64,000 nt of DNA from Verrucomicrobiia bacterium. Lineage in GTDB: Bacteria > Verrucomicrobiota > Verrucomicrobiia > Limisphaerales > Pedosphaeraceae. Position 1 is the stretch's first letter. Every line of letters begins with the position of its first letter. Location of the stretch: the NCBI GenBank assembly GCA_036268055.1, contig DATAUW010000024.1:62001-126000 (forward strand). Direction: 5' to 3'. The position numbers and the translations under genes were made by a program. The notes beneath the pieces are model-generated. The model saw nothing but the letters and a program-made list of their open reading frames with translations, had not been told where the DNA came from and searched no databases. Shown piece by piece: positions 1-64,000 of this stretch.

Positions 1-2111
1 GAACTGCCGCTGCTCTGCGACGTTCCCGACGCATTGCTGGCGACCAGAAAGTAACTCCCGCTGTCGGTCAACTGAAGGTTGCCCAGTGTGAGTGTCTGGT
101 TCGTCGCTCCGGCAACTGCCGTCGCATTGGTGGAACCGCTGGCAATTTCCATCCATTGAAAAGACGTTGCGCCGGTGAAGGCTGCGGTCAAAGTGATTTG
201 ATCGCCTTCAACATCCGAGGCGCTCCCCGGCTCGGTATCTTGCGCGAGAATCGGCAGCGCCAGTGATGGCACGCCGTAAACCTGAAGTTCGCTGTAACCA
301 ACAAAACCATTTTCCGGCCCTTGATCCAGCGTGCTAAAATCGAACTTCAATGCCGCCACATTTTTGACCAGCGCCGTCGCGCCCGAAGGAACGATGGTCA
401 CCTTCGTCGCCGACTGTGTGCCCGAAGGATTCGACGGATTGAACAGGACATTCGCAAACGCGGTGAAATTCGTGGGCGATGCCACCGTGGAATAATAAAG
501 AATGTAACGCTGTTCATCGCGCCCGGCATCCGCCCATCCGCCATAAGTCACGATGTTGGTGACGTCATAACCCGTGGTCGAATGCGGAAGGGTATAGATC
601 ACATATTGCCCCGCGCCGCTCGATACGATGCCGCCCGTCACCACATCCGGGCTCGTGATTCCCCCGGGATAAAGTGTGCCGAATCTTCCATCCGTCAGCA
701 CGGCGACGGTGCCGCCAATATGTTCCTGGGGATCATTGAACGAACCCGGCCCGGTCGTGCTCGGCAAGGTTCCCGCGATCAGGTCGTTGTTCGTCGAGAT
801 GTTCCAGCTTGGCGAAAAAGTCGTATTGCCGCCGAGCCCGGTTTGATTGGCGAACTCGATGACAATATCATTCGTGGCCGGCGGAGGTGGGTTGACCGCA
901 AACACTACCGGAGTGCTGGACACCGGGCCGCCCAGCGCGTTCGACGCGAGCAAATAATAGATGCCGTAATCCGTGAGTTGCAGGTTTGTAATTGTCATCG
1001 TGGAATTAGTCGCGCCGGGAATGTCAATCGGCGTGTCGCCGTTGGTGTCCTGGAATTCCCATTGATAAGTGATCGGCAGCGTGCCGCCAAAAACCGCCGA
1101 GAACGTGATCTGGCCGCCGACCACTTCCGAGCCCGACGAAGGCAGCGTATCGCTCAGAACGATTGGCGCGCCTTGGGAAGCCGTGATGATGACCGGCATG
1201 CTGGTCGAACTGCCCAACCCGCTCGTCACGATGACCTGATACTCGACCGGCCCGGTGAAAGTCGTCGTGTCAACCGCGAGTGTCGCGCTCGTGGCCCCGG
1301 AGACATTGCTGAAAGTTGCCCCGCCGCTGCCGTTGTCCGTTTGCCATTGGTAAGTGAACGGCCCCGTTCCCGCCGGGTCTTCGGTCAGCGTGACAATCGT
1401 TCCGGCAAAAACATTCGTGCCGGGAACCGCCGATGGAACCAAGGCGGCGGGCGTCGCTGCCGCCGGACTCGCATCCAGCCGGACGTTGTCATAAACAATT
1501 TCGGTTCCCGTGCCACCCGTGGCTTCCAACACAATCGTCAGGGGCGTGCCCGCGTGTTGTCCCGTCGTGAAAACCAAAGTATTATCCGCAAATGTTCCAG
1601 CCGTGATTTGCGTGGAATCCACCGGCGCGGACGCAAGCACAGTCCCGCCGGGAAAATTTCCACTCAGCAAAGAGATCGCTCCCTGCCCGCCGTCGCCGAG
1701 CAAAGTATTGCCCACGGCCACGGTCAAAGTATAAACCGTATTGGGTTGAAACGTGCCCACCGCCTGCCAGCAATCTCCATTTCGCCCCGCGGTGCCAACG
1801 CCCATAAAAAGATAATTGGTTCCGTCGCCCGGTGCAGGCAGCGTGCCCGGAGCGCCGCTGGTGTCGGCAAACATTCCATTGGTCGGGTTCACCAGATTGA
1901 CACCGTTATTCCCCGCCGCCCGCCAGAAAATACCGACGTCCGGGCCGGCGGTGGTGGCGCCGTCGGCCAGCCCAAATCCCGTCGCGGAATTGGTCCACTG
2001 CTCAAACGAAAAATCCGGGACCGTGACCGGGGCCGCGCCAACCTGGCCGACCATGACATTCGCGCCCAGCAAAACCGCGAGCAGAGCGTATTTGATTTTT
2101 TTGCAATTCAT
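1..2111 (-). CDS. Secreted multidomain Ig-like protein (3' part outside window)
   Basis: The frame is open from an ATG at 2111 to the window edge (about 703 codons), so the C-terminus is missing. The N-terminus is a clear signal peptide (MNCKKIKYALLAVLLGANVM). Residues about 26-200 form a beta-sandwich-like domain opening with VPDFSFEQW, which resembles the HpiC1-cyclase-like/carbohydrate-binding domains found at the start of many PVC secreted proteins. Ig-like domains follow at about 225-315 (FTYQWQ), 324-405 (ITYQWE) and 610-703 (SFQWME). Between them, at about 415-605, lies a domain with discoidin-like character. I see no catalytic motif. The likely role is surface adhesion or glycan binding, and a PEP-CTERM or similar anchor may lie beyond the edge. 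There is no convincing Shine-Dalgarno sequence, only an A-rich run before the ATG. The long plus-strand frame over the same bases is rejected. Confidence 0.8.
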   Translation of the reverse strand, partial: MNCKKIKYALLAVLLGANVMVGQVGAAPVTVPDFSFEQWTNSATGFGLADGATTAGPDVGIFWRAAGNNGVNLVNPTNGMFADTSGAPGTLPAPGDGTNYLFMGVGTAGRNGDCWQAVGTFQPNTVYTLTVAVGNTLLGDGGQGAISLLSGNFPGGTVLASAPVDSTQITAGTFADNTLVFTTGQHAGTPLTIVLEATGGTGTEIVYDNVRLDASPAAATPAALVPSAVPGTNVFAGTIVTLTEDPAGTGPFTYQWQTDNGSGGATFSNVSGATSATLAVDTTTFTGPVEYQVIVTSGLGSSTSMPVIITASQGAPIVLSDTLPSSGSEVVGGQITFSAVFGGTLPITYQWEFQDTNGDTPIDIPGATNSTMTITNLQLTDYGIYYLLASNALGGPVSSTPVVFAVNPPPPATNDIVIEFANQTGLGGNTTFSPSWNISTNNDLIAGTLPSTTGPGSFNDPQEHIGGTVAVLTDGRFGTLYPGGITSPDVVTGGIVSSGAGQYVIYTLPHSTTGYDVTNIVTYGGWADAGRDEQRYILYYSTVASPTNFTAFANVLFNPSNPSGTQSATKVTIVPSGATALVKNVAALKFDFSTLDQGPENGFVGYSELQVYGVPSLALPILAQDTEPGSASDVEGDQITLTAAFTGATSFQWMEIASGSTNATAVAGATNQTLTLGNLQLTDSGSYFLVASNASGTSQSSGS

Positions 2112-2141
2112 TTTTTTGGAGTTGTAGGGTTCGTGGTAAAC

Positions 2142-2157
2142 GGCGCACGCATGCGCC
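2142..2157. promoter_or_regulatory. Short inverted repeat in the leader of the Ig-like gene
   Basis: Arms GGCGCA and TGCGCC are separated by CGCA, about 30 bases upstream of the minus-strand start at 2111. It could form a small hairpin in the mRNA leader. No function is proved. Confidence 0.3.
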
Positions 2158-2246
2158 CATGCTGTTTGCGCGTGCGTTGTGTTGTTGCTTGAAGATACTT
2201 TAGGGCGAAACGAATTCGCGTATATCCCCTAACATGGTAAGCAGGG

Positions 2247-2280
2247 CATCACCTAAACAGGTGATGGTATAATTTCACCT
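2247..2280 (+). promoter_or_regulatory. Operator-like half-sites around a TATAAT box
   Basis: Three copies of one hexamer lie here: TCACCT (2249-2254), AGGTGA (2259-2264) and TCACCT (2275-2280). The first two belong to a perfect 8-bp inverted repeat, CATCACCT-AAAC-AGGTGATG (2247-2266). A perfect TATAAT (2268-2273) sits between the second and third copies, 171 bases upstream of the GH92 start. The arrangement suggests a repressor or activator site overlapping the promoter in the 332-base divergent region 2112-2443, which otherwise holds only AT-rich sequence and a half CCCC-type site (TATCCCC at 2223-2229). Confidence 0.45.
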
Positions 2281-2443
2281 GCTCATCGTGCGGATTGCGG
2301 TTTCCCCGTTTGAAAATTGTGCGCGGTCAGTAACTCAAGTTGCGTCGAACTTAAGTAATTACTCGCCGCGATTTGACACTCGGAACAATTTTGCTACGCT
2401 TCGTTCCGAACTTCGAAATCTAATAATCTGCGGACGTTCATTT

Positions 2444-4708
2444 ATGCTTTCATCTTCACGCGTCTTTCGTTTTCTGGCCGCCACCGGAATCGCCGCCAGT
2501 GTACTCCTTCAAGCCCACGCCAAACCCGCGCTGCTGGAATACGTCAACACTTTGCAAGGCACGGATTCCAAACCCTCAATGTCCCACGGCAACACCCTGC
2601 CGCTCGTCGGCGCGCCGTGGGGCATGACCGATTGGTCGCCCCAAACCGGCGGCGGCGAGTGGTTCTTCCAATACAGCGGAAAAAAAATCGAAGGCTTTCG
2701 CGCCACGCGCCAGCCAAGCCCCTGGATGGGCGATTACGCCCAGATGGTCATGATGCCCGAAACCGGACCTCTGGAAATCGGCGAGAAAAATCGCGCGTCC
2801 GAGTACGACGTGGACGCCGGCGTCTGGAAACCGAACTACGTGAAGGTGGAGCTTCAGCGTTATCACATCACCACCGAACTCACCGCCACCGAACGCTGCG
2901 GCATGTTCCGCCTCACCTTCGCGCAAGGCGACGAAGGCCATTTGTTATTCTTCACTCGCGGCAAGTCAGAAGTCCAAGTGACCGGACGCACCGCGCGGAT
3001 TTACAGCCAGCCCGAAGATTTCGGCGCGTATTACGTCGTCGAACTGGACCGTAACATCACCGGCGCGGGAACCTTTGAAGGCGGCAAAATAAACGACGGC
3101 CAGCAAAATCTAAAAGGGACAAACGTCGGTACCTACTTGAATTTCAAAACCGCCGGCGGCCCCGTCGAAGTCAAGATCGGAACTTCCTACATCAGCTACG
3201 AACAAGCCGAGGAAAACCTGCGCCAGGAAATTGGAAAGTCCAATTTCCAAGCCGTCCGCGCCAAAACCGCCGCGGTCTGGGAAAAACAACTCTCCCGCCT
3301 CGAAATCGAAAATGGCAGCGAGGACCAGCTTAAGACTTTTTACACCTGCCTCTATCGCGCCTCCAAATTTCCGCACCGCATTTATGAATTGAACGCGTCA
3401 GGCAAACCGATTCATCGCAGTCCCTACGATGGAAAAATCCAGGACGGCGTACTCTACGCGGACAATGGATTCTGGGACACTTACCGCACCGAGTATGCGC
3501 TCTACTCGGTCGTCTATCCCGAGCAATGGCGCGAGATGATGCTCGGCTGGGTGCAGGCTTTTCGCGAGAACGGCTGGTATCCGCAATGGCCCAGCCCCGG
3601 CAACCGCAGTTGCATGATCGGCACGCACATTGACGCCGTCATCGCCGACGCCATTGTGAAAGGTGTGGACGGGCTGGACCTGGAAACCGCCTACGCCGGA
3701 TTGCACAAAGACGCTTTTACCCCTCCCAACTCTGACGTCGTTGGACGGCAAGCACTCGGCGACTACCTGAAACGCGGCTACGTTCCCGACGGCCATTGCG
3801 CGTATGCCATGTCGTCGAGTTTGGATTATGCCTACGACGATTGGTGCGTCGCGCAAGCCGCAAAAAAACTCGGCAAGCTGGACGATTACGCAACCCTCAT
3901 GGAACGCGCGAAAAATTACACCAAGTCCTGGGACCCTTCGATCGGTTTCATGCGCGCGCGAAAAGACAACGGCGATTGGGTGGACAACTTTGACGAATTT
4001 GCCTGGGGCGGACCATACGTCGAAGGCGGACCCTGGCAATGTTCGTGGGCCGTGCAACAGGACGTGGCCGGGTTGATAAAATTGGTCGGCGGTCCCGACG
4101 CCATGATCGCGAAACTGGACAAAATGCTGACCATGCCCGCGACGTTTCATCCGGGTGGTTACGGCGGAGTCATTCATGAGATGAGCGAAATGCCCCCGTG
4201 CCACATGGGCCAATACTCGCACAACAATCAACCCGTGCATCACGTCCTCTACCTGTTCACCGCCGCCGGGCAGCCGTGGAAAACGGAATTTTGGACGCGC
4301 AAAGTTTGCGCCACGCTTTACAATTCCGGCCCTGAAGGATTCGCGGGTGACGAAGACAACGGCGAAATGGCCTCGTGGTACGTGCTCAACGCGCTCGGCT
4401 TTTATCCCCTCACGCCGGGTCGGCCGGAATATGTCCTCACCACTCCCGTTTTCACCAAGGCCACCATTCATCTCGCGAGCGGAAAAAAATTTGTCATCAC
4501 GGCGCCCGACAACAATGACCAGACCTGTTACACCACCCGGAGAATGTTAAATGGCAAACCGCTCGAAACCACGTGGATCAATCACGCCGACATCGTCAAA
4601 GGCGGCAAATTGGTAGTAACCGTCAGCGAAAAACCAGCGATTCACGAAGTGCCATTATCAGACTTGCCCTATTCGATGTCCACAGACCTGTCTGCGGAAA
4701 ATAAATGA
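2444..4708 (+). CDS. GH92 family exo-alpha-mannosidase, secreted
   Basis: The 754-residue protein begins with a signal peptide (MLSSSRVFRFLAATG..LQAHAKP). The frame stays open further upstream to 2288, but those 52 residues cover the promoter and are not signal-like, so the start at 2444 is preferred. The family is recognisable from the N-terminal pattern VNTLQGTDS..SHGNTLPLVGAPWGM..W..Q, from GFRATRQPSPWMGDY, and from the C-terminal HNNQPVHHVLYLF and GDEDNGEMASWYVLNALG. The acidic pair D636/D638 in GDEDNG matches the acidic residues of the GH92 active-site loop. Family members are calcium-dependent, inverting alpha-mannosidases that trim alpha-1,2-, 1,3- or 1,4-linked mannose; linkage specificity cannot be read here. 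Length is normal for the family. The protein is probably periplasmic or extracellular and part of a glycan-degradation programme. Confidence 0.9.
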   Translation: MLSSSRVFRFLAATGIAASVLLQAHAKPALLEYVNTLQGTDSKPSMSHGNTLPLVGAPWGMTDWSPQTGGGEWFFQYSGKKIEGFRATRQPSPWMGDYAQMVMMPETGPLEIGEKNRASEYDVDAGVWKPNYVKVELQRYHITTELTATERCGMFRLTFAQGDEGHLLFFTRGKSEVQVTGRTARIYSQPEDFGAYYVVELDRNITGAGTFEGGKINDGQQNLKGTNVGTYLNFKTAGGPVEVKIGTSYISYEQAEENLRQEIGKSNFQAVRAKTAAVWEKQLSRLEIENGSEDQLKTFYTCLYRASKFPHRIYELNASGKPIHRSPYDGKIQDGVLYADNGFWDTYRTEYALYSVVYPEQWREMMLGWVQAFRENGWYPQWPSPGNRSCMIGTHIDAVIADAIVKGVDGLDLETAYAGLHKDAFTPPNSDVVGRQALGDYLKRGYVPDGHCAYAMSSSLDYAYDDWCVAQAAKKLGKLDDYATLMERAKNYTKSWDPSIGFMRARKDNGDWVDNFDEFAWGGPYVEGGPWQCSWAVQQDVAGLIKLVGGPDAMIAKLDKMLTMPATFHPGGYGGVIHEMSEMPPCHMGQYSHNNQPVHHVLYLFTAAGQPWKTEFWTRKVCATLYNSGPEGFAGDEDNGEMASWYVLNALGFYPLTPGRPEYVLTTPVFTKATIHLASGKKFVITAPDNNDQTCYTTRRMLNGKPLETTWINHADIVKGGKLVVTVSEKPAIHEVPLSDLPYSMSTDLSAENK

Positions 4709-4757
4709 TGTTCAGACAGTCGCATCGCAAAATTCATCATACTGGTTTTTTACGACG

Positions 4758-7700
4758 TTACGGAATGGGAGCGCGGAGTAATCCCGGTCCTACCAGCGCC
4801 CAGATATAACCTCCGCCAAGTTGAATCTTTTGGACGTTTCTGCCTTTGACATACGCAAGCTTGCGAATCTCGTTTCGTGAGAGGTCAAGCACCGCGATAT
4901 ATCCCATGCCACCAATCCAAAGGTCGCCTTCCGCGGGTTTGAGCACCGTGACCTGCTGATTCGGCAAACCCTTTACCGGCGGAATATTTGTCACATTCCC
5001 GGTATCGAAGCTGCGAATGCGCACTCCCAAATCTTTTCCTTTTTCATAATTCAAAGTGTTTCCGTGGTATAAGTTTCTGAAGTCGCTCGCGAGTGTCCCG
5101 GCGCCGGGAAAACCCCCTTCCGGTTGCCAATCCGTTTCCTTGGTCCCATGTCTTATTATCCCGCCATTGTACGCGTATAACCAGAGTTCGCCATCGGGAG
5201 CAGTGGCCAAAGAAGTCACCGCCGACTTCGGGACGGCGGCTCTCAGATGCGCCGCGAGTGAAGGCGTAAATGAAGTTATCTCGTGGGTCTGCAGATTAAT
5301 TCTTCCCAAGCCGCCTCCATTGACGTTGCCATAACCAATCCACAAAGTATTTCCGGAAAGCTCCAAAGAAGAAATATAACTCATCAAAAGGCCATCTGCA
5401 TCGGTCAGACGGCGCAACCGATGGCTTGATTTGTCAAATTCGATCAAGCCACCGCCGCCCGTGCCGATCCACAAATTGGAAGCGCCCATGCAAATCTGTG
5501 TGATCGCTACATCGGGAGCTACCCCCAATGGGACGAGAAAGTTTGTCCGCAAACCGTAACTGACACTCGTTAATATTCCCCGATCGGCGAACCAAAGACC
5601 GCCGTCCCCGGCGGCGAAAGTGCCTGAAGAATGCTCCTCAAGCTCCGGCCTGAAATCGCCGCAAAAACATACCTTGCTCCACTCCATCGTAAATTCCCGG
5701 GGATCGTGAATTTCCGGCACGCCCATTTTTCGCCGGCAATAATTGGCGCGTTCACTCGTCTGGACGACCGAAAACGCTTCTCCCCATAAACCGGAGTTTC
5801 CCATTGAAACCGGTTCGTTCGACCAGCCTTCAAAAATTTTCAAAGCTTGGGGCCAGCTTTGGCCCGACAAATAATCATAGGCCAAAGTCATGTTGTCTTC
5901 GTCGCGCTCGCTATCAGAATAGGACTCTTTTTTTTGATTTTGGATATTGGCATTGATCTTGGCCGACATGATATCGGCCGCGAAATTGTAGGCTTTATGA
6001 TCCACGGCCCACTCGTGAGCCGTCCAACGTATATGGTTCCAAAATGTCGTGCTAACCTGCGCCCGATGCGGATGAGCCACCTGGCGCGACATCTCCAGTT
6101 TGAATTCACCGATCACGGGTGCGTTCGTGTCGTCTTGAACCGCCACGAGCGAGGCGAGCAAATAGGGAACTGTGTTGGATGCGGCCTCCTTTAATTTTGG
6201 CAAAATCCGATTGAGTGCTTGGAGCGCGCCCGCATGATCAGCGCCGTAGGCGTTCGTAAAATCATTCAGTCCCATGTCACGCGAATAACGCCTGCCCGCA
6301 TCGAATAATTTTAATTCATCTATCAGGCGTTGCTCAGCCAGGGATTTTGCGGAGCCGGTATCGCCGCTTGTGATAGTCAAGTCTCGCTTGGCGATATTGG
6401 CTTCGCGGGAAAAAAATTCCGCGGCGTCACGGTTGGTGCTCGCCGCCAATGCCTTTCCATACCATTTGGCTTTTTCCGCTCCCGAAGCAGATCCATCCTG
6501 AAAGGAATATTGAATGCAAAGCTGAGCCTGCGATGTCCACTGATCGTTGGTTTTTTCCTCAAGGATTTCGCGATAAATTTCGCGCGCCTCATCTGCCTCG
6601 GAGATCAAGGGATTGATGAAACACCAGGCCAGACCCATTTTTGCCTGGCGATTTCCCGGTTCCAGAAGCAAAACCGTTTGATAGGCTTTGATCGCCTCGT
6701 CCAAATTTCGCACCCGTATAGCTTGCTCCTGCGAATCACTTTGAAAATCAGCAAAGCCATAATTGCCCACGAGGAAGGCGGGAAATAGCATTCCGGCCAG
6801 TTCCCGCCCTGCTTCCATTTGGAAGCTGGCTTCCCGGCTTCTCGTGGGCACAAAGAGGATGGCCTTGTTTTGCATGGCCAGACTGACTTCATTTTTTACC
6901 TTCTGGAACAAAGGCTCCCCGGCTGCTTCGCGAATGAGGACGTTTGTGCTGGGGCCGTACGCGCCGCGCACCTGGAGTTCAAGTTCAACCTCAAGCCTTG
7001 AGTTTTCGTAAGATTGATAATAGCCCTCCACCAGCCAGAACGCCGATGGCATTGCCGCCAGTGAATTGCCTTGAGGTGTGTCCGTGAGGCCGGCCAAATC
7101 CAGATTGATTTCGTTTCGAAGCGTTTCGACATATTCCCGCTCAAGAAGAGTGACCGGCGAATTTCGAAATTCCTCCACCAGCCTTGAACGTAATTCTTCG
7201 GGCAGATGCGCCAGGCGATTGTTGACACTGAGGTCACGGAATGTCCCGATGGCCAGATACTCCCGCGGTTTTTCGTTTCCAGGGTTGTCCCGGCTGCGTC
7301 GAACGAATTCCGCCAGGGCGGACGCCAAATCGGGACCAATATCATGAAATGGAAACACGCCCACATCGCGCATGATTCCCGTCCGGGATTCGACCAACCG
7401 GGCTATGATCGCTCGATTGGTGCCCGCCGCACTGATAGTCCCGAGCAGAAACCAATCCGCTTTTAAAAGTTTTCCGACGCGAACCGCGTCCTGCGCGCGA
7501 ACCAAACCCGAGACATTCAGTTCCGCCTCGCGCAAAACCGCATTCAGTTCCTGCCGCTCGACCAGTTCAAATCCGGGGGCAGAACTCATCGCGGTATCAA
7601 TCAGATCGCCCAACGTCCGGTTTTGCACATCATTTGAAAAACCAAGGCCGCCGACCGCCAGGCGAATGTGCTTGCTGGGAGTGGACTGGACGGCAGGTTG

Positions 7701-7844
7701 CTCCGTCGCCGGAGACTTTACGGCAAAATCGCCAGGCGTTATCGGAGGTAAAGTGGTCGGGGAGTTCGCGTAATGGCTCACCCCAAAGCAAACCGCGAGA
7801 ATGGCAAAGGCAAGAGCCGAATAAAAAATAAGTTTGCGGTTCAT
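4758..7844 (-). CDS. Membrane-anchored CsgG/FlgO-like, TPR and beta-propeller protein
   Basis: The 1028-residue protein has an N-terminal signal-anchor (residues about 5-22). Residues about 58-180 (RLAVGGLGFSN..LVERQELNAVLREAELN..ADWFLLGTI) resemble the CsgG/FlgO-type fold used by proteins that report on a named component. A second, similar unit follows at about 195-320 (IGTFRDLSVNNRL..VTLLEREYVETLRNE). Residues about 360-650 look like helical TPR-type repeats (AYQTVLLLEPGNRQAKMGLAW). The C-terminus from about 745 is a propeller with GGLWFADRG, LWIGTGGGGLIEFD, LWIGYG and LWIGGMGY blades, like the ligand-binding propellers of hybrid sensor kinases, but with no kinase attached. The gene stands alone and is convergent with GH92. 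Its role is unknown; a periplasmic scaffold or sensor is plausible. Confidence 0.75.
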   Translation of the reverse strand: MNRKLIFYSALAFAILAVCFGVSHYANSPTTLPPITPGDFAVKSPATEQPAVQSTPSKHIRLAVGGLGFSNDVQNRTLGDLIDTAMSSAPGFELVERQELNAVLREAELNVSGLVRAQDAVRVGKLLKADWFLLGTISAAGTNRAIIARLVESRTGIMRDVGVFPFHDIGPDLASALAEFVRRSRDNPGNEKPREYLAIGTFRDLSVNNRLAHLPEELRSRLVEEFRNSPVTLLEREYVETLRNEINLDLAGLTDTPQGNSLAAMPSAFWLVEGYYQSYENSRLEVELELQVRGAYGPSTNVLIREAAGEPLFQKVKNEVSLAMQNKAILFVPTRSREASFQMEAGRELAGMLFPAFLVGNYGFADFQSDSQEQAIRVRNLDEAIKAYQTVLLLEPGNRQAKMGLAWCFINPLISEADEAREIYREILEEKTNDQWTSQAQLCIQYSFQDGSASGAEKAKWYGKALAASTNRDAAEFFSREANIAKRDLTITSGDTGSAKSLAEQRLIDELKLFDAGRRYSRDMGLNDFTNAYGADHAGALQALNRILPKLKEAASNTVPYLLASLVAVQDDTNAPVIGEFKLEMSRQVAHPHRAQVSTTFWNHIRWTAHEWAVDHKAYNFAADIMSAKINANIQNQKKESYSDSERDEDNMTLAYDYLSGQSWPQALKIFEGWSNEPVSMGNSGLWGEAFSVVQTSERANYCRRKMGVPEIHDPREFTMEWSKVCFCGDFRPELEEHSSGTFAAGDGGLWFADRGILTSVSYGLRTNFLVPLGVAPDVAITQICMGASNLWIGTGGGGLIEFDKSSHRLRRLTDADGLLMSYISSLELSGNTLWIGYGNVNGGGLGRINLQTHEITSFTPSLAAHLRAAVPKSAVTSLATAPDGELWLYAYNGGIIRHGTKETDWQPEGGFPGAGTLASDFRNLYHGNTLNYEKGKDLGVRIRSFDTGNVTNIPPVKGLPNQQVTVLKPAEGDLWIGGMGYIAVLDLSRNEIRKLAYVKGRNVQKIQLGGGYIWALVGPGLLRAPIP

Positions 7845-8386
7845 TCCGTTGAAAGCCTTTCAATATTCATGGAACCAATCCCCTGATTTTCCCGAATCCA
7901 TTCATCATCAAGTTCAGCCATGCGCAATATATTTAATGATTAAGACAAAGCCCGGCGATATTTCCTTTGAAAAAATATTCCCTATTGGTCGCAGCTATTT
8001 GACGTAGAATCTTTTCGCCAGCCCTCGTCAGTACGCGTTCATGTATCGGCCATGATCGGCGCACCCTCATCGCCCTGCCGCTCCAATCCCTTGTTCAAAA
8101 GCTAATTACGCACTCTGCAAGTTTTTTGTCAGAACGCGCAACATTTCGCTTATATCTCCTATGGTTTCACGTTTAAAAAAATCCATTCAAGGCGGCGTTA
8201 AAAAACATCAACGAATGAACCGCTCTAATGGCGTTAATTGCTTGCCTAATCCAAAGGTTTTGCTATGAACACGGGTTTAATCAGAAGAACCAGTGCAACC
8301 CTAATCATTTTGCGCCCAGCATTTTTATCAACTTCGACCCAGCCGGCTTTTTGCCATGAATTGCTCACCACCCACTATTTAATTTT
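7845..8386. other. Intergenic region, divergent promoters
   Basis: These 542 bases separate the minus-strand propeller gene from the beta-helix genes. I see no convincing gene. A 47-codon frame (8265-8408) overlaps the next start out of frame and lacks a recognisable product. A stretch at 8144-8160 (TTTCGC-TTATATCTCCT) resembles 2214-2230 upstream of GH92, and both lie a little over 200 bases before a plus-strand start. The region is AT-rich and is the likely promoter for the three-gene unit that follows. Confidence 0.5.
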
Positions 8387-9793
8387 ATGTCAAATCGGAT
8401 CATTTTAGGGATTTTGCTGGCGGTGTTAGCCCTGTCCGTGGGTTTGACTTCGCGGGCCGCCACCAATGTCGTGGCGCAAGGGGCGAATTTTCAACAAGCC
8501 ATCAATGCCGCTTCGTCCGGCGACACGCTGGTGGTCCAAAGCGGCATTTACAATGGCGATCTTAATTTTGACCGGTCACTTACGGTGCTCTGTTCTGGTA
8601 CGCAAATTCAATTCACTGGAAATGTCACCGTAACCAACGCCGCCGATGTCTCCTTTTCTCAGTGCCTGTTTTTTGGTTCGCTGGCCGCAACGACTAACAC
8701 CGCGGTTATTTTTTCCCAAACGGTTTGTTCCAACAGCCTGACGCTTTCCGGCAGCTCGTTTCAGGCTTTTGATAGTCAATTCCTGACGCTGGCGGCGACG
8801 GGCGGCAAAGTGGTGCTGAAACGCTGTTCTGGTTCGGGCAATATCTCACTGAACGCCACAGCGTTTGAGGCGTTGCGTTTAAATTGCACCAGCCCCCTCG
8901 GGTCCAGTGGATCCATAATTGCGACGGCTCCGATTGGCTCTGTGACTCGGTTTGTGATGACGCAGAGCACGATCACCGAGTATTGGTGGTCTGTAACTGG
9001 CTACGAGGTTTATCTGGGTTATAATTCCATTTACGGCAGCGGAGGTTTCGAGCCCATTCTTTTGGCAGACTACCAAACCCTCGTCACCCTGACAGATTGC
9101 AGCGCCTTTGTAGTGGGCAATGTCTTGTATCAGGATGGAATGGCAAACGCGGATGGAGCCCCGCTGGTGATGTTGCGCGGATTTCTCCATGCCTATAATA
9201 ACCGGATCCATTCGGACACCGGCGGCAGTTCTGGAAATCCGGGAACCCTCACAATTTTTGACTCCGGCGGCGATATCATCAACAACACATTTGAAATGGA
9301 AGGAGCCGTTCGTGAAGGCGGCAGCATTGGCGTAGTGAATGGAAATACCGGGCCTGTTATAATACGGGCTAACGCCTTGCATATACATAGTGGCGAGGGG
9401 ATTTTTAGCGGTGGTCTCGGACAAATATCGGAGTGTTCCTATTGCTGCATTGGTTCCGACTACACTCCGCTGGATCACGTGACGGGAGTTAATTGTTTAA
9501 TCACGGATCCAATTCTGGATTTGTCGGGTTACACGACAATGCAGCCGCCGCTTTCCTGGCTATCACCTATGTCAGGTTCTCCCTGTGTCCATGCCGGCCC
9601 GCCGGATGCCATCTACAACAACACCGATGGCACGCGCAACACCATCGGCTACACGGGCGGCCCGTTGTGGAATCCAGCCAATTACACGAACAATAATCCT
9701 CTCGTATTTTTCCTGAACACCACGAACCAAACCGTCGTCAAGGGCGCGCAAACCAATGTCCAAATTAATTTAGGCGCGTCCGCCGGGCACTGA
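8387..9793 (+). CDS. Secreted right-handed beta-helix protein, copy 1
   Basis: The 468-residue protein has a Sec signal peptide (residues 1-24, ending SRAATN). It continues with ANFQQAINAASSGDTLVV and SGIYNGDLNFDRSLTV, the usual opening of DUF1565/pectate-lyase-like parallel beta-helix proteins. Short Asn/Ser/Thr-rich rungs follow. The C-terminus ends NTTNQTVVKGAQTNVQINLG then ASAGH. No catalytic residues can be assigned, so binding and lyase roles both remain open. It is the first gene of a three-gene unit and is followed after 28 bases by a paralogue with the same opening and the same tail. Confidence 0.8.
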   Translation: MSNRIILGILLAVLALSVGLTSRAATNVVAQGANFQQAINAASSGDTLVVQSGIYNGDLNFDRSLTVLCSGTQIQFTGNVTVTNAADVSFSQCLFFGSLAATTNTAVIFSQTVCSNSLTLSGSSFQAFDSQFLTLAATGGKVVLKRCSGSGNISLNATAFEALRLNCTSPLGSSGSIIATAPIGSVTRFVMTQSTITEYWWSVTGYEVYLGYNSIYGSGGFEPILLADYQTLVTLTDCSAFVVGNVLYQDGMANADGAPLVMLRGFLHAYNNRIHSDTGGSSGNPGTLTIFDSGGDIINNTFEMEGAVREGGSIGVVNGNTGPVIIRANALHIHSGEGIFSGGLGQISECSYCCIGSDYTPLDHVTGVNCLITDPILDLSGYTTMQPPLSWLSPMSGSPCVHAGPPDAIYNNTDGTRNTIGYTGGPLWNPANYTNNNPLVFFLNTTNQTVVKGAQTNVQINLGASAGH

Positions 9794-9821
9794 TGAAACG
9801 TATCACGACCACTCGCCACGT

Positions 9822-11177
9822 ATGTTAAACCGAATCCTCTTAATCCTGTTCCTCGCCTGCTGCGGTGAATGTTTTACGGCATGCGCCTCGACGAACGTGG
9901 TGATCAACGGTTCCAATTTTCAACAGGCTATTAATTCTGCTTCGTCCGGCGATACGCTTGTGGTGCAAAGCGGTATTTATAACGGCAATGTCAGTTTTGA
10001 CCGCTCGCTCACGGTGGTTTGTTCTGGCGGCCAGATTCAATTAACTGGAACGACATCCGTCACCAACAACGCCACCGTCAGTTTTTCGCAAACGCAGTTC
10101 GTGGGCGTTGTGCAAGCAGCCACTAACACAACGACAATCCTTTCTCAATCTGCCTGCTCGAACAGCGTCATCCTTTCCGGTGGAACTTTTCAAGCCTTTG
10201 ACAGCCAGTTTCAGGATCTGAGGGCGACCGGCGGCAAAGTGACGGTTAAGCGTTGCAATTTTGCCAGCACCCTCAATATGACGAGTGCGGCGTTTGAGGC
10301 ATTGAGATTGTCAGCTTCGGGAAAAATCACAGCCGCGGCCCCTGTTGGCTCCGGTTTGCGTTTCGTGATGGTTCAAAGCAGTATTGGCGTAGCTTGGGCA
10401 ACCGGCTACCAGGTCTATATAGCTTATAGCGACGCGATGGGTGACTCCTTTACTTCCGGCCAATCGCCCGACGGAACTTACTCGTTACTATATTTCCAGG
10501 ATTGCGACACGGTTTTAATCGGCAATATTGTTTATCAACACTGCTCCACCACGGGGACCGACAACGCGGCAGTGGGTTCGACTCGCGGCACACTCAAAGC
10601 CTATAACAATCGGCTGAGTGAAGATGGTAATATCCGAGAGTACGTCGCGCATTATAATGGCGCCACTGGCGAGATGATAAATAACACGCTCACAGGCGGG
10701 GCTGATAACCTGGATTCGGGGGTGTTAGTGCAGCAATCTCTCGGCCCGGTTATTTTAAGAAACAATATTATCGACGGAAACCTGAACCTGGAATCGGATT
10801 CCCCCGCCACAGTTCCGGAATGTTCCTACTCATGCATTCGCACAGGGACCCTAATCAACATTACCGGGATTAGTTGTATTTACACAAGCGCGCTTTTTAA
10901 CTCGGGTGGATTTAGCGCCGTGTTATCGCCAGCCAACACCTGGGCTTCCTTGTCTTCGAGTTCGCCGTGCATCAACACCGGCTCACCTCTGGCAATTTAC
11001 AACAACACCGATGGCACGCGAAACACCATGGGCTACACCGGTGGTCCGTTGTGGAATCCCGCGAACTACACCAACAATAATCCCATCATGTTTTTTCTGA
11101 ATACCACCAATCAGATGGTGTTAAAGGGAGTGCAATCCACCGTGCAGATCAACCTGGGCGCGTCCGCCGGACACTAA
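9822..11177 (+). CDS. Secreted right-handed beta-helix protein, copy 2
   Basis: This 451-residue paralogue of the preceding gene arose by tandem duplication. It shares the signal peptide pattern, the opening NFQQAIN.ASSGDTLVVQSG, the block DGTRN T.GYTGGPLWNPANYT, and the tail QINLGASAGH. The middle rungs have diverged strongly, consistent with different ligands. The signal peptide region (LILFLACCGECFTACAS) has several cysteines, so lipoprotein processing is possible but no clean lipobox is seen. It ends 12 bases before the giant protein gene, so co-transcription is very likely. Function is unknown; extracellular glycan binding or cleavage is the best guess. Confidence 0.8.
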   Translation: MLNRILLILFLACCGECFTACASTNVVINGSNFQQAINSASSGDTLVVQSGIYNGNVSFDRSLTVVCSGGQIQLTGTTSVTNNATVSFSQTQFVGVVQAATNTTTILSQSACSNSVILSGGTFQAFDSQFQDLRATGGKVTVKRCNFASTLNMTSAAFEALRLSASGKITAAAPVGSGLRFVMVQSSIGVAWATGYQVYIAYSDAMGDSFTSGQSPDGTYSLLYFQDCDTVLIGNIVYQHCSTTGTDNAAVGSTRGTLKAYNNRLSEDGNIREYVAHYNGATGEMINNTLTGGADNLDSGVLVQQSLGPVILRNNIIDGNLNLESDSPATVPECSYSCIRTGTLINITGISCIYTSALFNSGGFSAVLSPANTWASLSSSSPCINTGSPLAIYNNTDGTRNTMGYTGGPLWNPANYTNNNPIMFFLNTTNQMVLKGVQSTVQINLGASAGH

Positions 11178-11189
11178 CTATTTCATTCC

Positions 11190-14100
11190 GTGCGCAATAA
11201 CTCACACAAATTAAAAATGTTCGGTTCCTGTTTGGCGGGACTGATATTTTTTGCCGCGCTCGTTGGAATCACCCTGTTCGCGCGGGCGGACGATCCGCAA
11301 GCGCTGACTGCGGCAGAATATTTTTGGGACGCCGACCCGGGCGCTGGCAACGGCACGCCCGTCAGCATCCCCGCCGGTGAAACCTTGATCACCTCCGATA
11401 TTCCTCCGTTGAATGTGGATGTCACGCATCTCTCCGCCGGTCTTCATCTGTTGGGTGTGCGCGTCAAGGATGCAACTGGCCGTTGGAGTGGCGTCGCCTT
11501 GGAACCCATCCAAGTGCAGGACGCCAACACCCTGATCGCGGCGGTCAATTCCCTGCCCACGGCCGACACCAATAAATTGCTGGCATCCGGCGAATATTTT
11601 TTCGATACCGACCCCGGCCTTGGCAACGGAACGAAAATTACCATTCCCACCGGTGAAACCCTGATCACTCCTGACATTCCTCCGCTAAATTTAAACATCA
11701 GCCAACTTGCCCTCGGTTTGCATCAGGCGGGCTTTCGCGTCCAGGACATCGGCGGACGTTGGAGCAGCGTGACGTGGGAACCGATTCTAGTGGAAGACGC
11801 CAGCGCGCTCATCGCGGGCGTGACTAATTTTTCCACAGGCGACACGAATAAATTTTTGATCGCAGGCGAATATTTCTGGGACACCGATCCCGGCCTCGGT
11901 CATGGCACAGCGACCAGTGTTCCACCAGACGAAATTTGGACTGCTGGAATAACGAACCCGGTGAATGCGTTGATTCCAGTTCTACCGGGTGGCATCCATC
12001 AACTGGGCGTGCGAACGAAAGACACCAGTGGAAATTGGAGTGCCGCGCAATGGCTTCCAATGGAAGTGTTGGACCCGCCCGTCATCACCAACGAACCCGC
12101 CAGCCAGATCGTTTCAGCGGGATCGAATTTCAGCCTCACCGTAGGCGCGGGCGGCGCGATGCCATTTTTCTTCCAATGGTTTCAGAACAGTAACTCGCTC
12201 GCGGGTGCGACCAATCAGACGCTGACGATTGCCGCCGCCGACTTCACGAACGCGGGAGCGTATTACGTAGCCATCACGAATATTTTCGGCGTCGCAACCA
12301 GCCTGACGGCCAACGTGACTGTGACCGTGGGCTCGCCGATTGCAACCGCTGTGTTAGGCGGTGGGACCATATCGGCTTCTCCGAGTCTGTCGGATTACTT
12401 AATCGGTCAGGCCGTGACGCTGACCGCCAATGCCGGGCGCTATTACACTTTTGTCCGCTGGTCGGACGGCAATACCAATGTCTCGCGTAACATCACGATT
12501 GGCACGAGCAATTTCTTCACGGCGGACTTCACCAATTCGGAGCCGCTGGAAACCCAAACCTTCAAACGCTGGGAAGACGATTTTGGCGGACCGGGCTTTG
12601 AAGAAGTGCGTTCACAGGTCGCCACCAGTGACGGCGGTTACCTGCTCGCGGGAACTTCCACTTCGGGAGTGAGCGGGAATAAAACCACCGCAGGTTTTGG
12701 CGGTGAGGATTTCTGGATCGTGAAGATTGACAGTCATGGCAACAAACAATGGGAGCAAACGTATGGCGGCAGCGGTGACGAATATCTTAATGCCGCCATC
12801 GTGACGGCTGATGGTGGTTATCTGCTCGGCGGTTCAACGACGTCAGACATCAGTGGCGACAAAACGACCACCAGTTACGGCGGCGGTGACGGGTGGCTGG
12901 TGAAAGTGGATTCTGCGGGAAACAAGCAATGGGACCAAACTTATGGCGGCAGCGGCGTTGATTACTTCCTCGCGCTCCATCAAACTCCCGACGGAGGTTA
13001 CGCCGTCACCGGCGCCTCCGGTTCTGCGCCGAGCGGCAATAAGACTTCGCCTAATTATGGAGGCCAGGATGCCTGGGTGCTTAAACTCGACGCTGCGGGA
13101 AACAAGCAATGGGAACAATCCTACGGCGGTGATCAGGACGACTACTGCCTGCAAATTTTGCAGACGCCAGACGGAGGTTTTCTGCTCGGTGCGGGGAGTC
13201 GATCAGGCGCTGATGGGAACAAGACCGCACCCGGTTTAGGCCCTCCCGGCTCCGACGCTGGGTGGATCATAAAAATTGACGCTTCAGGAAATAAACAATG
13301 GGACAAAACCTACGGTGGCAGCGGCGGTGATGACTATTTTAGCACCGTGAGGGCCACGCCGGAAGGCGGCTACATTGTTAGCGGCATATTAAATTATAAC
13401 TCGGGGAGTTACTGGCTACTGAAGTTGGATTCCTCCGGCTCCATCCAATGGCAGAAGACCTACCATGGCGGCGCGCAAGACCTTCTGCAATCAGTGCTGC
13501 CTGTCCCCGACGGTGGATATATTCTGGGCGGCGCTTCGAGTTCCGGGATTGCTGGCGATAAATCAGCCCCGAATCTAGGTGGTTCCGATTATTGGTTTCT
13601 AAAAGTGGACTCTCTCGGCAACAAGATTTGCGACACCACTTACGGCGGCAGCAGCGACGATTATGCAATTACGATGACGGTAGACGGCCAGCAAAACGTG
13701 TTGCTTAGCGGTTGGTCCTTGTCGGGCGTTAGTGGAAACAAGACCACCGTTAATTTTGGTGACCATGACATGTGGGCGGTTGCAGTCTCCGTGCGCACCG
13801 CGCCGGTGGGCACACCCGTCGTTCTGGTCAACGGACTTTATGATCCATCCAATAATTTTTCGCTGGCCGCGACGAATACCATTCAAGTCACACTGCAATC
13901 CACCTACCCCAACGGATTTATTTTCTACACGCTGGACGGCTCGGACCCGGATTTCACCGCGAATCCGTACACCGTCGGCGAGCCATTTCTCGTGACCAAT
14001 TCATTATTGGTGCGCGCCATTGCCTACAATGACGACGGCTCCTTGTTTCAGGAAGCCGACCCGGTCGCGATACAAGTCGTCCCGGTTTATAATTTAACCA

Positions 14101-17100
14101 ATACCACGCCCGGCGGCGGAAGTGTGGCCTTCGATCCGCCGGGCGGCATTTATTTGAGCAACGCTGCCGTAACTGCCACTGCCACCGCTTCCAACGGCTG
14201 GACATTCCTGCGCTGGCAAGGCGCTTCGTCCAGCACCGCCAATCCCGTCACCGTGACCATGAACAGTTCCACGAACCTCATGGCGGTTTTCGGAACGACC
14301 ATCTCCCCTACTCCGCCCAGCGGCGGAAGCATCGCGCTCGCGCCCGCGCAAGGGCCGTATCCTTACGGCAGCACGGTCCGGTTGATCGCGATTCCCGCAT
14401 CGGGGAAAGCTTTCAGTCGCTGGTTTAGCTTCACTGGGCCGTCTAATAATCCGCTCGATTTTCTCGTCATCAGCAACACCCCGGTCGTCAACGCGCTCTT
14501 CGGCAATCTGGCGGCGAATAATTTCACACTGACCACGCTGCTTAATGGCTCTGGCACTGTCACCAAAAACCCCTTCGCCGAATCTTACCTGAACAATTCC
14601 GTCGTGCAGCTCACCGCCGTGCCTGATTCCGGCAACACGTTCACCGGTTGGAGTGGCGATGCGGGCGGCGCACAAAATCCGCTTTCGGTGACGATGAACT
14701 CCACGAAAGTCATCACCGCAACTTTCGCCGCGAACGCAACTTTATCTGGCCAGCCTCCGATCGTCGCGATCACCAATCTCGCGCCCGAATTCATCTTCAC
14801 CGCCCCGACAAATATTCTTATCAACGCCACCGCGAGCGATGCCAATCTCAACGGCTACATCACCCAGGTCGCATTCTTCGCGGGCACGAACGCATTGGGC
14901 GTAGCGTCCAATGCGCCGTACAGTTTCGTGTGGACGAATGCCCCAGTGGGCACAAATATTTTAACGTGCGTCGCGGCCGATAACTTTGGATTGGTCGCCA
15001 CCTCCGCGCCCGTGACCGTCACGGTGCAAACGGCGTTGCCGCAAATCGGCCTCATCAGCCCAAACAATGGCGATAGTTTTATTACCCCGGCAAATATCCT
15101 CATCCACGCGCTCGCGTCGGACGCGGATAATTCGATTGCCCGCGTTGAGTTATACAATGGCAGCACCCTCCTCGGCAGCATCACTAATCCGCCGTATCAG
15201 TTGACCTGGAGCAATGTTCCCATCGGCGCTTATACGCTGACCGCCCGCGCGATTGATTCATTCGGACCGATTGTGACTTCCGCGCCGGTCAGCTTTTCCG
15301 TCATCGCACCGCCGTCCACGAACCCCGCTGTGTTCCAATTCAGCGCGGCAAATTATTCCGTGAACGAAAGCAACGCTTCGGTCACGTTGACGGTGCTGAA
15401 CACCGGCAATTTTGGCGGACTCATCAATTATTTAACCCACGATGTCTCGGCGCACGGAGGCTCTGGTTTTTCCGGCGATTATACCACCGTGCAGGGATCG
15501 CTTACGTTCTCCAATAATCAATCGTCGGCCAACATCGTGGTTCCCATTCTGGATAATTTTCTCACGCGCGCCGATATTCAGTTTCAAGTCCAATTATTAT
15601 TTCCCAGCCAGGGTTCGTCACTCGGCAGCCCTTCAACGGCAACCGTGACAATCCACGAAAACGACACCGGCGGCGCCAGCAATTCTCTGCTCTCCATCGC
15701 TTTCCCATCCGCTCAACCACCCACGGGCAGCGCGCTTCAAGTGACATTGCTCCCGCCGGAAGCCGGTGGCCAATGGCGGTTCGCCTGGGATGTCGGCTGG
15801 CGCAACAGCGGTGATACCGTTGCCAATTTGGCCGCGGACAATTATCCGATTCAATTTCGCAACGTGTCGAATTACCTCGCCATTCCATCGTCGGTCACGA
15901 TTTCTGTGCCGAACAATACAACGGCGCGTTACACGAACCAATATTACCCGACCATTGGCCAGCCGAGTCCTTCGGATACGGGATCATTGACGGTCAAGAT
16001 TTCGCCCAACGCGCCCACTGGCGCGGGCTGGCGGATTTTCGGCGAGACGGCGTGGCGCGCGCCCGGGTCCACCGCGTCCAATCTGCTCGTGGATATTTAT
16101 CCCATCGAATTTGCGCCGGTGAGCGGCTGGTCCAAGCCTGTCAGCGAGGCGATCCAACTGGTGGGCGGACAAGGCACTTCCATTACGGTTAATTATCTGC
16201 TGGCATCGTCACCGCCGGCGGGCTTCGGCGGGCCGATTGCCGTCACGTCGGATTCGCTGAGTAATTCCTCGCTCTATCCCTTTCAATTCGACGGGCAGTT
16301 GCAAACCGATGTGGGTTATGGCAGCGGCGCGGTAGTGCGGCCGAATATCGTTTTGACCGCAGCGCACCTGGTATTCGATGACCAAACGCTAGCCTTTGCG
16401 AAAAATGCGTGGTGGTATTTTCAGGAGGAAGCGGGAGCTTTTCAACCTAAGCCCATCCAGGCACGCGGCTGGTTCATGTTGAGCGGATATGCGGCGCAAC
16501 GCACCAATGATCTCGTCAACGGCGGCCTGAGCGTGGATCAATCCAGCCCGCAAAGCCGCGAACTGGATGTCGCCGCCATGTATTTTCTGACGCTCGCCGG
16601 ACGCGCGGGCTACGGCGGATATTTGTCGTCTGACGCAATGCCCAATCCTTACTTGACCAGTTCCGCGGCGAAAATGGTGGCAGGTTACCCCGTGGATGGT
16701 TCCGAGTTCGGCCAGGTGGTGCAACCGGGTTTATTATATGTCGCGCCACCGCAGCCCTCATCCTCCACATTCACGCCGGATTATCAGGATACTTATACCG
16801 CATCCTGGTTTCTGGATTATCCCGGCGCGAGCGGTGCGCCCGTCTATGTGCAATTCAGCACGCCATCGGGCCCGTATTTTTATCCGGCGGGAATTTATTT
16901 AGGAACGCTGGGCAGCGGCGCGAGCAGCGTGTCCGTCGTCCGCGCGATCAAGAGCGACGTGGTTAACCTGATCAATCTGGCCGCGAGCGAAGGCGATGCC
17001 GGCACTAACAACAGCGGCGGCGGTGTGATCACATTTGTGGCCCCGGGAATAAGCGCGGACAATCGCGCGTTTGTCCAGGTGGCGTTGGATCCGCCCGCGG

Positions 17101-17522
17101 CGGTGAGCGCCGGCGCGGCGTGGCAGTTGCAAGGCGATACGGCTTTTGGCGTCAACGGGCTCAAGGGCATTTACACGCGCGCCATCACGAGCACAAATTT
17201 CGCGGTGGTATTCAAGCCGGTGGCCGGCTGGAATTTTCCGATAACCGTTCAAACCAACATTTCGCTCGGGCCGCCGGAGATCATTACCTTGACGGCGAAT
17301 TACACCCTGCTCGCGGTTCTTTCCGCCGACCCGGTGCGCGGCATCGGCATCATCGGAGAACCCGGCACTTCCTTCCGAATCGAATACCGGACAAATCTCA
17401 CGACCGGTCAATGGCTGCCTTTGCAGACCAATCTGCTCAGCGCGGGATTCAATCAGTTGTTCCCCTGGCCTCCGACCAACGGCCCTGCGGCATTTTATCG
17501 CGCCGTTCAACTTTCGCCATAA
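11190..17522 (+). CDS. Giant secreted multidomain protein with trypsin-like protease domain
   Basis: The protein has 2110 residues from a GTG start; an ATG at 11217 also leaves an intact signal peptide, so the start is uncertain. Domains in order: three repeats of about 90 residues with the motif EYF(W/F)D(A/T)DPG (starting near 41, 134, 226); Ig-like (296-375); InlB-type repeat (386-450); a propeller of repeated WxQTYGGS/DGGYLLGG units (458-864); a chitobiase-C-like segment with YTLDGSDPD (880-965); more InlB-type repeats (967-1183); two Ig-like domains (1188-1370); Calx-beta (1380-1490); PEGA-like units (1500-1670). A trypsin-like serine protease follows (1681-1927) with His1726 in LTAAHL, Asp1793 in RELDVAAM and Ser1881 in GASGAP, a complete triad. 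Another PEGA-like unit and a PVC-typical tail ending FYRAVQLSP close it. It is probably a cell-surface or released protease-adhesin, co-transcribed with the two beta-helix genes. Confidence 0.8.
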   Translation: MRNNSHKLKMFGSCLAGLIFFAALVGITLFARADDPQALTAAEYFWDADPGAGNGTPVSIPAGETLITSDIPPLNVDVTHLSAGLHLLGVRVKDATGRWSGVALEPIQVQDANTLIAAVNSLPTADTNKLLASGEYFFDTDPGLGNGTKITIPTGETLITPDIPPLNLNISQLALGLHQAGFRVQDIGGRWSSVTWEPILVEDASALIAGVTNFSTGDTNKFLIAGEYFWDTDPGLGHGTATSVPPDEIWTAGITNPVNALIPVLPGGIHQLGVRTKDTSGNWSAAQWLPMEVLDPPVITNEPASQIVSAGSNFSLTVGAGGAMPFFFQWFQNSNSLAGATNQTLTIAAADFTNAGAYYVAITNIFGVATSLTANVTVTVGSPIATAVLGGGTISASPSLSDYLIGQAVTLTANAGRYYTFVRWSDGNTNVSRNITIGTSNFFTADFTNSEPLETQTFKRWEDDFGGPGFEEVRSQVATSDGGYLLAGTSTSGVSGNKTTAGFGGEDFWIVKIDSHGNKQWEQTYGGSGDEYLNAAIVTADGGYLLGGSTTSDISGDKTTTSYGGGDGWLVKVDSAGNKQWDQTYGGSGVDYFLALHQTPDGGYAVTGASGSAPSGNKTSPNYGGQDAWVLKLDAAGNKQWEQSYGGDQDDYCLQILQTPDGGFLLGAGSRSGADGNKTAPGLGPPGSDAGWIIKIDASGNKQWDKTYGGSGGDDYFSTVRATPEGGYIVSGILNYNSGSYWLLKLDSSGSIQWQKTYHGGAQDLLQSVLPVPDGGYILGGASSSGIAGDKSAPNLGGSDYWFLKVDSLGNKICDTTYGGSSDDYAITMTVDGQQNVLLSGWSLSGVSGNKTTVNFGDHDMWAVAVSVRTAPVGTPVVLVNGLYDPSNNFSLAATNTIQVTLQSTYPNGFIFYTLDGSDPDFTANPYTVGEPFLVTNSLLVRAIAYNDDGSLFQEADPVAIQVVPVYNLTNTTPGGGSVAFDPPGGIYLSNAAVTATATASNGWTFLRWQGASSSTANPVTVTMNSSTNLMAVFGTTISPTPPSGGSIALAPAQGPYPYGSTVRLIAIPASGKAFSRWFSFTGPSNNPLDFLVISNTPVVNALFGNLAANNFTLTTLLNGSGTVTKNPFAESYLNNSVVQLTAVPDSGNTFTGWSGDAGGAQNPLSVTMNSTKVITATFAANATLSGQPPIVAITNLAPEFIFTAPTNILINATASDANLNGYITQVAFFAGTNALGVASNAPYSFVWTNAPVGTNILTCVAADNFGLVATSAPVTVTVQTALPQIGLISPNNGDSFITPANILIHALASDADNSIARVELYNGSTLLGSITNPPYQLTWSNVPIGAYTLTARAIDSFGPIVTSAPVSFSVIAPPSTNPAVFQFSAANYSVNESNASVTLTVLNTGNFGGLINYLTHDVSAHGGSGFSGDYTTVQGSLTFSNNQSSANIVVPILDNFLTRADIQFQVQLLFPSQGSSLGSPSTATVTIHENDTGGASNSLLSIAFPSAQPPTGSALQVTLLPPEAGGQWRFAWDVGWRNSGDTVANLAADNYPIQFRNVSNYLAIPSSVTISVPNNTTARYTNQYYPTIGQPSPSDTGSLTVKISPNAPTGAGWRIFGETAWRAPGSTASNLLVDIYPIEFAPVSGWSKPVSEAIQLVGGQGTSITVNYLLASSPPAGFGGPIAVTSDSLSNSSLYPFQFDGQLQTDVGYGSGAVVRPNIVLTAAHLVFDDQTLAFAKNAWWYFQEEAGAFQPKPIQARGWFMLSGYAAQRTNDLVNGGLSVDQSSPQSRELDVAAMYFLTLAGRAGYGGYLSSDAMPNPYLTSSAAKMVAGYPVDGSEFGQVVQPGLLYVAPPQPSSSTFTPDYQDTYTASWFLDYPGASGAPVYVQFSTPSGPYFYPAGIYLGTLGSGASSVSVVRAIKSDVVNLINLAASEGDAGTNNSGGGVITFVAPGISADNRAFVQVALDPPAAVSAGAAWQLQGDTAFGVNGLKGIYTRAITSTNFAVVFKPVAGWNFPITVQTNISLGPPEIITLTANYTLLAVLSADPVRGIGIIGEPGTSFRIEYRTNLTTGQWLPLQTNLLSAGFNQLFPWPPTNGPAAFYRAVQLSP

Positions 17523-17674
17523 AGTGCGAGTTCATAATCGCAAGTTAATTGAGAAATACGAAATTGATATTTCAAAATAGACGAGGCTTCGTCGCCAGCG
17601 TCTCAGATTGCACCAGCACAGCGTCAAATTCCACTTGCGTCTGAAATTCCAAGTCGTTACGTTAAAAGTCTGTC

Positions 17675-17749
<75 letters not shown>

Positions 17750-17948
17750 CTTTTAATACCTCCATTTAAAATTCCTGCGTCTGCGCTTCCGGACAAGACC
17801 GACAGTCGTCTCCGCTTGGACCGGTTGACAGTAAATAAGAACCGTGACGAGATGCACCTCCCCGCTTCGCAAGCTTTTATAATTTTTTTTATTTACTTTT
17901 GTTTTCAAAGCGTGTTAAAAAAACTCCAGATTTTAGCCTCAGGGTCGC

Positions 17949-17972
17949 ATTTGCAAGCATCGCAATTTGCAA
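17949..17972 (+). repeat. Direct repeat ATTTGCAA upstream of the redox operon
   Basis: ATTTGCAA occurs at 17949-17956 and again at 17965-17972, 16 bases apart, ending 63 bases before the first cytochrome start. It is positioned like a tandem activator site. The rest of 17750-18035 shows only AT-rich sequence. Confidence 0.35.
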
Positions 17973-18035
17973 AATGTTTTCAGTCGTTTCGCCCGTAGTC
18001 GCGCAGAGGTTTGTTAGTATGGAAAAAGCACGCTT

Positions 18036-19958
18036 ATGAAGACGCAACGCATATTTTTTGCCGGAATTTCTCCTCTCATTGCCAGCGGTCTGCTTACTCT
18101 CGCGCTGCCGGCTTTGAGTGTTTTCGGCGCGGGCCCGCTCGATGACATGGTGAGTCGTGAACAAGCCAAGTTTATTCTCGCGGCGGCCAAGGCCGACAAA
18201 TCTGCCACGACGATGGTCGGTGGCAAACCGGTCAACGCAGACGCGGAACACGCCCGTTTGTTTGTGGAGAGCAAATATCCTTCTGCCGCCACCTGCCGCA
18301 CCTGTCATCCCAATCATTATCGCGAATGGTCGGTTTCCGCTCATGCCTACGCGCAGTTAAGCCCGGTCTTCAACACTTTTGAAGCCGCCGTCACGAAATT
18401 AACCCAGGGATCGAACGGTGATTTTTGTATTCGCTGCCACACTCAAGTCGGGATGAATCTCGGGGAATCCACCTTCATGAGTAATATGGATCGCTGCCCG
18501 ACCTCTCGTGAAGGCATCACTTGTATCGTCTGCCATCGCCTGCGCAATGACTACGGCAAAATCAGCGGGCGTTTCGCGCTCGTTAAGGGTGACATCCTGA
18601 CTCCGGTGTACGGGCCGACCGGCGATGCGGAACTCAAGCGCGTTCTCTCCCAGCCCGACGTTTATCGCGTCGTCACCAATGAAGTTCCTGGCCGAAAGAT
18701 TCATACGGATGTAGTCAAGTTTCCCGCGCTCCGCACTTCCGGTTTCTGCGGCACCTGCCACGACGTGACCTTGCTGAATGGTTTCCGCCTCGAAGAAGCT
18801 TTTAGTAATTTCAAGAATTCTCCCGCCGCCCATCGTGGTGAAAATTGCCAGGATTGCCACATGGGCCTCATTCCGGGTAAAAAATCAGGCTACGCCGAAG
18901 AACCGGCGGCCATTGTCGGAGGCGTGCCGACGAAACCGCGCCGCCGCACGAATCACATGTTTGCCGGCCCGGATTATTCCATTATTAATCGTGGTTTTTT
19001 CCCGCACAATGACAAGGCGGCGGCTCTCGCCACGATTCGCGAATGGCTGACCTTCAATGACAAAGCCGGCTGGGGAACCGACAAGTTCGAAAATAGTGTG
19101 CCCAAGGATTTCAAATTCCCGACGCGCTGGGCTTCCGTGGACGACCGTTATGACGCGCGCGCCATTCTTAATGATCAATATGCCTTGCTGGCCGAAATCC
19201 AGAAGCAGCGCCTACAGATTTTGCGCCAGGGTTACCAACTGGGGCAGTTTGTGGTTCAGGAAGCCGATTCCAAAGGGCTGAAGTTCAAGATTCAGGTCCA
19301 CAGCGGAACGGATGGCCATAATGTGCCGACTGGTTTCGACGCCGAGCGCGTATCTTATATGCAGGTGTTCGTCACCAACTCCGCCGGCAAGCTGGTCTTC
19401 CAGTCCGGCGACCTCGATCCCAATGGAGACATTCGCGACCGCCACTCCACTTACGTCTCTACCGGCAAGCTTCCACTGGACCCGTATCTGTTCTCGCTGC
19501 AATCGCCGTTCCTGACCAGCAATGTGCGCGGTGGTGATCGCGAACAGGTTTTGCCGATTAATTATTCGGTTGATCCGCTGCCCTTTATTCGGCCCACGAC
19601 CTTTGCGGTGAATTTTACCGGACATCCCGCAGGTGCGCGAGTTCAACGCCGCGGCATGGAAGCATTTGAAAGCCGCTGGCCGGAATACAAGGTCAAGGCT
19701 TCGGAGTTGACCGATCCCGGCCCATATACCGTGCACATTCGCTTGCTGGCGGGCATGGTTCCCATCAATCTGATCAGTGAAATCAAGGTGGCGGGTTTCG
19801 ACTATTTTATGTCGCCCCGCGAAGTTGCCGAAGCCGTGAAGAACGGCCAGTCGCTTTTATACGATAAGGAAATCAAGATCCAACTCGACGGAGCCAAACC
19901 AACCATCAACCTTGCGGACTTGGCCGATGTTTCGGCAAGCACCTATGTTCAGAAGTAA
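18036..19958 (+). CDS. Secreted pentaheme c-type cytochrome
   Basis: The 640-residue protein has a Sec signal peptide (about 1-32) without a lipobox. Five CxxCH haem-binding motifs are visible: C87-H91 (CRTCH), C131-H135 (CIRCH), C163-H167 (CIVCH), C238-H242 (CGTCH) and C271-H275 (CQDCH). The spacing and the phrase HPNHYREWSVSAHA place it near the cytochrome c554-type multihaem family. The C-terminal half lacks haems and looks like a beta-sandwich (GTDGHNVPTGF near 430), a feature known in related multihaem proteins. It should be periplasmic or at the outer membrane and act as an electron carrier or terminal oxidoreductase; the substrate is unknown. It is the first gene of a seven-gene operon, and its last 14 bases overlap the beta-barrel gene, which suggests the two products work together. 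Confidence 0.88.
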   Translation: MKTQRIFFAGISPLIASGLLTLALPALSVFGAGPLDDMVSREQAKFILAAAKADKSATTMVGGKPVNADAEHARLFVESKYPSAATCRTCHPNHYREWSVSAHAYAQLSPVFNTFEAAVTKLTQGSNGDFCIRCHTQVGMNLGESTFMSNMDRCPTSREGITCIVCHRLRNDYGKISGRFALVKGDILTPVYGPTGDAELKRVLSQPDVYRVVTNEVPGRKIHTDVVKFPALRTSGFCGTCHDVTLLNGFRLEEAFSNFKNSPAAHRGENCQDCHMGLIPGKKSGYAEEPAAIVGGVPTKPRRRTNHMFAGPDYSIINRGFFPHNDKAAALATIREWLTFNDKAGWGTDKFENSVPKDFKFPTRWASVDDRYDARAILNDQYALLAEIQKQRLQILRQGYQLGQFVVQEADSKGLKFKIQVHSGTDGHNVPTGFDAERVSYMQVFVTNSAGKLVFQSGDLDPNGDIRDRHSTYVSTGKLPLDPYLFSLQSPFLTSNVRGGDREQVLPINYSVDPLPFIRPTTFAVNFTGHPAGARVQRRGMEAFESRWPEYKVKASELTDPGPYTVHIRLLAGMVPINLISEIKVAGFDYFMSPREVAEAVKNGQSLLYDKEIKIQLDGAKPTINLADLADVSASTYVQK

Positions 19959-21471
19959 ACTGACTCCCGTTCGTTCCCTAAACCAAAATATTGGCATCGC
20001 ATGTTCGCTGGTCCTGGCAGCTTCAGGATCGGCTCGTGCGGATGGGACTAACACCGACACTAACACGAACACCAACACTGCCCCGGCAGCGTCCGCCAAA
20101 GCCACTGCGTCCGCCGCTCAGGATAGTGCCCGGTTTTCGGATCAACCGGCACCGCTGGATCTCGCCACTTTTCCAGAGCGGCCAGCGCCCATCATTGAGC
20201 TAGGTGATAAATTTTTGGGCAACGGAAACCTTCAAAAAGGCATCACTCTGCCGACCGGCGAAGTCATTTCGCCGAGCCTCTGGGTGTTCGGCCAGTTCCG
20301 TACCGCCGTGCAGACTTTCGATACCGGCTCCGGACCGGGAAGCCGCACGACGGAATGGGCCAATCGCCTCGACATTTTTGCCAATCTCCAATTATCAGGG
20401 ACGGAACGTGTCGTCGTCGGCTGGCGTCCGCTGGATCGGTTCAATCCAAATGGTTCCACGGATTATGCCGGTTACCGCATCGAACCCAAGTCGAGCGACG
20501 GTCCTGACAGCTCGTTCAGCGCCACGCCGCGCACCCTGTTTTTTGAGGGTGAATTTGGCGAAATTTTTCCGACGCTCGACCAGCACGACAAGGAAAATTT
20601 TGATTACGGTTTCTCAGTCGGTCGCCAGCCGCTCACGTTGCAGGACGGCATTCTCGCCAACGATAACAGCGTGGATATGGCCACGATCACGCGCAATTCC
20701 ATGTTAATTCCGGGTGGTTCATCGTTGCGTCTTTCGGGCTTGTTTGGCTGGGGACAAATCGAGCGCACGGACTATACCCTCGCCAGCGCGCCAAACGCGC
20801 AGGATCCGGGCGCGCTTTTGTTCGGCCTTGATAGCACGGCGGATTTTCCCATCAGCACGATTGAAAGCGATGTGCTCTTTGAATCCTCAAGCGCTTATGG
20901 GGATGAATTTTTTGCCGGCATCGGGGCACTGCAACGTATTGGCAAACTCAATACCACCTTCCGCGCCAATACTTCCGTGGCTATTGACGCGAGCGGCAAA
21001 AAGGCAACCAGCGGAACGCTATTTACGGCTCACTTGTCCTATACTTTGCCCGAAAACACCGACCTCGTTTATCTCGATACTTACTGGGGCATTGGCCGTT
21101 ATAGTTCGGCAGCGCGCGACCCAAGCGCCGGCGGCCCGCTGGGTTCCATTGGTATTTTGACGGCGTCGGTGGCGCTCGGTCAATATGGCTCGCCGCTCAG
21201 CAATCAAGCCGACCACACTGCGGGCGGAGCAGTCGGTTATCAGATGTTTTTCGGCGAACTGCGCCGCCGCCAGTTGGTCATCGAAGTGGGTGGCCGCGCA
21301 CCGACTCACGGGAGCGATCTCTTCCGCGAAGAATCCGTGGCGGGCATTGGTGTCCGTTTTCAACAGGCGTTTGGCCGCCGGTTTATCGGGATCCTGGATA
21401 CGTTCGGAGGCGTTCGGGATTCCAATGAAGCAGCGGTGGGCGGGCGCGTCGAATTGCTCACAAAATTCTAG
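19945..21471 (+). CDS. Outer-membrane beta-barrel protein of the cytochrome operon
   Basis: The start at 19945 is chosen over an in-frame ATG at 19912 because it gives a signal peptide (MFRSKLTPVRS..ASGSARADG). The protein has 508 residues. After a Thr/Asn- and Ala-rich linker, the rest is amphipathic beta-strand sequence with aromatic girdles (LWVFGQFRTAVQTFD, TERVVVGWRPLDRF, RRRQLVIEVGGR). It ends in a strand terminating with phenylalanine (GGRVELLTKF), the usual C-terminal signal of outer-membrane barrels. It overlaps the pentaheme cytochrome gene and lies 14 bases before the reductase gene. The family is not one I can name. By position it may be the barrel of a porin-cytochrome conduit, or a porin for a substrate of the cytochromes. 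Confidence 0.78.
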   Translation: MFRSKLTPVRSLNQNIGIACSLVLAASGSARADGTNTDTNTNTNTAPAASAKATASAAQDSARFSDQPAPLDLATFPERPAPIIELGDKFLGNGNLQKGITLPTGEVISPSLWVFGQFRTAVQTFDTGSGPGSRTTEWANRLDIFANLQLSGTERVVVGWRPLDRFNPNGSTDYAGYRIEPKSSDGPDSSFSATPRTLFFEGEFGEIFPTLDQHDKENFDYGFSVGRQPLTLQDGILANDNSVDMATITRNSMLIPGGSSLRLSGLFGWGQIERTDYTLASAPNAQDPGALLFGLDSTADFPISTIESDVLFESSSAYGDEFFAGIGALQRIGKLNTTFRANTSVAIDASGKKATSGTLFTAHLSYTLPENTDLVYLDTYWGIGRYSSAARDPSAGGPLGSIGILTASVALGQYGSPLSNQADHTAGGAVGYQMFFGELRRRQLVIEVGGRAPTHGSDLFREESVAGIGVRFQQAFGRRFIGILDTFGGVRDSNEAAVGGRVELLTKF

Positions 21472-21485
21472 GTCTTCTTCGTTAC

Positions 21486-22748
21486 ATGGATCCTGCCAAA
21501 ATACTTGCCGTCGGTGGTGCGATTTTATTCGTCATCGTCCTCCTGAACCTGTTGGTTCTTTTTTACTCCAACGTGCGGCGGACGGCGGCCATCCGCGTGC
21601 AGCGCCGGTTGGATGGGGAATTATTTTCCTGCCGGCTCAACCTGGCGCGGCTGCAATTAAAGCGGCAGGAAAGCGCCGGATCATGGAACGGCACGCGAAA
21701 ATTCCAGATTGATAAAATCGTCAGCGAATGCGCGGACGTCTCTTCATTCTATCTCGTGCCCCATGATAAAAAAGCGCTGCCGCCGTTTCATCCCGGCCAA
21801 TTCCTCACTTTTGAACTCGATGTCCCCGGCCAGCGCAACCGCGTCATTCGTTGCTACTCCCTTTCCGATCGTCCGCGCCCTGATTATTATCGTGTGACCA
21901 TCAAGCGCGTGCCCGCGCCGCCGGATAATCCCAAGGGAAAACCCGGCCTCGTCTCCAGCCATTTTCATACCGCACTCAAAGCCGGGGACATCGTTGATTG
22001 CAAGGCGCCAAGCGGCGGATTCTTTCTCGATACCAGCCGCCTGACGCCGGTGGTGCTGCTCGCTGGCGGCGTGGGCATCACGCCGATGGTCAGCATGGCG
22101 AACGAAATCATCGAACTCACGCCGCAGCGGGAGACGTGGTTTTTCCTCGGCGTCCGCAATTCCCAGGACCATATCATGAAGGATTACCTGGACGTGCTGG
22201 CGCGCTCCAACAGCAACATCAAATTGCACGTCTGCTATTCGCGCCCACTCAAGACCGATGTCAAAGACCGGGATTACCAGCATGAAGGGCGCTTGAATTT
22301 TGAACTGCTCAAGAAGGAATTGCCCTCGAACAATTTTGATTTCTTCATGTGCGGTCCGGGGGAGATGATGAGTGATTTGCATACCGCCCTGCTCGAATGG
22401 AACGTGCCGGACGAGAGCATTCATTTTGAGGCCTTCGGCCCCGCGAGCGTGAAGCGCACCGCGCCGCCCACCGCCGAGCAGCCTGCTGGCCCGCAAACCA
22501 AGGTATCTTTCTCCCGCTCGAACCGGGAAGTGGCGTGGACCGGCCAATCAGCTTCACTGCTCGATTTGGCCTTGGCAGAAGAAGTGCCGATTGGGTATGG
22601 TTGCCGCGCAGGGAATTGCGGCAGTTGCAAGACCGCGATCAAATCCGGCAAAGTGAAGTATCTCAAACGCGCAGGTTGCGAAGTCGAGGCGGGAAGCTGC
22701 CTCACCTGCATTGCGGTGCCGGATGGAGATTTGACTTTGGACGCGTGA
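21486..22748 (+). CDS. Membrane-anchored FAD/NAD(P)H/2Fe-2S oxidoreductase
   Basis: The 420-residue protein has an N-terminal transmembrane helix (about 7-28), then a ferredoxin-reductase module with the flavin motif RCYSLSD, an NAD(P)-binding region with GGVGITPM and MCGPGEMM, and a C-terminal plant-type [2Fe-2S] domain. Its ligands are C373, C378 and C381 (CRAGNCGSC), with a fourth at about C408 in SCLTC. This domain order matches phthalate-dioxygenase-reductase- and Hcr-like enzymes; NqrF has the same parts but with the 2Fe-2S domain first. It should take hydride from NAD(P)H in the cytoplasm and pass single electrons to a membrane partner, here plausibly the cytochrome b-like protein or the multihaem proteins of the same operon. 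Spacing to the neighbours is 14 and 53 bases. Confidence 0.88.
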   Translation: MDPAKILAVGGAILFVIVLLNLLVLFYSNVRRTAAIRVQRRLDGELFSCRLNLARLQLKRQESAGSWNGTRKFQIDKIVSECADVSSFYLVPHDKKALPPFHPGQFLTFELDVPGQRNRVIRCYSLSDRPRPDYYRVTIKRVPAPPDNPKGKPGLVSSHFHTALKAGDIVDCKAPSGGFFLDTSRLTPVVLLAGGVGITPMVSMANEIIELTPQRETWFFLGVRNSQDHIMKDYLDVLARSNSNIKLHVCYSRPLKTDVKDRDYQHEGRLNFELLKKELPSNNFDFFMCGPGEMMSDLHTALLEWNVPDESIHFEAFGPASVKRTAPPTAEQPAGPQTKVSFSRSNREVAWTGQSASLLDLALAEEVPIGYGCRAGNCGSCKTAIKSGKVKYLKRAGCEVEAGSCLTCIAVPDGDLTLDA

Positions 22749-22801
22749 CGGCACGCAAGCTCATGGCAGTAATTGAACGCTGAAATTACGGAACAACAAT
22801 T

Positions 22802-23788
22802 ATGCAAAAACTTGCCTTCTCGATCAAATTAATGGCGCCGCTGCTCGCCCTCGGCCTGCTCCAAAATATTCATGCCGCCGAAGATATTTACCACACCGAC
22901 CCCGCGAAGGTGATGGGCCCGGAGGCCTGCAATGAATGTCACGCGCCCGAAGTCGAGGCCTGGAAACTCACGCATCATTTCGATACTTTCAATTCCATGC
23001 ATCGCCGTCCCGAAGCGCGGGACATCTCCAGCAAGATGGGCATCCGCCGTATCAAGGAAGAGAGCCTTTGCCTCAAGTGCCATTACACGGAAAAGAACGA
23101 TGACGACGGCAAAGCGCAGGTGATCTCCGGCATTTCCTGTGAGTCCTGCCACAGCGCGGCCAAGGATTGGATCAAGGTTCACAGCGCCAAAGATGACCCT
23201 GACCGTCTCGCGAAAGCCGAAAAACTCGGGATGCTTCGCCCAAATAATTATTATCGCGTCGCGGCAAATTGTTTTGGTTGCCATACCGTTCCCGAGGAAA
23301 AACTCGTGAACGTCGGAGGTCATAAAGCGGGCAGTGATTTCGAATTGGTTTCGTGGCTTTCCGGTGAAGTGCGCCACAACCTCCAAAAATCCGCGGGCAA
23401 GGTAAACGAGGAAATCCCTGCTGAACGCCGCCGCATGCTCTACGTCGTTGGTCGCGCCTTGGACTTGGAATACAGCTTGCGCGGTCTCGCGAAAGCCACG
23501 GAAGACGGTGATTACTCGAAGGGGATGATCGCCCGCGCCACCGCCGCCAAGGCCAGCCTTGACGAAATTGCCAAGGCCACCGGCGCAGCGGAAGTGACAA
23601 AGATCAGTGCGGCTGTCAGTGCCGGTGATTTAAAAATTAATAATGCCGACGCTCTGAATAAGGCCGCCGACGCCATCAGCGAAATCAGCAGCGGCTTCGC
23701 CAAAAGCCAGGACGGCACCAAGCTTGCCAGTGTTGATCCTCTTATTCCCGGTCCTGACAAATACAAGGGAACGCCCTATAAACCTTGA
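22802..23788 (+). CDS. Periplasmic tetraheme c-type cytochrome
   Basis: The 328-residue protein has a Sec signal peptide (about 1-26, LLQNIHAAED). Four CxxCH motifs are present: C43-H47 (CNECH), C90-H94 (CLKCH), C113-H117 (CESCH) and C157-H161 (CFGCH). The pattern GPEACNECHAPEVEAWKLTHH is typical of cytochrome c554-type proteins. The C-terminal 120 residues are Ala/Lys-rich and helical without haems (about 210-315), perhaps a docking segment. It would serve as a soluble electron shuttle between the inner-membrane and outer-membrane partners in this operon. A 144-base gap to the next gene could hold an internal promoter. Confidence 0.9.
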   Translation: MQKLAFSIKLMAPLLALGLLQNIHAAEDIYHTDPAKVMGPEACNECHAPEVEAWKLTHHFDTFNSMHRRPEARDISSKMGIRRIKEESLCLKCHYTEKNDDDGKAQVISGISCESCHSAAKDWIKVHSAKDDPDRLAKAEKLGMLRPNNYYRVAANCFGCHTVPEEKLVNVGGHKAGSDFELVSWLSGEVRHNLQKSAGKVNEEIPAERRRMLYVVGRALDLEYSLRGLAKATEDGDYSKGMIARATAAKASLDEIAKATGAAEVTKISAAVSAGDLKINNADALNKAADAISEISSGFAKSQDGTKLASVDPLIPGPDKYKGTPYKP

Positions 23789-23932
23789 TTGATTTTCAGG
23801 GCGTTCGCGGGAACAAAATATCAAACCCAAAATGCCGATCGCGCGGTTTGCGCTGGGCCGGTGTGTGGAAAAGCTGTTACCTTTTTTGGCGGAGTCTTGA
23901 AACTTTAAAAACGCACTCAAATATTTTTTGCG

Positions 23933-25675
23933 ATGCCTGAAGAAGCACAAAGCATAAAGCGGCCGCAACGCTGGGACGTTCCTTTCTGGAACGAATCCGC
24001 GGAATTTGAGATCGCGCCCATGACCGAGGAAGAAGTGGATCGTCTTCTGCAAATTCCACTGTTTCGCCAGATGGATCCCACGCGTTTTCCAAAAAACACT
24101 TCCTTGCGCGATATTCTCCTGAACGACGGCCGCGTCCGCAAATTTCGCAAAGGCGACATCATCGTGCGGCAGGGCGATTACGGAAATTCCGCTTTCATCG
24201 TCCTTTCCGGCACCGCGCGGGTGGTGCTGGATAAACTCAGTGACCGCGTCACCGGACGCCAGGAACCGGTGCGCAAAAGCGCCTTTAGCGCGTTCGCCCA
24301 ATGGTGGCAAAATCCCAAACTGCCGGAAGTGCGCCACCTCGGCGTAAAGAGTCCCGAACGCGAAGCCGGACATACCGACATCATTGCCCGCACGGACCCG
24401 GCGGTGTTCGTGCAGGACATGAACGTCATCATCAAGGACAAGCGCACGGTGGATTTGCCCGCCGGCGAATTGTTCGGTGAAATCGCCGCGCTGAGCCGCA
24501 CCGCACGCACGACCACGGTCATCGCGGGGGCGGAATCCGAGATGCTCGAGATCCGCTGGCAGGGTTTGCGCGAGATCCGCCTGCACGCGCCCGAGTTCAA
24601 AGACTATGTGGACCGCCTCTACCGCGACCACAGCCTCAAGAATCATTTGCGCGAGACGCCGATGTTCAGCCATCTCAACGATGAAACGCTCGCGCGCGTC
24701 GCCGCTGTCACGGAATTTCTTACGTTTGGAAAATTCGAGTGGTATGCCACCTTCACCAAGATTCGCGAAACCACCGCCCCGGATCGCATCCAGAAAGAAC
24801 CGGTCGTTGCGCAGGAAGGCCATTATCCGAACGGGGTGTATTTGATCCGCAGCGGCTTCGCGCGGCTAAGCGAAACTTTCAACAACGGCGAGCGCACTGT
24901 CAGTTATCTCGGTCGCGGACAGATTTTCGGTTTCGAGGAAGTGGCCTTGAACTGGATGAAAAAAAGCGACTTGCCGTTTCAGCGCACCTTGCGGGCGGTC
25001 GGTTACGTGGACGTGCTGTTTGTCCCCACGCCCGTCATTGAGCAGCACGTTCTTCCGGGCATGCCGGAATCGGAACTGCCGAAACCGCAGCCGGTCTCGA
25101 TTGACAAGCGCAGTCAACGCCGCAGCCATGATAAAATTCCGCCGGAGATGATGGAATTCATCGTCGAACGGCGCTTCATCAATGGAACCGCGACGATGAT
25201 CATTGACATGGATCGTTGCACGCGTTGTGACGATTGCGTCCGTGCCTGCGCCGCCACGCACAACAATAATCCACGCTTTCTCCGGCACGGGCCGATCGAA
25301 GACCATTTCATGATCGCCAATGCGTGTATGCATTGCCAGGACCCGGTGTGCATGATCGGTTGCCCGACGGGCGCCATCCACCGTGATTCCACCCATGGCC
25401 GCGTGGTGATCAATGACCTTACGTGTATCGGTTGCGCCACCTGTGCGAACAGTTGCCCGTATGACAATATTCAAATGGTCACGGCGCGCAGCACGGATGG
25501 CCGGCCTTATTACGATCAGGCGACCAATCAGCCGATTCAAAAAGCCGCGAAGTGCGATTTGTGTTCCACGCAAATTACCGGACCGGCTTGCGCGAATGCC
25601 TGCCCGCACGATGCCCTCGTGCGAATGGACATGCGCAACGTGGATAAACTCGCCGACTGGCTGAAACAACGATGA
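23933..25675 (+). CDS. Cyclic-nucleotide-binding / four-cluster ferredoxin fusion
   Basis: The 580-residue cytoplasmic protein has no signal. Residues about 40-215 form a cNMP-binding domain: RKGDIIVRQGDYGNSAF, then a phosphate-binding cassette FGEIAALSRTARTTTV at 181-196. A long insert (about 101-165) splits the domain. A second cNMP-like domain lies at about 242-370 (QEGHYPNGVYLI) with a degenerate cassette (FGFEE). Residues 424-565 are a DmsB/NrfC-type ferredoxin with four cysteine sets: C429/432/435/439, C465/468/473/477, C498/501/504/508 and C541/544/553/557, enough for four [4Fe-4S] clusters. No helix-turn-helix is seen, so it is not a CRP regulator. It probably carries electrons to the membrane partner encoded next, which it overlaps by four bases (ATGA), and may be gated by a cyclic nucleotide. 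Confidence 0.88.
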   Translation: MPEEAQSIKRPQRWDVPFWNESAEFEIAPMTEEEVDRLLQIPLFRQMDPTRFPKNTSLRDILLNDGRVRKFRKGDIIVRQGDYGNSAFIVLSGTARVVLDKLSDRVTGRQEPVRKSAFSAFAQWWQNPKLPEVRHLGVKSPEREAGHTDIIARTDPAVFVQDMNVIIKDKRTVDLPAGELFGEIAALSRTARTTTVIAGAESEMLEIRWQGLREIRLHAPEFKDYVDRLYRDHSLKNHLRETPMFSHLNDETLARVAAVTEFLTFGKFEWYATFTKIRETTAPDRIQKEPVVAQEGHYPNGVYLIRSGFARLSETFNNGERTVSYLGRGQIFGFEEVALNWMKKSDLPFQRTLRAVGYVDVLFVPTPVIEQHVLPGMPESELPKPQPVSIDKRSQRRSHDKIPPEMMEFIVERRFINGTATMIIDMDRCTRCDDCVRACAATHNNNPRFLRHGPIEDHFMIANACMHCQDPVCMIGCPTGAIHRDSTHGRVVINDLTCIGCATCANSCPYDNIQMVTARSTDGRPYYDQATNQPIQKAAKCDLCSTQITGPACANACPHDALVRMDMRNVDKLADWLKQR

Positions 25676-26481
25676 CGCTCACTTCCCGCCGGCATTTTGC
25701 CTGGGTGTTGTTTGCCATCGCCGCAATCGTGGCGTGGGTGGTGGACTATGCCCTGCGCATCGAGTTGCGCCGCGCGGAAATCGTGACGGGGTTGACCTTG
25801 TTTATCGTCGTCGTCTTCCTGACACTTTTCAACGCGCGCAAAAAACTGCCATTCCTTCCCTTATTGCGCGCCTCGACCTGGATGCAGATCCACATTTACG
25901 TCGGCTTGCTTAGTTGCGTTTTGTTCGGCTTGCATACCGGCTGGCGCGTGCCGACTGGGACTTTTGAAACCACCCTGGCAATTTTATTTTATCTCGTTGC
26001 CATCAGCGGCATCGTCGGGCTGGGCATCTCTCGCTGGCTTCCGGCGCGCCTCACTGTCTATGGCGAAAACGTGATCTTCGAGCGCATTCCCGCGTTGCGC
26101 GCGACGTTGCGGCGAGAAGTGGAAGAGATGGTTCTAGAATCGGTCGGCAAGGCGCAATCCTCGGCCATCGCCGATTTTTACGATTTGCGTTTGCGCAACT
26201 TTTTTCAAGGAACCCGTTACATGTGGTATCACGTGATCGGCTATCGCCAGCCGCTGCTCGATTTGCTTTCGGAAGTCCGCGGGCTCGAACGCTATCTTAA
26301 TGCTGAAGAACAAGCCATCCTCGCGCAAATCGTCGAGCGCATTCACGCCCGGGACGATCTGGATTTTCAAAAGGCCCGCCAGGGTGTGTTGAAAGGCTGG
26401 CTGTTCATCCACATTCCTTTGACCTATTCCATGCTCATCGCCGCGATGGTTCACGGCGTTCTCGCGTGGAGGCTCTCATGA
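25672..26481 (+). CDS. Di-haem cytochrome b-like inner-membrane protein
   Basis: The 269-residue protein has about five transmembrane helices (near 10-28, 37-53, 72-90, 99-120, 243-265) and a polar stretch at about 125-238. Two helices carry histidine pairs spaced HX13H: H74/H88 and H247/H261. That geometry is the known bis-histidine pattern for two stacked b haems in transmembrane cytochromes such as ferric reductases. It starts inside the stop of the ferredoxin fusion gene and ends 10 bases before the decaheme gene. The inferred role is to move electrons from the cytoplasmic Fe-S partner across the inner membrane to the decaheme cytochrome. The exact family is not identified. Confidence 0.8.
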   Translation: MTLTSRRHFAWVLFAIAAIVAWVVDYALRIELRRAEIVTGLTLFIVVVFLTLFNARKKLPFLPLLRASTWMQIHIYVGLLSCVLFGLHTGWRVPTGTFETTLAILFYLVAISGIVGLGISRWLPARLTVYGENVIFERIPALRATLRREVEEMVLESVGKAQSSAIADFYDLRLRNFFQGTRYMWYHVIGYRQPLLDLLSEVRGLERYLNAEEQAILAQIVERIHARDDLDFQKARQGVLKGWLFIHIPLTYSMLIAAMVHGVLAWRLS

Positions 26482-26491
26482 TTTCCCGATA

Positions 26492-28618
26492 ATGCGCCGC
26501 CTCCAGGAATTTGGCTTCGACAAAAGCCCTTACGAACGGCCCAATCAAAAATGGGTCTGTGGCCGCGCGCGCGATGGCCAATGCTGCCTTGCCGGCCCGG
26601 ACGAAAAGGGCAACTGTATGGCGAGCGCCGAGTGCCGCCCCTTGCGCAAAGGCGATCGCTGGCAATGCGCGCGTCCCGCGTTTCTCGGCGGCCCCTGTGC
26701 CGAAGGACCTTCGCCCACCGGCCAATGCTGCCGGGTCATCCCCAAGTGCAGCCCGGTTCGCAGCGTGCGTTCCTGGCGCAGCCTGACCGTCATGCTCGTG
26801 GCGGGCGTTACGCTGGCTGCGCTTTTTATCCTGCTCGGCTTGAAAGACGGCAATCGCGCGTTCTCGCCGGGCCAGCTTAGTTTTTCCCATCGCTCTGCTG
26901 GCGAAAATTGCAATGAATGTCACGACGGTCTGGAGCCGCGTCCCGCGCGCTGGCTCGTGAAAACTCCCGACTCACACTCCGCGCACGCCGGCAGCCAGCT
27001 TTGCCTAAACTGCCACAACGTCGGCGATTCGCCGCTGCAACCGCACGCGCTCGCCGCTGCCGACTTGCATGCGCTGACCGAAGCCGCGCAGAAAAAAAAT
27101 AATGCCCACAGCCGTCCGGCTGGCCTGATGCTCGCTTCATTTATCCCGAGCATCGGCCACTCGCAAACCGAAGGCATTGCTTGTGCGACTTGCCACAAGG
27201 AACATCGCGGCGAGGAGGCCGACCTGAAAAAAATCTCCAATCAGCAGTGCCAGAGCTGCCACGCCACCCAGTTCGCCAGTTTTGCCGAGGGGCATCCACA
27301 GTTCACCAGTTATCCTTTTGAACGGCGTACCCGGATTATTTTTGATCATCAATCTCATCTGCGTGAGCACTTCAGCGATCCCACGGTCGCGAAGTTCGCG
27401 CCCAATTCCTGCCTCGATTGTCATTTGACCGATTTGCGCGGCGGTACGATGCTCGTGAAATCGTACGATGTCATTTGCGCTTCCTGCCACGATGACCAGA
27501 TCAAAGCCAAGTCGGCGGCGAAAACCGGCATCCCCTTTATCGGAATTCCTCGCATGGATGACCAAACATTGAAGGGAACTAACTCGATTGGCCAGTGGCC
27601 GGAAGACGCCGACCAGCCGCTGACTCCTTTTCTGCGTTTGATTCTTTCGGGTGATCCGACGGTGCGTGCAGCTCTTCAAAAATTGCAGGGCGTGGATCTT
27701 TCGAGTCTCCCGAAAAAAGATCCCGATAAAGTAAAAGCCGCGCAAACGCTGGCGTGGGGAATCAAGTCCTTGATCTTTGATCTGAACTCGCACGGCCAGG
27801 AAGAACTCCTGAAACGAATTACCGCCAGTGCCGGACGGCCGCTATCGAATTTCGAAAAAGAAGGCGTGGTCGCATTCTTCAATGCCGAGGCTTTTCGCAA
27901 TACTTTTCAGGGCGCATTTCCCAAGCTGCAAAAAGAAGTCATTGACTATCGCAAATCCGGAGTTGCTCCCGCGACTGAACTGGTTCCTTCGCCTGATCTG
28001 CCGCCGCCCGGCCCTGTCAAAAATGTGCCGCCGGACGAATGGGTGGACAACGGCGGCTGGTATAGTCCCGACGGCTCGTTTACGCTTTATTATCATCCCC
28101 GCGGCCATCGCGACCGTTTCCTCAGTTCATGGATGGATCTGACGGTTGATCCTGCCTCCACCGCCGACCCCGCGGTTTCACAAGCCTTGTTCAAGCAACT
28201 CACCGCGCCGTCTGCGGTGGGGATGTGCGCCAAGTGCCACAGCGTGGATGACTCGCCGGTCAAGCAAATGAATTGGAACTCCTCGCGCCCCGATCCGCTC
28301 GAACATAAATTTAATCACTTCTCCCATTCCACGCATTTGAGCCTGATGGATGCGCGCGGATGTTTTACCTGCCATTCCATGACCGATATGGCCGGCAAAA
28401 AAGAAACTTATGCTTCCGCATTTGAACCGGGTCAGCGCGATCCGGCCATCTTCCACAGCAATTTCCGCACGATAGACAAGAACGCCTGCGCCACCTGCCA
28501 CCGTCCCAATCTGGTCCGCCAGGATTGTTTACTTTGCCACAACTATCACATCGGCCATTTTAAGCCCGTCGTTCCCCATGCCAATATTGTCGCCACCGCG
28601 ATATCGGCGGGTCATTAA
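26492..28618 (+). CDS. Inner-membrane decaheme cytochrome with cysteine-rich N-terminal head
   Basis: The 708-residue protein starts with about 90 residues holding ten cysteines (C23, C31, C32, C42, C48, C59, C69, C79, C80, C86) in what look like two degenerate repeats around GQCC. One transmembrane helix follows (about 98-117), so the head should be cytoplasmic. The periplasmic part has ten CxxCH motifs: C140, C171, C231, C253, C307, C329, C579, C624, C666 and C679 (first cysteine of each). The haems cluster in two groups of six and four, separated by a haem-free stretch of about 245 residues. The first group resembles cytochrome c3/NapC-type multihaem domains. The head may bind a metal or Fe-S cluster, but that is inference. 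It is the last gene of the operon and ends four bases from a convergent response regulator gene. Confidence 0.87.
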   Translation: MRRLQEFGFDKSPYERPNQKWVCGRARDGQCCLAGPDEKGNCMASAECRPLRKGDRWQCARPAFLGGPCAEGPSPTGQCCRVIPKCSPVRSVRSWRSLTVMLVAGVTLAALFILLGLKDGNRAFSPGQLSFSHRSAGENCNECHDGLEPRPARWLVKTPDSHSAHAGSQLCLNCHNVGDSPLQPHALAAADLHALTEAAQKKNNAHSRPAGLMLASFIPSIGHSQTEGIACATCHKEHRGEEADLKKISNQQCQSCHATQFASFAEGHPQFTSYPFERRTRIIFDHQSHLREHFSDPTVAKFAPNSCLDCHLTDLRGGTMLVKSYDVICASCHDDQIKAKSAAKTGIPFIGIPRMDDQTLKGTNSIGQWPEDADQPLTPFLRLILSGDPTVRAALQKLQGVDLSSLPKKDPDKVKAAQTLAWGIKSLIFDLNSHGQEELLKRITASAGRPLSNFEKEGVVAFFNAEAFRNTFQGAFPKLQKEVIDYRKSGVAPATELVPSPDLPPPGPVKNVPPDEWVDNGGWYSPDGSFTLYYHPRGHRDRFLSSWMDLTVDPASTADPAVSQALFKQLTAPSAVGMCAKCHSVDDSPVKQMNWNSSRPDPLEHKFNHFSHSTHLSLMDARGCFTCHSMTDMAGKKETYASAFEPGQRDPAIFHSNFRTIDKNACATCHRPNLVRQDCLLCHNYHIGHFKPVVPHANIVATAISAGH

Positions 28619-28622
28619 AAAT

Positions 28623-29264
28623 TTACTCCGCCGTCTTCGCTTCCGACCGCAATTTTCCCACTGCTTCCAACCGGTTTCGCACGTGCATTTTTTGGCAGAT
28701 GCTTTTTACATGGCTGCGCACGGTTTCAAAACCGATGTTCAACTGTTCCGCGATCTCTTTATAGAGATAGCCCAGCGCCAGCAGATTCAACACTTCGCGC
28801 TCCCGCAAAGTCAGGTTCTCAGTCTCGGTCGGTGAAGGCCCCAACGCATGAAAATGTTCCACCACTTTGTTCGCCACATGGCTCGACATCGGCGCTCCGC
28901 CTTTATAGACATCGCGAATCGCTGCCAACAATTCCGCCGGCGGACTCGACTTGATCAGATAACCGTTCGCGCCCGCCTTCAGCGCGGCAAAAATCCGTTT
29001 GCTGTCTTCATAGACCGTCACCATCACAATGTGCGTGGAGTGATCGTGCTTGCGAATCTCGGTTAAACATTCGATGCCCGACATTCCCGGCAGCTTGATG
29101 TCCATCAACACCACGTCCGGCTTGGCCACGAGAATTTGTGGCAAAGCTTCTTCTGCCGACGAATAAGCGCCGAGGCACTTGATATCCGCCGCCGTTCCCA
29201 AAATTTTCGTGAATTGCTTTCGCAATCCAGAATCGTCTTCCACCACCACTACGGATTTTTTCAT
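28623..29264 (-). CDS. NarL/LuxR-family response regulator
   Basis: The 213-residue protein has a receiver domain (about 1-120) with acidic pocket E9/D10/D11, phosphoacceptor Asp55 in DVVLMDIKLPG, and the conserved Lys of the YLIKSS segment. The C-terminal LuxR-type helix-turn-helix (about 143-205) shows LTLREREVLNLLALGYLYKEIAEQL in separated conserved blocks. The start codon lies 27 bases after the stop of the sensor kinase gene, so the two form a classical pair. Its targets are unknown. The divergent PEP-CTERM/LamG promoter and the convergent redox operon are both candidates from position. Confidence 0.93.
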   Translation of the reverse strand: MKKSVVVVEDDSGLRKQFTKILGTAADIKCLGAYSSAEEALPQILVAKPDVVLMDIKLPGMSGIECLTEIRKHDHSTHIVMVTVYEDSKRIFAALKAGANGYLIKSSPPAELLAAIRDVYKGGAPMSSHVANKVVEHFHALGPSPTETENLTLREREVLNLLALGYLYKEIAEQLNIGFETVRSHVKSICQKMHVRNRLEAVGKLRSEAKTAE

Positions 29265-29291
29265 AATGAGCCTTTCTGTGGCGGTGATTTC

Positions 29292-31022
29292 TCAAACGCC
29301 TTTTGAACCGTCTTGCGAACCATTCGGTCCCGATTTCCCGTCACCCGATCCAATCACCAACTTAAAATGAATCGTCGTCCCCTGCCCCGGCGAACTTTCA
29401 ATCGCGCAATTTCCACCCAGGCCTTCCAATCGCCGCTTCATATTTTTCAATCCGTGTCCGGCCGGCACGCCGGCCTGATCGAATCCGCATCCGTCGTCCT
29501 GAATGGACACATCGAATAATTTATCCGCGAAAGTGATACGCGCTGTCACGAGTGTGGCGCGCGCATGCTTGATGATATTATGTACCGCCTCGCGCGCTGC
29601 CATGCTGAAGTTATGCCGGATGCGGCTCGACACATTGATCTCCAGCGGCAATGGCGAGACATGGATGCGGCAGCGCAACTGCGCCTGCGTGCACATTTCG
29701 TTGATGGTTTGCCGCAGGTAATCTCCCATCGCATTAACATTGTCATTCTCCGGGTCCACCGCCCATACCGTTTCATAAAGCGCCGAGACCAAATCCCGCG
29801 ACACTAAATAAATCTGGTCAAACTCCGCGCGCGCCTTCTCCGACAAGGTTGTGTCCTTCTGCGCCATGCCGCTCATCATCGAGATCTGCGTTACCCGTGC
29901 GCCCAAATCGTCGTGGATGTCGCGCGCGATTCGCATGCGCTCCTCTTCGAGCGCGCGCTGTTGCTCCAGCAAAAACATCGCCCGCTGCATTCGCCGCGAA
30001 GTGTAGTATCGCACGCTCAGCGCCACGACCACGACCACCATCATTGCCATCGCTCCCCAGAACCACGGCGATTCCCAAAATGGCCGCGGCACCCGCACTG
30101 CCAATTCCGTCTTGCGTCCGGTTGGCTTCCCGAGAATCGTCACCTCCTCAACTTGAAAAACAAATTTCCCCGCTGGTAATGTTGGATAAACCGACGAATG
30201 GTCCCGGCTCTCGCCGATGGAATACATTTCGTTCCATTCCATCACCATATTATCATTGGGCATCACCCGCGGCGCGCTTTCCTTTGCGTTATGCCATTCG
30301 GCATGGCCGAATGGATCTTCGTCAATGATCGCCATCGCTTTGGTTTTCGGCGCGCTGCCGATCTCGACCACCTTCGCCATGCTCGGCCGCGTGCCGTCCG
30401 TCAGCCACGCATTGGTGGCCTGATTTATTCCTTCTTCATCCGCGTCCTCATCGAATGGCGAACGCAACAAAATCTTGGGCTTGCCGGAAGAAATTTTGGA
30501 AACGACCAAATGATCAATCACGTAAATCCCCAGCGTCGAAGGCGGCCCGGCTGAAGTGAACACCACTTGAAAATTTGAAGCGCCCGCCGGCACAGTCAAC
30601 GTCTCGCGCCGATGCGTTAGCGGCGAGCTTTCCAAACCTCCATTCCAGCCGGCGCTTTCTCCTCGCACTTTAAATTGCATTTGCTCCACCAGGTCACCCG
30701 CATCGTTACAAAATCGTACCGTGGCGAACATGTAACCACCGCCCATCTGCCAAGTGGAATCATAACCCGCCAATTTATAATTCAACCGCAGCCGCGGATC
30801 ATTCGTGCCGGAAGCCAGCCCAAAACGAAATTGAATTGCCAGCGGCGACGCGCCCAGGTTGATGCTGCTTCCCCGCTGCCATTGCAGGGATTTTCCATTG
30901 ACCTCAACTCCGTTGACCTCCACCGGATTTATCTCTTGCGCGAAGCCGCAGGTTACGCCCGCCAGCCACGCTCCCCAAAGCACGAGGATAATCGAAAGTC
31001 GAATCGTTATCCGGTGTTTCAT
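29292..31022 (-). CDS. NarL-type sensor histidine kinase with periplasmic beta-sandwich
   Basis: The 576-residue protein has a signal/first helix at the N-terminus (about 8-28), a periplasmic region of about 290 residues with beta-sandwich character, a second transmembrane helix (about 322-343), a short coiled coil, a HisKA_3 dimerisation domain with the phosphoacceptor His370 in ARDIHDDLG, and a HATPase_c domain with AREAVHNIIKHA (N box), DDGCGF and GHGLKNM. The periplasmic end PRPFWESPWFWG is typical of Y_Y_Y-bearing sensors in Bacteroidota and Verrucomicrobiota that respond to glycans, although no propeller precedes it here. It is followed at once by its response regulator and preceded by a GH35 gene, 94 bases away, which supports a sugar-sensing role. 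Confidence 0.9.
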   Translation of the reverse strand: MKHRITIRLSIILVLWGAWLAGVTCGFAQEINPVEVNGVEVNGKSLQWQRGSSINLGASPLAIQFRFGLASGTNDPRLRLNYKLAGYDSTWQMGGGYMFATVRFCNDAGDLVEQMQFKVRGESAGWNGGLESSPLTHRRETLTVPAGASNFQVVFTSAGPPSTLGIYVIDHLVVSKISSGKPKILLRSPFDEDADEEGINQATNAWLTDGTRPSMAKVVEIGSAPKTKAMAIIDEDPFGHAEWHNAKESAPRVMPNDNMVMEWNEMYSIGESRDHSSVYPTLPAGKFVFQVEEVTILGKPTGRKTELAVRVPRPFWESPWFWGAMAMMVVVVVALSVRYYTSRRMQRAMFLLEQQRALEEERMRIARDIHDDLGARVTQISMMSGMAQKDTTLSEKARAEFDQIYLVSRDLVSALYETVWAVDPENDNVNAMGDYLRQTINEMCTQAQLRCRIHVSPLPLEINVSSRIRHNFSMAAREAVHNIIKHARATLVTARITFADKLFDVSIQDDGCGFDQAGVPAGHGLKNMKRRLEGLGGNCAIESSPGQGTTIHFKLVIGSGDGKSGPNGSQDGSKGV

Positions 31023-31116
31023 GCGCAGGTTCTAACATTTTCCGCTTCGCATTCCAACTTTTACTCCTTCGCAATGCGCCCAGGCTTTTTGAAATGGTTC
31101 CCAGTTGCGAAAAACT

Positions 31117-33717
31117 TCATGGACTTTTCTGCGGGACGATCATCGGTGTCTTTGCATCCACCGTTTTTGAAACTCGTATCACTTCTCGGCTTGCCGCTTT
31201 CTCAATCACCAATTCCACTTGCGACGGCTTCTGTCCCGTTTCATCAAACACGGTCAAATCATTTTTCCCCGCCTTCAACCAGCACTCCGGAATATATAAC
31301 GAATCAATTTTAATTTTCTCCGGGTAGCGCCCAAGATCGCGCCCATTCACCCACATTGTCCCGCGCGAGAGCCCGTGGAAATTCACCCGCAAAATAGGAT
31401 GTGCTCCCAATTCACCCGGCGGCATGTAATTAAAATTCGCGTGATAAAACGTCGGCGCTCCCTTCGCATCCGCAATCTCACTCCACGATTTTATCGCGGC
31501 CAGATCCGTCTCCACTCCGCCGCGCATCGCCCAGCCCGGAATATCATTTCGCAAGCCGTCCATTTCCAATTTCTGCGACCCCCAAAGTCCCTTGTTGTTG
31601 AAATTATCCAGCGTTCCCAAATAACCGAACGCCTTGCTGCGCCCGTGATGCGAGGCAAACACGGCGATTGAATTTGTTCCCGCCGCAAAATCCGTTCGCG
31701 CCACATTCTTCTCTATCGTCACGTGCCGCCCGTTCACAAACACCTCCATGTTATCCGCGCCGTGCAACCGCAATGCCCCGCTCGCCGGCGACGGCACGTT
31801 CACGCTCGCGCGATACCACGCGAACGCGCTCGTGTCGCCATCCGCGCCCATCTGCGCCGGCCCCGGCGACCGTCTCCATTTTGAATCGTCGAACGCTGGC
31901 GATATTTCCCGCATCGCCGACATCTTCCAATTCGTCAATTCCGGCGCCGCCTTGCCGTCCAATTTCAAATCCGCCTTCACGCCCAGATGGAAGCTCTGCT
32001 CCCGCCCGCCAAACACCGCAACCTGCCCGCACGATGCCTGCCCGTACGGACGCTCAATCGTCACCGAAATCTTTTTCCCGTTCTCTTCGATGCCCTGCAC
32101 AAACTCCGGTCCACACACCACAAACTGCCGATTCGTCGCTCCGACAATCCAAGTGTACGCTGTCAAATCTCTGTTCAACGCCAGCACGCGAACACATTGT
32201 TTGCCCTGCTCCAGTTTGAATTCCTCCACGCCGTTCTTGGGAATCGTGATTTTTAAATTCAACCGATTCCCGTCAATCAACTCCGTCTGAAAATTTTTCG
32301 ACGCCCCCTTCCACATCCCTGCTTTCACGCCACCCTCGACCGATAAGCTCACGCGTCCCGTCTTCTCCGGTTGCCCATAAACCACCAAGGTCACCGTCTC
32401 GCCATTCCGCGCGATTGCCAGCACGGGTAACGTCGCCTCCACAACTTTCACACTGTCCGTCACACGAACATTTTGCGGCAGCGCGTACACACTCGATTGC
32501 GCCAGCTTCATTTCCTCACCGGATTTAAACGTCGCCGTAATTTCATTGGAACTCGAGTTCTGCACAAAAACCAATGTGCCCGCGCCACTGCGACTCTTCC
32601 GCGCCCCAATCACTTTCACACCCGTGCCTGTGGCGAAATCCGCGTAATCACCTCGCGCATCGCCGCCATTCGCGAGTATCTCAGGAAAACTCTGTGCAAG
32701 TTGGTTCGCACGCTTCATTATATAATAGGTCGGACGCAAATCCCCGCCCTGCCCGATCGCCGCGCCGTCGTCATAACTCGCTGCCATCTCGTCATTGTTC
32801 CACGTCTCAAAATCCGTCCCGCCGTGCAGCATGTAGAAATTATATCCGCCCCCGCCGTGCGCGAGGATCGTCCAGATCGCATTCTCAATCTCGTGATTCC
32901 GCTTTTCCGCCAGCGACCCGTAAGTATCGAACCATCCCGACCAGAATTCCGTCGTGATCCACGGATTCGTGCGCTTCTCGGGATCGAGATTGCCAGGCGT
33001 CGGCGCGGCGCCGTGATGCTGTCCGCTCATGAAGTGCGGCACATCAATCCCGAACTTCATTGCCTCGTCATTCAAATGCACGAAGTAAGGATCATTCGTC
33101 ACCACGCCCCAGCCCAGCGGATGCTCATTCTCTAATTGCACCAGCACGACATTTCCGCCGTGATCAATCTCGTGCTTCGCGACCATCGGCAAAATTTTTT
33201 CATACCAATGGTCGTTCCAGCTCAGCCACGCTGGATTATCACCGCGAACCTTGAACGGCGGCTTAAACTTCAGCCACACCGGGTAGCCGCCCGAATCCCA
33301 TTCCGCGCACACATACGGTCCAACGCGCACCATCGCGTATAATCCCATTTGCTGCGCCGTCTCCAAAAATTTTTCAAAATCCTTGTCGCCCGAAAAATCA
33401 AACTGGTTCTCCTGCACCTCGTGGAAATTCCAAAACGCATAAGTCTCCACGCCCGCAAAACTGGCCTGTTTCAATCGCAGCAACCGGTCTGCCCAAAGTT
33501 CGTGTGGCACGCGCGAATAGTGAATGGAGCCCGATGAAAAAAAGGTGCGCTGCCCGTTCATGGAAAACCCGGCGCCATCGAAATCAATGTAGGGTTTGAC
33601 CGCGTCCGTCAGCGGATACATCAAATCATTCTCCACCTTTTTAGGCTTTTCCTGTGCTGATGCAGCAACAACTAAAAACACCACGCCCCACGTGAGAAAA
33701 CGCCAAAGCCAATTCAT
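31117..33717 (-). CDS. GH35 beta-galactosidase, secreted
   Basis: The start at 33717 gives a signal peptide (MNWLWRFLTWGVVFLVVAAS) and 866 residues; the open frame upstream adds 38 non-signal residues and is not used. GH35 hallmarks: SSGSIHYSRVPHELWADRL (61-79), FWNFHEVQENQFDFSG, GPYVCAEWDSGGYPVWL, the acid/base Glu198 in QLENEH, and the nucleophile Glu257 in TTEFWSGWFDTYG. The C-terminal half holds beta-sandwich domains that include a galactose-binding-like fold (RLHGADNMEVFVNGRH). It should release terminal beta-galactose from plant or microbial polysaccharide in the periplasm or outside the cell. It lies 53 bases after the pseudopilin gene on the same strand. Confidence 0.92.
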   Translation of the reverse strand: MNWLWRFLTWGVVFLVVAASAQEKPKKVENDLMYPLTDAVKPYIDFDGAGFSMNGQRTFFSSGSIHYSRVPHELWADRLLRLKQASFAGVETYAFWNFHEVQENQFDFSGDKDFEKFLETAQQMGLYAMVRVGPYVCAEWDSGGYPVWLKFKPPFKVRGDNPAWLSWNDHWYEKILPMVAKHEIDHGGNVVLVQLENEHPLGWGVVTNDPYFVHLNDEAMKFGIDVPHFMSGQHHGAAPTPGNLDPEKRTNPWITTEFWSGWFDTYGSLAEKRNHEIENAIWTILAHGGGGYNFYMLHGGTDFETWNNDEMAASYDDGAAIGQGGDLRPTYYIMKRANQLAQSFPEILANGGDARGDYADFATGTGVKVIGARKSRSGAGTLVFVQNSSSNEITATFKSGEEMKLAQSSVYALPQNVRVTDSVKVVEATLPVLAIARNGETVTLVVYGQPEKTGRVSLSVEGGVKAGMWKGASKNFQTELIDGNRLNLKITIPKNGVEEFKLEQGKQCVRVLALNRDLTAYTWIVGATNRQFVVCGPEFVQGIEENGKKISVTIERPYGQASCGQVAVFGGREQSFHLGVKADLKLDGKAAPELTNWKMSAMREISPAFDDSKWRRSPGPAQMGADGDTSAFAWYRASVNVPSPASGALRLHGADNMEVFVNGRHVTIEKNVARTDFAAGTNSIAVFASHHGRSKAFGYLGTLDNFNNKGLWGSQKLEMDGLRNDIPGWAMRGGVETDLAAIKSWSEIADAKGAPTFYHANFNYMPPGELGAHPILRVNFHGLSRGTMWVNGRDLGRYPEKIKIDSLYIPECWLKAGKNDLTVFDETGQKPSQVELVIEKAASREVIRVSKTVDAKTPMIVPQKSP

Positions 33718-33770
33718 TTTTGCTTTAACAAAACCATGTAGAACCCGTTCGAACATCGCTGGGATTGTTC

Positions 33771-34625
33771 TCACGGCAACCTCGGCCGCTTGTTCGGCGC
33801 GGAAACCGCGTTCCAATAATATTGAGACCATAGATTATCCAGCATCGAATACTCAACATGACCATCCGTGCAAGCGATATTCACTCCGCCTTTGGGATAG
33901 GGCTGAGTGTTGAGCACATTTTTTGGAGCTGCCTTCGGACTTGAGATGCCGTGCCGCAGGATGCAAATACGATCCATCATATTATTATCTCCGTTGCCGC
34001 CGCCATCGTACAAATCCGTCGGCGGCGTGTCCGCGTTGCCATAGGAACTTGCGTTTCCGCTCGGCCAGCCGTCCGGCCACGTCCCATCTACAAACATAGG
34101 AGTCTGCGAGGGGAATTTCACCAAGTCCAATTTGCCGAACATTCCGGCTTTGCCGACATTCGCCTGCGGCGTCGAACCGTCCGCCAGATAATTCACCGCC
34201 GAACTTTTCGGGTCGAACAACCAGCCGTTCACAAAGTAACTCGCCGCGGCAATATTGCCGTTGCGCGACCACGCGTAAGCCGCCGTGCCCTGGCTCGGTG
34301 GTGCGCCCGGAGGCCAGTTGTTGGTTCCCGCCGCCGGGCAAACCTCATCTCCCGTCGCATTCGCGGAATAAGTCAAAATCGGAGTCACCCAATCATTATT
34401 AAAATCATATTGCAGCGGCCCATTGTCTTGTTCATACATGAATCCCGCCAGCGCCAGTTGCTTGATATTACTTCGGCACTTGATGTCCTGCGCTTTGCGC
34501 TTGGAAGACGCCAAAGCCGGCAGCAAAAGTCCCGCGAGAATGGCGATGATTGCGATAACCACCAGCAACTCGATCAAAGTAAAGCCAGTACAACGAATAG
34601 TAGACGGACTATTTTTTGTTTTCAT
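33771..34625 (-). CDS. Type II secretion/type IV pilin-like pseudopilin (PVC H-x-DG class)
   Basis: The 284-residue protein, with the start at 34625 preferred over 34649, has a prepilin leader and methylation site: [19 protein letters not shown], with cleavage after the Gly and Glu5 of the mature protein present. The C-terminus carries [11 protein letters not shown], the H-x-DG-type signature of the DUF1559-like pseudopilins that are greatly expanded in Planctomycetota and Verrucomicrobiota. These are thought to sit at the cell surface or in a secretion pseudopilus; individual roles are unknown. It is placed between GH2 and GH35 genes, as is common for this family in PVC carbohydrate loci. 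Confidence 0.9.
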
Positions 34626-34671
34626 ACAGTGTAGAATTTTCATTGGCAATATTCGTAGTTAGTCCCGCTCA

Positions 34672-37600
34672 TCATTGTATTCGCAACATATAGAATTGCG
34701 TCGCGTTCGATGAATTGACCGAGTTCGTAAAATTAAAGCCTCCGGAGGAATCAAATAAGTTCGTGGCCAGAATTTGCCACCTAATCACCGGCAGCAACAA
34801 ATTGGTCGTCATCAGCACCAGGTATCCCATCCCGGGGATGCCGTTGTTCCCGGTGAACACCAGCGCCGAACCCGAATTCGATACGTGGCCGATTACCGGT
34901 GACAATACTGGGGTGACGACGCTGGCTTGCGGCGAATTCTCGCTCTCGCCATTGGCATTCAAAGCGGTGACCACATAATAATAAATCGTGCCGTTCAATA
35001 ACCCGCTATTCGTGAAACTGAGGCTCGTCAAGTTGCTTCCCACCATGACGTAAGGGCCGCCCGCCACAGTAGAAACCTTCAAATTATAGCCGGTCGCTCC
35101 ACTGACCGCCGACCAATTCAGAACCGACTGTCCCGGCCCAACGCTGGCGGTTAATTGCGCCGGCGGCGCTGGTACCGAAGTTATGTTACCGAAGAAAAAA
35201 TCTAACTCTCCCGTATAAAGGCCAGTCGCGGTATTCATCTGTCCCGCTGGCCCCAGATTTCCTGCTGTATTAAATTTTTCTCCGATCGGCGTGATCCCAT
35301 TTAAAAACGAAAGCGTGCCCGATGGATAAGCCACATTCACGTTGGCGTTGTCGGTATTTGGCGGTGTAAGCAATCGAAAAAATAAATTGGAAGTCGCAGT
35401 CGCAACCGTGATGGGTCTTTCCGTCGTCTGTAAGGTGGCCCAATAAAGCTGCCCGTGATAGCCTTCAAACTCGGGATAATTCCATTGACTGGTCGTAGGC
35501 AAACCCACCTGCGCCGCGTAATTCGTGGATTGCCCTGTCCACGTATAATTGAATGCTTTGGTATGTCCGAAGATTTCCTGCCCGCGCAGCCGGTTTTTGT
35601 AAACCCGATACGGCCCCTGCCCTACCCAATTCATGGCCGTCACTTTATTGCTGGGATAGTCAAACGTGATCCCCATCCAATTTTGCAATCCGGTGGAAGT
35701 ATAGCGATAGGACAATTTCAACCAACCGTCCGACCGCAACGTCCACTGAAATCCATTCGCCGCGCTGGTGATGTCATTCACGAGCACGATGTAGTTCGTG
35801 CCATCAAAATAATTCGTGATGCTGCTTACCGTCCAAACCGTGCCGTCTGCGGGACGTGGACCATTGGCGAACGAAACCGCCTGATTGGAAACTGTAAGAC
35901 TATTCAACACCCCGCTGGAGCCGTTAAAATGGAATATGCGCGGCCCGTTTGTCACAATGATTTCCGATCCATTATTGATCGCGGAAATAGCCGGTGCTCC
36001 TTGCGTCGGCGTTCCGACAATCCGATCGCGAATTTGCGTCACTGATCGCAAAGGCCACGTCCACGTATAGATATTTCGCCCGAACGGGTCGGTGGCTGTG
36101 AGCCGGAGCGCATCGTAATTAGTCCATGCGCCTGGAAAAGCTTTCAGGCTGATCGTGCCGGTGGTCTGTGGCGCAAGAGCCGGCCCGGCGAACGCTCCAC
36201 TATCTACGGAAACAAGAAAACCACCCGTAAGCGCGTTTGTGCTGAACGCGCTCGCCGAATCATTCGCACCCGGGAGCGCGCCAAGCTGCCAGTCAAATGT
36301 GCATTGGCTCAAATCGGTAAAATCAAAACGATTTGAAATTGCGAGCGTCCCGTTGAAAGAGGTCAAACTCGGCGCGCCCACTTGCACCGGGCTATAGACC
36401 GCTTTGTAAGTATAATAGCTTGCCTCTTTTTCCCGAAACGGCCCCATCACGCCATCCGGCGCGGACTGTCCTTTGACATCCATGATGCCGCCTTGATCCG
36501 TGCGGATTTGCCCGCTATCCGCGAATACCCACTCGAACATTCCAATGCCATTGGGTGCCGTGCGCATGGCATCCCAAAACTCCTGCAAACTAGCCCCGCC
36601 CGCACCGTCATAGAGGCCATGCAAAACTTCGGTGCAGGAATAAGCCATCTTGCCCGAACCCAGGCTGCCTGTGAATCCGCTATAAGAAGGATAGTGGTCA
36701 TCCTTCACGTTGTTGAACGTGCTTTGTGGACGATTGATATGCCGGTTCTGCGGGTCCCAGATCGCATAGACATTCGTCGCTCCAGTGCCATTATTGTCAA
36801 CGGTGGTATTCCATCCCGATTCATTGCCATTATCCCAGGCAATAATGCACGGATGGTTCACATCCCGCACCACCAACTCCTTCACCAAATTGGACGCCAC
36901 CGAATTATCATAGGCAGCTTCCCACCCGGTAAGTTCATCATAGACATAGATGCCTAGACGATCGCATTCGTCCATGAACCCCTTGCTCGGCGGATAATGC
37001 GTCATGCGAATCGCGTCCAGATTCATGTCCTTGATCAAAGCCAGATCGAGATCCGACTGCCCAAGGCTGCTGGTGCGTCCGGTGGTCGGCCACTCCTCAT
37101 GATGGCAAATGCCGCGCAACACTACTTTTTTGCCATTGATGAAGTAACCCTGGCCGCTGACAAACGTAATGGTGCGAAATCCGATCTGATTGGTCAGCGT
37201 ATGAACGACCTGGTTGTTCGTATCCAGAAGCTGAACAGTTAAAGTATAAAGATTGGGAAATTCCGCCGACCAGGTATTCGGCTGGGGCAAATTCGCGGAA
37301 AGAAAAATATTGCTTGATCCACTCGCGACGGGAGCCGAAAACGCCGCGCCTAATTGCACATTGTTTGAATCCGTCACGAACGCGTTCACCGAATAGTTGG
37401 CGTAGGCGTCTCCCAAATAAGCATTCACCGTGATTTGTCCATTCGCTTGCGGGTTTACGGCAACGCGATCAATGTATGCTGCCGGGTTGGCTTGCAAATA
37501 GACCGGGCGGAAAATGCCGCTGAAATCCCAAAAATCCCCCTTCTCTTCCGCTTTCACAATCGAGGCGTTTTGCGACCACCTTCTCGCCGTCACTCGCAAC

Positions 37601-39300
37601 ACATTGGTCGCGGCTCCAGGCACGACATTCGCAGTCACATCATATTTGAACTCATAGAATCCTCCCTGATGCGTCGGCCCCACTGACTGCCCATTCACCG
37701 TGACCGAGGTATCCGTGAAAACGCCTTCAAACACTAAAAAAATCTTCCGGCCTGCCCACGCCGAAGGGACGGAAAAAGTATAACCATAAATTCCGGTTTC
37801 CGAATTGGATACCGAGCCGTTATTTCCGTAATTGTAAGTTCCAAATCCCTGAGTCTCCCAACACGACGGAACCGCGATATTCGTGGCCACTCCCGCCAAA
37901 CGTCCGCTGGTCACCATGAAGTTCCATTGAACCGTATTGTCTTTGTCCGTCCCCGATAAGTATTGAATCTGGCTCGTCGCTTCGGGCGTTTGCGTGACAA
38001 AAGACTGAGAGGGAGTCGCAAAAACGGTTCCCTCTGAATTAGCAGCCTGCGCCGTGTAATAATAGGTTGTGTTGGTAAGCAAGTTGAACGCGGTGTAACT
38101 AAAACTGCCGCCTTGCGTTCCCAAACCGACGCTCTTAGTCCACGCGGCAGGGTTTGTCCCTCCGTCGCTTGTGCCATAATAAATAGTAACATTCGGGACT
38201 TCATTCCCCGTTGAAATAATGCGGCCATTCAAGGTCGCACTCGTTCCCTGCACGTTCGACACCGGCAAGTTCACGAGCGCCGGCGCAGTAGTCACAGCCG
38301 CGCCTATCGTCAAAGTATTCGTGCCGGAAGGATCCACCACATTTTTGTTGGTAGTCAGGGCATTAATTTGGCTGGCCGTATAACTATTGCCTTTAGTAAG
38401 AGCAACGCCATCTATGCTTGCAGCGGCAAAACTCATGTTGTTATCAAGCAATAAAACGCTATTCGCATCTTGTATCACCAGGGTCGCCGCGAAGTCATTG
38501 AATGGAACCGTTGCGTCAAACTGGGCCGGACCGTCCACGCCGTTGGTGCCGGCTCCTCCCGCAATGGTAATGGTATTGCTGGCTCCCAACGCCCCCGGCG
38601 CGCCAGCTTGCAGCCAACCAGCCGTTACCGTCATGTTTCCCTGATAAGCATTGTTGGAATTGGCAAATACAAAGTTCGCATAATTTGTGGCCGGAGGTTC
38701 GCTGGTGCCGTCCGCATTGAACGCCATGATCGCATTTCCCAGCGTCAAATTATTTGTGCCGGAGAGAGGCCCAGTGAAGATATAGGCGCGCACGCCCGAG
38801 GCCGCACCGGAACTTAGGCTGTTCGCCGTCAATCCATCTTGCGCCGCCCAGATAAACGAATCTGCAACTACGCTGACCGGCCCGCTGATCACCGCGATCA
38901 CGTCATCGCCATTGGCCAGGTTGCCGCCGCTAAGAATTAATCCATTGGAACCGAAACTATAAAAATCAGTATCAGCTTCAATGCTGGCATCACTCTGGCC
39001 ATCGCCCTTGAGACGCGTATAAGCGCCCGCGTCGAGTTGTAATGAATCACCAGTAAAAGGCTGGTTGGTGCTGCTGTTGGGCGAGCGCAGCAACGCGCCA
39101 TTTAAGGCTTCGTAACTATTGCCCACGCTCGGCACAACTCCTCCGGGATTCCAAATGGCTTGATTCCAATTTTGTCCCGTGGTTTCGCTGGCACCGGTTG
39201 TGAAAGCCGCCGCTAAACCTAATCGGCAGGATAAAAGAATTCCCACCACCAGCGGCGTCAACCAATGCCTGTTGCCGCCGCCGGCGCTGGAAACCTTCAT
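34672..39300 (-). CDS. Giant secreted GH2 beta-galactosidase-like protein
   Basis: The protein has 1542 residues from the start at 39300 (signal MKVSSAGGG..LGLAAAF); the upstream extension to 39393 is not signal-like. Residues about 33-325 are a module shared with the PEP-CTERM gene and the divergent LamG gene. A fibronectin-III-like domain follows (about 337-435), then GH2 sugar-binding and sandwich domains (about 442-700) and the GH2 barrel from about 712 (NGKKVVLRGICHHEEWPTTG), with the acid/base Glu827 in NGNESGW and a likely nucleophile near residue 888 in SCTEVLHG. C-terminal beta domains and a second FN3-like domain (about 1377-1460) end the protein. It should hydrolyse a beta-galactoside or related beta-glycoside outside the cell. 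Fusion of a GH2 core with this N-terminal module is unusual. Confidence 0.88.
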   Translation of the reverse strand: MKVSSAGGGNRHWLTPLVVGILLSCRLGLAAAFTTGASETTGQNWNQAIWNPGGVVPSVGNSYEALNGALLRSPNSSTNQPFTGDSLQLDAGAYTRLKGDGQSDASIEADTDFYSFGSNGLILSGGNLANGDDVIAVISGPVSVVADSFIWAAQDGLTANSLSSGAASGVRAYIFTGPLSGTNNLTLGNAIMAFNADGTSEPPATNYANFVFANSNNAYQGNMTVTAGWLQAGAPGALGASNTITIAGGAGTNGVDGPAQFDATVPFNDFAATLVIQDANSVLLLDNNMSFAAASIDGVALTKGNSYTASQINALTTNKNVVDPSGTNTLTIGAAVTTAPALVNLPVSNVQGTSATLNGRIISTGNEVPNVTIYYGTSDGGTNPAAWTKSVGLGTQGGSFSYTAFNLLTNTTYYYTAQAANSEGTVFATPSQSFVTQTPEATSQIQYLSGTDKDNTVQWNFMVTSGRLAGVATNIAVPSCWETQGFGTYNYGNNGSVSNSETGIYGYTFSVPSAWAGRKIFLVFEGVFTDTSVTVNGQSVGPTHQGGFYEFKYDVTANVVPGAATNVLRVTARRWSQNASIVKAEEKGDFWDFSGIFRPVYLQANPAAYIDRVAVNPQANGQITVNAYLGDAYANYSVNAFVTDSNNVQLGAAFSAPVASGSSNIFLSANLPQPNTWSAEFPNLYTLTVQLLDTNNQVVHTLTNQIGFRTITFVSGQGYFINGKKVVLRGICHHEEWPTTGRTSSLGQSDLDLALIKDMNLDAIRMTHYPPSKGFMDECDRLGIYVYDELTGWEAAYDNSVASNLVKELVVRDVNHPCIIAWDNGNESGWNTTVDNNGTGATNVYAIWDPQNRHINRPQSTFNNVKDDHYPSYSGFTGSLGSGKMAYSCTEVLHGLYDGAGGASLQEFWDAMRTAPNGIGMFEWVFADSGQIRTDQGGIMDVKGQSAPDGVMGPFREKEASYYTYKAVYSPVQVGAPSLTSFNGTLAISNRFDFTDLSQCTFDWQLGALPGANDSASAFSTNALTGGFLVSVDSGAFAGPALAPQTTGTISLKAFPGAWTNYDALRLTATDPFGRNIYTWTWPLRSVTQIRDRIVGTPTQGAPAISAINNGSEIIVTNGPRIFHFNGSSGVLNSLTVSNQAVSFANGPRPADGTVWTVSSITNYFDGTNYIVLVNDITSAANGFQWTLRSDGWLKLSYRYTSTGLQNWMGITFDYPSNKVTAMNWVGQGPYRVYKNRLRGQEIFGHTKAFNYTWTGQSTNYAAQVGLPTTSQWNYPEFEGYHGQLYWATLQTTERPITVATATSNLFFRLLTPPNTDNANVNVAYPSGTLSFLNGITPIGEKFNTAGNLGPAGQMNTATGLYTGELDFFFGNITSVPAPPAQLTASVGPGQSVLNWSAVSGATGYNLKVSTVAGGPYVMVGSNLTSLSFTNSGLLNGTIYYYVVTALNANGESENSPQASVVTPVLSPVIGHVSNSGSALVFTGNNGIPGMGYLVLMTTNLLLPVIRWQILATNLFDSSGGFNFTNSVNSSNATQFYMLRIQ

Positions 39301-39342
39301 GCAGGTTTCAATTTTCGACTTAGATTCTGTTTGAAAACACCC

Positions 39343-39356
39343 CGCGCGTACGCGCG
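39343..39356. promoter_or_regulatory. Perfect 14-bp palindrome upstream of the GH2 gene
   Basis: CGCGCGTACGCGCG ends 43 bases upstream of the GH2 start, in the 208-base gap after the PEP-CTERM gene. A perfect, GC-only-plus-TA palindrome in this position is a candidate operator. No other copy was noticed in the window. Confidence 0.4.
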
Positions 39357-39508
39357 AATGTTTACCGTTTGGACGATCATGAAACGCTTTCACAAATATA
39401 CGACAAATAGACTCAATGCGGGTTTGGCTTGAAAATTATTATCGCGGACGTAAGCCGGTAACTTTATATAGCTTCAAGTTTTTTTATAATAACCCGCAAC
39501 CTGCGAGC

Positions 39509-40609
39509 TTATAGACTCAATGTTCGGCGGCGGCGCCACGCAAACGCCGCCATCCCAAGTCCGCCAAGCGATGCGATCGCGATGCTGGAAGGCTCCGGCA
39601 CCAGGCCGATGGTCAGGGTATCTCCAGTTCCTCCGTCTAAAACATTAGCCATGCCCGTCATGCCATTAAGCTCAGCCGCAGTATAAGTGCCGTCTGGAAT
39701 AACGTCCCCATCAATGGTCGCGCCGCCGAAGAGCAAATTATTATCCAGCAGCAAAATACTGTTTGCGTCTTGAATGGTTAAAGACCCCGCATCAGCAAAC
39801 GAGACCGTTGCATCGAACTCCGCCGGGCCGTTCACGCCAGTGGTCGCCGTCCCGCCCGCCAGCGTAATGCTAGCTGATCCAAAAGCACTGGCCGAACCAG
39901 CCTGCAGCCATCCCGACGTGACCATTATAGTTCCGCTATAACCCACGCCACTTCCTTTAAAGGCAAAATTGGCGGTCGAAACCGGACCGCCATGCGCGCC
40001 GGTGACTGCCGAACCCATGATGGCATTTCCGAAAGTCAGGTTGCCGCTGCCCGAAAGACTGCCGTTGAAAATATAATTGCGAAAACCATTTCTGGTTCCG
40101 GTGGTGGTATTAGCTTCAGTGGCGCTTTGTCCCGCGTAAATCGCCGAATTCGCGATCACACTTACCGGACTCGTGATCGTCGCGCTAAAATCATCGCCAT
40201 TACCCAGATAACCACCATTAATAATAAGTCCGCCGCTACCGAAGCTAAACGTATTATCTCCCGCGCCGATGTTGCCCGCGCCTGGGCTCTTCAAGCGAAT
40301 GCCGGTATTGGCATCCATCTGCAAAGAAAATCCGGCAAAGTCCGAGCCGGGCGAAACGACTTTTGGCGACCGCAAAATACTGTTGCCTAAATCTCCGCCA
40401 AGTCCTGCTCCTTTGCCAACGTATTCATAGGTGTTGCCGGCAGTCGGCGTGGTAGTTGGCCCGGAGCCGTTCAACTGCCAGTCACTATCGTTCCAGGTGC
40501 CGCTGCCATTTTCGTCAACGACAGATGTATAATTCGCGGCCTGGACTTGCGTCGTGACGAACAGTCCGATGGGAATAAGAGCAAGGATTTTCGGGAGATG
40601 TTGTTTCAT
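39509..40609 (-). CDS. PEP-CTERM exported protein with shared N-terminal module
   Basis: The 366-residue protein has a signal peptide (about 1-24, ending VQAANY) and a C-terminal sorting tag: VPEPSSIAIASLGGLGMAAF followed by WRRRRTLSL, a classical PEP-CTERM motif, hydrophobic helix and basic end (about 342-366). Almost all of the rest is the roughly 300-residue module also found in the GH2 protein and the divergent LamG protein, with landmarks TAGNTYEY, LRSPK, GFSLQMDA, GGLIINGGYLGNGDD, LSGSGNLTFGNAIM and NSILLLDNN. The module looks like passenger-type beta-helix repeats (PATR-like). It should be exported and processed by an exosortase, which is not encoded in this window. It is the first gene of the minus-strand run. 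Confidence 0.9.
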   Translation of the reverse strand: MKQHLPKILALIPIGLFVTTQVQAANYTSVVDENGSGTWNDSDWQLNGSGPTTTPTAGNTYEYVGKGAGLGGDLGNSILRSPKVVSPGSDFAGFSLQMDANTGIRLKSPGAGNIGAGDNTFSFGSGGLIINGGYLGNGDDFSATITSPVSVIANSAIYAGQSATEANTTTGTRNGFRNYIFNGSLSGSGNLTFGNAIMGSAVTGAHGGPVSTANFAFKGSGVGYSGTIMVTSGWLQAGSASAFGSASITLAGGTATTGVNGPAEFDATVSFADAGSLTIQDANSILLLDNNLLFGGATIDGDVIPDGTYTAAELNGMTGMANVLDGGTGDTLTIGLVPEPSSIAIASLGGLGMAAFAWRRRRTLSL

Positions 40610-40873
40610 GGGATGGGTGTTGTTTGATTTCGTTTAGCCAGCAATAACAGATTATTTTGTGTATTAATCCGAGTGGTTGCGGCCGCGAGGCTGGATGCCA
40701 GCGCGAGTTGTACAGCCCGATCTTTCTGAAAAATAATATGAAAATTTTTGAATCGCACGTTTTTGATTAAGAATGATGACAGTTATATATGTAGCTATAA
40801 GTTGCTTTTGCGTTTTGACTCGCACACATATTTGGGTCTCGGAAAAACATACACTAAAGAGCCGTGCCATTTC

Positions 40874-40894
40874 TATCCCCCAAAGTGGGGGTAC
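40874..40894 (-). promoter_or_regulatory. CCCC-N6-GGGG palindrome, minus-gene side
   Basis: TATCCCC-CAAAGT-GGGGGTAC. Read toward the PEP-CTERM gene it becomes GTACCCCC-N6-GGGGATA-like, lying about 265 bases upstream of that start. It matches the second copy at 41022 in 16 of 21 positions when one is reverse-complemented. Candidate operator; the protein is unknown. Confidence 0.5.
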
Positions 40895-41021
40895 ATTTTT
40901 CTATCTAATCGGTCTTAAATAAATAGCTATCTGCTCCGTGCCGGAGACTTGTTTGTGTCCAGCTGACTCGTATATTTTTTCAGTCGTTGCAAGCATTAAT
41001 AAAATTTCAGGCTCCTGGCGC

Positions 41022-41042
41022 GTACCCCCACAAGAGGGGATA
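41022..41042 (+). promoter_or_regulatory. CCCC-N6-GGGG palindrome, plus-gene side
   Basis: GTACCCCC-ACAAGA-GGGGATA, about 196 bases upstream of the LamG protein start and in the same orientation to that gene as the 40874 copy is to the PEP-CTERM gene. The spacing between the CCCC and GGGG blocks is six bases, as at 52049 and 52077. Confidence 0.5.
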
Positions 41043-41237
41043 GACCACTTTTTGGTTTTTTGTTATTTTAATCTAAATCACTCAAAGAGCCGGCCAATTT
41101 GACCATACGGAATACCTTTGTCTGCATATGTTATAGTCTGTCGAAAAAGCCAGCCAAGTTATCACTAGCTATCGCCCACTTTTCCAACCCCGCACAAATA
41201 TATGCTCAAACGCCTGTCAAACAAAAACTCATCGCGT

Positions 41238-44200
41238 ATGAAAATTCCCTTCACCAAAACATTATTTGCCGCCACGATCGCTTTGTTGATGGCAGCGCCA
41301 TTGCACGCGGCCAATTTCACCACCGCCCTCGTTCAAGGCACCGGCACGGATTGGACCGCCGCCATTTGGACAAATGCCACCCACACCACGGCCGTCTCAG
41401 CCACCGCCAGCAACACTTATGAAGTCTTAAACGCGGGCGCGGTTGCCGGACTAGTTCGCAGTCCTACTTCCGCCGGCACTCCCGGCGCTGCGGTCACTTT
41501 CGCCGGCGATTCCATGCAACTCGACGGCAGCAATGGGCTTGCTGGCGCGAGCATTCGCCTGAAGGGACCTGCGGGGACAACCGGCGCGAGCGCGACTCCA
41601 GCCTACTATTCCTTTGGCGCGGTTAACGGCGTGATCCTTAATGGCGGTTTCCTGGCCAACGGCGATGACGACATCGGCGTAATCACCGGCAACATCCGCG
41701 TCATCGCTAATTCCGGCATTTATGGCGGCCAGGACCCCAACACCATTAATACAGTTCAGCAGGCCGGCGGCTTTCGCGGTTTCGTATTCAACGGCACTCT
41801 ATCGGGCACGGGCGATTTGTTGTTTGGCAATGCGGTTCTAGGCACACTGGCCTCCGGTCACGGCCCCTATACTAACGCCAACTTTGTCTTTAGTGGCGAC
41901 GGTTCGTCTTACAGTGGAAACATCACGGTGGTCATGGGGTGGCTTCAAGCTGCATCGGGAAATGGTTTCGGCAAGGGCAATATAACTATCGCGGGAACCA
42001 GTAATGTCTATGTCGTCGGCGGTTCGGGAACGGCTGCGGGGCCGGCTCAATTCGATGCCACCGTTCCCTTCAGCACTCCGGGCGATTTGACGATTGCGAA
42101 TACGAATAGTTTTTTATTGCTGGATAACAGCATGGCCTTTGGCGCCGTAACTATTGATGGAATTAGCCTGACCAACGGTTTTGCTTATACTGCCAGCGAA
42201 ATCAATGCACTTACCGGCCAAACCAATGTTATTGATCCTACTGGTACAAACGAAGTGACGGTTGGCCAGTTGTTTCAGCCTCCGATTGTTTCGGCTCCTG
42301 GTTCGGAACTTCTTCTTCCGGGTAGCGTTGCGACTTTTAGCGTTAGTGCCTCGGGTTCGGATCAGGAAAATCTAACTTACGCGTGGCAAAAGGGCGGAGC
42401 GCCATTAAATAATAATCCTCCTCACATAACGGGAGCCACGACTCCCACTCTGGTCATCACTGGCGTGACTTCAGCGGATGTTGGTAACTATTCGGTAGCT
42501 GTGACTGGCGTCACGACCCATCTTACAACGACGAGTGTTGCCGCTTCACTTAATACGATCACGCCCAACACGTACCAAACGGCGCTGCTGGGAGCCAATC
42601 CGACTGCGTATTATTCCCTTAGCGAAACTGGCGATCCGACGACCGGCACACTCGTGTGTTTCGATTCACTCGGCGCCGCAAATGGCACTTATGGAACGGC
42701 CGTGCTGGATGGAGTTCCCGGCCCGCGGCCCGCGGATGGCTTTCCGAATTTCTCACCGACGAACGATGCGGCAACCTTTGTCAATGGTTCCGGCGCTTCC
42801 GCAATTACACTATCTGCCCTTAATCTGGATACGAATGCGGTGACTTTGAGCGCATGGATCTATCCCACCGCGCCGGAAAGCGGCGGGCGCGGAATTATTT
42901 TTTCGCGCGATGCCGGCACGGTCGCCGGTCTGTGTTACAACACCAGCCAGGTAAACGGCGATTATCAAATTGCTTATAACTGGGGAAATGACACCAATAC
43001 CTTCGGCTTCCAGTCCGGTTTGTTCGCGCCGCAAAATCAATGGTCTTTTGTGGCGGTTGCCGTTAGCGCCACCAATGCCACTCTATATGTCGTTAATAGC
43101 GGAGGATTACAGACTGCCACTCATGTCTATCCTCACGCCGTTCAATCCTTTAGTGGACGAACCTTGATTGGTGGCGACAGCGGCGATGGCGGCAGCGGCG
43201 ATGGCGGCAGCGGCTCGCGCGGATTCAATGGTTCGATTGACGAAGTGGCCATATTTAACAGTACATTGACGGAACCTCAACTGTTGGCTATCTATGGCAG
43301 TGCCTCAGGAGTCTCGAATTTTATTCCGCGCATTTCGGTTCAACCATTGCCCGCTGAATCTTTTGCGGGTGGCAGCGCAGCCTTTACGGTAACTCAAACT
43401 GGCGGGACAACTCCGTTGAGTTATCAATGGTATAAGGGAAATGTTCCGCTCGTCAACGGTCCCACGGGGTCCGGCTCAACGATCTTCGGAGCGACTTCCG
43501 TTGACGTGAATATTGCGACTTTGATTATTAGCAATATTACATCTACGGACGTGGGCAGTTATAAAGTCGTCGTCTCGAATTCAGTCGGCACGGCGACCGG
43601 CGGTCCGGCGGCATTGAGTCTGGTCAGCCCGAGCGGTGAAGGCTATGAAGCGGCGGTCCTCACTGCCCGACCCGACTATTTCTACGAATTGAATGAAACC
43701 GCCGACACTTCGACTGGCACTGCTGAAGCTTTCGATTTTGAAGGTGGAAATAATGGAACTTATGGAACAGGCGTCGAGGATGGAGTTGCCGGGCCGCGTC
43801 CGTCCGATGGTTTTCCAAACTTCTTCCCGACGAACAATGCCGCATTCTTCAATAATGATACTCCCGCTTCGACGATCACGACGCCGGGCTGGAATCTTAA
43901 CGGTAATAATCTAACCATCACCGCGTGGATTAATCCTTCCTTCTCAGCGGATACGCCCTTCGGCATTGTTGTGTGCCGCAATGGGGTCAGCACCGGCTTC
44001 GGTGGATTATGTTTCAGCGCGACGAATGCTCCCGGAGCCAACCATGACCTGGCTTATAACTGGGGTGATAGTCCGGCCACTACAAATTGGATTTCCGGGC
44101 TTGATGTGCCGCCCGGTCAATGGTCATTCGTCGCCGTGTCCATTACTCCGACCAATGCTGTCCTCTACATGATTAATGCCAACGGTCTTTCGTCGGCGGT

Positions 44201-45785
44201 CAACACGTTTAATCATGCGGCGCTGGCGTTTAGCGCGCCGGTTAGCATTGGCGGCGACCCGATTGATGGCGGCAGCGGTGTGCGCACCTTCCCGGGTTCG
44301 ATTGACGATGTGGCTATCTTCAAACGCTCGCTGTCGCAAAGTGAGTTGCTCGGTCTCTATACCGCGGCTTCGGGAGTTTCGACATTTGCGCCGCAAATCT
44401 CAGTGAACCCAACCAATGTGACTGTCTATCAGGTGCAGACGGCGCAGTTCAGCATTCAGGCGACGGGAGTTCCAACGCCCAGTTATCAATGGCAGCAAGG
44501 CATCACCGGCAGCGGCGGTCCTTACACCAACATTAATAATAGCGGACAATTCTCGGGCGCCAACTCACCTACCCTGACAATTAGCAATGTGGATTTCCCG
44601 AACGCGCTCGACTATATCGTCGTAGTATCGAATCCAGGTGGAACCGTAATGAGCGCACCGGCGACGTTGAGCGTCTTGCAAACGAATGCTTCCGGCAATG
44701 TTACGCTCACTTCCAACGGCGTGCCAGTCATCGAAGTCCAGGGGCAGGACTGGAACACTCTCGGTGTGTGGAGCGACGGTCAGGCGGTATCCAACTCCGC
44801 GGTTACTTCGCCGTTCGATACGTATGAAGTTCCGGTGAACGCCATTCTGCGCTCGCCGACGGCGGCGGCAGCCTTCCCCGGAAGAAGTTTAACCATTGAT
44901 GGCAATGGAATTTTCGTCAGCGGCGCGGGAACAAATGTCGGTTCGAGCACGGGCGAATTCCGCATCAAAGCGACGCCCATCACGGTTCCGAAACTCGTGA
45001 TGAACGGCGGTCAGATTGACGAATCAGTGGGTGGTTCAGCGGGCGGACCGCCGACGCTAGCCCCAGTCGTGCTCAATGGTGAGATTGATATTCTTGCCAA
45101 CACGCCATTCTATAATGACACAGGAAATGACGAAGGGCTTACGATCAACTCGCTCTTGACCGGAACTGGTAATGTAGAGTTCCGCGACCAGGGTTATTCG
45201 ATCACCAACGGCAATACTATGAATATTGCCAACAGCGCCAATACTTACTCCGGCACCTGGGATGTCATTCAAGGCACGCTGCTCGGAACGGGAACGGGCG
45301 CGCTGGGAACTAATAACATCACCATCGGCACGACGGGCGCGCTGGAAACCACCTATGACCTAAATGCTCCGCACGCGACCTTAATGGTTAATGGCAAGGT
45401 ATTATTGCATCAGAATGATACTTTCCTGAACGTAGTGGTCGGGGGAACCAGTTTGGCGGCGGGCAATTATCCATTCGCTACGCTGGCGTCGTCCTTCCCG
45501 GATAACTTTCCGGCGAATTGGCCAATACAGACCGGTTCAACGATGACGAATGCCTCGGGCAGCATTACGGTCCTTGTGGGATCCGGCCAGGCACGTCCGA
45601 CGATCCATTCCAGCTTCGCCAACGGACAGATCGTGCTAAGTTGGAGCAACGCGGGGTTGGGAATACTCCAAAGTGCGACAAATGCGGCTGGGCCGTGGGC
45701 GGTGGTGTCAGGCGCCACTTCGCCCTACACCAATTCCATCTCGACCAATACGCCGCAGCTTTACTTCAGATTGCGCGCGCAATAA
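41238..45785 (+). CDS. Secreted LamG/Ig protein with two shared beta-helix modules
   Basis: The start at 41238 gives a signal peptide (MKIPFTKTLFAATIALLMAA); 12 upstream in-frame residues are dropped. The 1515-residue protein contains: the shared PATR-like module (about 20-340; SNTYEVLNAG, VRSPT, GVILNGGFLANGDDD, LSGTGDLLFGNAVL, NSFLLLDNS); Ig-like (348-435); LamG (445-692); Ig-like (698-795); a second LamG with the same opening PDYFYELNETAD (802-1045); Ig-like (1052-1146); and a divergent second copy of the shared module (about 1155-1452; DTYEVPVNAILRSPT, LLTGTGNVEFRDQ). A PVC-typical tail ends YFRLRAQ. No catalytic site is seen; carbohydrate binding is the likely role. A strong hairpin terminator follows at once. 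Confidence 0.85.
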   Translation: MKIPFTKTLFAATIALLMAAPLHAANFTTALVQGTGTDWTAAIWTNATHTTAVSATASNTYEVLNAGAVAGLVRSPTSAGTPGAAVTFAGDSMQLDGSNGLAGASIRLKGPAGTTGASATPAYYSFGAVNGVILNGGFLANGDDDIGVITGNIRVIANSGIYGGQDPNTINTVQQAGGFRGFVFNGTLSGTGDLLFGNAVLGTLASGHGPYTNANFVFSGDGSSYSGNITVVMGWLQAASGNGFGKGNITIAGTSNVYVVGGSGTAAGPAQFDATVPFSTPGDLTIANTNSFLLLDNSMAFGAVTIDGISLTNGFAYTASEINALTGQTNVIDPTGTNEVTVGQLFQPPIVSAPGSELLLPGSVATFSVSASGSDQENLTYAWQKGGAPLNNNPPHITGATTPTLVITGVTSADVGNYSVAVTGVTTHLTTTSVAASLNTITPNTYQTALLGANPTAYYSLSETGDPTTGTLVCFDSLGAANGTYGTAVLDGVPGPRPADGFPNFSPTNDAATFVNGSGASAITLSALNLDTNAVTLSAWIYPTAPESGGRGIIFSRDAGTVAGLCYNTSQVNGDYQIAYNWGNDTNTFGFQSGLFAPQNQWSFVAVAVSATNATLYVVNSGGLQTATHVYPHAVQSFSGRTLIGGDSGDGGSGDGGSGSRGFNGSIDEVAIFNSTLTEPQLLAIYGSASGVSNFIPRISVQPLPAESFAGGSAAFTVTQTGGTTPLSYQWYKGNVPLVNGPTGSGSTIFGATSVDVNIATLIISNITSTDVGSYKVVVSNSVGTATGGPAALSLVSPSGEGYEAAVLTARPDYFYELNETADTSTGTAEAFDFEGGNNGTYGTGVEDGVAGPRPSDGFPNFFPTNNAAFFNNDTPASTITTPGWNLNGNNLTITAWINPSFSADTPFGIVVCRNGVSTGFGGLCFSATNAPGANHDLAYNWGDSPATTNWISGLDVPPGQWSFVAVSITPTNAVLYMINANGLSSAVNTFNHAALAFSAPVSIGGDPIDGGSGVRTFPGSIDDVAIFKRSLSQSELLGLYTAASGVSTFAPQISVNPTNVTVYQVQTAQFSIQATGVPTPSYQWQQGITGSGGPYTNINNSGQFSGANSPTLTISNVDFPNALDYIVVVSNPGGTVMSAPATLSVLQTNASGNVTLTSNGVPVIEVQGQDWNTLGVWSDGQAVSNSAVTSPFDTYEVPVNAILRSPTAAAAFPGRSLTIDGNGIFVSGAGTNVGSSTGEFRIKATPITVPKLVMNGGQIDESVGGSAGGPPTLAPVVLNGEIDILANTPFYNDTGNDEGLTINSLLTGTGNVEFRDQGYSITNGNTMNIANSANTYSGTWDVIQGTLLGTGTGALGTNNITIGTTGALETTYDLNAPHATLMVNGKVLLHQNDTFLNVVVGGTSLAAGNYPFATLASSFPDNFPANWPIQTGSTMTNASGSITVLVGSGQARPTIHSSFANGQIVLSWSNAGLGILQSATNAAGPWAVVSGATSPYTNSISTNTPQLYFRLRAQ
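43181..43210 (+). repeat. Two exact copies of a 15-bp tandem repeat
   Basis: CGGCGATGGCGGCAG is repeated exactly twice inside the first LamG domain, coding GDGGS-type units in a glycine/aspartate loop. The second LamG domain of the same protein lacks it. It may vary in copy number without breaking the frame. Confidence 0.8.
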
Positions 45786-45805
45786 ATCGCGCCGGCTAAT
45801 TCCAC

Positions 45806-45840
45806 CGCCGCAATATCTCACTCATCGGGATATTGCGGCG
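45806..45840 (+). terminator. Hairpin terminator after the LamG gene
   Basis: A perfect 12-bp stem, CGCCGCAATATC / GATATTGCGGCG, has an 11-base loop and is followed by TTCTT. It lies 20 bases after the stop at 45785 and well before the next start, so it fits a rho-independent or stem-stabilised transcript end. Confidence 0.75.
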
Positions 45841-45971
45841 TTCTTGCGTACCTGTATCGAAAATCTTTGGCTTGCTCAGATGCAACCAATTTGATTTGTC
45901 AAGTCCCCGTCTTCGTGATTTGCACATTTTAGATTTTTATAAAATGATAGCTGGCGACCACCGGTCATATT

Positions 45972-48900
45972 GTGAAAGAGCAACGCACTCATTGTATCGT
46001 CGTTTTGGTTTTGCTGGTTAGTTTTCTGGCCTGCTGCGCAAGCGAGGCGGGCATTCTCCCGGCGGATGTTCTGTCTGAACTCAACAGCTATAATCTGAAT
46101 TGGACAACGCCCAGCGCCAACGGTTCTCCCGGTTCCATGCCCATCGGCAACGGCGATCTCACCGCCAATGTATGGGTTGAAAACAACGGCGGCGATCTGT
46201 TGATGTATATCGGCAAGTCTGACAGTCTCAGTGAAGGCACGCGGATTCTAAAGCTTGGCCGCGAGCGAATTCATTTTTCGCCGAATCCCTTTGCCACCGG
46301 CCAGCCCTTCAATCAAACGCTGGATTTTTATCACGGCGAAATTGATATCACAGCGGGTCAGGCGGGCTCGCAAATTTCCCTGCGCATTTATGCGGATGCC
46401 AATCAACCGCTGATTCGCATCACGGCCAGCGGCCAGCAGAATTTCACGATGTCCTGCTCGAATGAAATCTGGCGCACTTCAGCCCAGGGAACCACGAACG
46501 GAGACTCGGACAGTTTTCGCGGTGTGGCTGGCGCGACTCCGGCTCCCGTTGAGAGCGCCGATCAAACCGTGGCTCTCCCGGATCGTTTGGTATGGTACCA
46601 CAAAAATACGAGTTCTTACTTTAATTCGATCTTCAAGGCGGAAAATCTTAACGGACTGTCGGGCGGTTATAGCGACCCGTGGACCAACCGCATTTTTGGC
46701 GCGACGATTCTGGCCACAAATTTCAGCGTCGCAAATAATCAATTATTGCAATCCGGCTTGGGCACAAACTTCCTGATTTCCATTTATCCATACACGACGC
46801 AGGCGGCGAATGAAGCCATTTGGCAAAGCCAGATGAATGCGCAGATAGCGGCGGCGGCATCCACTGACGAAGGCACAGCGCGGAACAATCATTACGCGTG
46901 GTGGGACGCTTTTTGGAATCGAAGCTGGATCTTCATCAGTGGCGACGCGAATGCAACCAATGTGACTCGCGGTTATCTTGAACAACGCTTTCTTGACGCG
47001 TGCCAGGGTCGCGGGAAATTTCCGATCCACTTTAACGGCGGACTTTTTACTTTCGATTACAACGGGCAAAATGCCGACTATCGAAACTGGGGACCGGGTT
47101 ATTGGAACCAAAATACGCGGCTTTCTTACTGGCCGATGCTGGCGTCCGGTGATTTCGAGATGATGCTCCCGTTTTTCAACATCTATACGAATATGCTGCC
47201 GCTGCAAATGGCGGCGACGCAAAAATATTATGGCCATGCCGGCGCTTTTTTCCCGGAAACTTTCAATCTTTTTGGACTTTATTACGGCGATGATTGGGGT
47301 TGGAACAGCAGCACCGCGACGACCTGTGGCGATACTTACATCAAGTATCATTACCAGGGCGGACTGGAAACCCTCGCGATGATGCTTAGCTATTATGATT
47401 ACACGCAAGATAGCGCGTTCGCCACGAACTACCTCGTGCCGATCGCGACACAAGCCATTCGCTTCTTTAATGATCACTGGTCAAAGGTGAATGGAAAACT
47501 TTTCTTCTATCCGGCCAATGCGTGTGAGATGTATTGGAGTTGTACCAATTCAGCCGATTATATCTCTGGCCTTAACTCAGATATTCAACGGTTGCTCTCA
47601 CTGCCCGCTAATTTGACGACGCCCGCGTTGACGAACGAATGGAACAGTTGTTTGACGGCGTTGCCGCCATTGCCGATGGATTCAACGGGCACTTATGTGA
47701 AACCGGCGCAGACATACGGCGTCACGCGCAATTCCGAGAACCCCGAATGCTATTGTATTTTTCCGTATCGGCTTTTTGGATTGGGCACGTCGAATTTCAA
47801 TGTTGGTTTGGCCACTTTTAATAACCGGACGGTGCAGAACTATAAATTCGATTGGAGCCAGGACGTGATTGAAGAACCACTGGTTGGGTTGACCAGTGCG
47901 GCGCAGGCGGATGTCATCAATAATTTCAAAGACACAGATTCAGCGTGCCGGTTTCAGGCATTTTGGACTTCGCGAAATGATTATATTCCGTGCGAAGATA
48001 CCGGAGGCGCGGCGCGAAGTGGCTTGGAATATATGCTTTTGCAATGCGTTGGGAATCAGATTCGCCCGTTGCCAGCGTGGCCGACGATGTGGAGCGTGGA
48101 TTATAAGTTGTGCGCGCCGAGTAATACAACCGTTCGTCTGATTCTGACGAACGGTGTTGTCTCACAACTAACCGTGTCTCCCGCCATTCGCACCAATGAT
48201 CTGGTAGAGCCGACACCGGCGGCGCCTTCCAGCGTTACAGCCAAAGGCGGTTTCGGACAGGCGGGGATTTTCTGGACAGCTTCGACCGGCACGAGTGCCT
48301 ATAATGTCAAGCGAGCGACGGTGAGTGGTGGCCCATACATTAACATAGCCACGAATATAACCGGCTTGAGCTATATCAATACCGGCCTATCAAACGGAAC
48401 AAATTATTATTACGTTATTTCGGCATTGAATCTTTGGGGAGAAAGCACCAATTCGGGGGAAGTAACGATTACTCCGGGAACGAATGCAGCAGTGCGATTC
48501 GAGGGAGATTTGATTGTGAATCTTCCATCGCAAAATCTCACGCCGGGTTCAAAGGTTTGGACCAACCAGACCAGCAATGCCAAGGGTGTAGGGAATTTTA
48601 CCAGCGTTGGCAATGCGAATCTCGATTTGGTTAATCTGACGTGGAACGGTCAAAGCGTTCGCACTCTATTCATTAATCAAAATGGAAACAACTCGGTTCA
48701 GTCTGCTTTAGTAAGCCCGACAGAAATTAATTCGAACAATCCAGTTTCAGTCGAAGCTTGGATCTACCCCGTGGACGTCAATCAAACCAGTTGTTACCTC
48801 AACTATGGAGATCAGGGCGGCAGCAGTTCGCCGATGAACGAGCGAGAGTTTGATTACGACACCGGCGGGCATGGTGTGATCTCGGGAAATTTTGGCAACC

Positions 48901-49688
48901 TGGACACCGGCTGGGCAACGACACCAACCGCAGCGGCCTGGCATTACATCGCGGTCACTTACGACGGCACGCGCATTCAGGGTTATATGGACGGGAATCT
49001 GGATGTGACTCGCACCATCGGCACACCCATCTCGACCGTTCAAACCGTCATGCAAGTCGGTTCGGCGATCAATGGCACGAGCATGAATGGCGGCAACGAT
49101 CCGTTTCATGGCTATATCGCCTGCGCGCGAGTGGAGAGCGGTTTGTTGACGGCGGATGATATTACTGCAAATTATGTGCTCGGACCTTTGGGTACGGCGG
49201 CGGCCATCACGCCAGCGGGGTTGGCGGCCGCGGCGGGTGATGGTCAAGTAAAACTCTCCTGGAACGCTTCTGCCAATGCTACTGGTTATTACCTTCGGCG
49301 CTCGAATGCTGCCAATGGCACTTATACTGTCATCGCAACGAATTTAAGTTCGTTGAGCTTCACCAATACCGGTTTGAGTAATGGAGCAATCTATTATTTC
49401 ACAATATCAGCCACAAACTCCGCCGGGGAAAGCAGTGTTTCAATTCCGGTTAGCGCCCAACCAGTTTCGATGATTCCACCGCAGTTGAGTGCAAGCGTTA
49501 GCACTGGCCAGATACAATTCAACTGGCCGCTGAATAACGTGGGTTGGATATTGCAAGCGCAAACCAATTTGGCTGGTTCAGGTATTACCGCGAATTGGAC
49601 GATCGTTGCCGCCTCACAGTTGACGAATCAAATAGCGATTCCGATTACGACTAATGGCAATGTCTTTTTCCGTTTAGTTTATCCGTGA
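45972..49688 (+). CDS. DUF5703-type putative glycosidase with FN3 and LamG domains
   Basis: The 1238-residue protein starts at a GTG followed by a hydrophobic signal (CIVVLVLLVSFLACC). Residues about 28-745 match the DUF5703 pattern: SMPIGNGDLTANVWVE near the start, then SCSNEIWRT, a helical region resembling an alpha/alpha-barrel hydrolase (NHYAWWDAFWNRSWIF, YLEQRFLDACQGRGKFPIHF, NGGLFT), and ENPECYCIFPYRLFGLG. Such proteins are relatives of the GH95/GH65-type toroid hydrolases; activity is unproven. A fibronectin-III-like domain (about 747-835), a LamG domain (840-1073) and another FN3-like domain (1082-1163) follow, and then a tail ending VFFRLVYP. It shares its core with the 765-residue protein at 60707. 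It is convergent with the GH3 gene. Confidence 0.83.
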   Translation: MKEQRTHCIVVLVLLVSFLACCASEAGILPADVLSELNSYNLNWTTPSANGSPGSMPIGNGDLTANVWVENNGGDLLMYIGKSDSLSEGTRILKLGRERIHFSPNPFATGQPFNQTLDFYHGEIDITAGQAGSQISLRIYADANQPLIRITASGQQNFTMSCSNEIWRTSAQGTTNGDSDSFRGVAGATPAPVESADQTVALPDRLVWYHKNTSSYFNSIFKAENLNGLSGGYSDPWTNRIFGATILATNFSVANNQLLQSGLGTNFLISIYPYTTQAANEAIWQSQMNAQIAAAASTDEGTARNNHYAWWDAFWNRSWIFISGDANATNVTRGYLEQRFLDACQGRGKFPIHFNGGLFTFDYNGQNADYRNWGPGYWNQNTRLSYWPMLASGDFEMMLPFFNIYTNMLPLQMAATQKYYGHAGAFFPETFNLFGLYYGDDWGWNSSTATTCGDTYIKYHYQGGLETLAMMLSYYDYTQDSAFATNYLVPIATQAIRFFNDHWSKVNGKLFFYPANACEMYWSCTNSADYISGLNSDIQRLLSLPANLTTPALTNEWNSCLTALPPLPMDSTGTYVKPAQTYGVTRNSENPECYCIFPYRLFGLGTSNFNVGLATFNNRTVQNYKFDWSQDVIEEPLVGLTSAAQADVINNFKDTDSACRFQAFWTSRNDYIPCEDTGGAARSGLEYMLLQCVGNQIRPLPAWPTMWSVDYKLCAPSNTTVRLILTNGVVSQLTVSPAIRTNDLVEPTPAAPSSVTAKGGFGQAGIFWTASTGTSAYNVKRATVSGGPYINIATNITGLSYINTGLSNGTNYYYVISALNLWGESTNSGEVTITPGTNAAVRFEGDLIVNLPSQNLTPGSKVWTNQTSNAKGVGNFTSVGNANLDLVNLTWNGQSVRTLFINQNGNNSVQSALVSPTEINSNNPVSVEAWIYPVDVNQTSCYLNYGDQGGSSSPMNEREFDYDTGGHGVISGNFGNLDTGWATTPTAAAWHYIAVTYDGTRIQGYMDGNLDVTRTIGTPISTVQTVMQVGSAINGTSMNGGNDPFHGYIACARVESGLLTADDITANYVLGPLGTAAAITPAGLAAAAGDGQVKLSWNASANATGYYLRRSNAANGTYTVIATNLSSLSFTNTGLSNGAIYYFTISATNSAGESSVSIPVSAQPVSMIPPQLSASVSTGQIQFNWPLNNVGWILQAQTNLAGSGITANWTIVAASQLTNQIAIPITTNGNVFFRLVYP

Positions 49689-49721
49689 GAATCTCTTGAT
49701 AGTCAGGTCACTGATAATTGA

Positions 49722-51995
49722 TCACCGGTTCGCGCCTTGGCTCAATTTGAAATGACTGGTCATTCCGCCGTTTGAACTTCCGCCGACCATCATTACGTAT
49801 TCGCCGGGTTCGACTTTCCATTCACGGCTTGCGTCCCAAATCGCTAGGTCGGATTGTTTGATATGCAATTCAACGCGGCGCGATTCGCCTGCTTGCAGAT
49901 GCACGCGGGAAAAGGCTTTCAACTCCTTCACCGGCGTGGCTACCGGCGCGACCGTGAGCCGCACATAGGCTTGCGCGACTTCATCGCCGTCACGCGTGCC
50001 GGTATTTTTTAGATCGAATGACACAATTAGGTCGTCGGTCGAACTGGACGGGGTGGTTACTTTTAAGTTGTCATACTTGAAGGTGGTGTAACTCAAGCCG
50101 TGTCCAAAAACAAATTGTGGCGCATCGTTTCCATCCACATAACCATTTCCCTTGGACGGAAAATGATTGTAGTAAACAGGCAGTTGGCCAATGCGTTTGG
50201 GGAAGGAAACGGACAAGCGACCAGCGGGATTGTTATCGCCGAATAATGTCTCAACAATAGCGCGGCCACCCAGTTCACCGGCGTACCAGGTTTCAAGAAT
50301 CGCGGGCACATGTTCGGCGGCCCAGGGAATGGTCAACGCGCGCCCATTCTGCAAAACCAATACGACGGGCACACCGGTTTTTACGACGGCTTCGAGCAAG
50401 GCTTCCTGATTTCCCGGCAATCCGATTTCGGAACGATCAAAGCCTTCGCCCGAGATTCCTTTCTTTTCGCCGAGGCCAAGGATGATGACTTCCGCCCCGC
50501 GGGCATTGGTGACTGCGGCTTCGATGTCTTCGCCGTCCGCAAAAGTCACTTGAGTTTGGGACGAAACTTTTTTCCGAAGTTCGTTTAACATGCCGTGCTC
50601 GCGGCCATCGGTGGATTCATCGGCGTAATCGCCGAGCCGCGCCCAATCGGCGTTCGGCCCGATGACCGCGATGTGTTGCAAATTGGTTTTGAGCGGGAGT
50701 AATTGATTTTGATTTTTGAGCAGGCACATGGATTGACGCGCGACTTCGAGAGAAAGGTCCAAATGTTCCGGTGAGCGGCGCACTTTGGCATCCAGGGATT
50801 CGTCAATGAACGGATGATCAAAAAGGCCGAGCAAAAGTTTCACCCGCAGAATGCGCGAGACGGCGGCATCCAATGTGGCCGCCGAAATCTGCCCGTTCTT
50901 CACGCCCTCGATGATTCCGCCTTCCCAGACATCGTGATCGAAATCGAAAAACTGCATATCCACGCCGGAATTGAGCGTGAGCCAAACAGCTTCGCGCGGC
51001 GAAGCCACGACATGATGCGTGTCATACAACCGGCGAATCGCGCCGAGGTCGGACAACACGAAGCCCTTGAAACCCCATTCGCCGCGCAAGACGGTGTTCA
51101 GCAGCCAGGGATTTCCCGTGCAAGGCACGCCATCAATATCATGATACGCGGCCATCACCGCGAGCGCGCCGCCTTCGCGAAAAACGGGCTCGAAGGATTT
51201 CAACATAATCGTGCGCACTTCACGTTCACCGGCGTGAACGGGCGAACTGTTCAAACCGCTTTCCGGCGAACCGTGCGCGGCGAAATGTTTGGGCTCGGCG
51301 ATGACGTTGTGGTCGGTGGCGAGAGAATCACCTTGCATGCCGCGCACGTAGGCGAGGCCGATTTGACCGCTCAAAAATGGATCTTCACCAAAGTCCTCCT
51401 CCACGCGGCCCCAGCGGGGATCGCGAGCGATGTCGAGCACCGGACCGAGAATCATATCCACGCCGTTCGCACGCGCTTCCGCCGCGATGGCCGCGCCAAT
51501 TTTTTCGGCAAGAGCAGGATTCCAAGTGGTGGCGAGATTCACACTGTGGGGAAAGACGGTTTCGTTTTCGCCCATGTAACCGTGCAAGCCTTCCTCGATG
51601 AACAGCGCGGGAATGTGCCAGCGATTGTGTTCGATGACCCACGCCTGCATTTGATTATAAAGCTTCGCGTGCGGATAGGCGTCGTGGATGGAACCCACGC
51701 CAAGATTGCCGAGGATTTTTTCACCGACTTGCGGGCGAAAATCGGCATCCGCTTTGGCGTGCGTGCGGTCGAATTTTTGATCAGCGTCGAGCAAACTGTC
51801 CGAGCCGGAAAACATGTCCAACTGGCGGGCTTTTTCTTCGAGACTCATGCGTCCAAGCAGGTCTTTGATACGTTCTTCCACTGGGACATCGGCGCGTTGA
51901 TACAGGAAGTTCGTGCCAGTGGTTTGAGCCGGCATAGTCAAAGCGCTGGAAATCAAAACCAACCCCGGCAAAACGAATGGGCAAAATTTCATCAT
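49722..51995 (-). CDS. GH3 beta-glucosidase/xylosidase, secreted
   Basis: The start at 51995 (or 51992, two adjacent ATGs) gives a signal peptide (MMKFCPFVLPGLVLISSALT) and 757 residues. The open frame continues to 52079, but that part covers two palindromes and is not signal-like. GH3 hallmarks: MSLEEKARQLDMF, PALFIEEGLHG, the block GPVLDIARDPRWGRVEEDFG, PKHFAAHGSPE, and the catalytic nucleophile Asp316 in VLSDLGAI (most relatives have SDW). The C-terminal alpha/beta sandwich (AVIGPNADWARLGDY..) and a fibronectin-III-like end (VKELKAFSRVHLQAGES) are complete. The substrate is likely a beta-glucoside or xyloside oligomer. Confidence 0.93.
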   Translation of the reverse strand: MMKFCPFVLPGLVLISSALTMPAQTTGTNFLYQRADVPVEERIKDLLGRMSLEEKARQLDMFSGSDSLLDADQKFDRTHAKADADFRPQVGEKILGNLGVGSIHDAYPHAKLYNQMQAWVIEHNRWHIPALFIEEGLHGYMGENETVFPHSVNLATTWNPALAEKIGAAIAAEARANGVDMILGPVLDIARDPRWGRVEEDFGEDPFLSGQIGLAYVRGMQGDSLATDHNVIAEPKHFAAHGSPESGLNSSPVHAGEREVRTIMLKSFEPVFREGGALAVMAAYHDIDGVPCTGNPWLLNTVLRGEWGFKGFVLSDLGAIRRLYDTHHVVASPREAVWLTLNSGVDMQFFDFDHDVWEGGIIEGVKNGQISAATLDAAVSRILRVKLLLGLFDHPFIDESLDAKVRRSPEHLDLSLEVARQSMCLLKNQNQLLPLKTNLQHIAVIGPNADWARLGDYADESTDGREHGMLNELRKKVSSQTQVTFADGEDIEAAVTNARGAEVIILGLGEKKGISGEGFDRSEIGLPGNQEALLEAVVKTGVPVVLVLQNGRALTIPWAAEHVPAILETWYAGELGGRAIVETLFGDNNPAGRLSVSFPKRIGQLPVYYNHFPSKGNGYVDGNDAPQFVFGHGLSYTTFKYDNLKVTTPSSSTDDLIVSFDLKNTGTRDGDEVAQAYVRLTVAPVATPVKELKAFSRVHLQAGESRRVELHIKQSDLAIWDASREWKVEPGEYVMMVGGSSNGGMTSHFKLSQGANR

Positions 51996-52048
51996 ATATT
52001 TTTGGGCATGCGTGAGAGGCACACTAACCAACTGGCGAGCCCGAGCCC

Positions 52049-52066
52049 ATCCCCGAAAGCGGGGAT
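52049..52066 (-). promoter_or_regulatory. CCCC-N6-GGGG palindrome 1 upstream of GH3
   Basis: ATCCCC-GAAAGC-GGGGAT, with inner G-C pairing giving a 7-bp stem. It lies 54 bases upstream of the GH3 start and about 150 bases before the divergent CotH gene, and shares arms and spacing with the sites at 40874 and 41022. Confidence 0.5.
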
Positions 52067-52076
52067 AAATAAAGGT

Positions 52077-52096
52077 CATCCCCTAAAATGGGGATG
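52077..52096 (-). promoter_or_regulatory. CCCC-N6-GGGG palindrome 2 upstream of GH3
   Basis: CATCCCC-TAAAAT-GGGGATG has 7-bp perfect arms and a six-base spacer. Its centre is about 29 bases from that of the first palindrome, close to three helical turns, so two dimers could bind side by side. The divergent CotH gene begins 119 bases beyond. Confidence 0.5.
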
Positions 52097-52214
52097 CCAG
52101 AAAGGCTTGCATGTGCTATGTTTGCGCTACAAATGATTCACCTTTCCGGATTTGCAACCACGCATCTTTGCGCTCGCGTGGTTTTTGCATTGAAGGCAAT
52201 GTAAAAGAAAGCCG

Positions 52215-55200
52215 ATGAAATATTCTTCAGAGATTCTTCCCCCCCAAATATTCATGCTCATTTATCGCCGACTGGCTAACTCAGTTAGTTTTTTGCTGCC
52301 AGTTGTGCTCTTGGTTGCGTGCACCGTTTTCGGTGTTGCATCGGCGCAAGCTGTGGGTACGGCGACACAGTTGGCCTGGACGACTCCGCCCGCCCACGTC
52401 ACCAACGGATTGGTTTTTGGCACAAGCCCGGTACTGAAAACGACCGATGCTTCGGGCAATCCCAGCACAGTCGGGCTGCCTGCGAATAAATTTATCCAAA
52501 TCGCGCTTTATTCGGGAAGCGGGGCATTGAGCGGCACACTGATTACCAATATCGGCACGGCGGGGGCGAATGGTGTGGCGACGTTCACCAATCTTTCCAT
52601 TTCAGTGGCGGGACCGGCGCAACTGGTAGCGTTTGACATCGGTGCGGGGAATTTGCCCACGAATATTTCCGCCGGGGCGAATTGCCAGCTTTGGCTGGAC
52701 GCGGCGGACATGACGACGATGACGGTGAACGGTTCGACGCTCTCAGTTTGGAAAGATAAAAGTGGGCATAACAATAATGCCACCGGAGGAGTTTCGCCGA
52801 TGGTGGCGACCGATAGCCTGCTCGCGCAGACTTCATCGGGCTTGAGCCAGGTGGTTCGCTTTAACGGCGCCAATACCTACCTTGGCATGAACCTGAGCAG
52901 CCTGAGAGGTTCGCCGTACACGATCATCGCGATCGAGGTGGCGACGCAAAAAAATAACGACAGCAGCTATTTCATCGGCAACACCGGCGGTGACAGCACG
53001 GACCTCACCTTGCACATCGGTTACAACTCGCCCACCGAATGGCGCTGGGGCCAATACGGGGATGACTTGAATTACGATACGAACTTCACCTTTCCCGCAA
53101 TTCGCACCTCGACGGAACGGATCACTTCGTCGCGCGCGGAAACCTTTTTCATCAATTCAGCGCAGGTCGGTTCGCGCACGGCGCAAGGTTTGTTGACCGG
53201 CACGGCGTTGGGCGAAGGCACGCTGGGGAGTGCGCTGGGCGGGGCTTATTATATGGGCGACCTGGCGGAGATCATGGTTTTCAACACGGCGTTGAGCGAT
53301 GCCGACCGGCAGACCATGGAGACGTATCTCTCGACCAAGTGGTCGAACGGCTATTCGAGCGCGGTGACGGGAAACTTCACCGTGCTCCTGACGAATGGCC
53401 TAGTGCCGCTGTCTCAAGTGGTGGGCATCTATCGGCAGCTTTGGACGAATCTGAATGCCAATATCGGATCGAGCCTTTCCGTGCTGACCAATACGTCGCT
53501 CAATCCGTTTTGGCCGAACAATCCAACGGCTGCGTTCACGAAGGTATTTACCAATTTTGAAACCGAAGTGAATACCGGCATGAATAATTATGGCGAGCGC
53601 CTCCGCACGTTCGTTATTCCGCCGACCAATGGCAATTATACTTTCTGGATTGCTAGTGACGATACATCGCAGTTGTTTCTGAGCACGGACGAAACTGCGA
53701 CGAACAAAGTGCTTATCGCGCAGAACACCGGTTACACGGATTCACGGCAATGGACCAAATATCCCAGCCAGGTTTCCACGCCGATCGCGTTGCGCGCCGG
53801 ATACCGTTATTATCTTGAGGCCATCATGCAGCAAGGTGGCGGCGGCGATAATCTCGCGGTGCGGTGGCAGTTGCCAAATGGCCAGATTGAAGAGCCGCTG
53901 AGCGCAACGAGCACGGCGGGGACGATTCTCATTCCCTGCACCGGGGTGGACACGGCGCCGGCAATTTATTCGCAGACCGGCAACGTCACCGCGCTGGAAC
54001 GGACGAGTTTCAATCTGTCGGTGTTGATGGCGAACCAATCGGCGCTGACGTATCAATGGCGCCTTGGGAACGCAAATATTGTCGGCGCGAAAGGACCGAT
54101 ATTTTCAATTACGAATGCCTCGATTGCGACCAACAACGGGCAGGTTTATACGTGCGTGATTTCCAATTCGGCGGGCGTGATCACCAACCTGCCGATCACG
54201 CTGAATATTATCCGCGATACCAATCCTCCGGTGGTCACGCTGGCGCAAAATCTTGGTTTGAATCAAATGGCGATTTCATTCTCCAAGCCCCTCGACCCGG
54301 TGAGTTCGACGCGCACGGCGAATTATGTTTTCACCAACGGTCTCGCGGTGATAGGCGCATCGCTGGATTCCACCGCGACCATCGTTACGCTCTCGACCGC
54401 AGCGATGACCTACGGGAGCAATTATTCCATCGTCATCAATAGCGTCAAAGACCTCGATGCCACGCCAAATATTATCGCTACCAATACCACGGTGAGTTTC
54501 GTGGCGGAACCGTATTCACTGATGGACATCGGCGGTTCGGGAACGCCTTCAACCACGACTTACGTGACCAATGGCGTGGATGTCACCGCCGCCGGCAGTG
54601 ACATCGGCGGAAGCACCGATCAATTCAATTTGGAGTATCAACTGCGCACGGGAAATTTCGATGTACAAACGCGCGTCGCGGGATTCACGCTGGCGGACAT
54701 CTGGGCGAAGGCGGGTTTGATGGCGCGCGAGACGCTTGCACCGGGCGCACGTTTTGCGGGGACGTTTACGACACCGAGCATCAACGGCGATTTCTTCGAG
54801 TGGCGCGATCCGCTGAATTCCACGGCCAACACGACTGGAAGTTTTCCGGCGAATTATCCGAATACCTGGCTGCGGCTGAAACGCCTGGGAAATGTTTTCA
54901 GCGGTTACGGCAGTTACGACGGGCAAACGTGGACGCAGCTTGGCAGCGTAACGATTGCGATGTCCAACCAGATTTATCTCGGCTTCTCGCTGAGCAGCCA
55001 CGGCACGAACGTGAACACGGCGCAATTCCTGAACGAATCGGATGTCGTGAACGCGGTGGTGGGCACGGTGGTGAACCCGCATGAAGGCATCGGCCCCAGC
55101 AGCCGCAAATCGCCGATTGCGTTTTCGGAAATCATGTACAAACCGGCGGCGCGCGCGGATGGCCGCAACCTTGAATTCATCGAAATCTATAATAGCAATC

Positions 55201-58200
55201 CGTATTTCCAGGACATCAGCGGTTATCAGATCACGTGCGCGGACATGAATTATACGTTCCCGCCAAACACGGTGTTGGCGGGCGGCGCGTACTTGGTTGT
55301 CGCGGCGGCGCCGGTGGACCTCACGAGCGTGTACGGGATCACAAATGTCATGGGCCCGTACCTGGGCAGTTTAAAAAAGACGGAGACGCTTGAACTGATT
55401 GATGAACACGCGGCGGTGCTTCTCACTGTCCCCTACTCCACGACTTATCCGTGGCCGACGGCGGCGGATGGAACCGGTCACTCAATCGTGCTCGCGAATG
55501 CGAGTTACGGTGAAGGCGACCCGCGCGCGTGGGACATCAGCGACATCATGGGCGGTTCGCCGGGCGCGAATGAAGCGTTTCGCCCGAGCCCGTTGCGCAA
55601 TGTGGTCATCAATGAAATTCTTCCGCATACCGAGCAGCCGGGCGTGCCACAATTCGTCGAACTTTATAATCACAGTTCCAATAGCGTGGATATTTCGGGC
55701 TGCATTTTGACGGACGATCCGGCGACGAATAAATTTGTCATTCCCGCCAGCACGATCCTGCCGCCGGCTGGTTTTGTTTCGTTCACGCAATCGCAATTTG
55801 GTTTTCCGCTCAACGGCGGGGGGGCATCGCTTTATTTCATCAAGCCGGATGGGTCGCGCATTCTCGATTCAGTGGAATACGGTGCGCAAGCCGATGGTGT
55901 TTCGTACGGACGTTGGCCGGACGGCGCGAATGATTTTTATAATTTCATAAGCCGCACGCCGGGCACGAACAACAGTTCCATTCTCATCGGCGACATCGTC
56001 ATCAACGAATTGATGTACGATCCCATCACGGAGAATGACGACGATCAATACGTTGAGCTTTACAACAAGGGAACCAACAATATCAACCTGGGTGGCTGGC
56101 AGTTTATCTCCGGCATCACTTATACGTTCCCGGCAAATACGATTTTGTCGGCGGGCGGTTATCTGACGGTCTCGCGCAACACCACAAACTTGTTTGCGAA
56201 ATATCCCAGCCTGAGCCCGGCGAATACGGTGGGCAATTTCAGTGGAAAATTGTCGCACAATGGTGAACTGATCGCGCTGGCCATGCCTCAAACGCTCAAT
56301 GGCACGACGAATATTTTGGTGATCGAAGATCAAGTCACTTATGGCACGGGCGGACGCTGGGGGCAATGGTCAGGCGGTGGTGGCAGCAGTTTGGAGTTGA
56401 TTGACCCGCGCGCGAACCATCGTCTCGCGGCGAATTGGGCGGACAGCGATGACACGGCGAAAAGTGTCTGGACAGATATTGAGACGACCGGCGTGCTCGA
56501 CGACGGTCAGAATTATGGCACGGCGATTGACTACGCGCAGATTGGCATCCTCGATTCCGGTGAATGTCTTGTTGACAATATCGAAGTGGATTTCAACGGC
56601 GCGAATTACGTGACGAATTCCGACTTTGAAACCGGCGGGACGAATGGCTGGAGTTTCCAGGGTTGCTTCACGCGTTCGAGCCTTGAAAATACCGGTTACA
56701 ACAGCGCCCACTCATTGCATTTGCGCAGCAGCGATCACGTTTGGACGGGCGATAATTCGTGCCAGGTAGCACTGAACAATCTGAGTCTGCAATCGGGTCA
56801 AACGGTGACGCTGCGTTTCAAGGCGAAGTGGTTGCACGGGTGGCCAGAGGCTTTGTTGCGTTTGCACGGCAACTGGCTTGAGGCCGCGGGCACGATGACG
56901 GTTCCACCGAATCTCGGCACGCCCGGCCAACCCAACAGCCGTTACGTCACGAACGCGGGGCCAGCGATTTATTCCGTCACGCACACGCCGACACTTCCGG
57001 CCGCAAGCCAGCCGGTCGTGGTCACCGCTTCCGTTCACGATCCTGACGGCCTGGTGGCGATGACACTTTTTTATCGTCTCGATCCCGCGACGAGTTACAC
57101 GCCGGTGGCGATGAAGGATAATGGCACAGGCGGCGACGCAGTGGCAGGCGATGGCATTTATAGCGCGACGATTCCGGGACAGAACAGTGGGCAGCTTGTG
57201 GCTTTTTATATTTCCGCGACCGATACCAAGGTTGCCTCGACGCGTTTCCCGCCATTGATTTCGGACAACGCGCCGGTGCGCGAGGGACTCATTCTGTTTG
57301 GTGACAGCGATGCGCCCGGCAGTTTCAGCACGTATCATTTGTGGATTTCCAGCACCAACGTCACGCGCTGGGCGAATCTCTCCGACCTGAGCAACGAAGA
57401 AATGGACGGCACGTTCGTTTACGGCAAACGCGTGGTTTATAATATGGCGGGACGCTTCGCGGGCAGTCCGTATCACCAGGATTTTGATACGCCGGTGGGC
57501 GGACTGTGCCATTACAAATGGAGTTTCCCTGATGATGATCAATTCCTTGGCACGACTGATTTCAACAAGATTCATCAGCCGGGAAATTTTGCCGGCGACG
57601 ATGCCTCGCTGCAACGCGAGCAACTGGCGAATTTTTTCCTGCGCGCGCTCGGCGTACCCTGGCTGAATCGCCGCTATATCGTGGTCAATGTGAATGGGAA
57701 TCGCCGCGGCACGTTGATGGAGGATGCGCAATGTCCTGGCGGCGACGTGGTGAAGGAGCATTATCCCAACGACTCGGACGGTTATCTCTACAAGATGCAG
57801 CCGTGGTTTGAATTCGCGCCGTTCCCGACCGGGTCGAGCATCGGTTTTAACAATCAATCGTGGTGCAATATCGAATCCTATTTGACGACCGGCAACGCAA
57901 AGAAAATTGCGCGCTATCGCTACATGTTCTTGAGCCGCCGCACACCGGATTCGGAAAGCAATTTCACCAACGTCTTCAATTTGATTGATGCGGCCAATTC
58001 GTCGAGTTCGCCCAATTACGTGGCGAACCTCGAAGGCCAGGCGGACATGGAAAATTGGATGCGCGTGTTTGCGGCCAATCATGCGGCGGGAAATTGGGAT
58101 TCATTCGGGTCCAGTTCGGGACAGAATTTGTACGGCTACGTCGGCACCCAGGGCACAAAATATTCGCTGCACATGTGGGACTTCAATCTGGTGTTCGGCG

Positions 58201-60686
58201 ACAGCGGTTCATGGAATCCGGGAGAAAATCTGTTCACATTCAACGGCGAAGACCCGAACATCCAAACCATTTTTAGCAATCCGACGTTTCAGCGCATGTA
58301 TTGGCGCGCGCTGGGAGAGCTGGTCAATGGACCGATGGATCTTTCTGTGAGCGGGCCAATGTTGCTGGCCAAGTATAATGTTTTTGTGGCCAACGGCCTT
58401 TCGGTGGAAGATCCGCGGACGGCGCTCGAAGGTTTTGTTTCGACGGCGCAGAGCAGCATCGCGAACCAGCTTGCGTCGGTGAATGCTACGGCGTTTTCGG
58501 TGACGACGCCGGTGGTCACGAGCAATAATATTGCCTATGTCAGCGGCATCGCGCCGGTGGATGTTTCGGATATATGGATCAATGGCGTGGAATATCCAGT
58601 GAACTGGACTTCGCTCACGGGTTGGACGATTCCGATTCCGCTCACTGCGGGAAATAATACACTAAATATCACGGGCGTGGATCACAACGGCCAGCCCATC
58701 GCCGGTGACACCAACACGGTCAATGTAAATTTCAGTGGCACCACAGTTTCGCCGGTGGGACACATCTTCATCAATGAAGTGATGGCGCAACCGAGCGTGT
58801 CCGGCGGGCAATATGTGGAGTTGTATAATAATTCCACCAACGTGGCTTTTGATTTGTCGGGATGGCAGTTGCAGGGACTTAATTACACGTTTCCCACCGG
58901 CTCGCTGATCGGCGCGACGAACTTTGTCGTTCTGGCCGCGAACCGCGATGTGTTTGCCAATACTTATGGCGCGAGTATTCCGGTGCTCGATACGTTCACG
59001 ACCGCGTTGCTGCCCGGACAGACGTTGTCGCTCATCCAGCCGGGGATCGGCAGTAATATTGTCGTGGCAGAATTGAGATACGACAACCGTCTGCCGTGGC
59101 CGACCAACGCCGTTGGCGCTTCGCTGCAATTAATTGACGCGAAGCAGGACAACTGGCGCGTGGCGAATTGGGCGGTGAAAACCAGCGGGAGCGTCGCGAC
59201 TCCCGGCGCAATCAATAGCGTGGCGGCGGTGTTGCCAATTTTCCAGACGCTCTGGCTTAACGAAATCGAGCCGGGCAATCTCGCGGGCATCACGAACAGC
59301 GCGGGCCAGCGCACCGCGTGGATTGAACTCTATAATCCGACCACGAATACGCTTTCGCTGAGCGGCCTTTACCTCGCGAACACTTATACGAATCTATTTC
59401 AATCCGCCTTGCCCACCACGGGCGTGATCAAGCCCGGCGAATTCAAAATTATTTTTGCCGACGGCTTGACGAACTTGTCCACGACTAACGAACCGCACAC
59501 AAGTTTTGTGCTGTCGAATTCGACCGGCTCGCTGGCCTTGAGCCGCAACATCGGCGGGCAGGCGCAAGTGCTCGATTACCTTGATTACACGAATGTCCCG
59601 GTCAACGATTCCTACGGCTCGTCGCCTGATGGACAAAGTTTCGTGCGCCAGTTGTTTTTCAACCCGACACCGCGGAGCGCGAATGCCGATGCATTGCCGC
59701 CCGCGCCTTCAGCCGTGAGCTATGCGGTTCCCGGTTCGATTTATTCGCAGGATTTCAACGCGCTGCCGAATCCCGGCGCGACTTCGGTAAACAGCGCGAA
59801 TCCGGTGACGGTCAATGGCGTGACGTATTCGCTCGCGAACCCCTTTGACTTTGCCTTTCCCGTGACAGCGACCGGCGGCGGCGGGCTTGGCTTGCAAACG
59901 ATGGCTGGATGGTACGGGCTTGCGGACCCGACGGCGAGCGTGGGCACACGTTTGGGCGCAACCGACGGTGACCAGACGACTGGCGGGCAAAACAGCTTTG
60001 GTTCGCCCAACTCGAATAATCGCGCGCTGGGATTGCTCGCGACCAGCACGACCGGTTATACGGCGTTTGGCCTCAAGCTGGTCAATGATACCGGCGAGAC
60101 TTTGAAATATGTGAACCTCCAATATACTGGCGAGTTGTGGCGTCAGTCGGACACGCCGAAGACGGTGGAGTTTTATTATTATCTCGATCCGACGGCTGCG
60201 GCGGCGTTCTCCACGAACACGACTGGGTTTATTCCCGCAATGAATGTCGTGTTCCCAACGCTTCCAGCAGACAAGGGCGGCGACCCGGTCATCGGCACTG
60301 ATGCGGCCAACCAGACTAATCTCGCATTCACGAACCAATTTATTACCTGGCCTGCGAACGCGGCTTTGTGGCTGGTCTGGGAGATGCCCGATTCAAGCGG
60401 CAAAGCACAGGGAATGGGCATTGATAATTTGAGTTTCTCCGCCACGGCCGCGCCGGTTGCGCCGCCGCCGGGACTTAATTTCAGCATCCAGTCTGGCAAT
60501 AAAATGGTGCTGAGTTTTCCGACGCTCATCGGCCCGACATATCAAATCGAATCTTCGACCAACCTTGGTTCCGGCGTGTGGACTCCGGTCGGAGCATCGT
60601 TCACCGGCATCGGAGGCTCGGTGCAACAAACCAATCTCATCCAGTCACTCGATCAAACCTATTATCGTCTTAAAATGATTCCCTGA
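52215..60686 (+). CDS. Giant CotH-kinase / lamin-tail-domain surface protein
   Basis: The 2823-residue protein has a hydrophobic signal at about 20-42; an ATG at 52254 is an alternative start. A run of seven C residues sits in the first codons (ILPPQ). Domains: an N-terminal beta domain; LamG-like (149-385); PA14 (402-575; GERLRTFVIPPTNGNYTFWI); Ig-like (582-665); an SbsA-like Ig (669-762); a DUF1349-like domain (776-949); three lamin-tail domains (966-1115, 1129-1252, 1257-1395; motifs FIEIYN, FVELYN, YVELYN); a beta domain (1582-1675); a CotH kinase-like domain (1692-2089; TFVYGKRVVYNMAGRFAGSP, GDVVKEHYPNDSDGYLYK); two more lamin-tail domains (2179-2315, 2342-2475); and a C-terminal tail ending YYRLKMIP. 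CotH proteins can act as atypical kinases; here a surface or envelope role is inferred. The gene is followed after 20 bases by a DUF5703 gene. Confidence 0.85.
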   Translation: MKYSSEILPPQIFMLIYRRLANSVSFLLPVVLLVACTVFGVASAQAVGTATQLAWTTPPAHVTNGLVFGTSPVLKTTDASGNPSTVGLPANKFIQIALYSGSGALSGTLITNIGTAGANGVATFTNLSISVAGPAQLVAFDIGAGNLPTNISAGANCQLWLDAADMTTMTVNGSTLSVWKDKSGHNNNATGGVSPMVATDSLLAQTSSGLSQVVRFNGANTYLGMNLSSLRGSPYTIIAIEVATQKNNDSSYFIGNTGGDSTDLTLHIGYNSPTEWRWGQYGDDLNYDTNFTFPAIRTSTERITSSRAETFFINSAQVGSRTAQGLLTGTALGEGTLGSALGGAYYMGDLAEIMVFNTALSDADRQTMETYLSTKWSNGYSSAVTGNFTVLLTNGLVPLSQVVGIYRQLWTNLNANIGSSLSVLTNTSLNPFWPNNPTAAFTKVFTNFETEVNTGMNNYGERLRTFVIPPTNGNYTFWIASDDTSQLFLSTDETATNKVLIAQNTGYTDSRQWTKYPSQVSTPIALRAGYRYYLEAIMQQGGGGDNLAVRWQLPNGQIEEPLSATSTAGTILIPCTGVDTAPAIYSQTGNVTALERTSFNLSVLMANQSALTYQWRLGNANIVGAKGPIFSITNASIATNNGQVYTCVISNSAGVITNLPITLNIIRDTNPPVVTLAQNLGLNQMAISFSKPLDPVSSTRTANYVFTNGLAVIGASLDSTATIVTLSTAAMTYGSNYSIVINSVKDLDATPNIIATNTTVSFVAEPYSLMDIGGSGTPSTTTYVTNGVDVTAAGSDIGGSTDQFNLEYQLRTGNFDVQTRVAGFTLADIWAKAGLMARETLAPGARFAGTFTTPSINGDFFEWRDPLNSTANTTGSFPANYPNTWLRLKRLGNVFSGYGSYDGQTWTQLGSVTIAMSNQIYLGFSLSSHGTNVNTAQFLNESDVVNAVVGTVVNPHEGIGPSSRKSPIAFSEIMYKPAARADGRNLEFIEIYNSNPYFQDISGYQITCADMNYTFPPNTVLAGGAYLVVAAAPVDLTSVYGITNVMGPYLGSLKKTETLELIDEHAAVLLTVPYSTTYPWPTAADGTGHSIVLANASYGEGDPRAWDISDIMGGSPGANEAFRPSPLRNVVINEILPHTEQPGVPQFVELYNHSSNSVDISGCILTDDPATNKFVIPASTILPPAGFVSFTQSQFGFPLNGGGASLYFIKPDGSRILDSVEYGAQADGVSYGRWPDGANDFYNFISRTPGTNNSSILIGDIVINELMYDPITENDDDQYVELYNKGTNNINLGGWQFISGITYTFPANTILSAGGYLTVSRNTTNLFAKYPSLSPANTVGNFSGKLSHNGELIALAMPQTLNGTTNILVIEDQVTYGTGGRWGQWSGGGGSSLELIDPRANHRLAANWADSDDTAKSVWTDIETTGVLDDGQNYGTAIDYAQIGILDSGECLVDNIEVDFNGANYVTNSDFETGGTNGWSFQGCFTRSSLENTGYNSAHSLHLRSSDHVWTGDNSCQVALNNLSLQSGQTVTLRFKAKWLHGWPEALLRLHGNWLEAAGTMTVPPNLGTPGQPNSRYVTNAGPAIYSVTHTPTLPAASQPVVVTASVHDPDGLVAMTLFYRLDPATSYTPVAMKDNGTGGDAVAGDGIYSATIPGQNSGQLVAFYISATDTKVASTRFPPLISDNAPVREGLILFGDSDAPGSFSTYHLWISSTNVTRWANLSDLSNEEMDGTFVYGKRVVYNMAGRFAGSPYHQDFDTPVGGLCHYKWSFPDDDQFLGTTDFNKIHQPGNFAGDDASLQREQLANFFLRALGVPWLNRRYIVVNVNGNRRGTLMEDAQCPGGDVVKEHYPNDSDGYLYKMQPWFEFAPFPTGSSIGFNNQSWCNIESYLTTGNAKKIARYRYMFLSRRTPDSESNFTNVFNLIDAANSSSSPNYVANLEGQADMENWMRVFAANHAAGNWDSFGSSSGQNLYGYVGTQGTKYSLHMWDFNLVFGDSGSWNPGENLFTFNGEDPNIQTIFSNPTFQRMYWRALGELVNGPMDLSVSGPMLLAKYNVFVANGLSVEDPRTALEGFVSTAQSSIANQLASVNATAFSVTTPVVTSNNIAYVSGIAPVDVSDIWINGVEYPVNWTSLTGWTIPIPLTAGNNTLNITGVDHNGQPIAGDTNTVNVNFSGTTVSPVGHIFINEVMAQPSVSGGQYVELYNNSTNVAFDLSGWQLQGLNYTFPTGSLIGATNFVVLAANRDVFANTYGASIPVLDTFTTALLPGQTLSLIQPGIGSNIVVAELRYDNRLPWPTNAVGASLQLIDAKQDNWRVANWAVKTSGSVATPGAINSVAAVLPIFQTLWLNEIEPGNLAGITNSAGQRTAWIELYNPTTNTLSLSGLYLANTYTNLFQSALPTTGVIKPGEFKIIFADGLTNLSTTNEPHTSFVLSNSTGSLALSRNIGGQAQVLDYLDYTNVPVNDSYGSSPDGQSFVRQLFFNPTPRSANADALPPAPSAVSYAVPGSIYSQDFNALPNPGATSVNSANPVTVNGVTYSLANPFDFAFPVTATGGGGLGLQTMAGWYGLADPTASVGTRLGATDGDQTTGGQNSFGSPNSNNRALGLLATSTTGYTAFGLKLVNDTGETLKYVNLQYTGELWRQSDTPKTVEFYYYLDPTAAAAFSTNTTGFIPAMNVVFPTLPADKGGDPVIGTDAANQTNLAFTNQFITWPANAALWLVWEMPDSSGKAQGMGIDNLSFSATAAPVAPPPGLNFSIQSGNKMVLSFPTLIGPTYQIESSTNLGSGVWTPVGASFTGIGGSVQQTNLIQSLDQTYYRLKMIP

Positions 60687-60706
60687 CTCGTCCAAACAAC
60701 CAAACC

Positions 60707-63004
60707 ATGAAATTATTCCTTAGGTCTTTTGCCATCGCATCCATCGCCTGCCTTTTTACCCAGCCACTATTTGCGGAGAATGATTTTGCCGCGAAAAATG
60801 CCGTGACCTGGATGTCACTCGGCACGAATGAAAATGATTCCATGCCCATCGGCAACGGCGACGTTGCCGCCAACGTATGGACGGAGCAGAACGGCGACAT
60901 TGTTTTGTTAATCGCGAAGTCGGATGCGTGGACTGAATTGGGAAAGATCGTCAAACTTGCACGTGTGCGCGTGAGCCTTTCGCCGAATCCGTTTGCGGGA
61001 TCGTCGAATTTTTCCCAGACGTTGCGGCTGGAAGATGGGTGCATTGACCTGACGAATGAAGGCAATTTGGTGCGCGTTTGGATTGATGCCAATCATCCGG
61101 TGCTGCATGTGGAGTCGCATCTCGCGCAAGCGGCGACTCTCGAGGCGAGAATGGAAATGTGGCGCACCAATGTGCATTCGATGGATCAGGCTTCGCCCGA
61201 CCGCGGCGGACTTTTCGAACTTGGCCATTCGGTGCCGATAAAATTTACGCCCGACACGCTTTTTCCTGCGCGCTCCGGGCACATCACCTGGTGCCATTAT
61301 AACTCGAACAGTATTTATCCCATTGTTCTGACGCGCGAACATTTGGAATCGGTCGTGTCGAAGTATCCCGACCCGCTGTTGCATCGCTGTTTTGGCGCGA
61401 CGATGAGCGGCCCGAACCTGATCTCCGACGGCGACTACGCGCTCAAATCTTCGATGCCGGGTAAAAACGCGCGCCTCGACGTGGTCGCGCTGACAACGGA
61501 AGATACCGCTTCGCCCGAGGCGTGGCTGAAAAAAGCGGATGCGCTGGCGGCGGAGTTGAATCGCGGCAAGCTTGAACGCGCATGGGACGCGCATCGCAAA
61601 TGGTGGAATGAATTTTGGGATCGCAGTTGGATCAGCGTGTCGGGGAACGAGGGCGCGGCAAAAGTTTCGCAAGGTTACATCATGCAACGCTGGATGGTGG
61701 CATGTTCTTCGCGCGGGCCGCAGCCGGCGAAATTCAACGGTGGACTTTTCACCGTGGGCCATGACGGTGTGCCTGAAAATAGAGAATCCAACGAACGAAA
61801 CCACAACCCCGATTATCGCGCGTGGGGAAATTCTTATTGGAACCAGAACAATCGCCTGCTCTATTGGCCGCTCATCGCCAGTGGCGACGAGGATTTGCTC
61901 AAGCCGTGGTTCGACCTGTATCTCAACAGCCTGCCGCTCGTTAAGGACCGCACCCAGATTTATTTCCATCACGACGGTGCGGCTTATATCGAGACGATGT
62001 ATTTCTGGGGTTTGCCGAATCTGAATGATTTCGGCTGGGACAATTCCTCGACCGAATTGCAAAGTTCGTGGATGCGCTTTCACACACAGGGCGCGCTCGA
62101 AGTGGTTTCGCAAATGCTTGACAGTTATGATTGCACGCAGGACGAGGGTTTTGCCCGCAAATCCATCGTGCCGTTCGCGAATGAATTGATTTTGTATTAC
62201 GAAAAACATTGGCAGCGCGGGCCGGATGGGAAATTAAGGTTTTCACCGACGCAATCGCTCGAAACGTACCAGGTGGATGCCGTCAATCCGACGCCGGATA
62301 TTGCCGCGCTGGATTCGATCATCCCACGATTGCTGGCGTTGCCGAAAAGCACGACCACACAGGAGGAGCGCGATCGCTGGCAAAAAGTTCTCGCTGATAT
62401 GCCGCCGATTCCGATGGGCAAGACGGTTCGCGGAAAAATTCCCCGCGCCGGCATGACCAACGCGCCAGGCACGACGACGGTGATCCTTCCCGCCGAAAAA
62501 TATGGCAAGACCAGTAACGGCGAAAACCCCGAGCTTTACACCGCGTTTCCGTATCGCATCTATGGCGTGGGCAAACCGGACCTGAAACTCGCGCGGGATA
62601 CTTATGCAGCGCGGCTGTTTCCGCAGGATACTTGCTGGGGACAGGACGGAACGCAATCGGCGGTGCTCGGCTTGACGGACGAAGCGCGCAAGGCGGCAAC
62701 GGCGGAGTTCACGAATTATGGCAACCAGCGTTTTCCGTGGTTTTGGAAGGCGGGCCACGATTGGATTCCCGACCTCGACAACGGCGGCAGCGGCATGATC
62801 ACCCTGCAACTGATGTTGATGCAATGCGATGGACGCCGCATCCAACTTTTGCCCGCGTGGCCGGAAAATTGGACGGCGGATTTCAAACTGCATGCGCCGT
62901 TTAAAACGACCGTTGAGGGCCATGTACAAAATGGCCAGATTTCCAATTTGAAGGTGGTGCCGGCCTCGCGCATGAAGGATGTGGTTATAGTTCCGGCGAG
63001 TTAA
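60707..63004 (+). CDS. DUF5703-type putative glycosidase, short form
   Basis: The 765-residue protein has a signal peptide (MKLFLRSFAIASIACLFTQP) and then only the DUF5703/toroid-hydrolase-like core: SMPIGNGDVAANVWTEQNGD, LEARMEMWRTN, AHRKWWNEFWDRSWISVSG, AKFNGGLFTVGHD, YFHHDGAAYIETMYFWG, and ENPELYTAFPYRIYGVG. It is a paralogue of the core of the 1238-residue protein at 45972 but lacks the FN3 and LamG domains. The C-terminus resembles the beta-sandwich that closes GH95-type enzymes (RRIQLLPAWPENWTADFKL). Fucosidase- or galactosidase-like activity is possible but not shown. It is probably co-transcribed with the CotH protein gene. Confidence 0.85.
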   Translation: MKLFLRSFAIASIACLFTQPLFAENDFAAKNAVTWMSLGTNENDSMPIGNGDVAANVWTEQNGDIVLLIAKSDAWTELGKIVKLARVRVSLSPNPFAGSSNFSQTLRLEDGCIDLTNEGNLVRVWIDANHPVLHVESHLAQAATLEARMEMWRTNVHSMDQASPDRGGLFELGHSVPIKFTPDTLFPARSGHITWCHYNSNSIYPIVLTREHLESVVSKYPDPLLHRCFGATMSGPNLISDGDYALKSSMPGKNARLDVVALTTEDTASPEAWLKKADALAAELNRGKLERAWDAHRKWWNEFWDRSWISVSGNEGAAKVSQGYIMQRWMVACSSRGPQPAKFNGGLFTVGHDGVPENRESNERNHNPDYRAWGNSYWNQNNRLLYWPLIASGDEDLLKPWFDLYLNSLPLVKDRTQIYFHHDGAAYIETMYFWGLPNLNDFGWDNSSTELQSSWMRFHTQGALEVVSQMLDSYDCTQDEGFARKSIVPFANELILYYEKHWQRGPDGKLRFSPTQSLETYQVDAVNPTPDIAALDSIIPRLLALPKSTTTQEERDRWQKVLADMPPIPMGKTVRGKIPRAGMTNAPGTTTVILPAEKYGKTSNGENPELYTAFPYRIYGVGKPDLKLARDTYAARLFPQDTCWGQDGTQSAVLGLTDEARKAATAEFTNYGNQRFPWFWKAGHDWIPDLDNGGSGMITLQLMLMQCDGRRIQLLPAWPENWTADFKLHAPFKTTVEGHVQNGQISNLKVVPASRMKDVVIVPAS

Positions 63005-63051
63005 GATTCAAATGTAAGTCCTATTAGGCATAGGATATGTAAGCGCTGATA

Positions 63052-63080
63052 ATCCCCGAAAACTCCCCGTTTTCGGGGAT
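63052..63080. promoter_or_regulatory. Long hairpin carrying the CCCC/GGGG motif
   Basis: A 12-bp perfect inverted repeat, ATCCCCGAAAAC / GTTTTCGGGGAT, encloses TCCCC. No T-run follows, so a terminator is less likely than an operator or a processed 3' end of the DUF5703 transcript. The outer bases match the palindromes at 52049 and 52077. Confidence 0.5.
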
Positions 63081-63189
63081 AGCGCCAACTTCCCGTTTGA
63101 GCCAGCTTGTACGAGGTGAACCCGGGCCGATACAAACATGATGAAGGCACGCCGTTTGGCGTTGCGGGTACGCGTTAAGCATTAATGAT

Positions 63190-64000
63190 ATGAAGAGAAG
63201 TATTTGCTGGTTGGTTCTGTTGTTGGCATTGTCCCTGTCTGCCCGCGCTGAAGATAAAACTTTTTCCCCGGCCAAACCCCAATGGCTGCCCACGCTGACA
63301 CCTCAGGAGGAAGCCAAGACTTTCGTCCTGCCCAAAGGTTATTATGTGGAACTGGTGCTGTCCGACCCCATCATCAAGGAACCGGTGGTGAGTGTGTTCG
63401 ACGGCAATGGCCGCATGTATGTCGCCGAAATGCGCAGTTACATGCAGGACATTGACGGCACGGACGAGCATGCCAAAGTCGGGCGCGTCTCGCTGCATTG
63501 GTCGAGCAGGCACAACGGCGTCTTCGACAAGCACACCGTTTTCATTGATCACCTGTTGCTGCCGCGCATGATCTTGCCGGTCGCCGACGGGTTGCTCGTT
63601 AACGAAACGGACAGCGACGACATCTGGCTTTATCGCGACACCAATGGCGATGGTGTGGCCGACAAAAAGGAACTCGTTTATGCGGGTGGCCCGCGCGGCG
63701 GGAATCTGGAGCATCAACCCAGCGGTTTGATTTGGGATCGCGACAACTGGCTTTACCAGGCGGTGTCGTCGTACCGTCTGCGGCTCAAGGGCACGAACGT
63801 CGTCAAGGAACCAACGCCGTCGAACAGCGGCCAGTGGGGATTGACGCAGGATGATTACGGCAAGCTGTTTTTTGTAAATGCCGGCGGCGAACTCGGTCCG
63901 GTAAATTTTCAGGAGCCGATCGTTTATGGCGCGTTCAAGGCGAAGGATGAACCGTCTCTCGATTTCATGGCGGTCTGGCCGTTGGTGGGACTCGCGGATG
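63190..64000 (+). CDS. PVC-type membrane-bound dehydrogenase, N-terminal part
   Basis: The frame is open from ATG 63190 to the window edge (270 codons). A signal peptide (MKRSICWLVLLLALSLSARAED) is followed by TFVLPKGYYVELVLSDPII, FDGNGRMYVAEMRSYM, RMILPVADGLLVNETDSDD and NLEHQPSGLIWDRDNWLY. This is the beta-propeller start of the 'putative membrane-bound dehydrogenase, Pirellula/Verrucomicrobium type' family, often followed by HEAT repeats and a cytochrome c domain beyond the part seen here. The family is strongly expanded in PVC bacteria; substrates are mostly unknown but are thought to be sugars or related compounds. It is probably controlled by the region with the long hairpin just upstream. 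Confidence 0.88.
   Translation, partial: MKRSICWLVLLLALSLSARAEDKTFSPAKPQWLPTLTPQEEAKTFVLPKGYYVELVLSDPIIKEPVVSVFDGNGRMYVAEMRSYMQDIDGTDEHAKVGRVSLHWSSRHNGVFDKHTVFIDHLLLPRMILPVADGLLVNETDSDDIWLYRDTNGDGVADKKELVYAGGPRGGNLEHQPSGLIWDRDNWLYQAVSSYRLRLKGTNVVKEPTPSNSGQWGLTQDDYGKLFFVNAGGELGPVNFQEPIVYGAFKAKDEPSLDFMAVWPLVGLAD

Follow-up and report, generated by a model that had tools for sequence, protein, structure and literature searches.

A PCC4 gene cluster in a Verrucomicrobiota bacterium, with a predicted cyclic-nucleotide-binding Fe-S protein and a decahaem cytochrome with a predicted inner-membrane anchor

The closest described system is PCC4, proposed from genomes by He, Barco, Emerson and Roden in 2017 (PMC5566968). 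As far as the available text of that paper goes, PCC4 combines a porin with 4-, 5- and 10-haem cytochromes, all three described as periplasmic, and with redox genes upstream of the tetrahaem gene; in its subgroup II, an Fe-S gene with PF13247 stands just upstream of the gene for the inner-membrane protein, which has five transmembrane helices with WX3HX13H on TM3 and TM5 and SGXXG on TM4 (PMC5566968). The cluster was first found in genomes of iron oxidisers and in water-filter bacteria, and its part in extracellular electron transfer was put forward as a proposal, not as a demonstration; in the available text, Verrucomicrobiota are not named among the carriers and the word "cyclic" does not occur (PMC5566968, main text). 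In the literature searched, PCC4 came up otherwise only in a metagenome paper of 2026, and a functional test of it was not found. The sister type PCC3 has, like the locus described here, an inner-membrane protein with five transmembrane helices, WX3HX13H and SGXXG, but its cytochromes hold far more haems, according to the same available text (PMC5566968). Porin-multihaem cytochrome clusters of freshwater Verrucomicrobia, to which a role in extracellular electron transfer has also been ascribed as a proposal (He et al. 2017 mSphere, PMC5615132), resemble the locus in joining a verrucomicrobial porin to a multihaem cytochrome; in the text available, however, their periplasmic cytochromes have eight haem sites and their porins at least 20 transmembrane motifs, whereas the cytochromes of the locus have 5, 4 and 10 haems. 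The Irc cluster of Sideroxydans was set aside as a relative, since its description, where available, gives mono- and di-haem cytochromes and other genes.

The window (the whole stretch of DNA analysed, 64,000 nucleotides) contains at positions 18036-28618 seven co-directional open reading frames, all on the + strand, with intergenic gaps of 14, 53, 144 and 10 bases and two overlaps, in agreement with the spacing of 144 bases or less given in an earlier note on this DNA. The seven-gene redox operon described there was recovered with its haem and cluster content: all the reading frames, 5, 4 and 10 CXXCH motifs in the penta-, tetra- and decahaem cytochromes (19 in sum), 16 cluster-type Cys and the reductase domains. 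The lack of a precedent among conduits known to its author, noted there for the cytoplasmic parts, is not supported, because PCC4 holds a porin, the 4-, 5- and 10-haem cytochromes, the PF13247 gene and redox genes in the available text (PMC5566968). Judged against that published description by gene set, haem counts and motifs, the locus is assigned to subgroup II of PCC4: a porin beside multihaem cytochromes, the 4/5/10 haem counts, the inner-membrane motifs and the upstream PF13247 gene are all seen here. Among the points added below are a predicted decahaem anchor with cytoplasmic 4-Cys units, the retention of cyclic-nucleotide (cNMP)-binding residues and candidate distal His for the 19 haems. 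None of the seven proteins scores above an NCBIfam cutoff among the best 25 matches per protein. Genes for a NarL-type regulator and a histidine kinase, a two-component pair, adjoin the operon. A tRNA-Met gene lies just upstream, and a tRNA-linked island was considered and rejected, since among eight related loci tRNA genes were found only in L026, where they include one tRNA-Met.

The pentahaem c-type cytochrome (18036..19958) has a signal-like N-terminus, matches PF13435/PF22113 and carries its haem motifs within residues 87-275; five non-motif His are conserved at 0.97 or more (alignment of 30 rows). Its haem part gives a profile match (E 3.1e-14) to PDB 5ze8, cytochrome c552 of Thermochromatium tepidum, likewise a multihaem protein but with 435 residues against 640. 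The C-terminal part matches weakly, with a negative score, and is possibly related to that of cytochrome c552; we know of no barrel partner for the latter. The adjoining gene encodes a predicted outer-membrane beta-barrel of about 18 strands with an OccK/MOMP-like porin fold (19945..21471). Read from the bases, its most likely start is ATG 19945 (alternatives TTG 19912 and ATG 19927), which gives an overlap of about 14 bases with the pentahaem gene. The AF2 model (pLDDT 67.1) superposes on 5ldv with a VIA-align Z of 28.8 (rmsd 4.1, 344 aligned), and among the fold matches listed MOMP and OccK are the best and MtrB is not present, which excludes nothing. The barrel thus resembles, at the level of the model, the 18-strand substrate-selective solute porins (OccK/OprD/MOMP), and for this reason electron passage across the outer membrane is treated conditionally below. 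Its family shows 55 invariant columns (13 rows), with no Pfam match for the protein. The DmsE/MtrA family TIGR03508 scores 27.6 bits on the pentahaem and 23.5 bits on the tetrahaem protein against a cutoff of 192.2, and gives no match to the decahaem at E 0.01. Pentahaem and barrel behave as a pair, both being present in 28 loci and the barrel alone in one, at a contig edge, so that joint conservation of barrel and cytochromes, on which the earlier note had made its reading depend, was found.

Downstream lies a membrane-anchored FAD/NAD(P)H/2Fe-2S reductase (21486..22748) with the domains FAD_binding_6 (PF00970), NAD_binding_1 (PF00175) and Fer2 (PF00111), a hydrophobic segment at residues 6-24 and invariant C373, C378, C381, C405 and C408 (17 rows). 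The next gene (22802..23788) encodes a predicted periplasmic tetrahaem c-type cytochrome with a cytochrome c554 family domain (PF13435, E 2.7e-16), whose four CXXCH motifs are accompanied by four non-motif His conserved at 1.0, 1.0, 1.0 and 0.98 (43 rows).

The fifth protein (23933..25675), in which no hydrophobic segment was found, is a predicted cytoplasmic protein combining tandem cNMP-binding domains (PF00027) with four [4Fe-4S] clusters (Fer4 families including PF13247, E 1.6e-11); its 16 cluster-type Cys are kept in 58-59 of 59 rows. In the first cNMP domain (approximately 24080..24562), whose profile finds PKG/PKA regulatory domains among PDB entries, E183 and R192, presumably residues of the phosphate-binding cassette, are conserved in 56 and 58 of the 59 rows, respectively. 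The second domain (24788..25042, best PF00027 stretch 286-370) has an altered cassette, with G333 in 58, E336 in 56 and R354 in 53 of 59 rows. With these binding residues retained, the protein is a predicted cNMP binder, and the host genome holds six Guanylate_cyc (PF00211) matches over the cut-off. The ferredoxin region (25193..25627) is HydN/HycB3-like (PDB 7qv7, E 2.7e-25; NCBIfam HydN 63.9 bits, under the cutoff of 260). In a plasmid collection, none of 525 matching records reaches 80% cover of the cNMP protein. The same search led to a Sphingobium plasmid locus which has, in equal order, a cNMP-Fe-S protein, a di-haem-type membrane protein and a cytochrome with 10 CXXCH; there, unlike here, a fusion joins the cNMP-Fe-S protein to a pyridine-nucleotide oxidoreductase, and the decahaem bears an FHA-like N-terminal domain where the present one has 4-Cys units.

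The 3' end of the cNMP/Fe-S gene overlaps by 4 bases the start of the gene for an inner-membrane protein with two predicted b haems (25672..26481), which shows WX3HX13H at residues 70-88 and 243-261, SGIVG at 112 and, on Kyte-Doolittle hydropathy only, five hydrophobic peaks with the motifs in register. At least two WX3HX13H motifs occur in 59 of 60 rows of its relatives. The ferric-reductase transmembrane domain PF01794 is absent in the Pfam search, which gives only DUF4405 at 24.8 bits, under the cutoff of 26.7. The last gene (26492..28618) encodes the decahaem c-type cytochrome, with 10 CXXCH, one hydrophobic segment at 98-116 and 10 further conserved His, nine at 0.98 or more and one at 0.89 (53 rows). 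Ahead of this segment stands an N-terminal 8-Cys domain without CXXCH, made of two 4-Cys units (C23/C32/C42/C48 and C59/C69/C79/C86; 26558..26749), the eight Cys being invariant in 20 of 20 rows and conserved at 0.89-1.0 in a set of 53 rows, single-unit forms among them. Since a transmembrane helix follows the 8-Cys domain, the prediction for the decahaem is an inner-membrane anchor, with the 4-Cys units on the cytoplasmic side; in 55 of 58 sequences the charge is greater before the helix than behind it. PCC4 decahaems are described as periplasmic in the available text (PMC5566968), a difference that we regard as a matter of description and not as defining. The 8-Cys domain has no match in Pfam or PDB sequences or among PDB folds (best E 5.4), and its model has a pLDDT of 80.6 but a pTM of 0.50, and is given no weight as to the fold. 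For one Pseudomonadota genome (L074, four apparently in-frame TGA), the possibility that the 4-Cys units contain selenocysteine was rejected, because the reading frame is shifted and the TGA codons are out of frame; that locus is thus not evidence on these units. Taking the three cytochromes together, the 10, 5 and 4 conserved other His allow each of the 19 haems to be assigned a conserved candidate distal His, as in wires as opposed to enzymes, so that no haem looks open for catalysis.

Relatives, Hyphomicrobiales and Planctomycetes among them, were found in Verrucomicrobiota, Planctomycetota, Pseudomonadota, Nitrospinota and Nitrospirota, and on one Halobacteriovoraceae contig. Among 59 decahaem loci, 58 hold the di-haem protein and 55 the cNMP protein, the latter contiguous with the decahaem in 53 of the 55, which argues against chance assembly and bears out elsewhere the gene order cNMP-ferredoxin/cytochrome b/decahaem. 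Of 21 genomes checked, 17 have this inner-membrane module but not the pentahaem; a part played at the outer membrane is thus not required for its basic function. Its outer parts vary: in four Pseudomonadota loci it stands beside a short 5-haem cytochrome with no barrel-family match nearby, and elsewhere a large 10-haem cytochrome (with LVIVD repeats in one tested) lies beside a possible large barrel. In two Nitrospirota genomes the cNMP protein is missing and a short protein (in L075, a transmembrane segment plus 2Fe-2S) replaces the reductase, so that neither NAD(P)H nor cNMP is essential to the core. The host genome itself has a second, shorter copy, with barrel and pentahaem not nearby. On a tree of the cNMP and di-haem proteins, from which 7 loci lacking one of the two were left out, a count of 8 changes of pentahaem/barrel state was dropped because the flanks span only about 10 kb; four Planctomycetota coded as lacking the pentahaem from such flanks carry the gene elsewhere in the genome. 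For that count, ten loci whose stretches are short or cut were set down to be left uncounted if no pentahaem or barrel was seen.

In NOX, ferric reductases and MsrPQ-Fre, electrons pass from NAD(P)H to FAD and reach the outer face by way of two transmembrane b haems. The locus suggests a similar path, split over separate proteins and with Fe-S clusters and c haems added. We give a probability of about one half to the reading of this PCC4 locus as a cNMP-regulated trans-envelope electron route running outward, with direction, carrier order, gating, outer-membrane crossing and acceptor inferred as follows. Electrons from NAD(P)H would enter through the membrane-anchored reductase, and those of ferredoxin perhaps through the 4x[4Fe-4S] protein, whose cNMP domains may switch electron entry by cyclic-nucleotide level; they would cross the inner membrane via the two predicted b haems to the adjacent anchored decahaem and pass on to the tetrahaem and then to the pentahaem, which, beside the barrel, would hand them to an acceptor that is large or lies outside the cell, for instance Fe(III), Mn(IV) or humic quinones. 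Outward flow is favoured on energetic grounds: electrons run downhill when they go from NAD(P)H to periplasmic cytochromes, and the membrane potential aids their transfer from the inner to the outer side. The host has haem-copper oxidases (3 matches over the cut-off), and external respiration would therefore not be obligatory. The path from NAD(P)H or ferredoxin to the exterior in the earlier note thus stands in so far as the conserved set has parts for each compartment, from the cytoplasm over inner membrane and periplasm to the outer membrane; its exit is less secure, given the likeness of the barrel model to solute porins and the 17 of 21 genomes in which the module goes without the pentahaem.

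Those same two observations suit a periplasmic redox system, in which the porin would admit a soluble substrate and the cytochromes would feed or drain a periplasmic enzyme with no electron crossing of the outer membrane. The kinship of the pentahaem with cytochrome c552 and the four Pseudomonadota loci with a short 5-haem cytochrome point the same way, but the candidate distal His suffice for every haem, Pfam shows no other catalytic domain in the products of the seven genes and pentahaem and barrel are paired in 28 loci, and we consider this reading unlikely. A sensor in which cNMP and 4-Cys domains read the periplasmic redox state and signal to the cytoplasm, flux being secondary, would fit the adjoining regulator and kinase genes and the FHA-like domain of the Sphingobium decahaem; it is highly improbable, as Pfam finds no output domain (kinase, cyclase or DNA-binding) in the seven proteins and a full NAD(P)H reductase plus 19 haems would be costly for sensing.

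Electrons might also flow inward, Fe(II) or Mn(II) being oxidised at the outer membrane and the quinone pool reduced via the di-haem b protein. This is the PCC4 model of He et al. (PMC5566968, available text), in keeping with the first carriers of the cluster; Nitrospinota and Nitrospirota are among the relatives, and haem-copper oxidases are at hand as electron takers. In the available text on Sideroxydans CL21, both PCC3 copies show higher than mean expression and, in copy 2, the inner-membrane gene is significantly up in iron-oxidising cells (PMC12442390), whereas in Sideroxydans ES-1 both PCC3 clusters are down-regulated on Fe(II), according to the available part of that study (PMC8788666), and all these expression data come from the sister type and not from PCC4. 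The RuBisCO large chain was not found in the host genome (96% complete), which argues against CBB-type lithoautotrophy, and inward flow would leave the NAD(P)H reductase and the 4x[4Fe-4S] protein either idle or dependent on uphill reduction. Inward flow is for us rather improbable.

A wider idea, tentative and on balance doubtful, is that PCC4 and its relatives are signal-gated valves, in which a conserved inner-membrane module (the cNMP-sensing 4x[4Fe-4S] protein, the di-haem b protein and the transmembrane-anchored decahaem) would use a second messenger, acting on the protein itself, to meter cytoplasmic electrons into one of several outer parts: the pentahaem with its porin, a large 10-haem cytochrome next to a possible large barrel, or a short 5-haem cytochrome that has no porin nearby. 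The cytoplasmic control domain of the decahaem would then be the 4-Cys unit in PCC4 and the FHA-like domain in Sphingobium. Lacipirellula limnantheis I41, a named strain whose chromosome record is complete, is a carrier (L019), so the idea is open to laboratory test. The cytoplasm-facing parts of PCC4, including the predicted cyclic-nucleotide sensor, have been little studied. Gene content was the basis on which PCC4 received its name in 2017, and the anatomy of this locus offers a testable mechanism for it, with a donor, gating and an anchored decahaem; a cNMP domain that is part of an electron carrier would, provided that it works, amount to direct second-messenger control of an electron route.

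All seven frames that the earlier note had described lie on the + strand of the window (18036-28618), with intergenic gaps of 14, 53, 144 and 10 bases and two overlaps; its c-haem motif counts (5, 4 and 10) are correct and the cNMP-binding protein does have 16 cluster-type cysteines, as four 4Fe-4S clusters need. In Pfam the cytochromes show haem domains of the cytochrome c554/MtrC type, the reductase is composed of FAD_binding_6, NAD_binding_1 and Fer2, and the cNMP protein combines cNMP_binding with several Fer4 families, PF13247 among them. The di-haem membrane protein reaches DUF4405 only below the cutoff, and the barrel protein gave no Pfam match. Genes for a NarL-type response regulator and a histidine kinase adjoin the operon (28623-31022, - strand). 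Shortly upstream, a tRNA-Met (CAT) is found at 17675-17749, which also precedes the set in a Nitrospirales MAG (L026:2784-2859) and in none of seven other loci scanned; further upstream (11190-17522, +) a single 2110-residue frame with repeats encodes, as judged by eye, a repeat protein of very large size that is probably secreted.

The sections of He et al. 2017 (PMC5566968) available to us describe the porin-cytochrome gene cluster PCC4 as a porin with cytochromes of 4, 5 and 10 haems and an inner-membrane protein with five TM segments, two WX3HX13H motifs and one SGXXG motif; in subgroup II, hosted by Zeta-, Gamma- and other Alphaproteobacteria and by Planctomycetes, a PF13247 Fe-S gene is placed upstream of the inner-membrane protein gene. 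Compared with this published description, the window cluster displays each gene-level feature. In the literature covered, the one other paper on PCC4 to emerge was a 2026 karst metagenome study, whose accessible text cites PCC4 once.

With the cNMP protein as query, 25 loci were retrieved from GTDB genomes (three of them, L027, L029 and L030, weak and partial relatives), whose record titles name, among others, Verrucomicrobia, Planctomycetes, Nitrospinae, Nitrospirales, Halobacteriovoraceae and Hyphomicrobiales. One of them, L019 in Lacipirellula limnantheis I41, holds all seven families. A profile of the N-terminal domain of the decahaem (A1) matched all 14 genomes picked as carriers from this search. 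At E 0.001 or better, counting the centre genomes and also partial matches down to E 7e-4, it matched 14/387 genomes in the phylum of the window, 3/18 in that of the Nitrospinae locus, 31/343 in that of Lacipirellula, 13/398 in that of the Hyphomicrobiales locus and 3/198 in that of the Nitrospirales locus. The module is therefore widespread but confined to a minority of genomes. Its genes recur in two blocks, pentahaem-barrel-reductase and tetrahaem-cNMP-di-haem-decahaem, whose orientations are sometimes opposed. A decahaem is present in 59 of 64 neighbourhoods (L006-L028, L031 and L063-L102, the last 40 chosen from match lists as a subset of all matches); four of the other five (L010, L014, L018 and L020) are on contigs that stop close to the Fe-S gene or the di-haem gene, and in the fifth, L027, every family is below threshold. 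The 59 decahaem loci hold the di-haem protein in 58 cases, the cNMP protein in 55, the tetrahaem type in 52 (at a 40-bit threshold that admits 3-motif relatives too), the reductase in 49, the barrel in 29 and the pentahaem in 28, the decahaem and cNMP counts being favoured by selection because the loci were found via one or the other.

The neighbourhood is free of pentahaem in 26 of the 40 stretches L063-L102. Whole-genome searches of 21 of those 26 genomes, together with three positive controls (the window's own genome G000, G1039 and G415), located a strong pentahaem gene elsewhere in four (G615, G488, G524 and G569; 684-892 bits) and nothing above 44 bits in the other 17, of which seven are Verrucomicrobiota 97-100% complete. 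Thus, the inner-membrane module (cNMP protein, di-haem protein and TM-anchored decahaem) does exist without the pentahaem. Near the module, five Verrucomicrobiota loci (L082, L083 and L085-L087) encode a 10-haem protein of ~1300 residues, accompanied by a protein of ~800 residues in all of them except L086; these may be an alternative outer-membrane part. The L085 cytochrome contains LVIVD repeats, and its ~800-residue neighbour, with no Pfam match, is a candidate barrel, read by eye only. In the Pseudomonadota, four loci (L065, L067, L069 and L074) show a short 5-haem cytochrome close to the module and no match to the barrel family within 18-20 kb around it. Both kinds occur in the window's genome, whose second module copy (G000:C16:212836-219699; L031:5837-12700) consists of reductase, cNMP protein, di-haem protein and a 573-residue decahaem, with a 3-haem cytochrome on the opposite strand and no pentahaem or barrel match nearby, and falls within a seven-row Verrucomicrobiota branch in which no row has a pentahaem nearby (100% SH-aLRT).

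The composition of the cytoplasmic side also varies. In a Sphingobium locus with the gene order of the operon, the decahaem (L032:10081-11892) has, in place of the 4-Cys units, an FHA-like domain N-terminal to its TM helix (PF16697 at 27.6 bits and FHA at 17.6 bits, neither reaching its cutoff), next to a cNMP-Fe-S protein with a fused pyridine-nucleotide oxidoreductase. A nearby cytochrome (L032:13839-17143) resembles by eye the LVIVD cytochrome of L085. A 10-haem 'Forkhead-associated protein' is tabulated for 27 Gallionellaceae genomes in PMC10734462, without discussion in the portion consulted. Two Nitrospirota genomes (G1329 and G1343) keep pentahaem, barrel, tetrahaem, di-haem protein and decahaem, and no cNMP protein was detected in either whole genome (at best 36 bits across 51 positions); G394, a third member of the group, encodes it in full. 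At the place of the reductase gene both encode a protein of 155-159 residues (L075:12312-12779; L076:10046), which in L075 combines a TM segment with a Fer2 (2Fe-2S) domain and lacks an FAD/NAD domain. According to the available sections of PMC5566968, the Fe-S gene is also absent from PCC4 subgroup I. Given these sets, the NAD(P)H and cNMP links seem to be additions to a core in which a membrane-anchored 2Fe-2S protein is retained.

All 16 cysteines of the four predicted [4Fe-4S] clusters are retained in 58-59 of 59 rows of the cNMP protein. Its first cNMP domain, with profile matches to PKA/PKG-type domains in the PDB, has Glu183 in 56/59 and Arg192 in 58/59 rows, which we take to fit the phosphate-binding cassette of those domains; the window's genome gave six Guanylate_cyc matches over the cut-off. 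The decahaem extends ~95 residues ahead of its TM helix. The net charge is higher before this helix than after it in 55/58 decahaems (mean +4.1 vs -0.3), and by the charge rule this part is predicted to be cytoplasmic. Its eight cysteines, invariant in 20/20 rows, form two units of the pattern C-x(5-9)-C-x2-GP-x(2-4)-G-x-C-...-C-x-P, a domain that gave no match to any known family or fold in Pfam or in PDB sequence and fold searches. Six Planctomycetota loci (L096-L100 and L102) show just one unit by this pattern, which suggests that each unit is a site of four Cys; the decahaems of L098, L099, L100 and L102 group apart in the tree. By the pattern, L016, L028, L070, L071 and L101 have one unit as well, although the alignment contains both in L016 and L028, and the frame-shifted L074 has none. 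In this Pseudomonadota assembly, in-frame TGA codons at L074:9903-10283 were considered as selenocysteine and rejected, being due to the frame shift that breaks the decahaem N-terminal domain.

Catalytic multihaem enzymes have one open haem or more. In alignments of 53 decahaem, 30 pentahaem and 43 tetrahaem sequences the haem-motif histidines (ten, five and four) are fully conserved, a result favoured by the admission of rows by motif count (at least 8, 5 and 4), which drops cut-off sequences and 3-motif relatives and does not favour other histidines. Just ten, five and four other histidines are conserved at 0.89 or above: His133, 185, 238, 268, 286, 289, 539, 612, 615 and 686 in the decahaem (539 at 0.89, the rest at least 0.98), 72, 103, 223, 307 and 428 in the pentahaem (at least 0.97) and 59, 127, 174 and 192 in the tetrahaem (at least 0.98). 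The next in rank are pentahaem His470, 94 and 324 (0.70-0.73) and decahaem His293 (0.68). From sequence conservation, each of the 19 haems is predicted to have bis-His ligation, the arrangement of electron-transfer cytochromes.

The AF2 model of the barrel, built from 13 sequences (pLDDT 67.1; residues 1-103 below 50), shows 18-19 main strands, counted by hand, and is similar to porins of the MOMP and OccK/OprD types (5ldv, Z 28.8, rmsd 4.1 Å, 344 aligned). Barrels of this type pass small solutes. The putative seating of the pentahaem in the barrel is the weakest link in a reading where electrons are carried across both membranes.

The same parts would serve outward or inward electron flow. 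An NAD(P)H reductase within the operon, energetics that we infer to be favourable and the lack of a RuBisCO large chain among the proteins found in the window's genome speak for the outward direction; oxidases in that genome speak for the inward one, as does the model proposed by He et al. 2017 (PMC5566968), in which PCC4 would feed the quinone pool with electrons from a donor outside the cell. Expression in Sideroxydans concerns another cluster type, PCC3: in the accessible parts of the reports, both clusters of strain ES-1 are down-regulated on Fe(II) (PMC8788666), and those of CL21 are expressed above the mean, with the inner-membrane gene of copy 2 significantly up in iron-oxidising cells (PMC12442390), a result in favour of inward flow.

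None of the titles and abstract openings listed, from a library with few subscription papers, concerns a conduit of this type that contains a cNMP domain. The host phylum is not named for PCC4 in the available sections of He et al. 2017 (PMC5566968), and no earlier description of the cytoplasmic anatomy was found in the literature covered. The reach of the system to the cell exterior is putative. The operon is a real, widely distributed electron-transfer system of the PCC4 kind, which is probably wire-like, as judged from its sequences.
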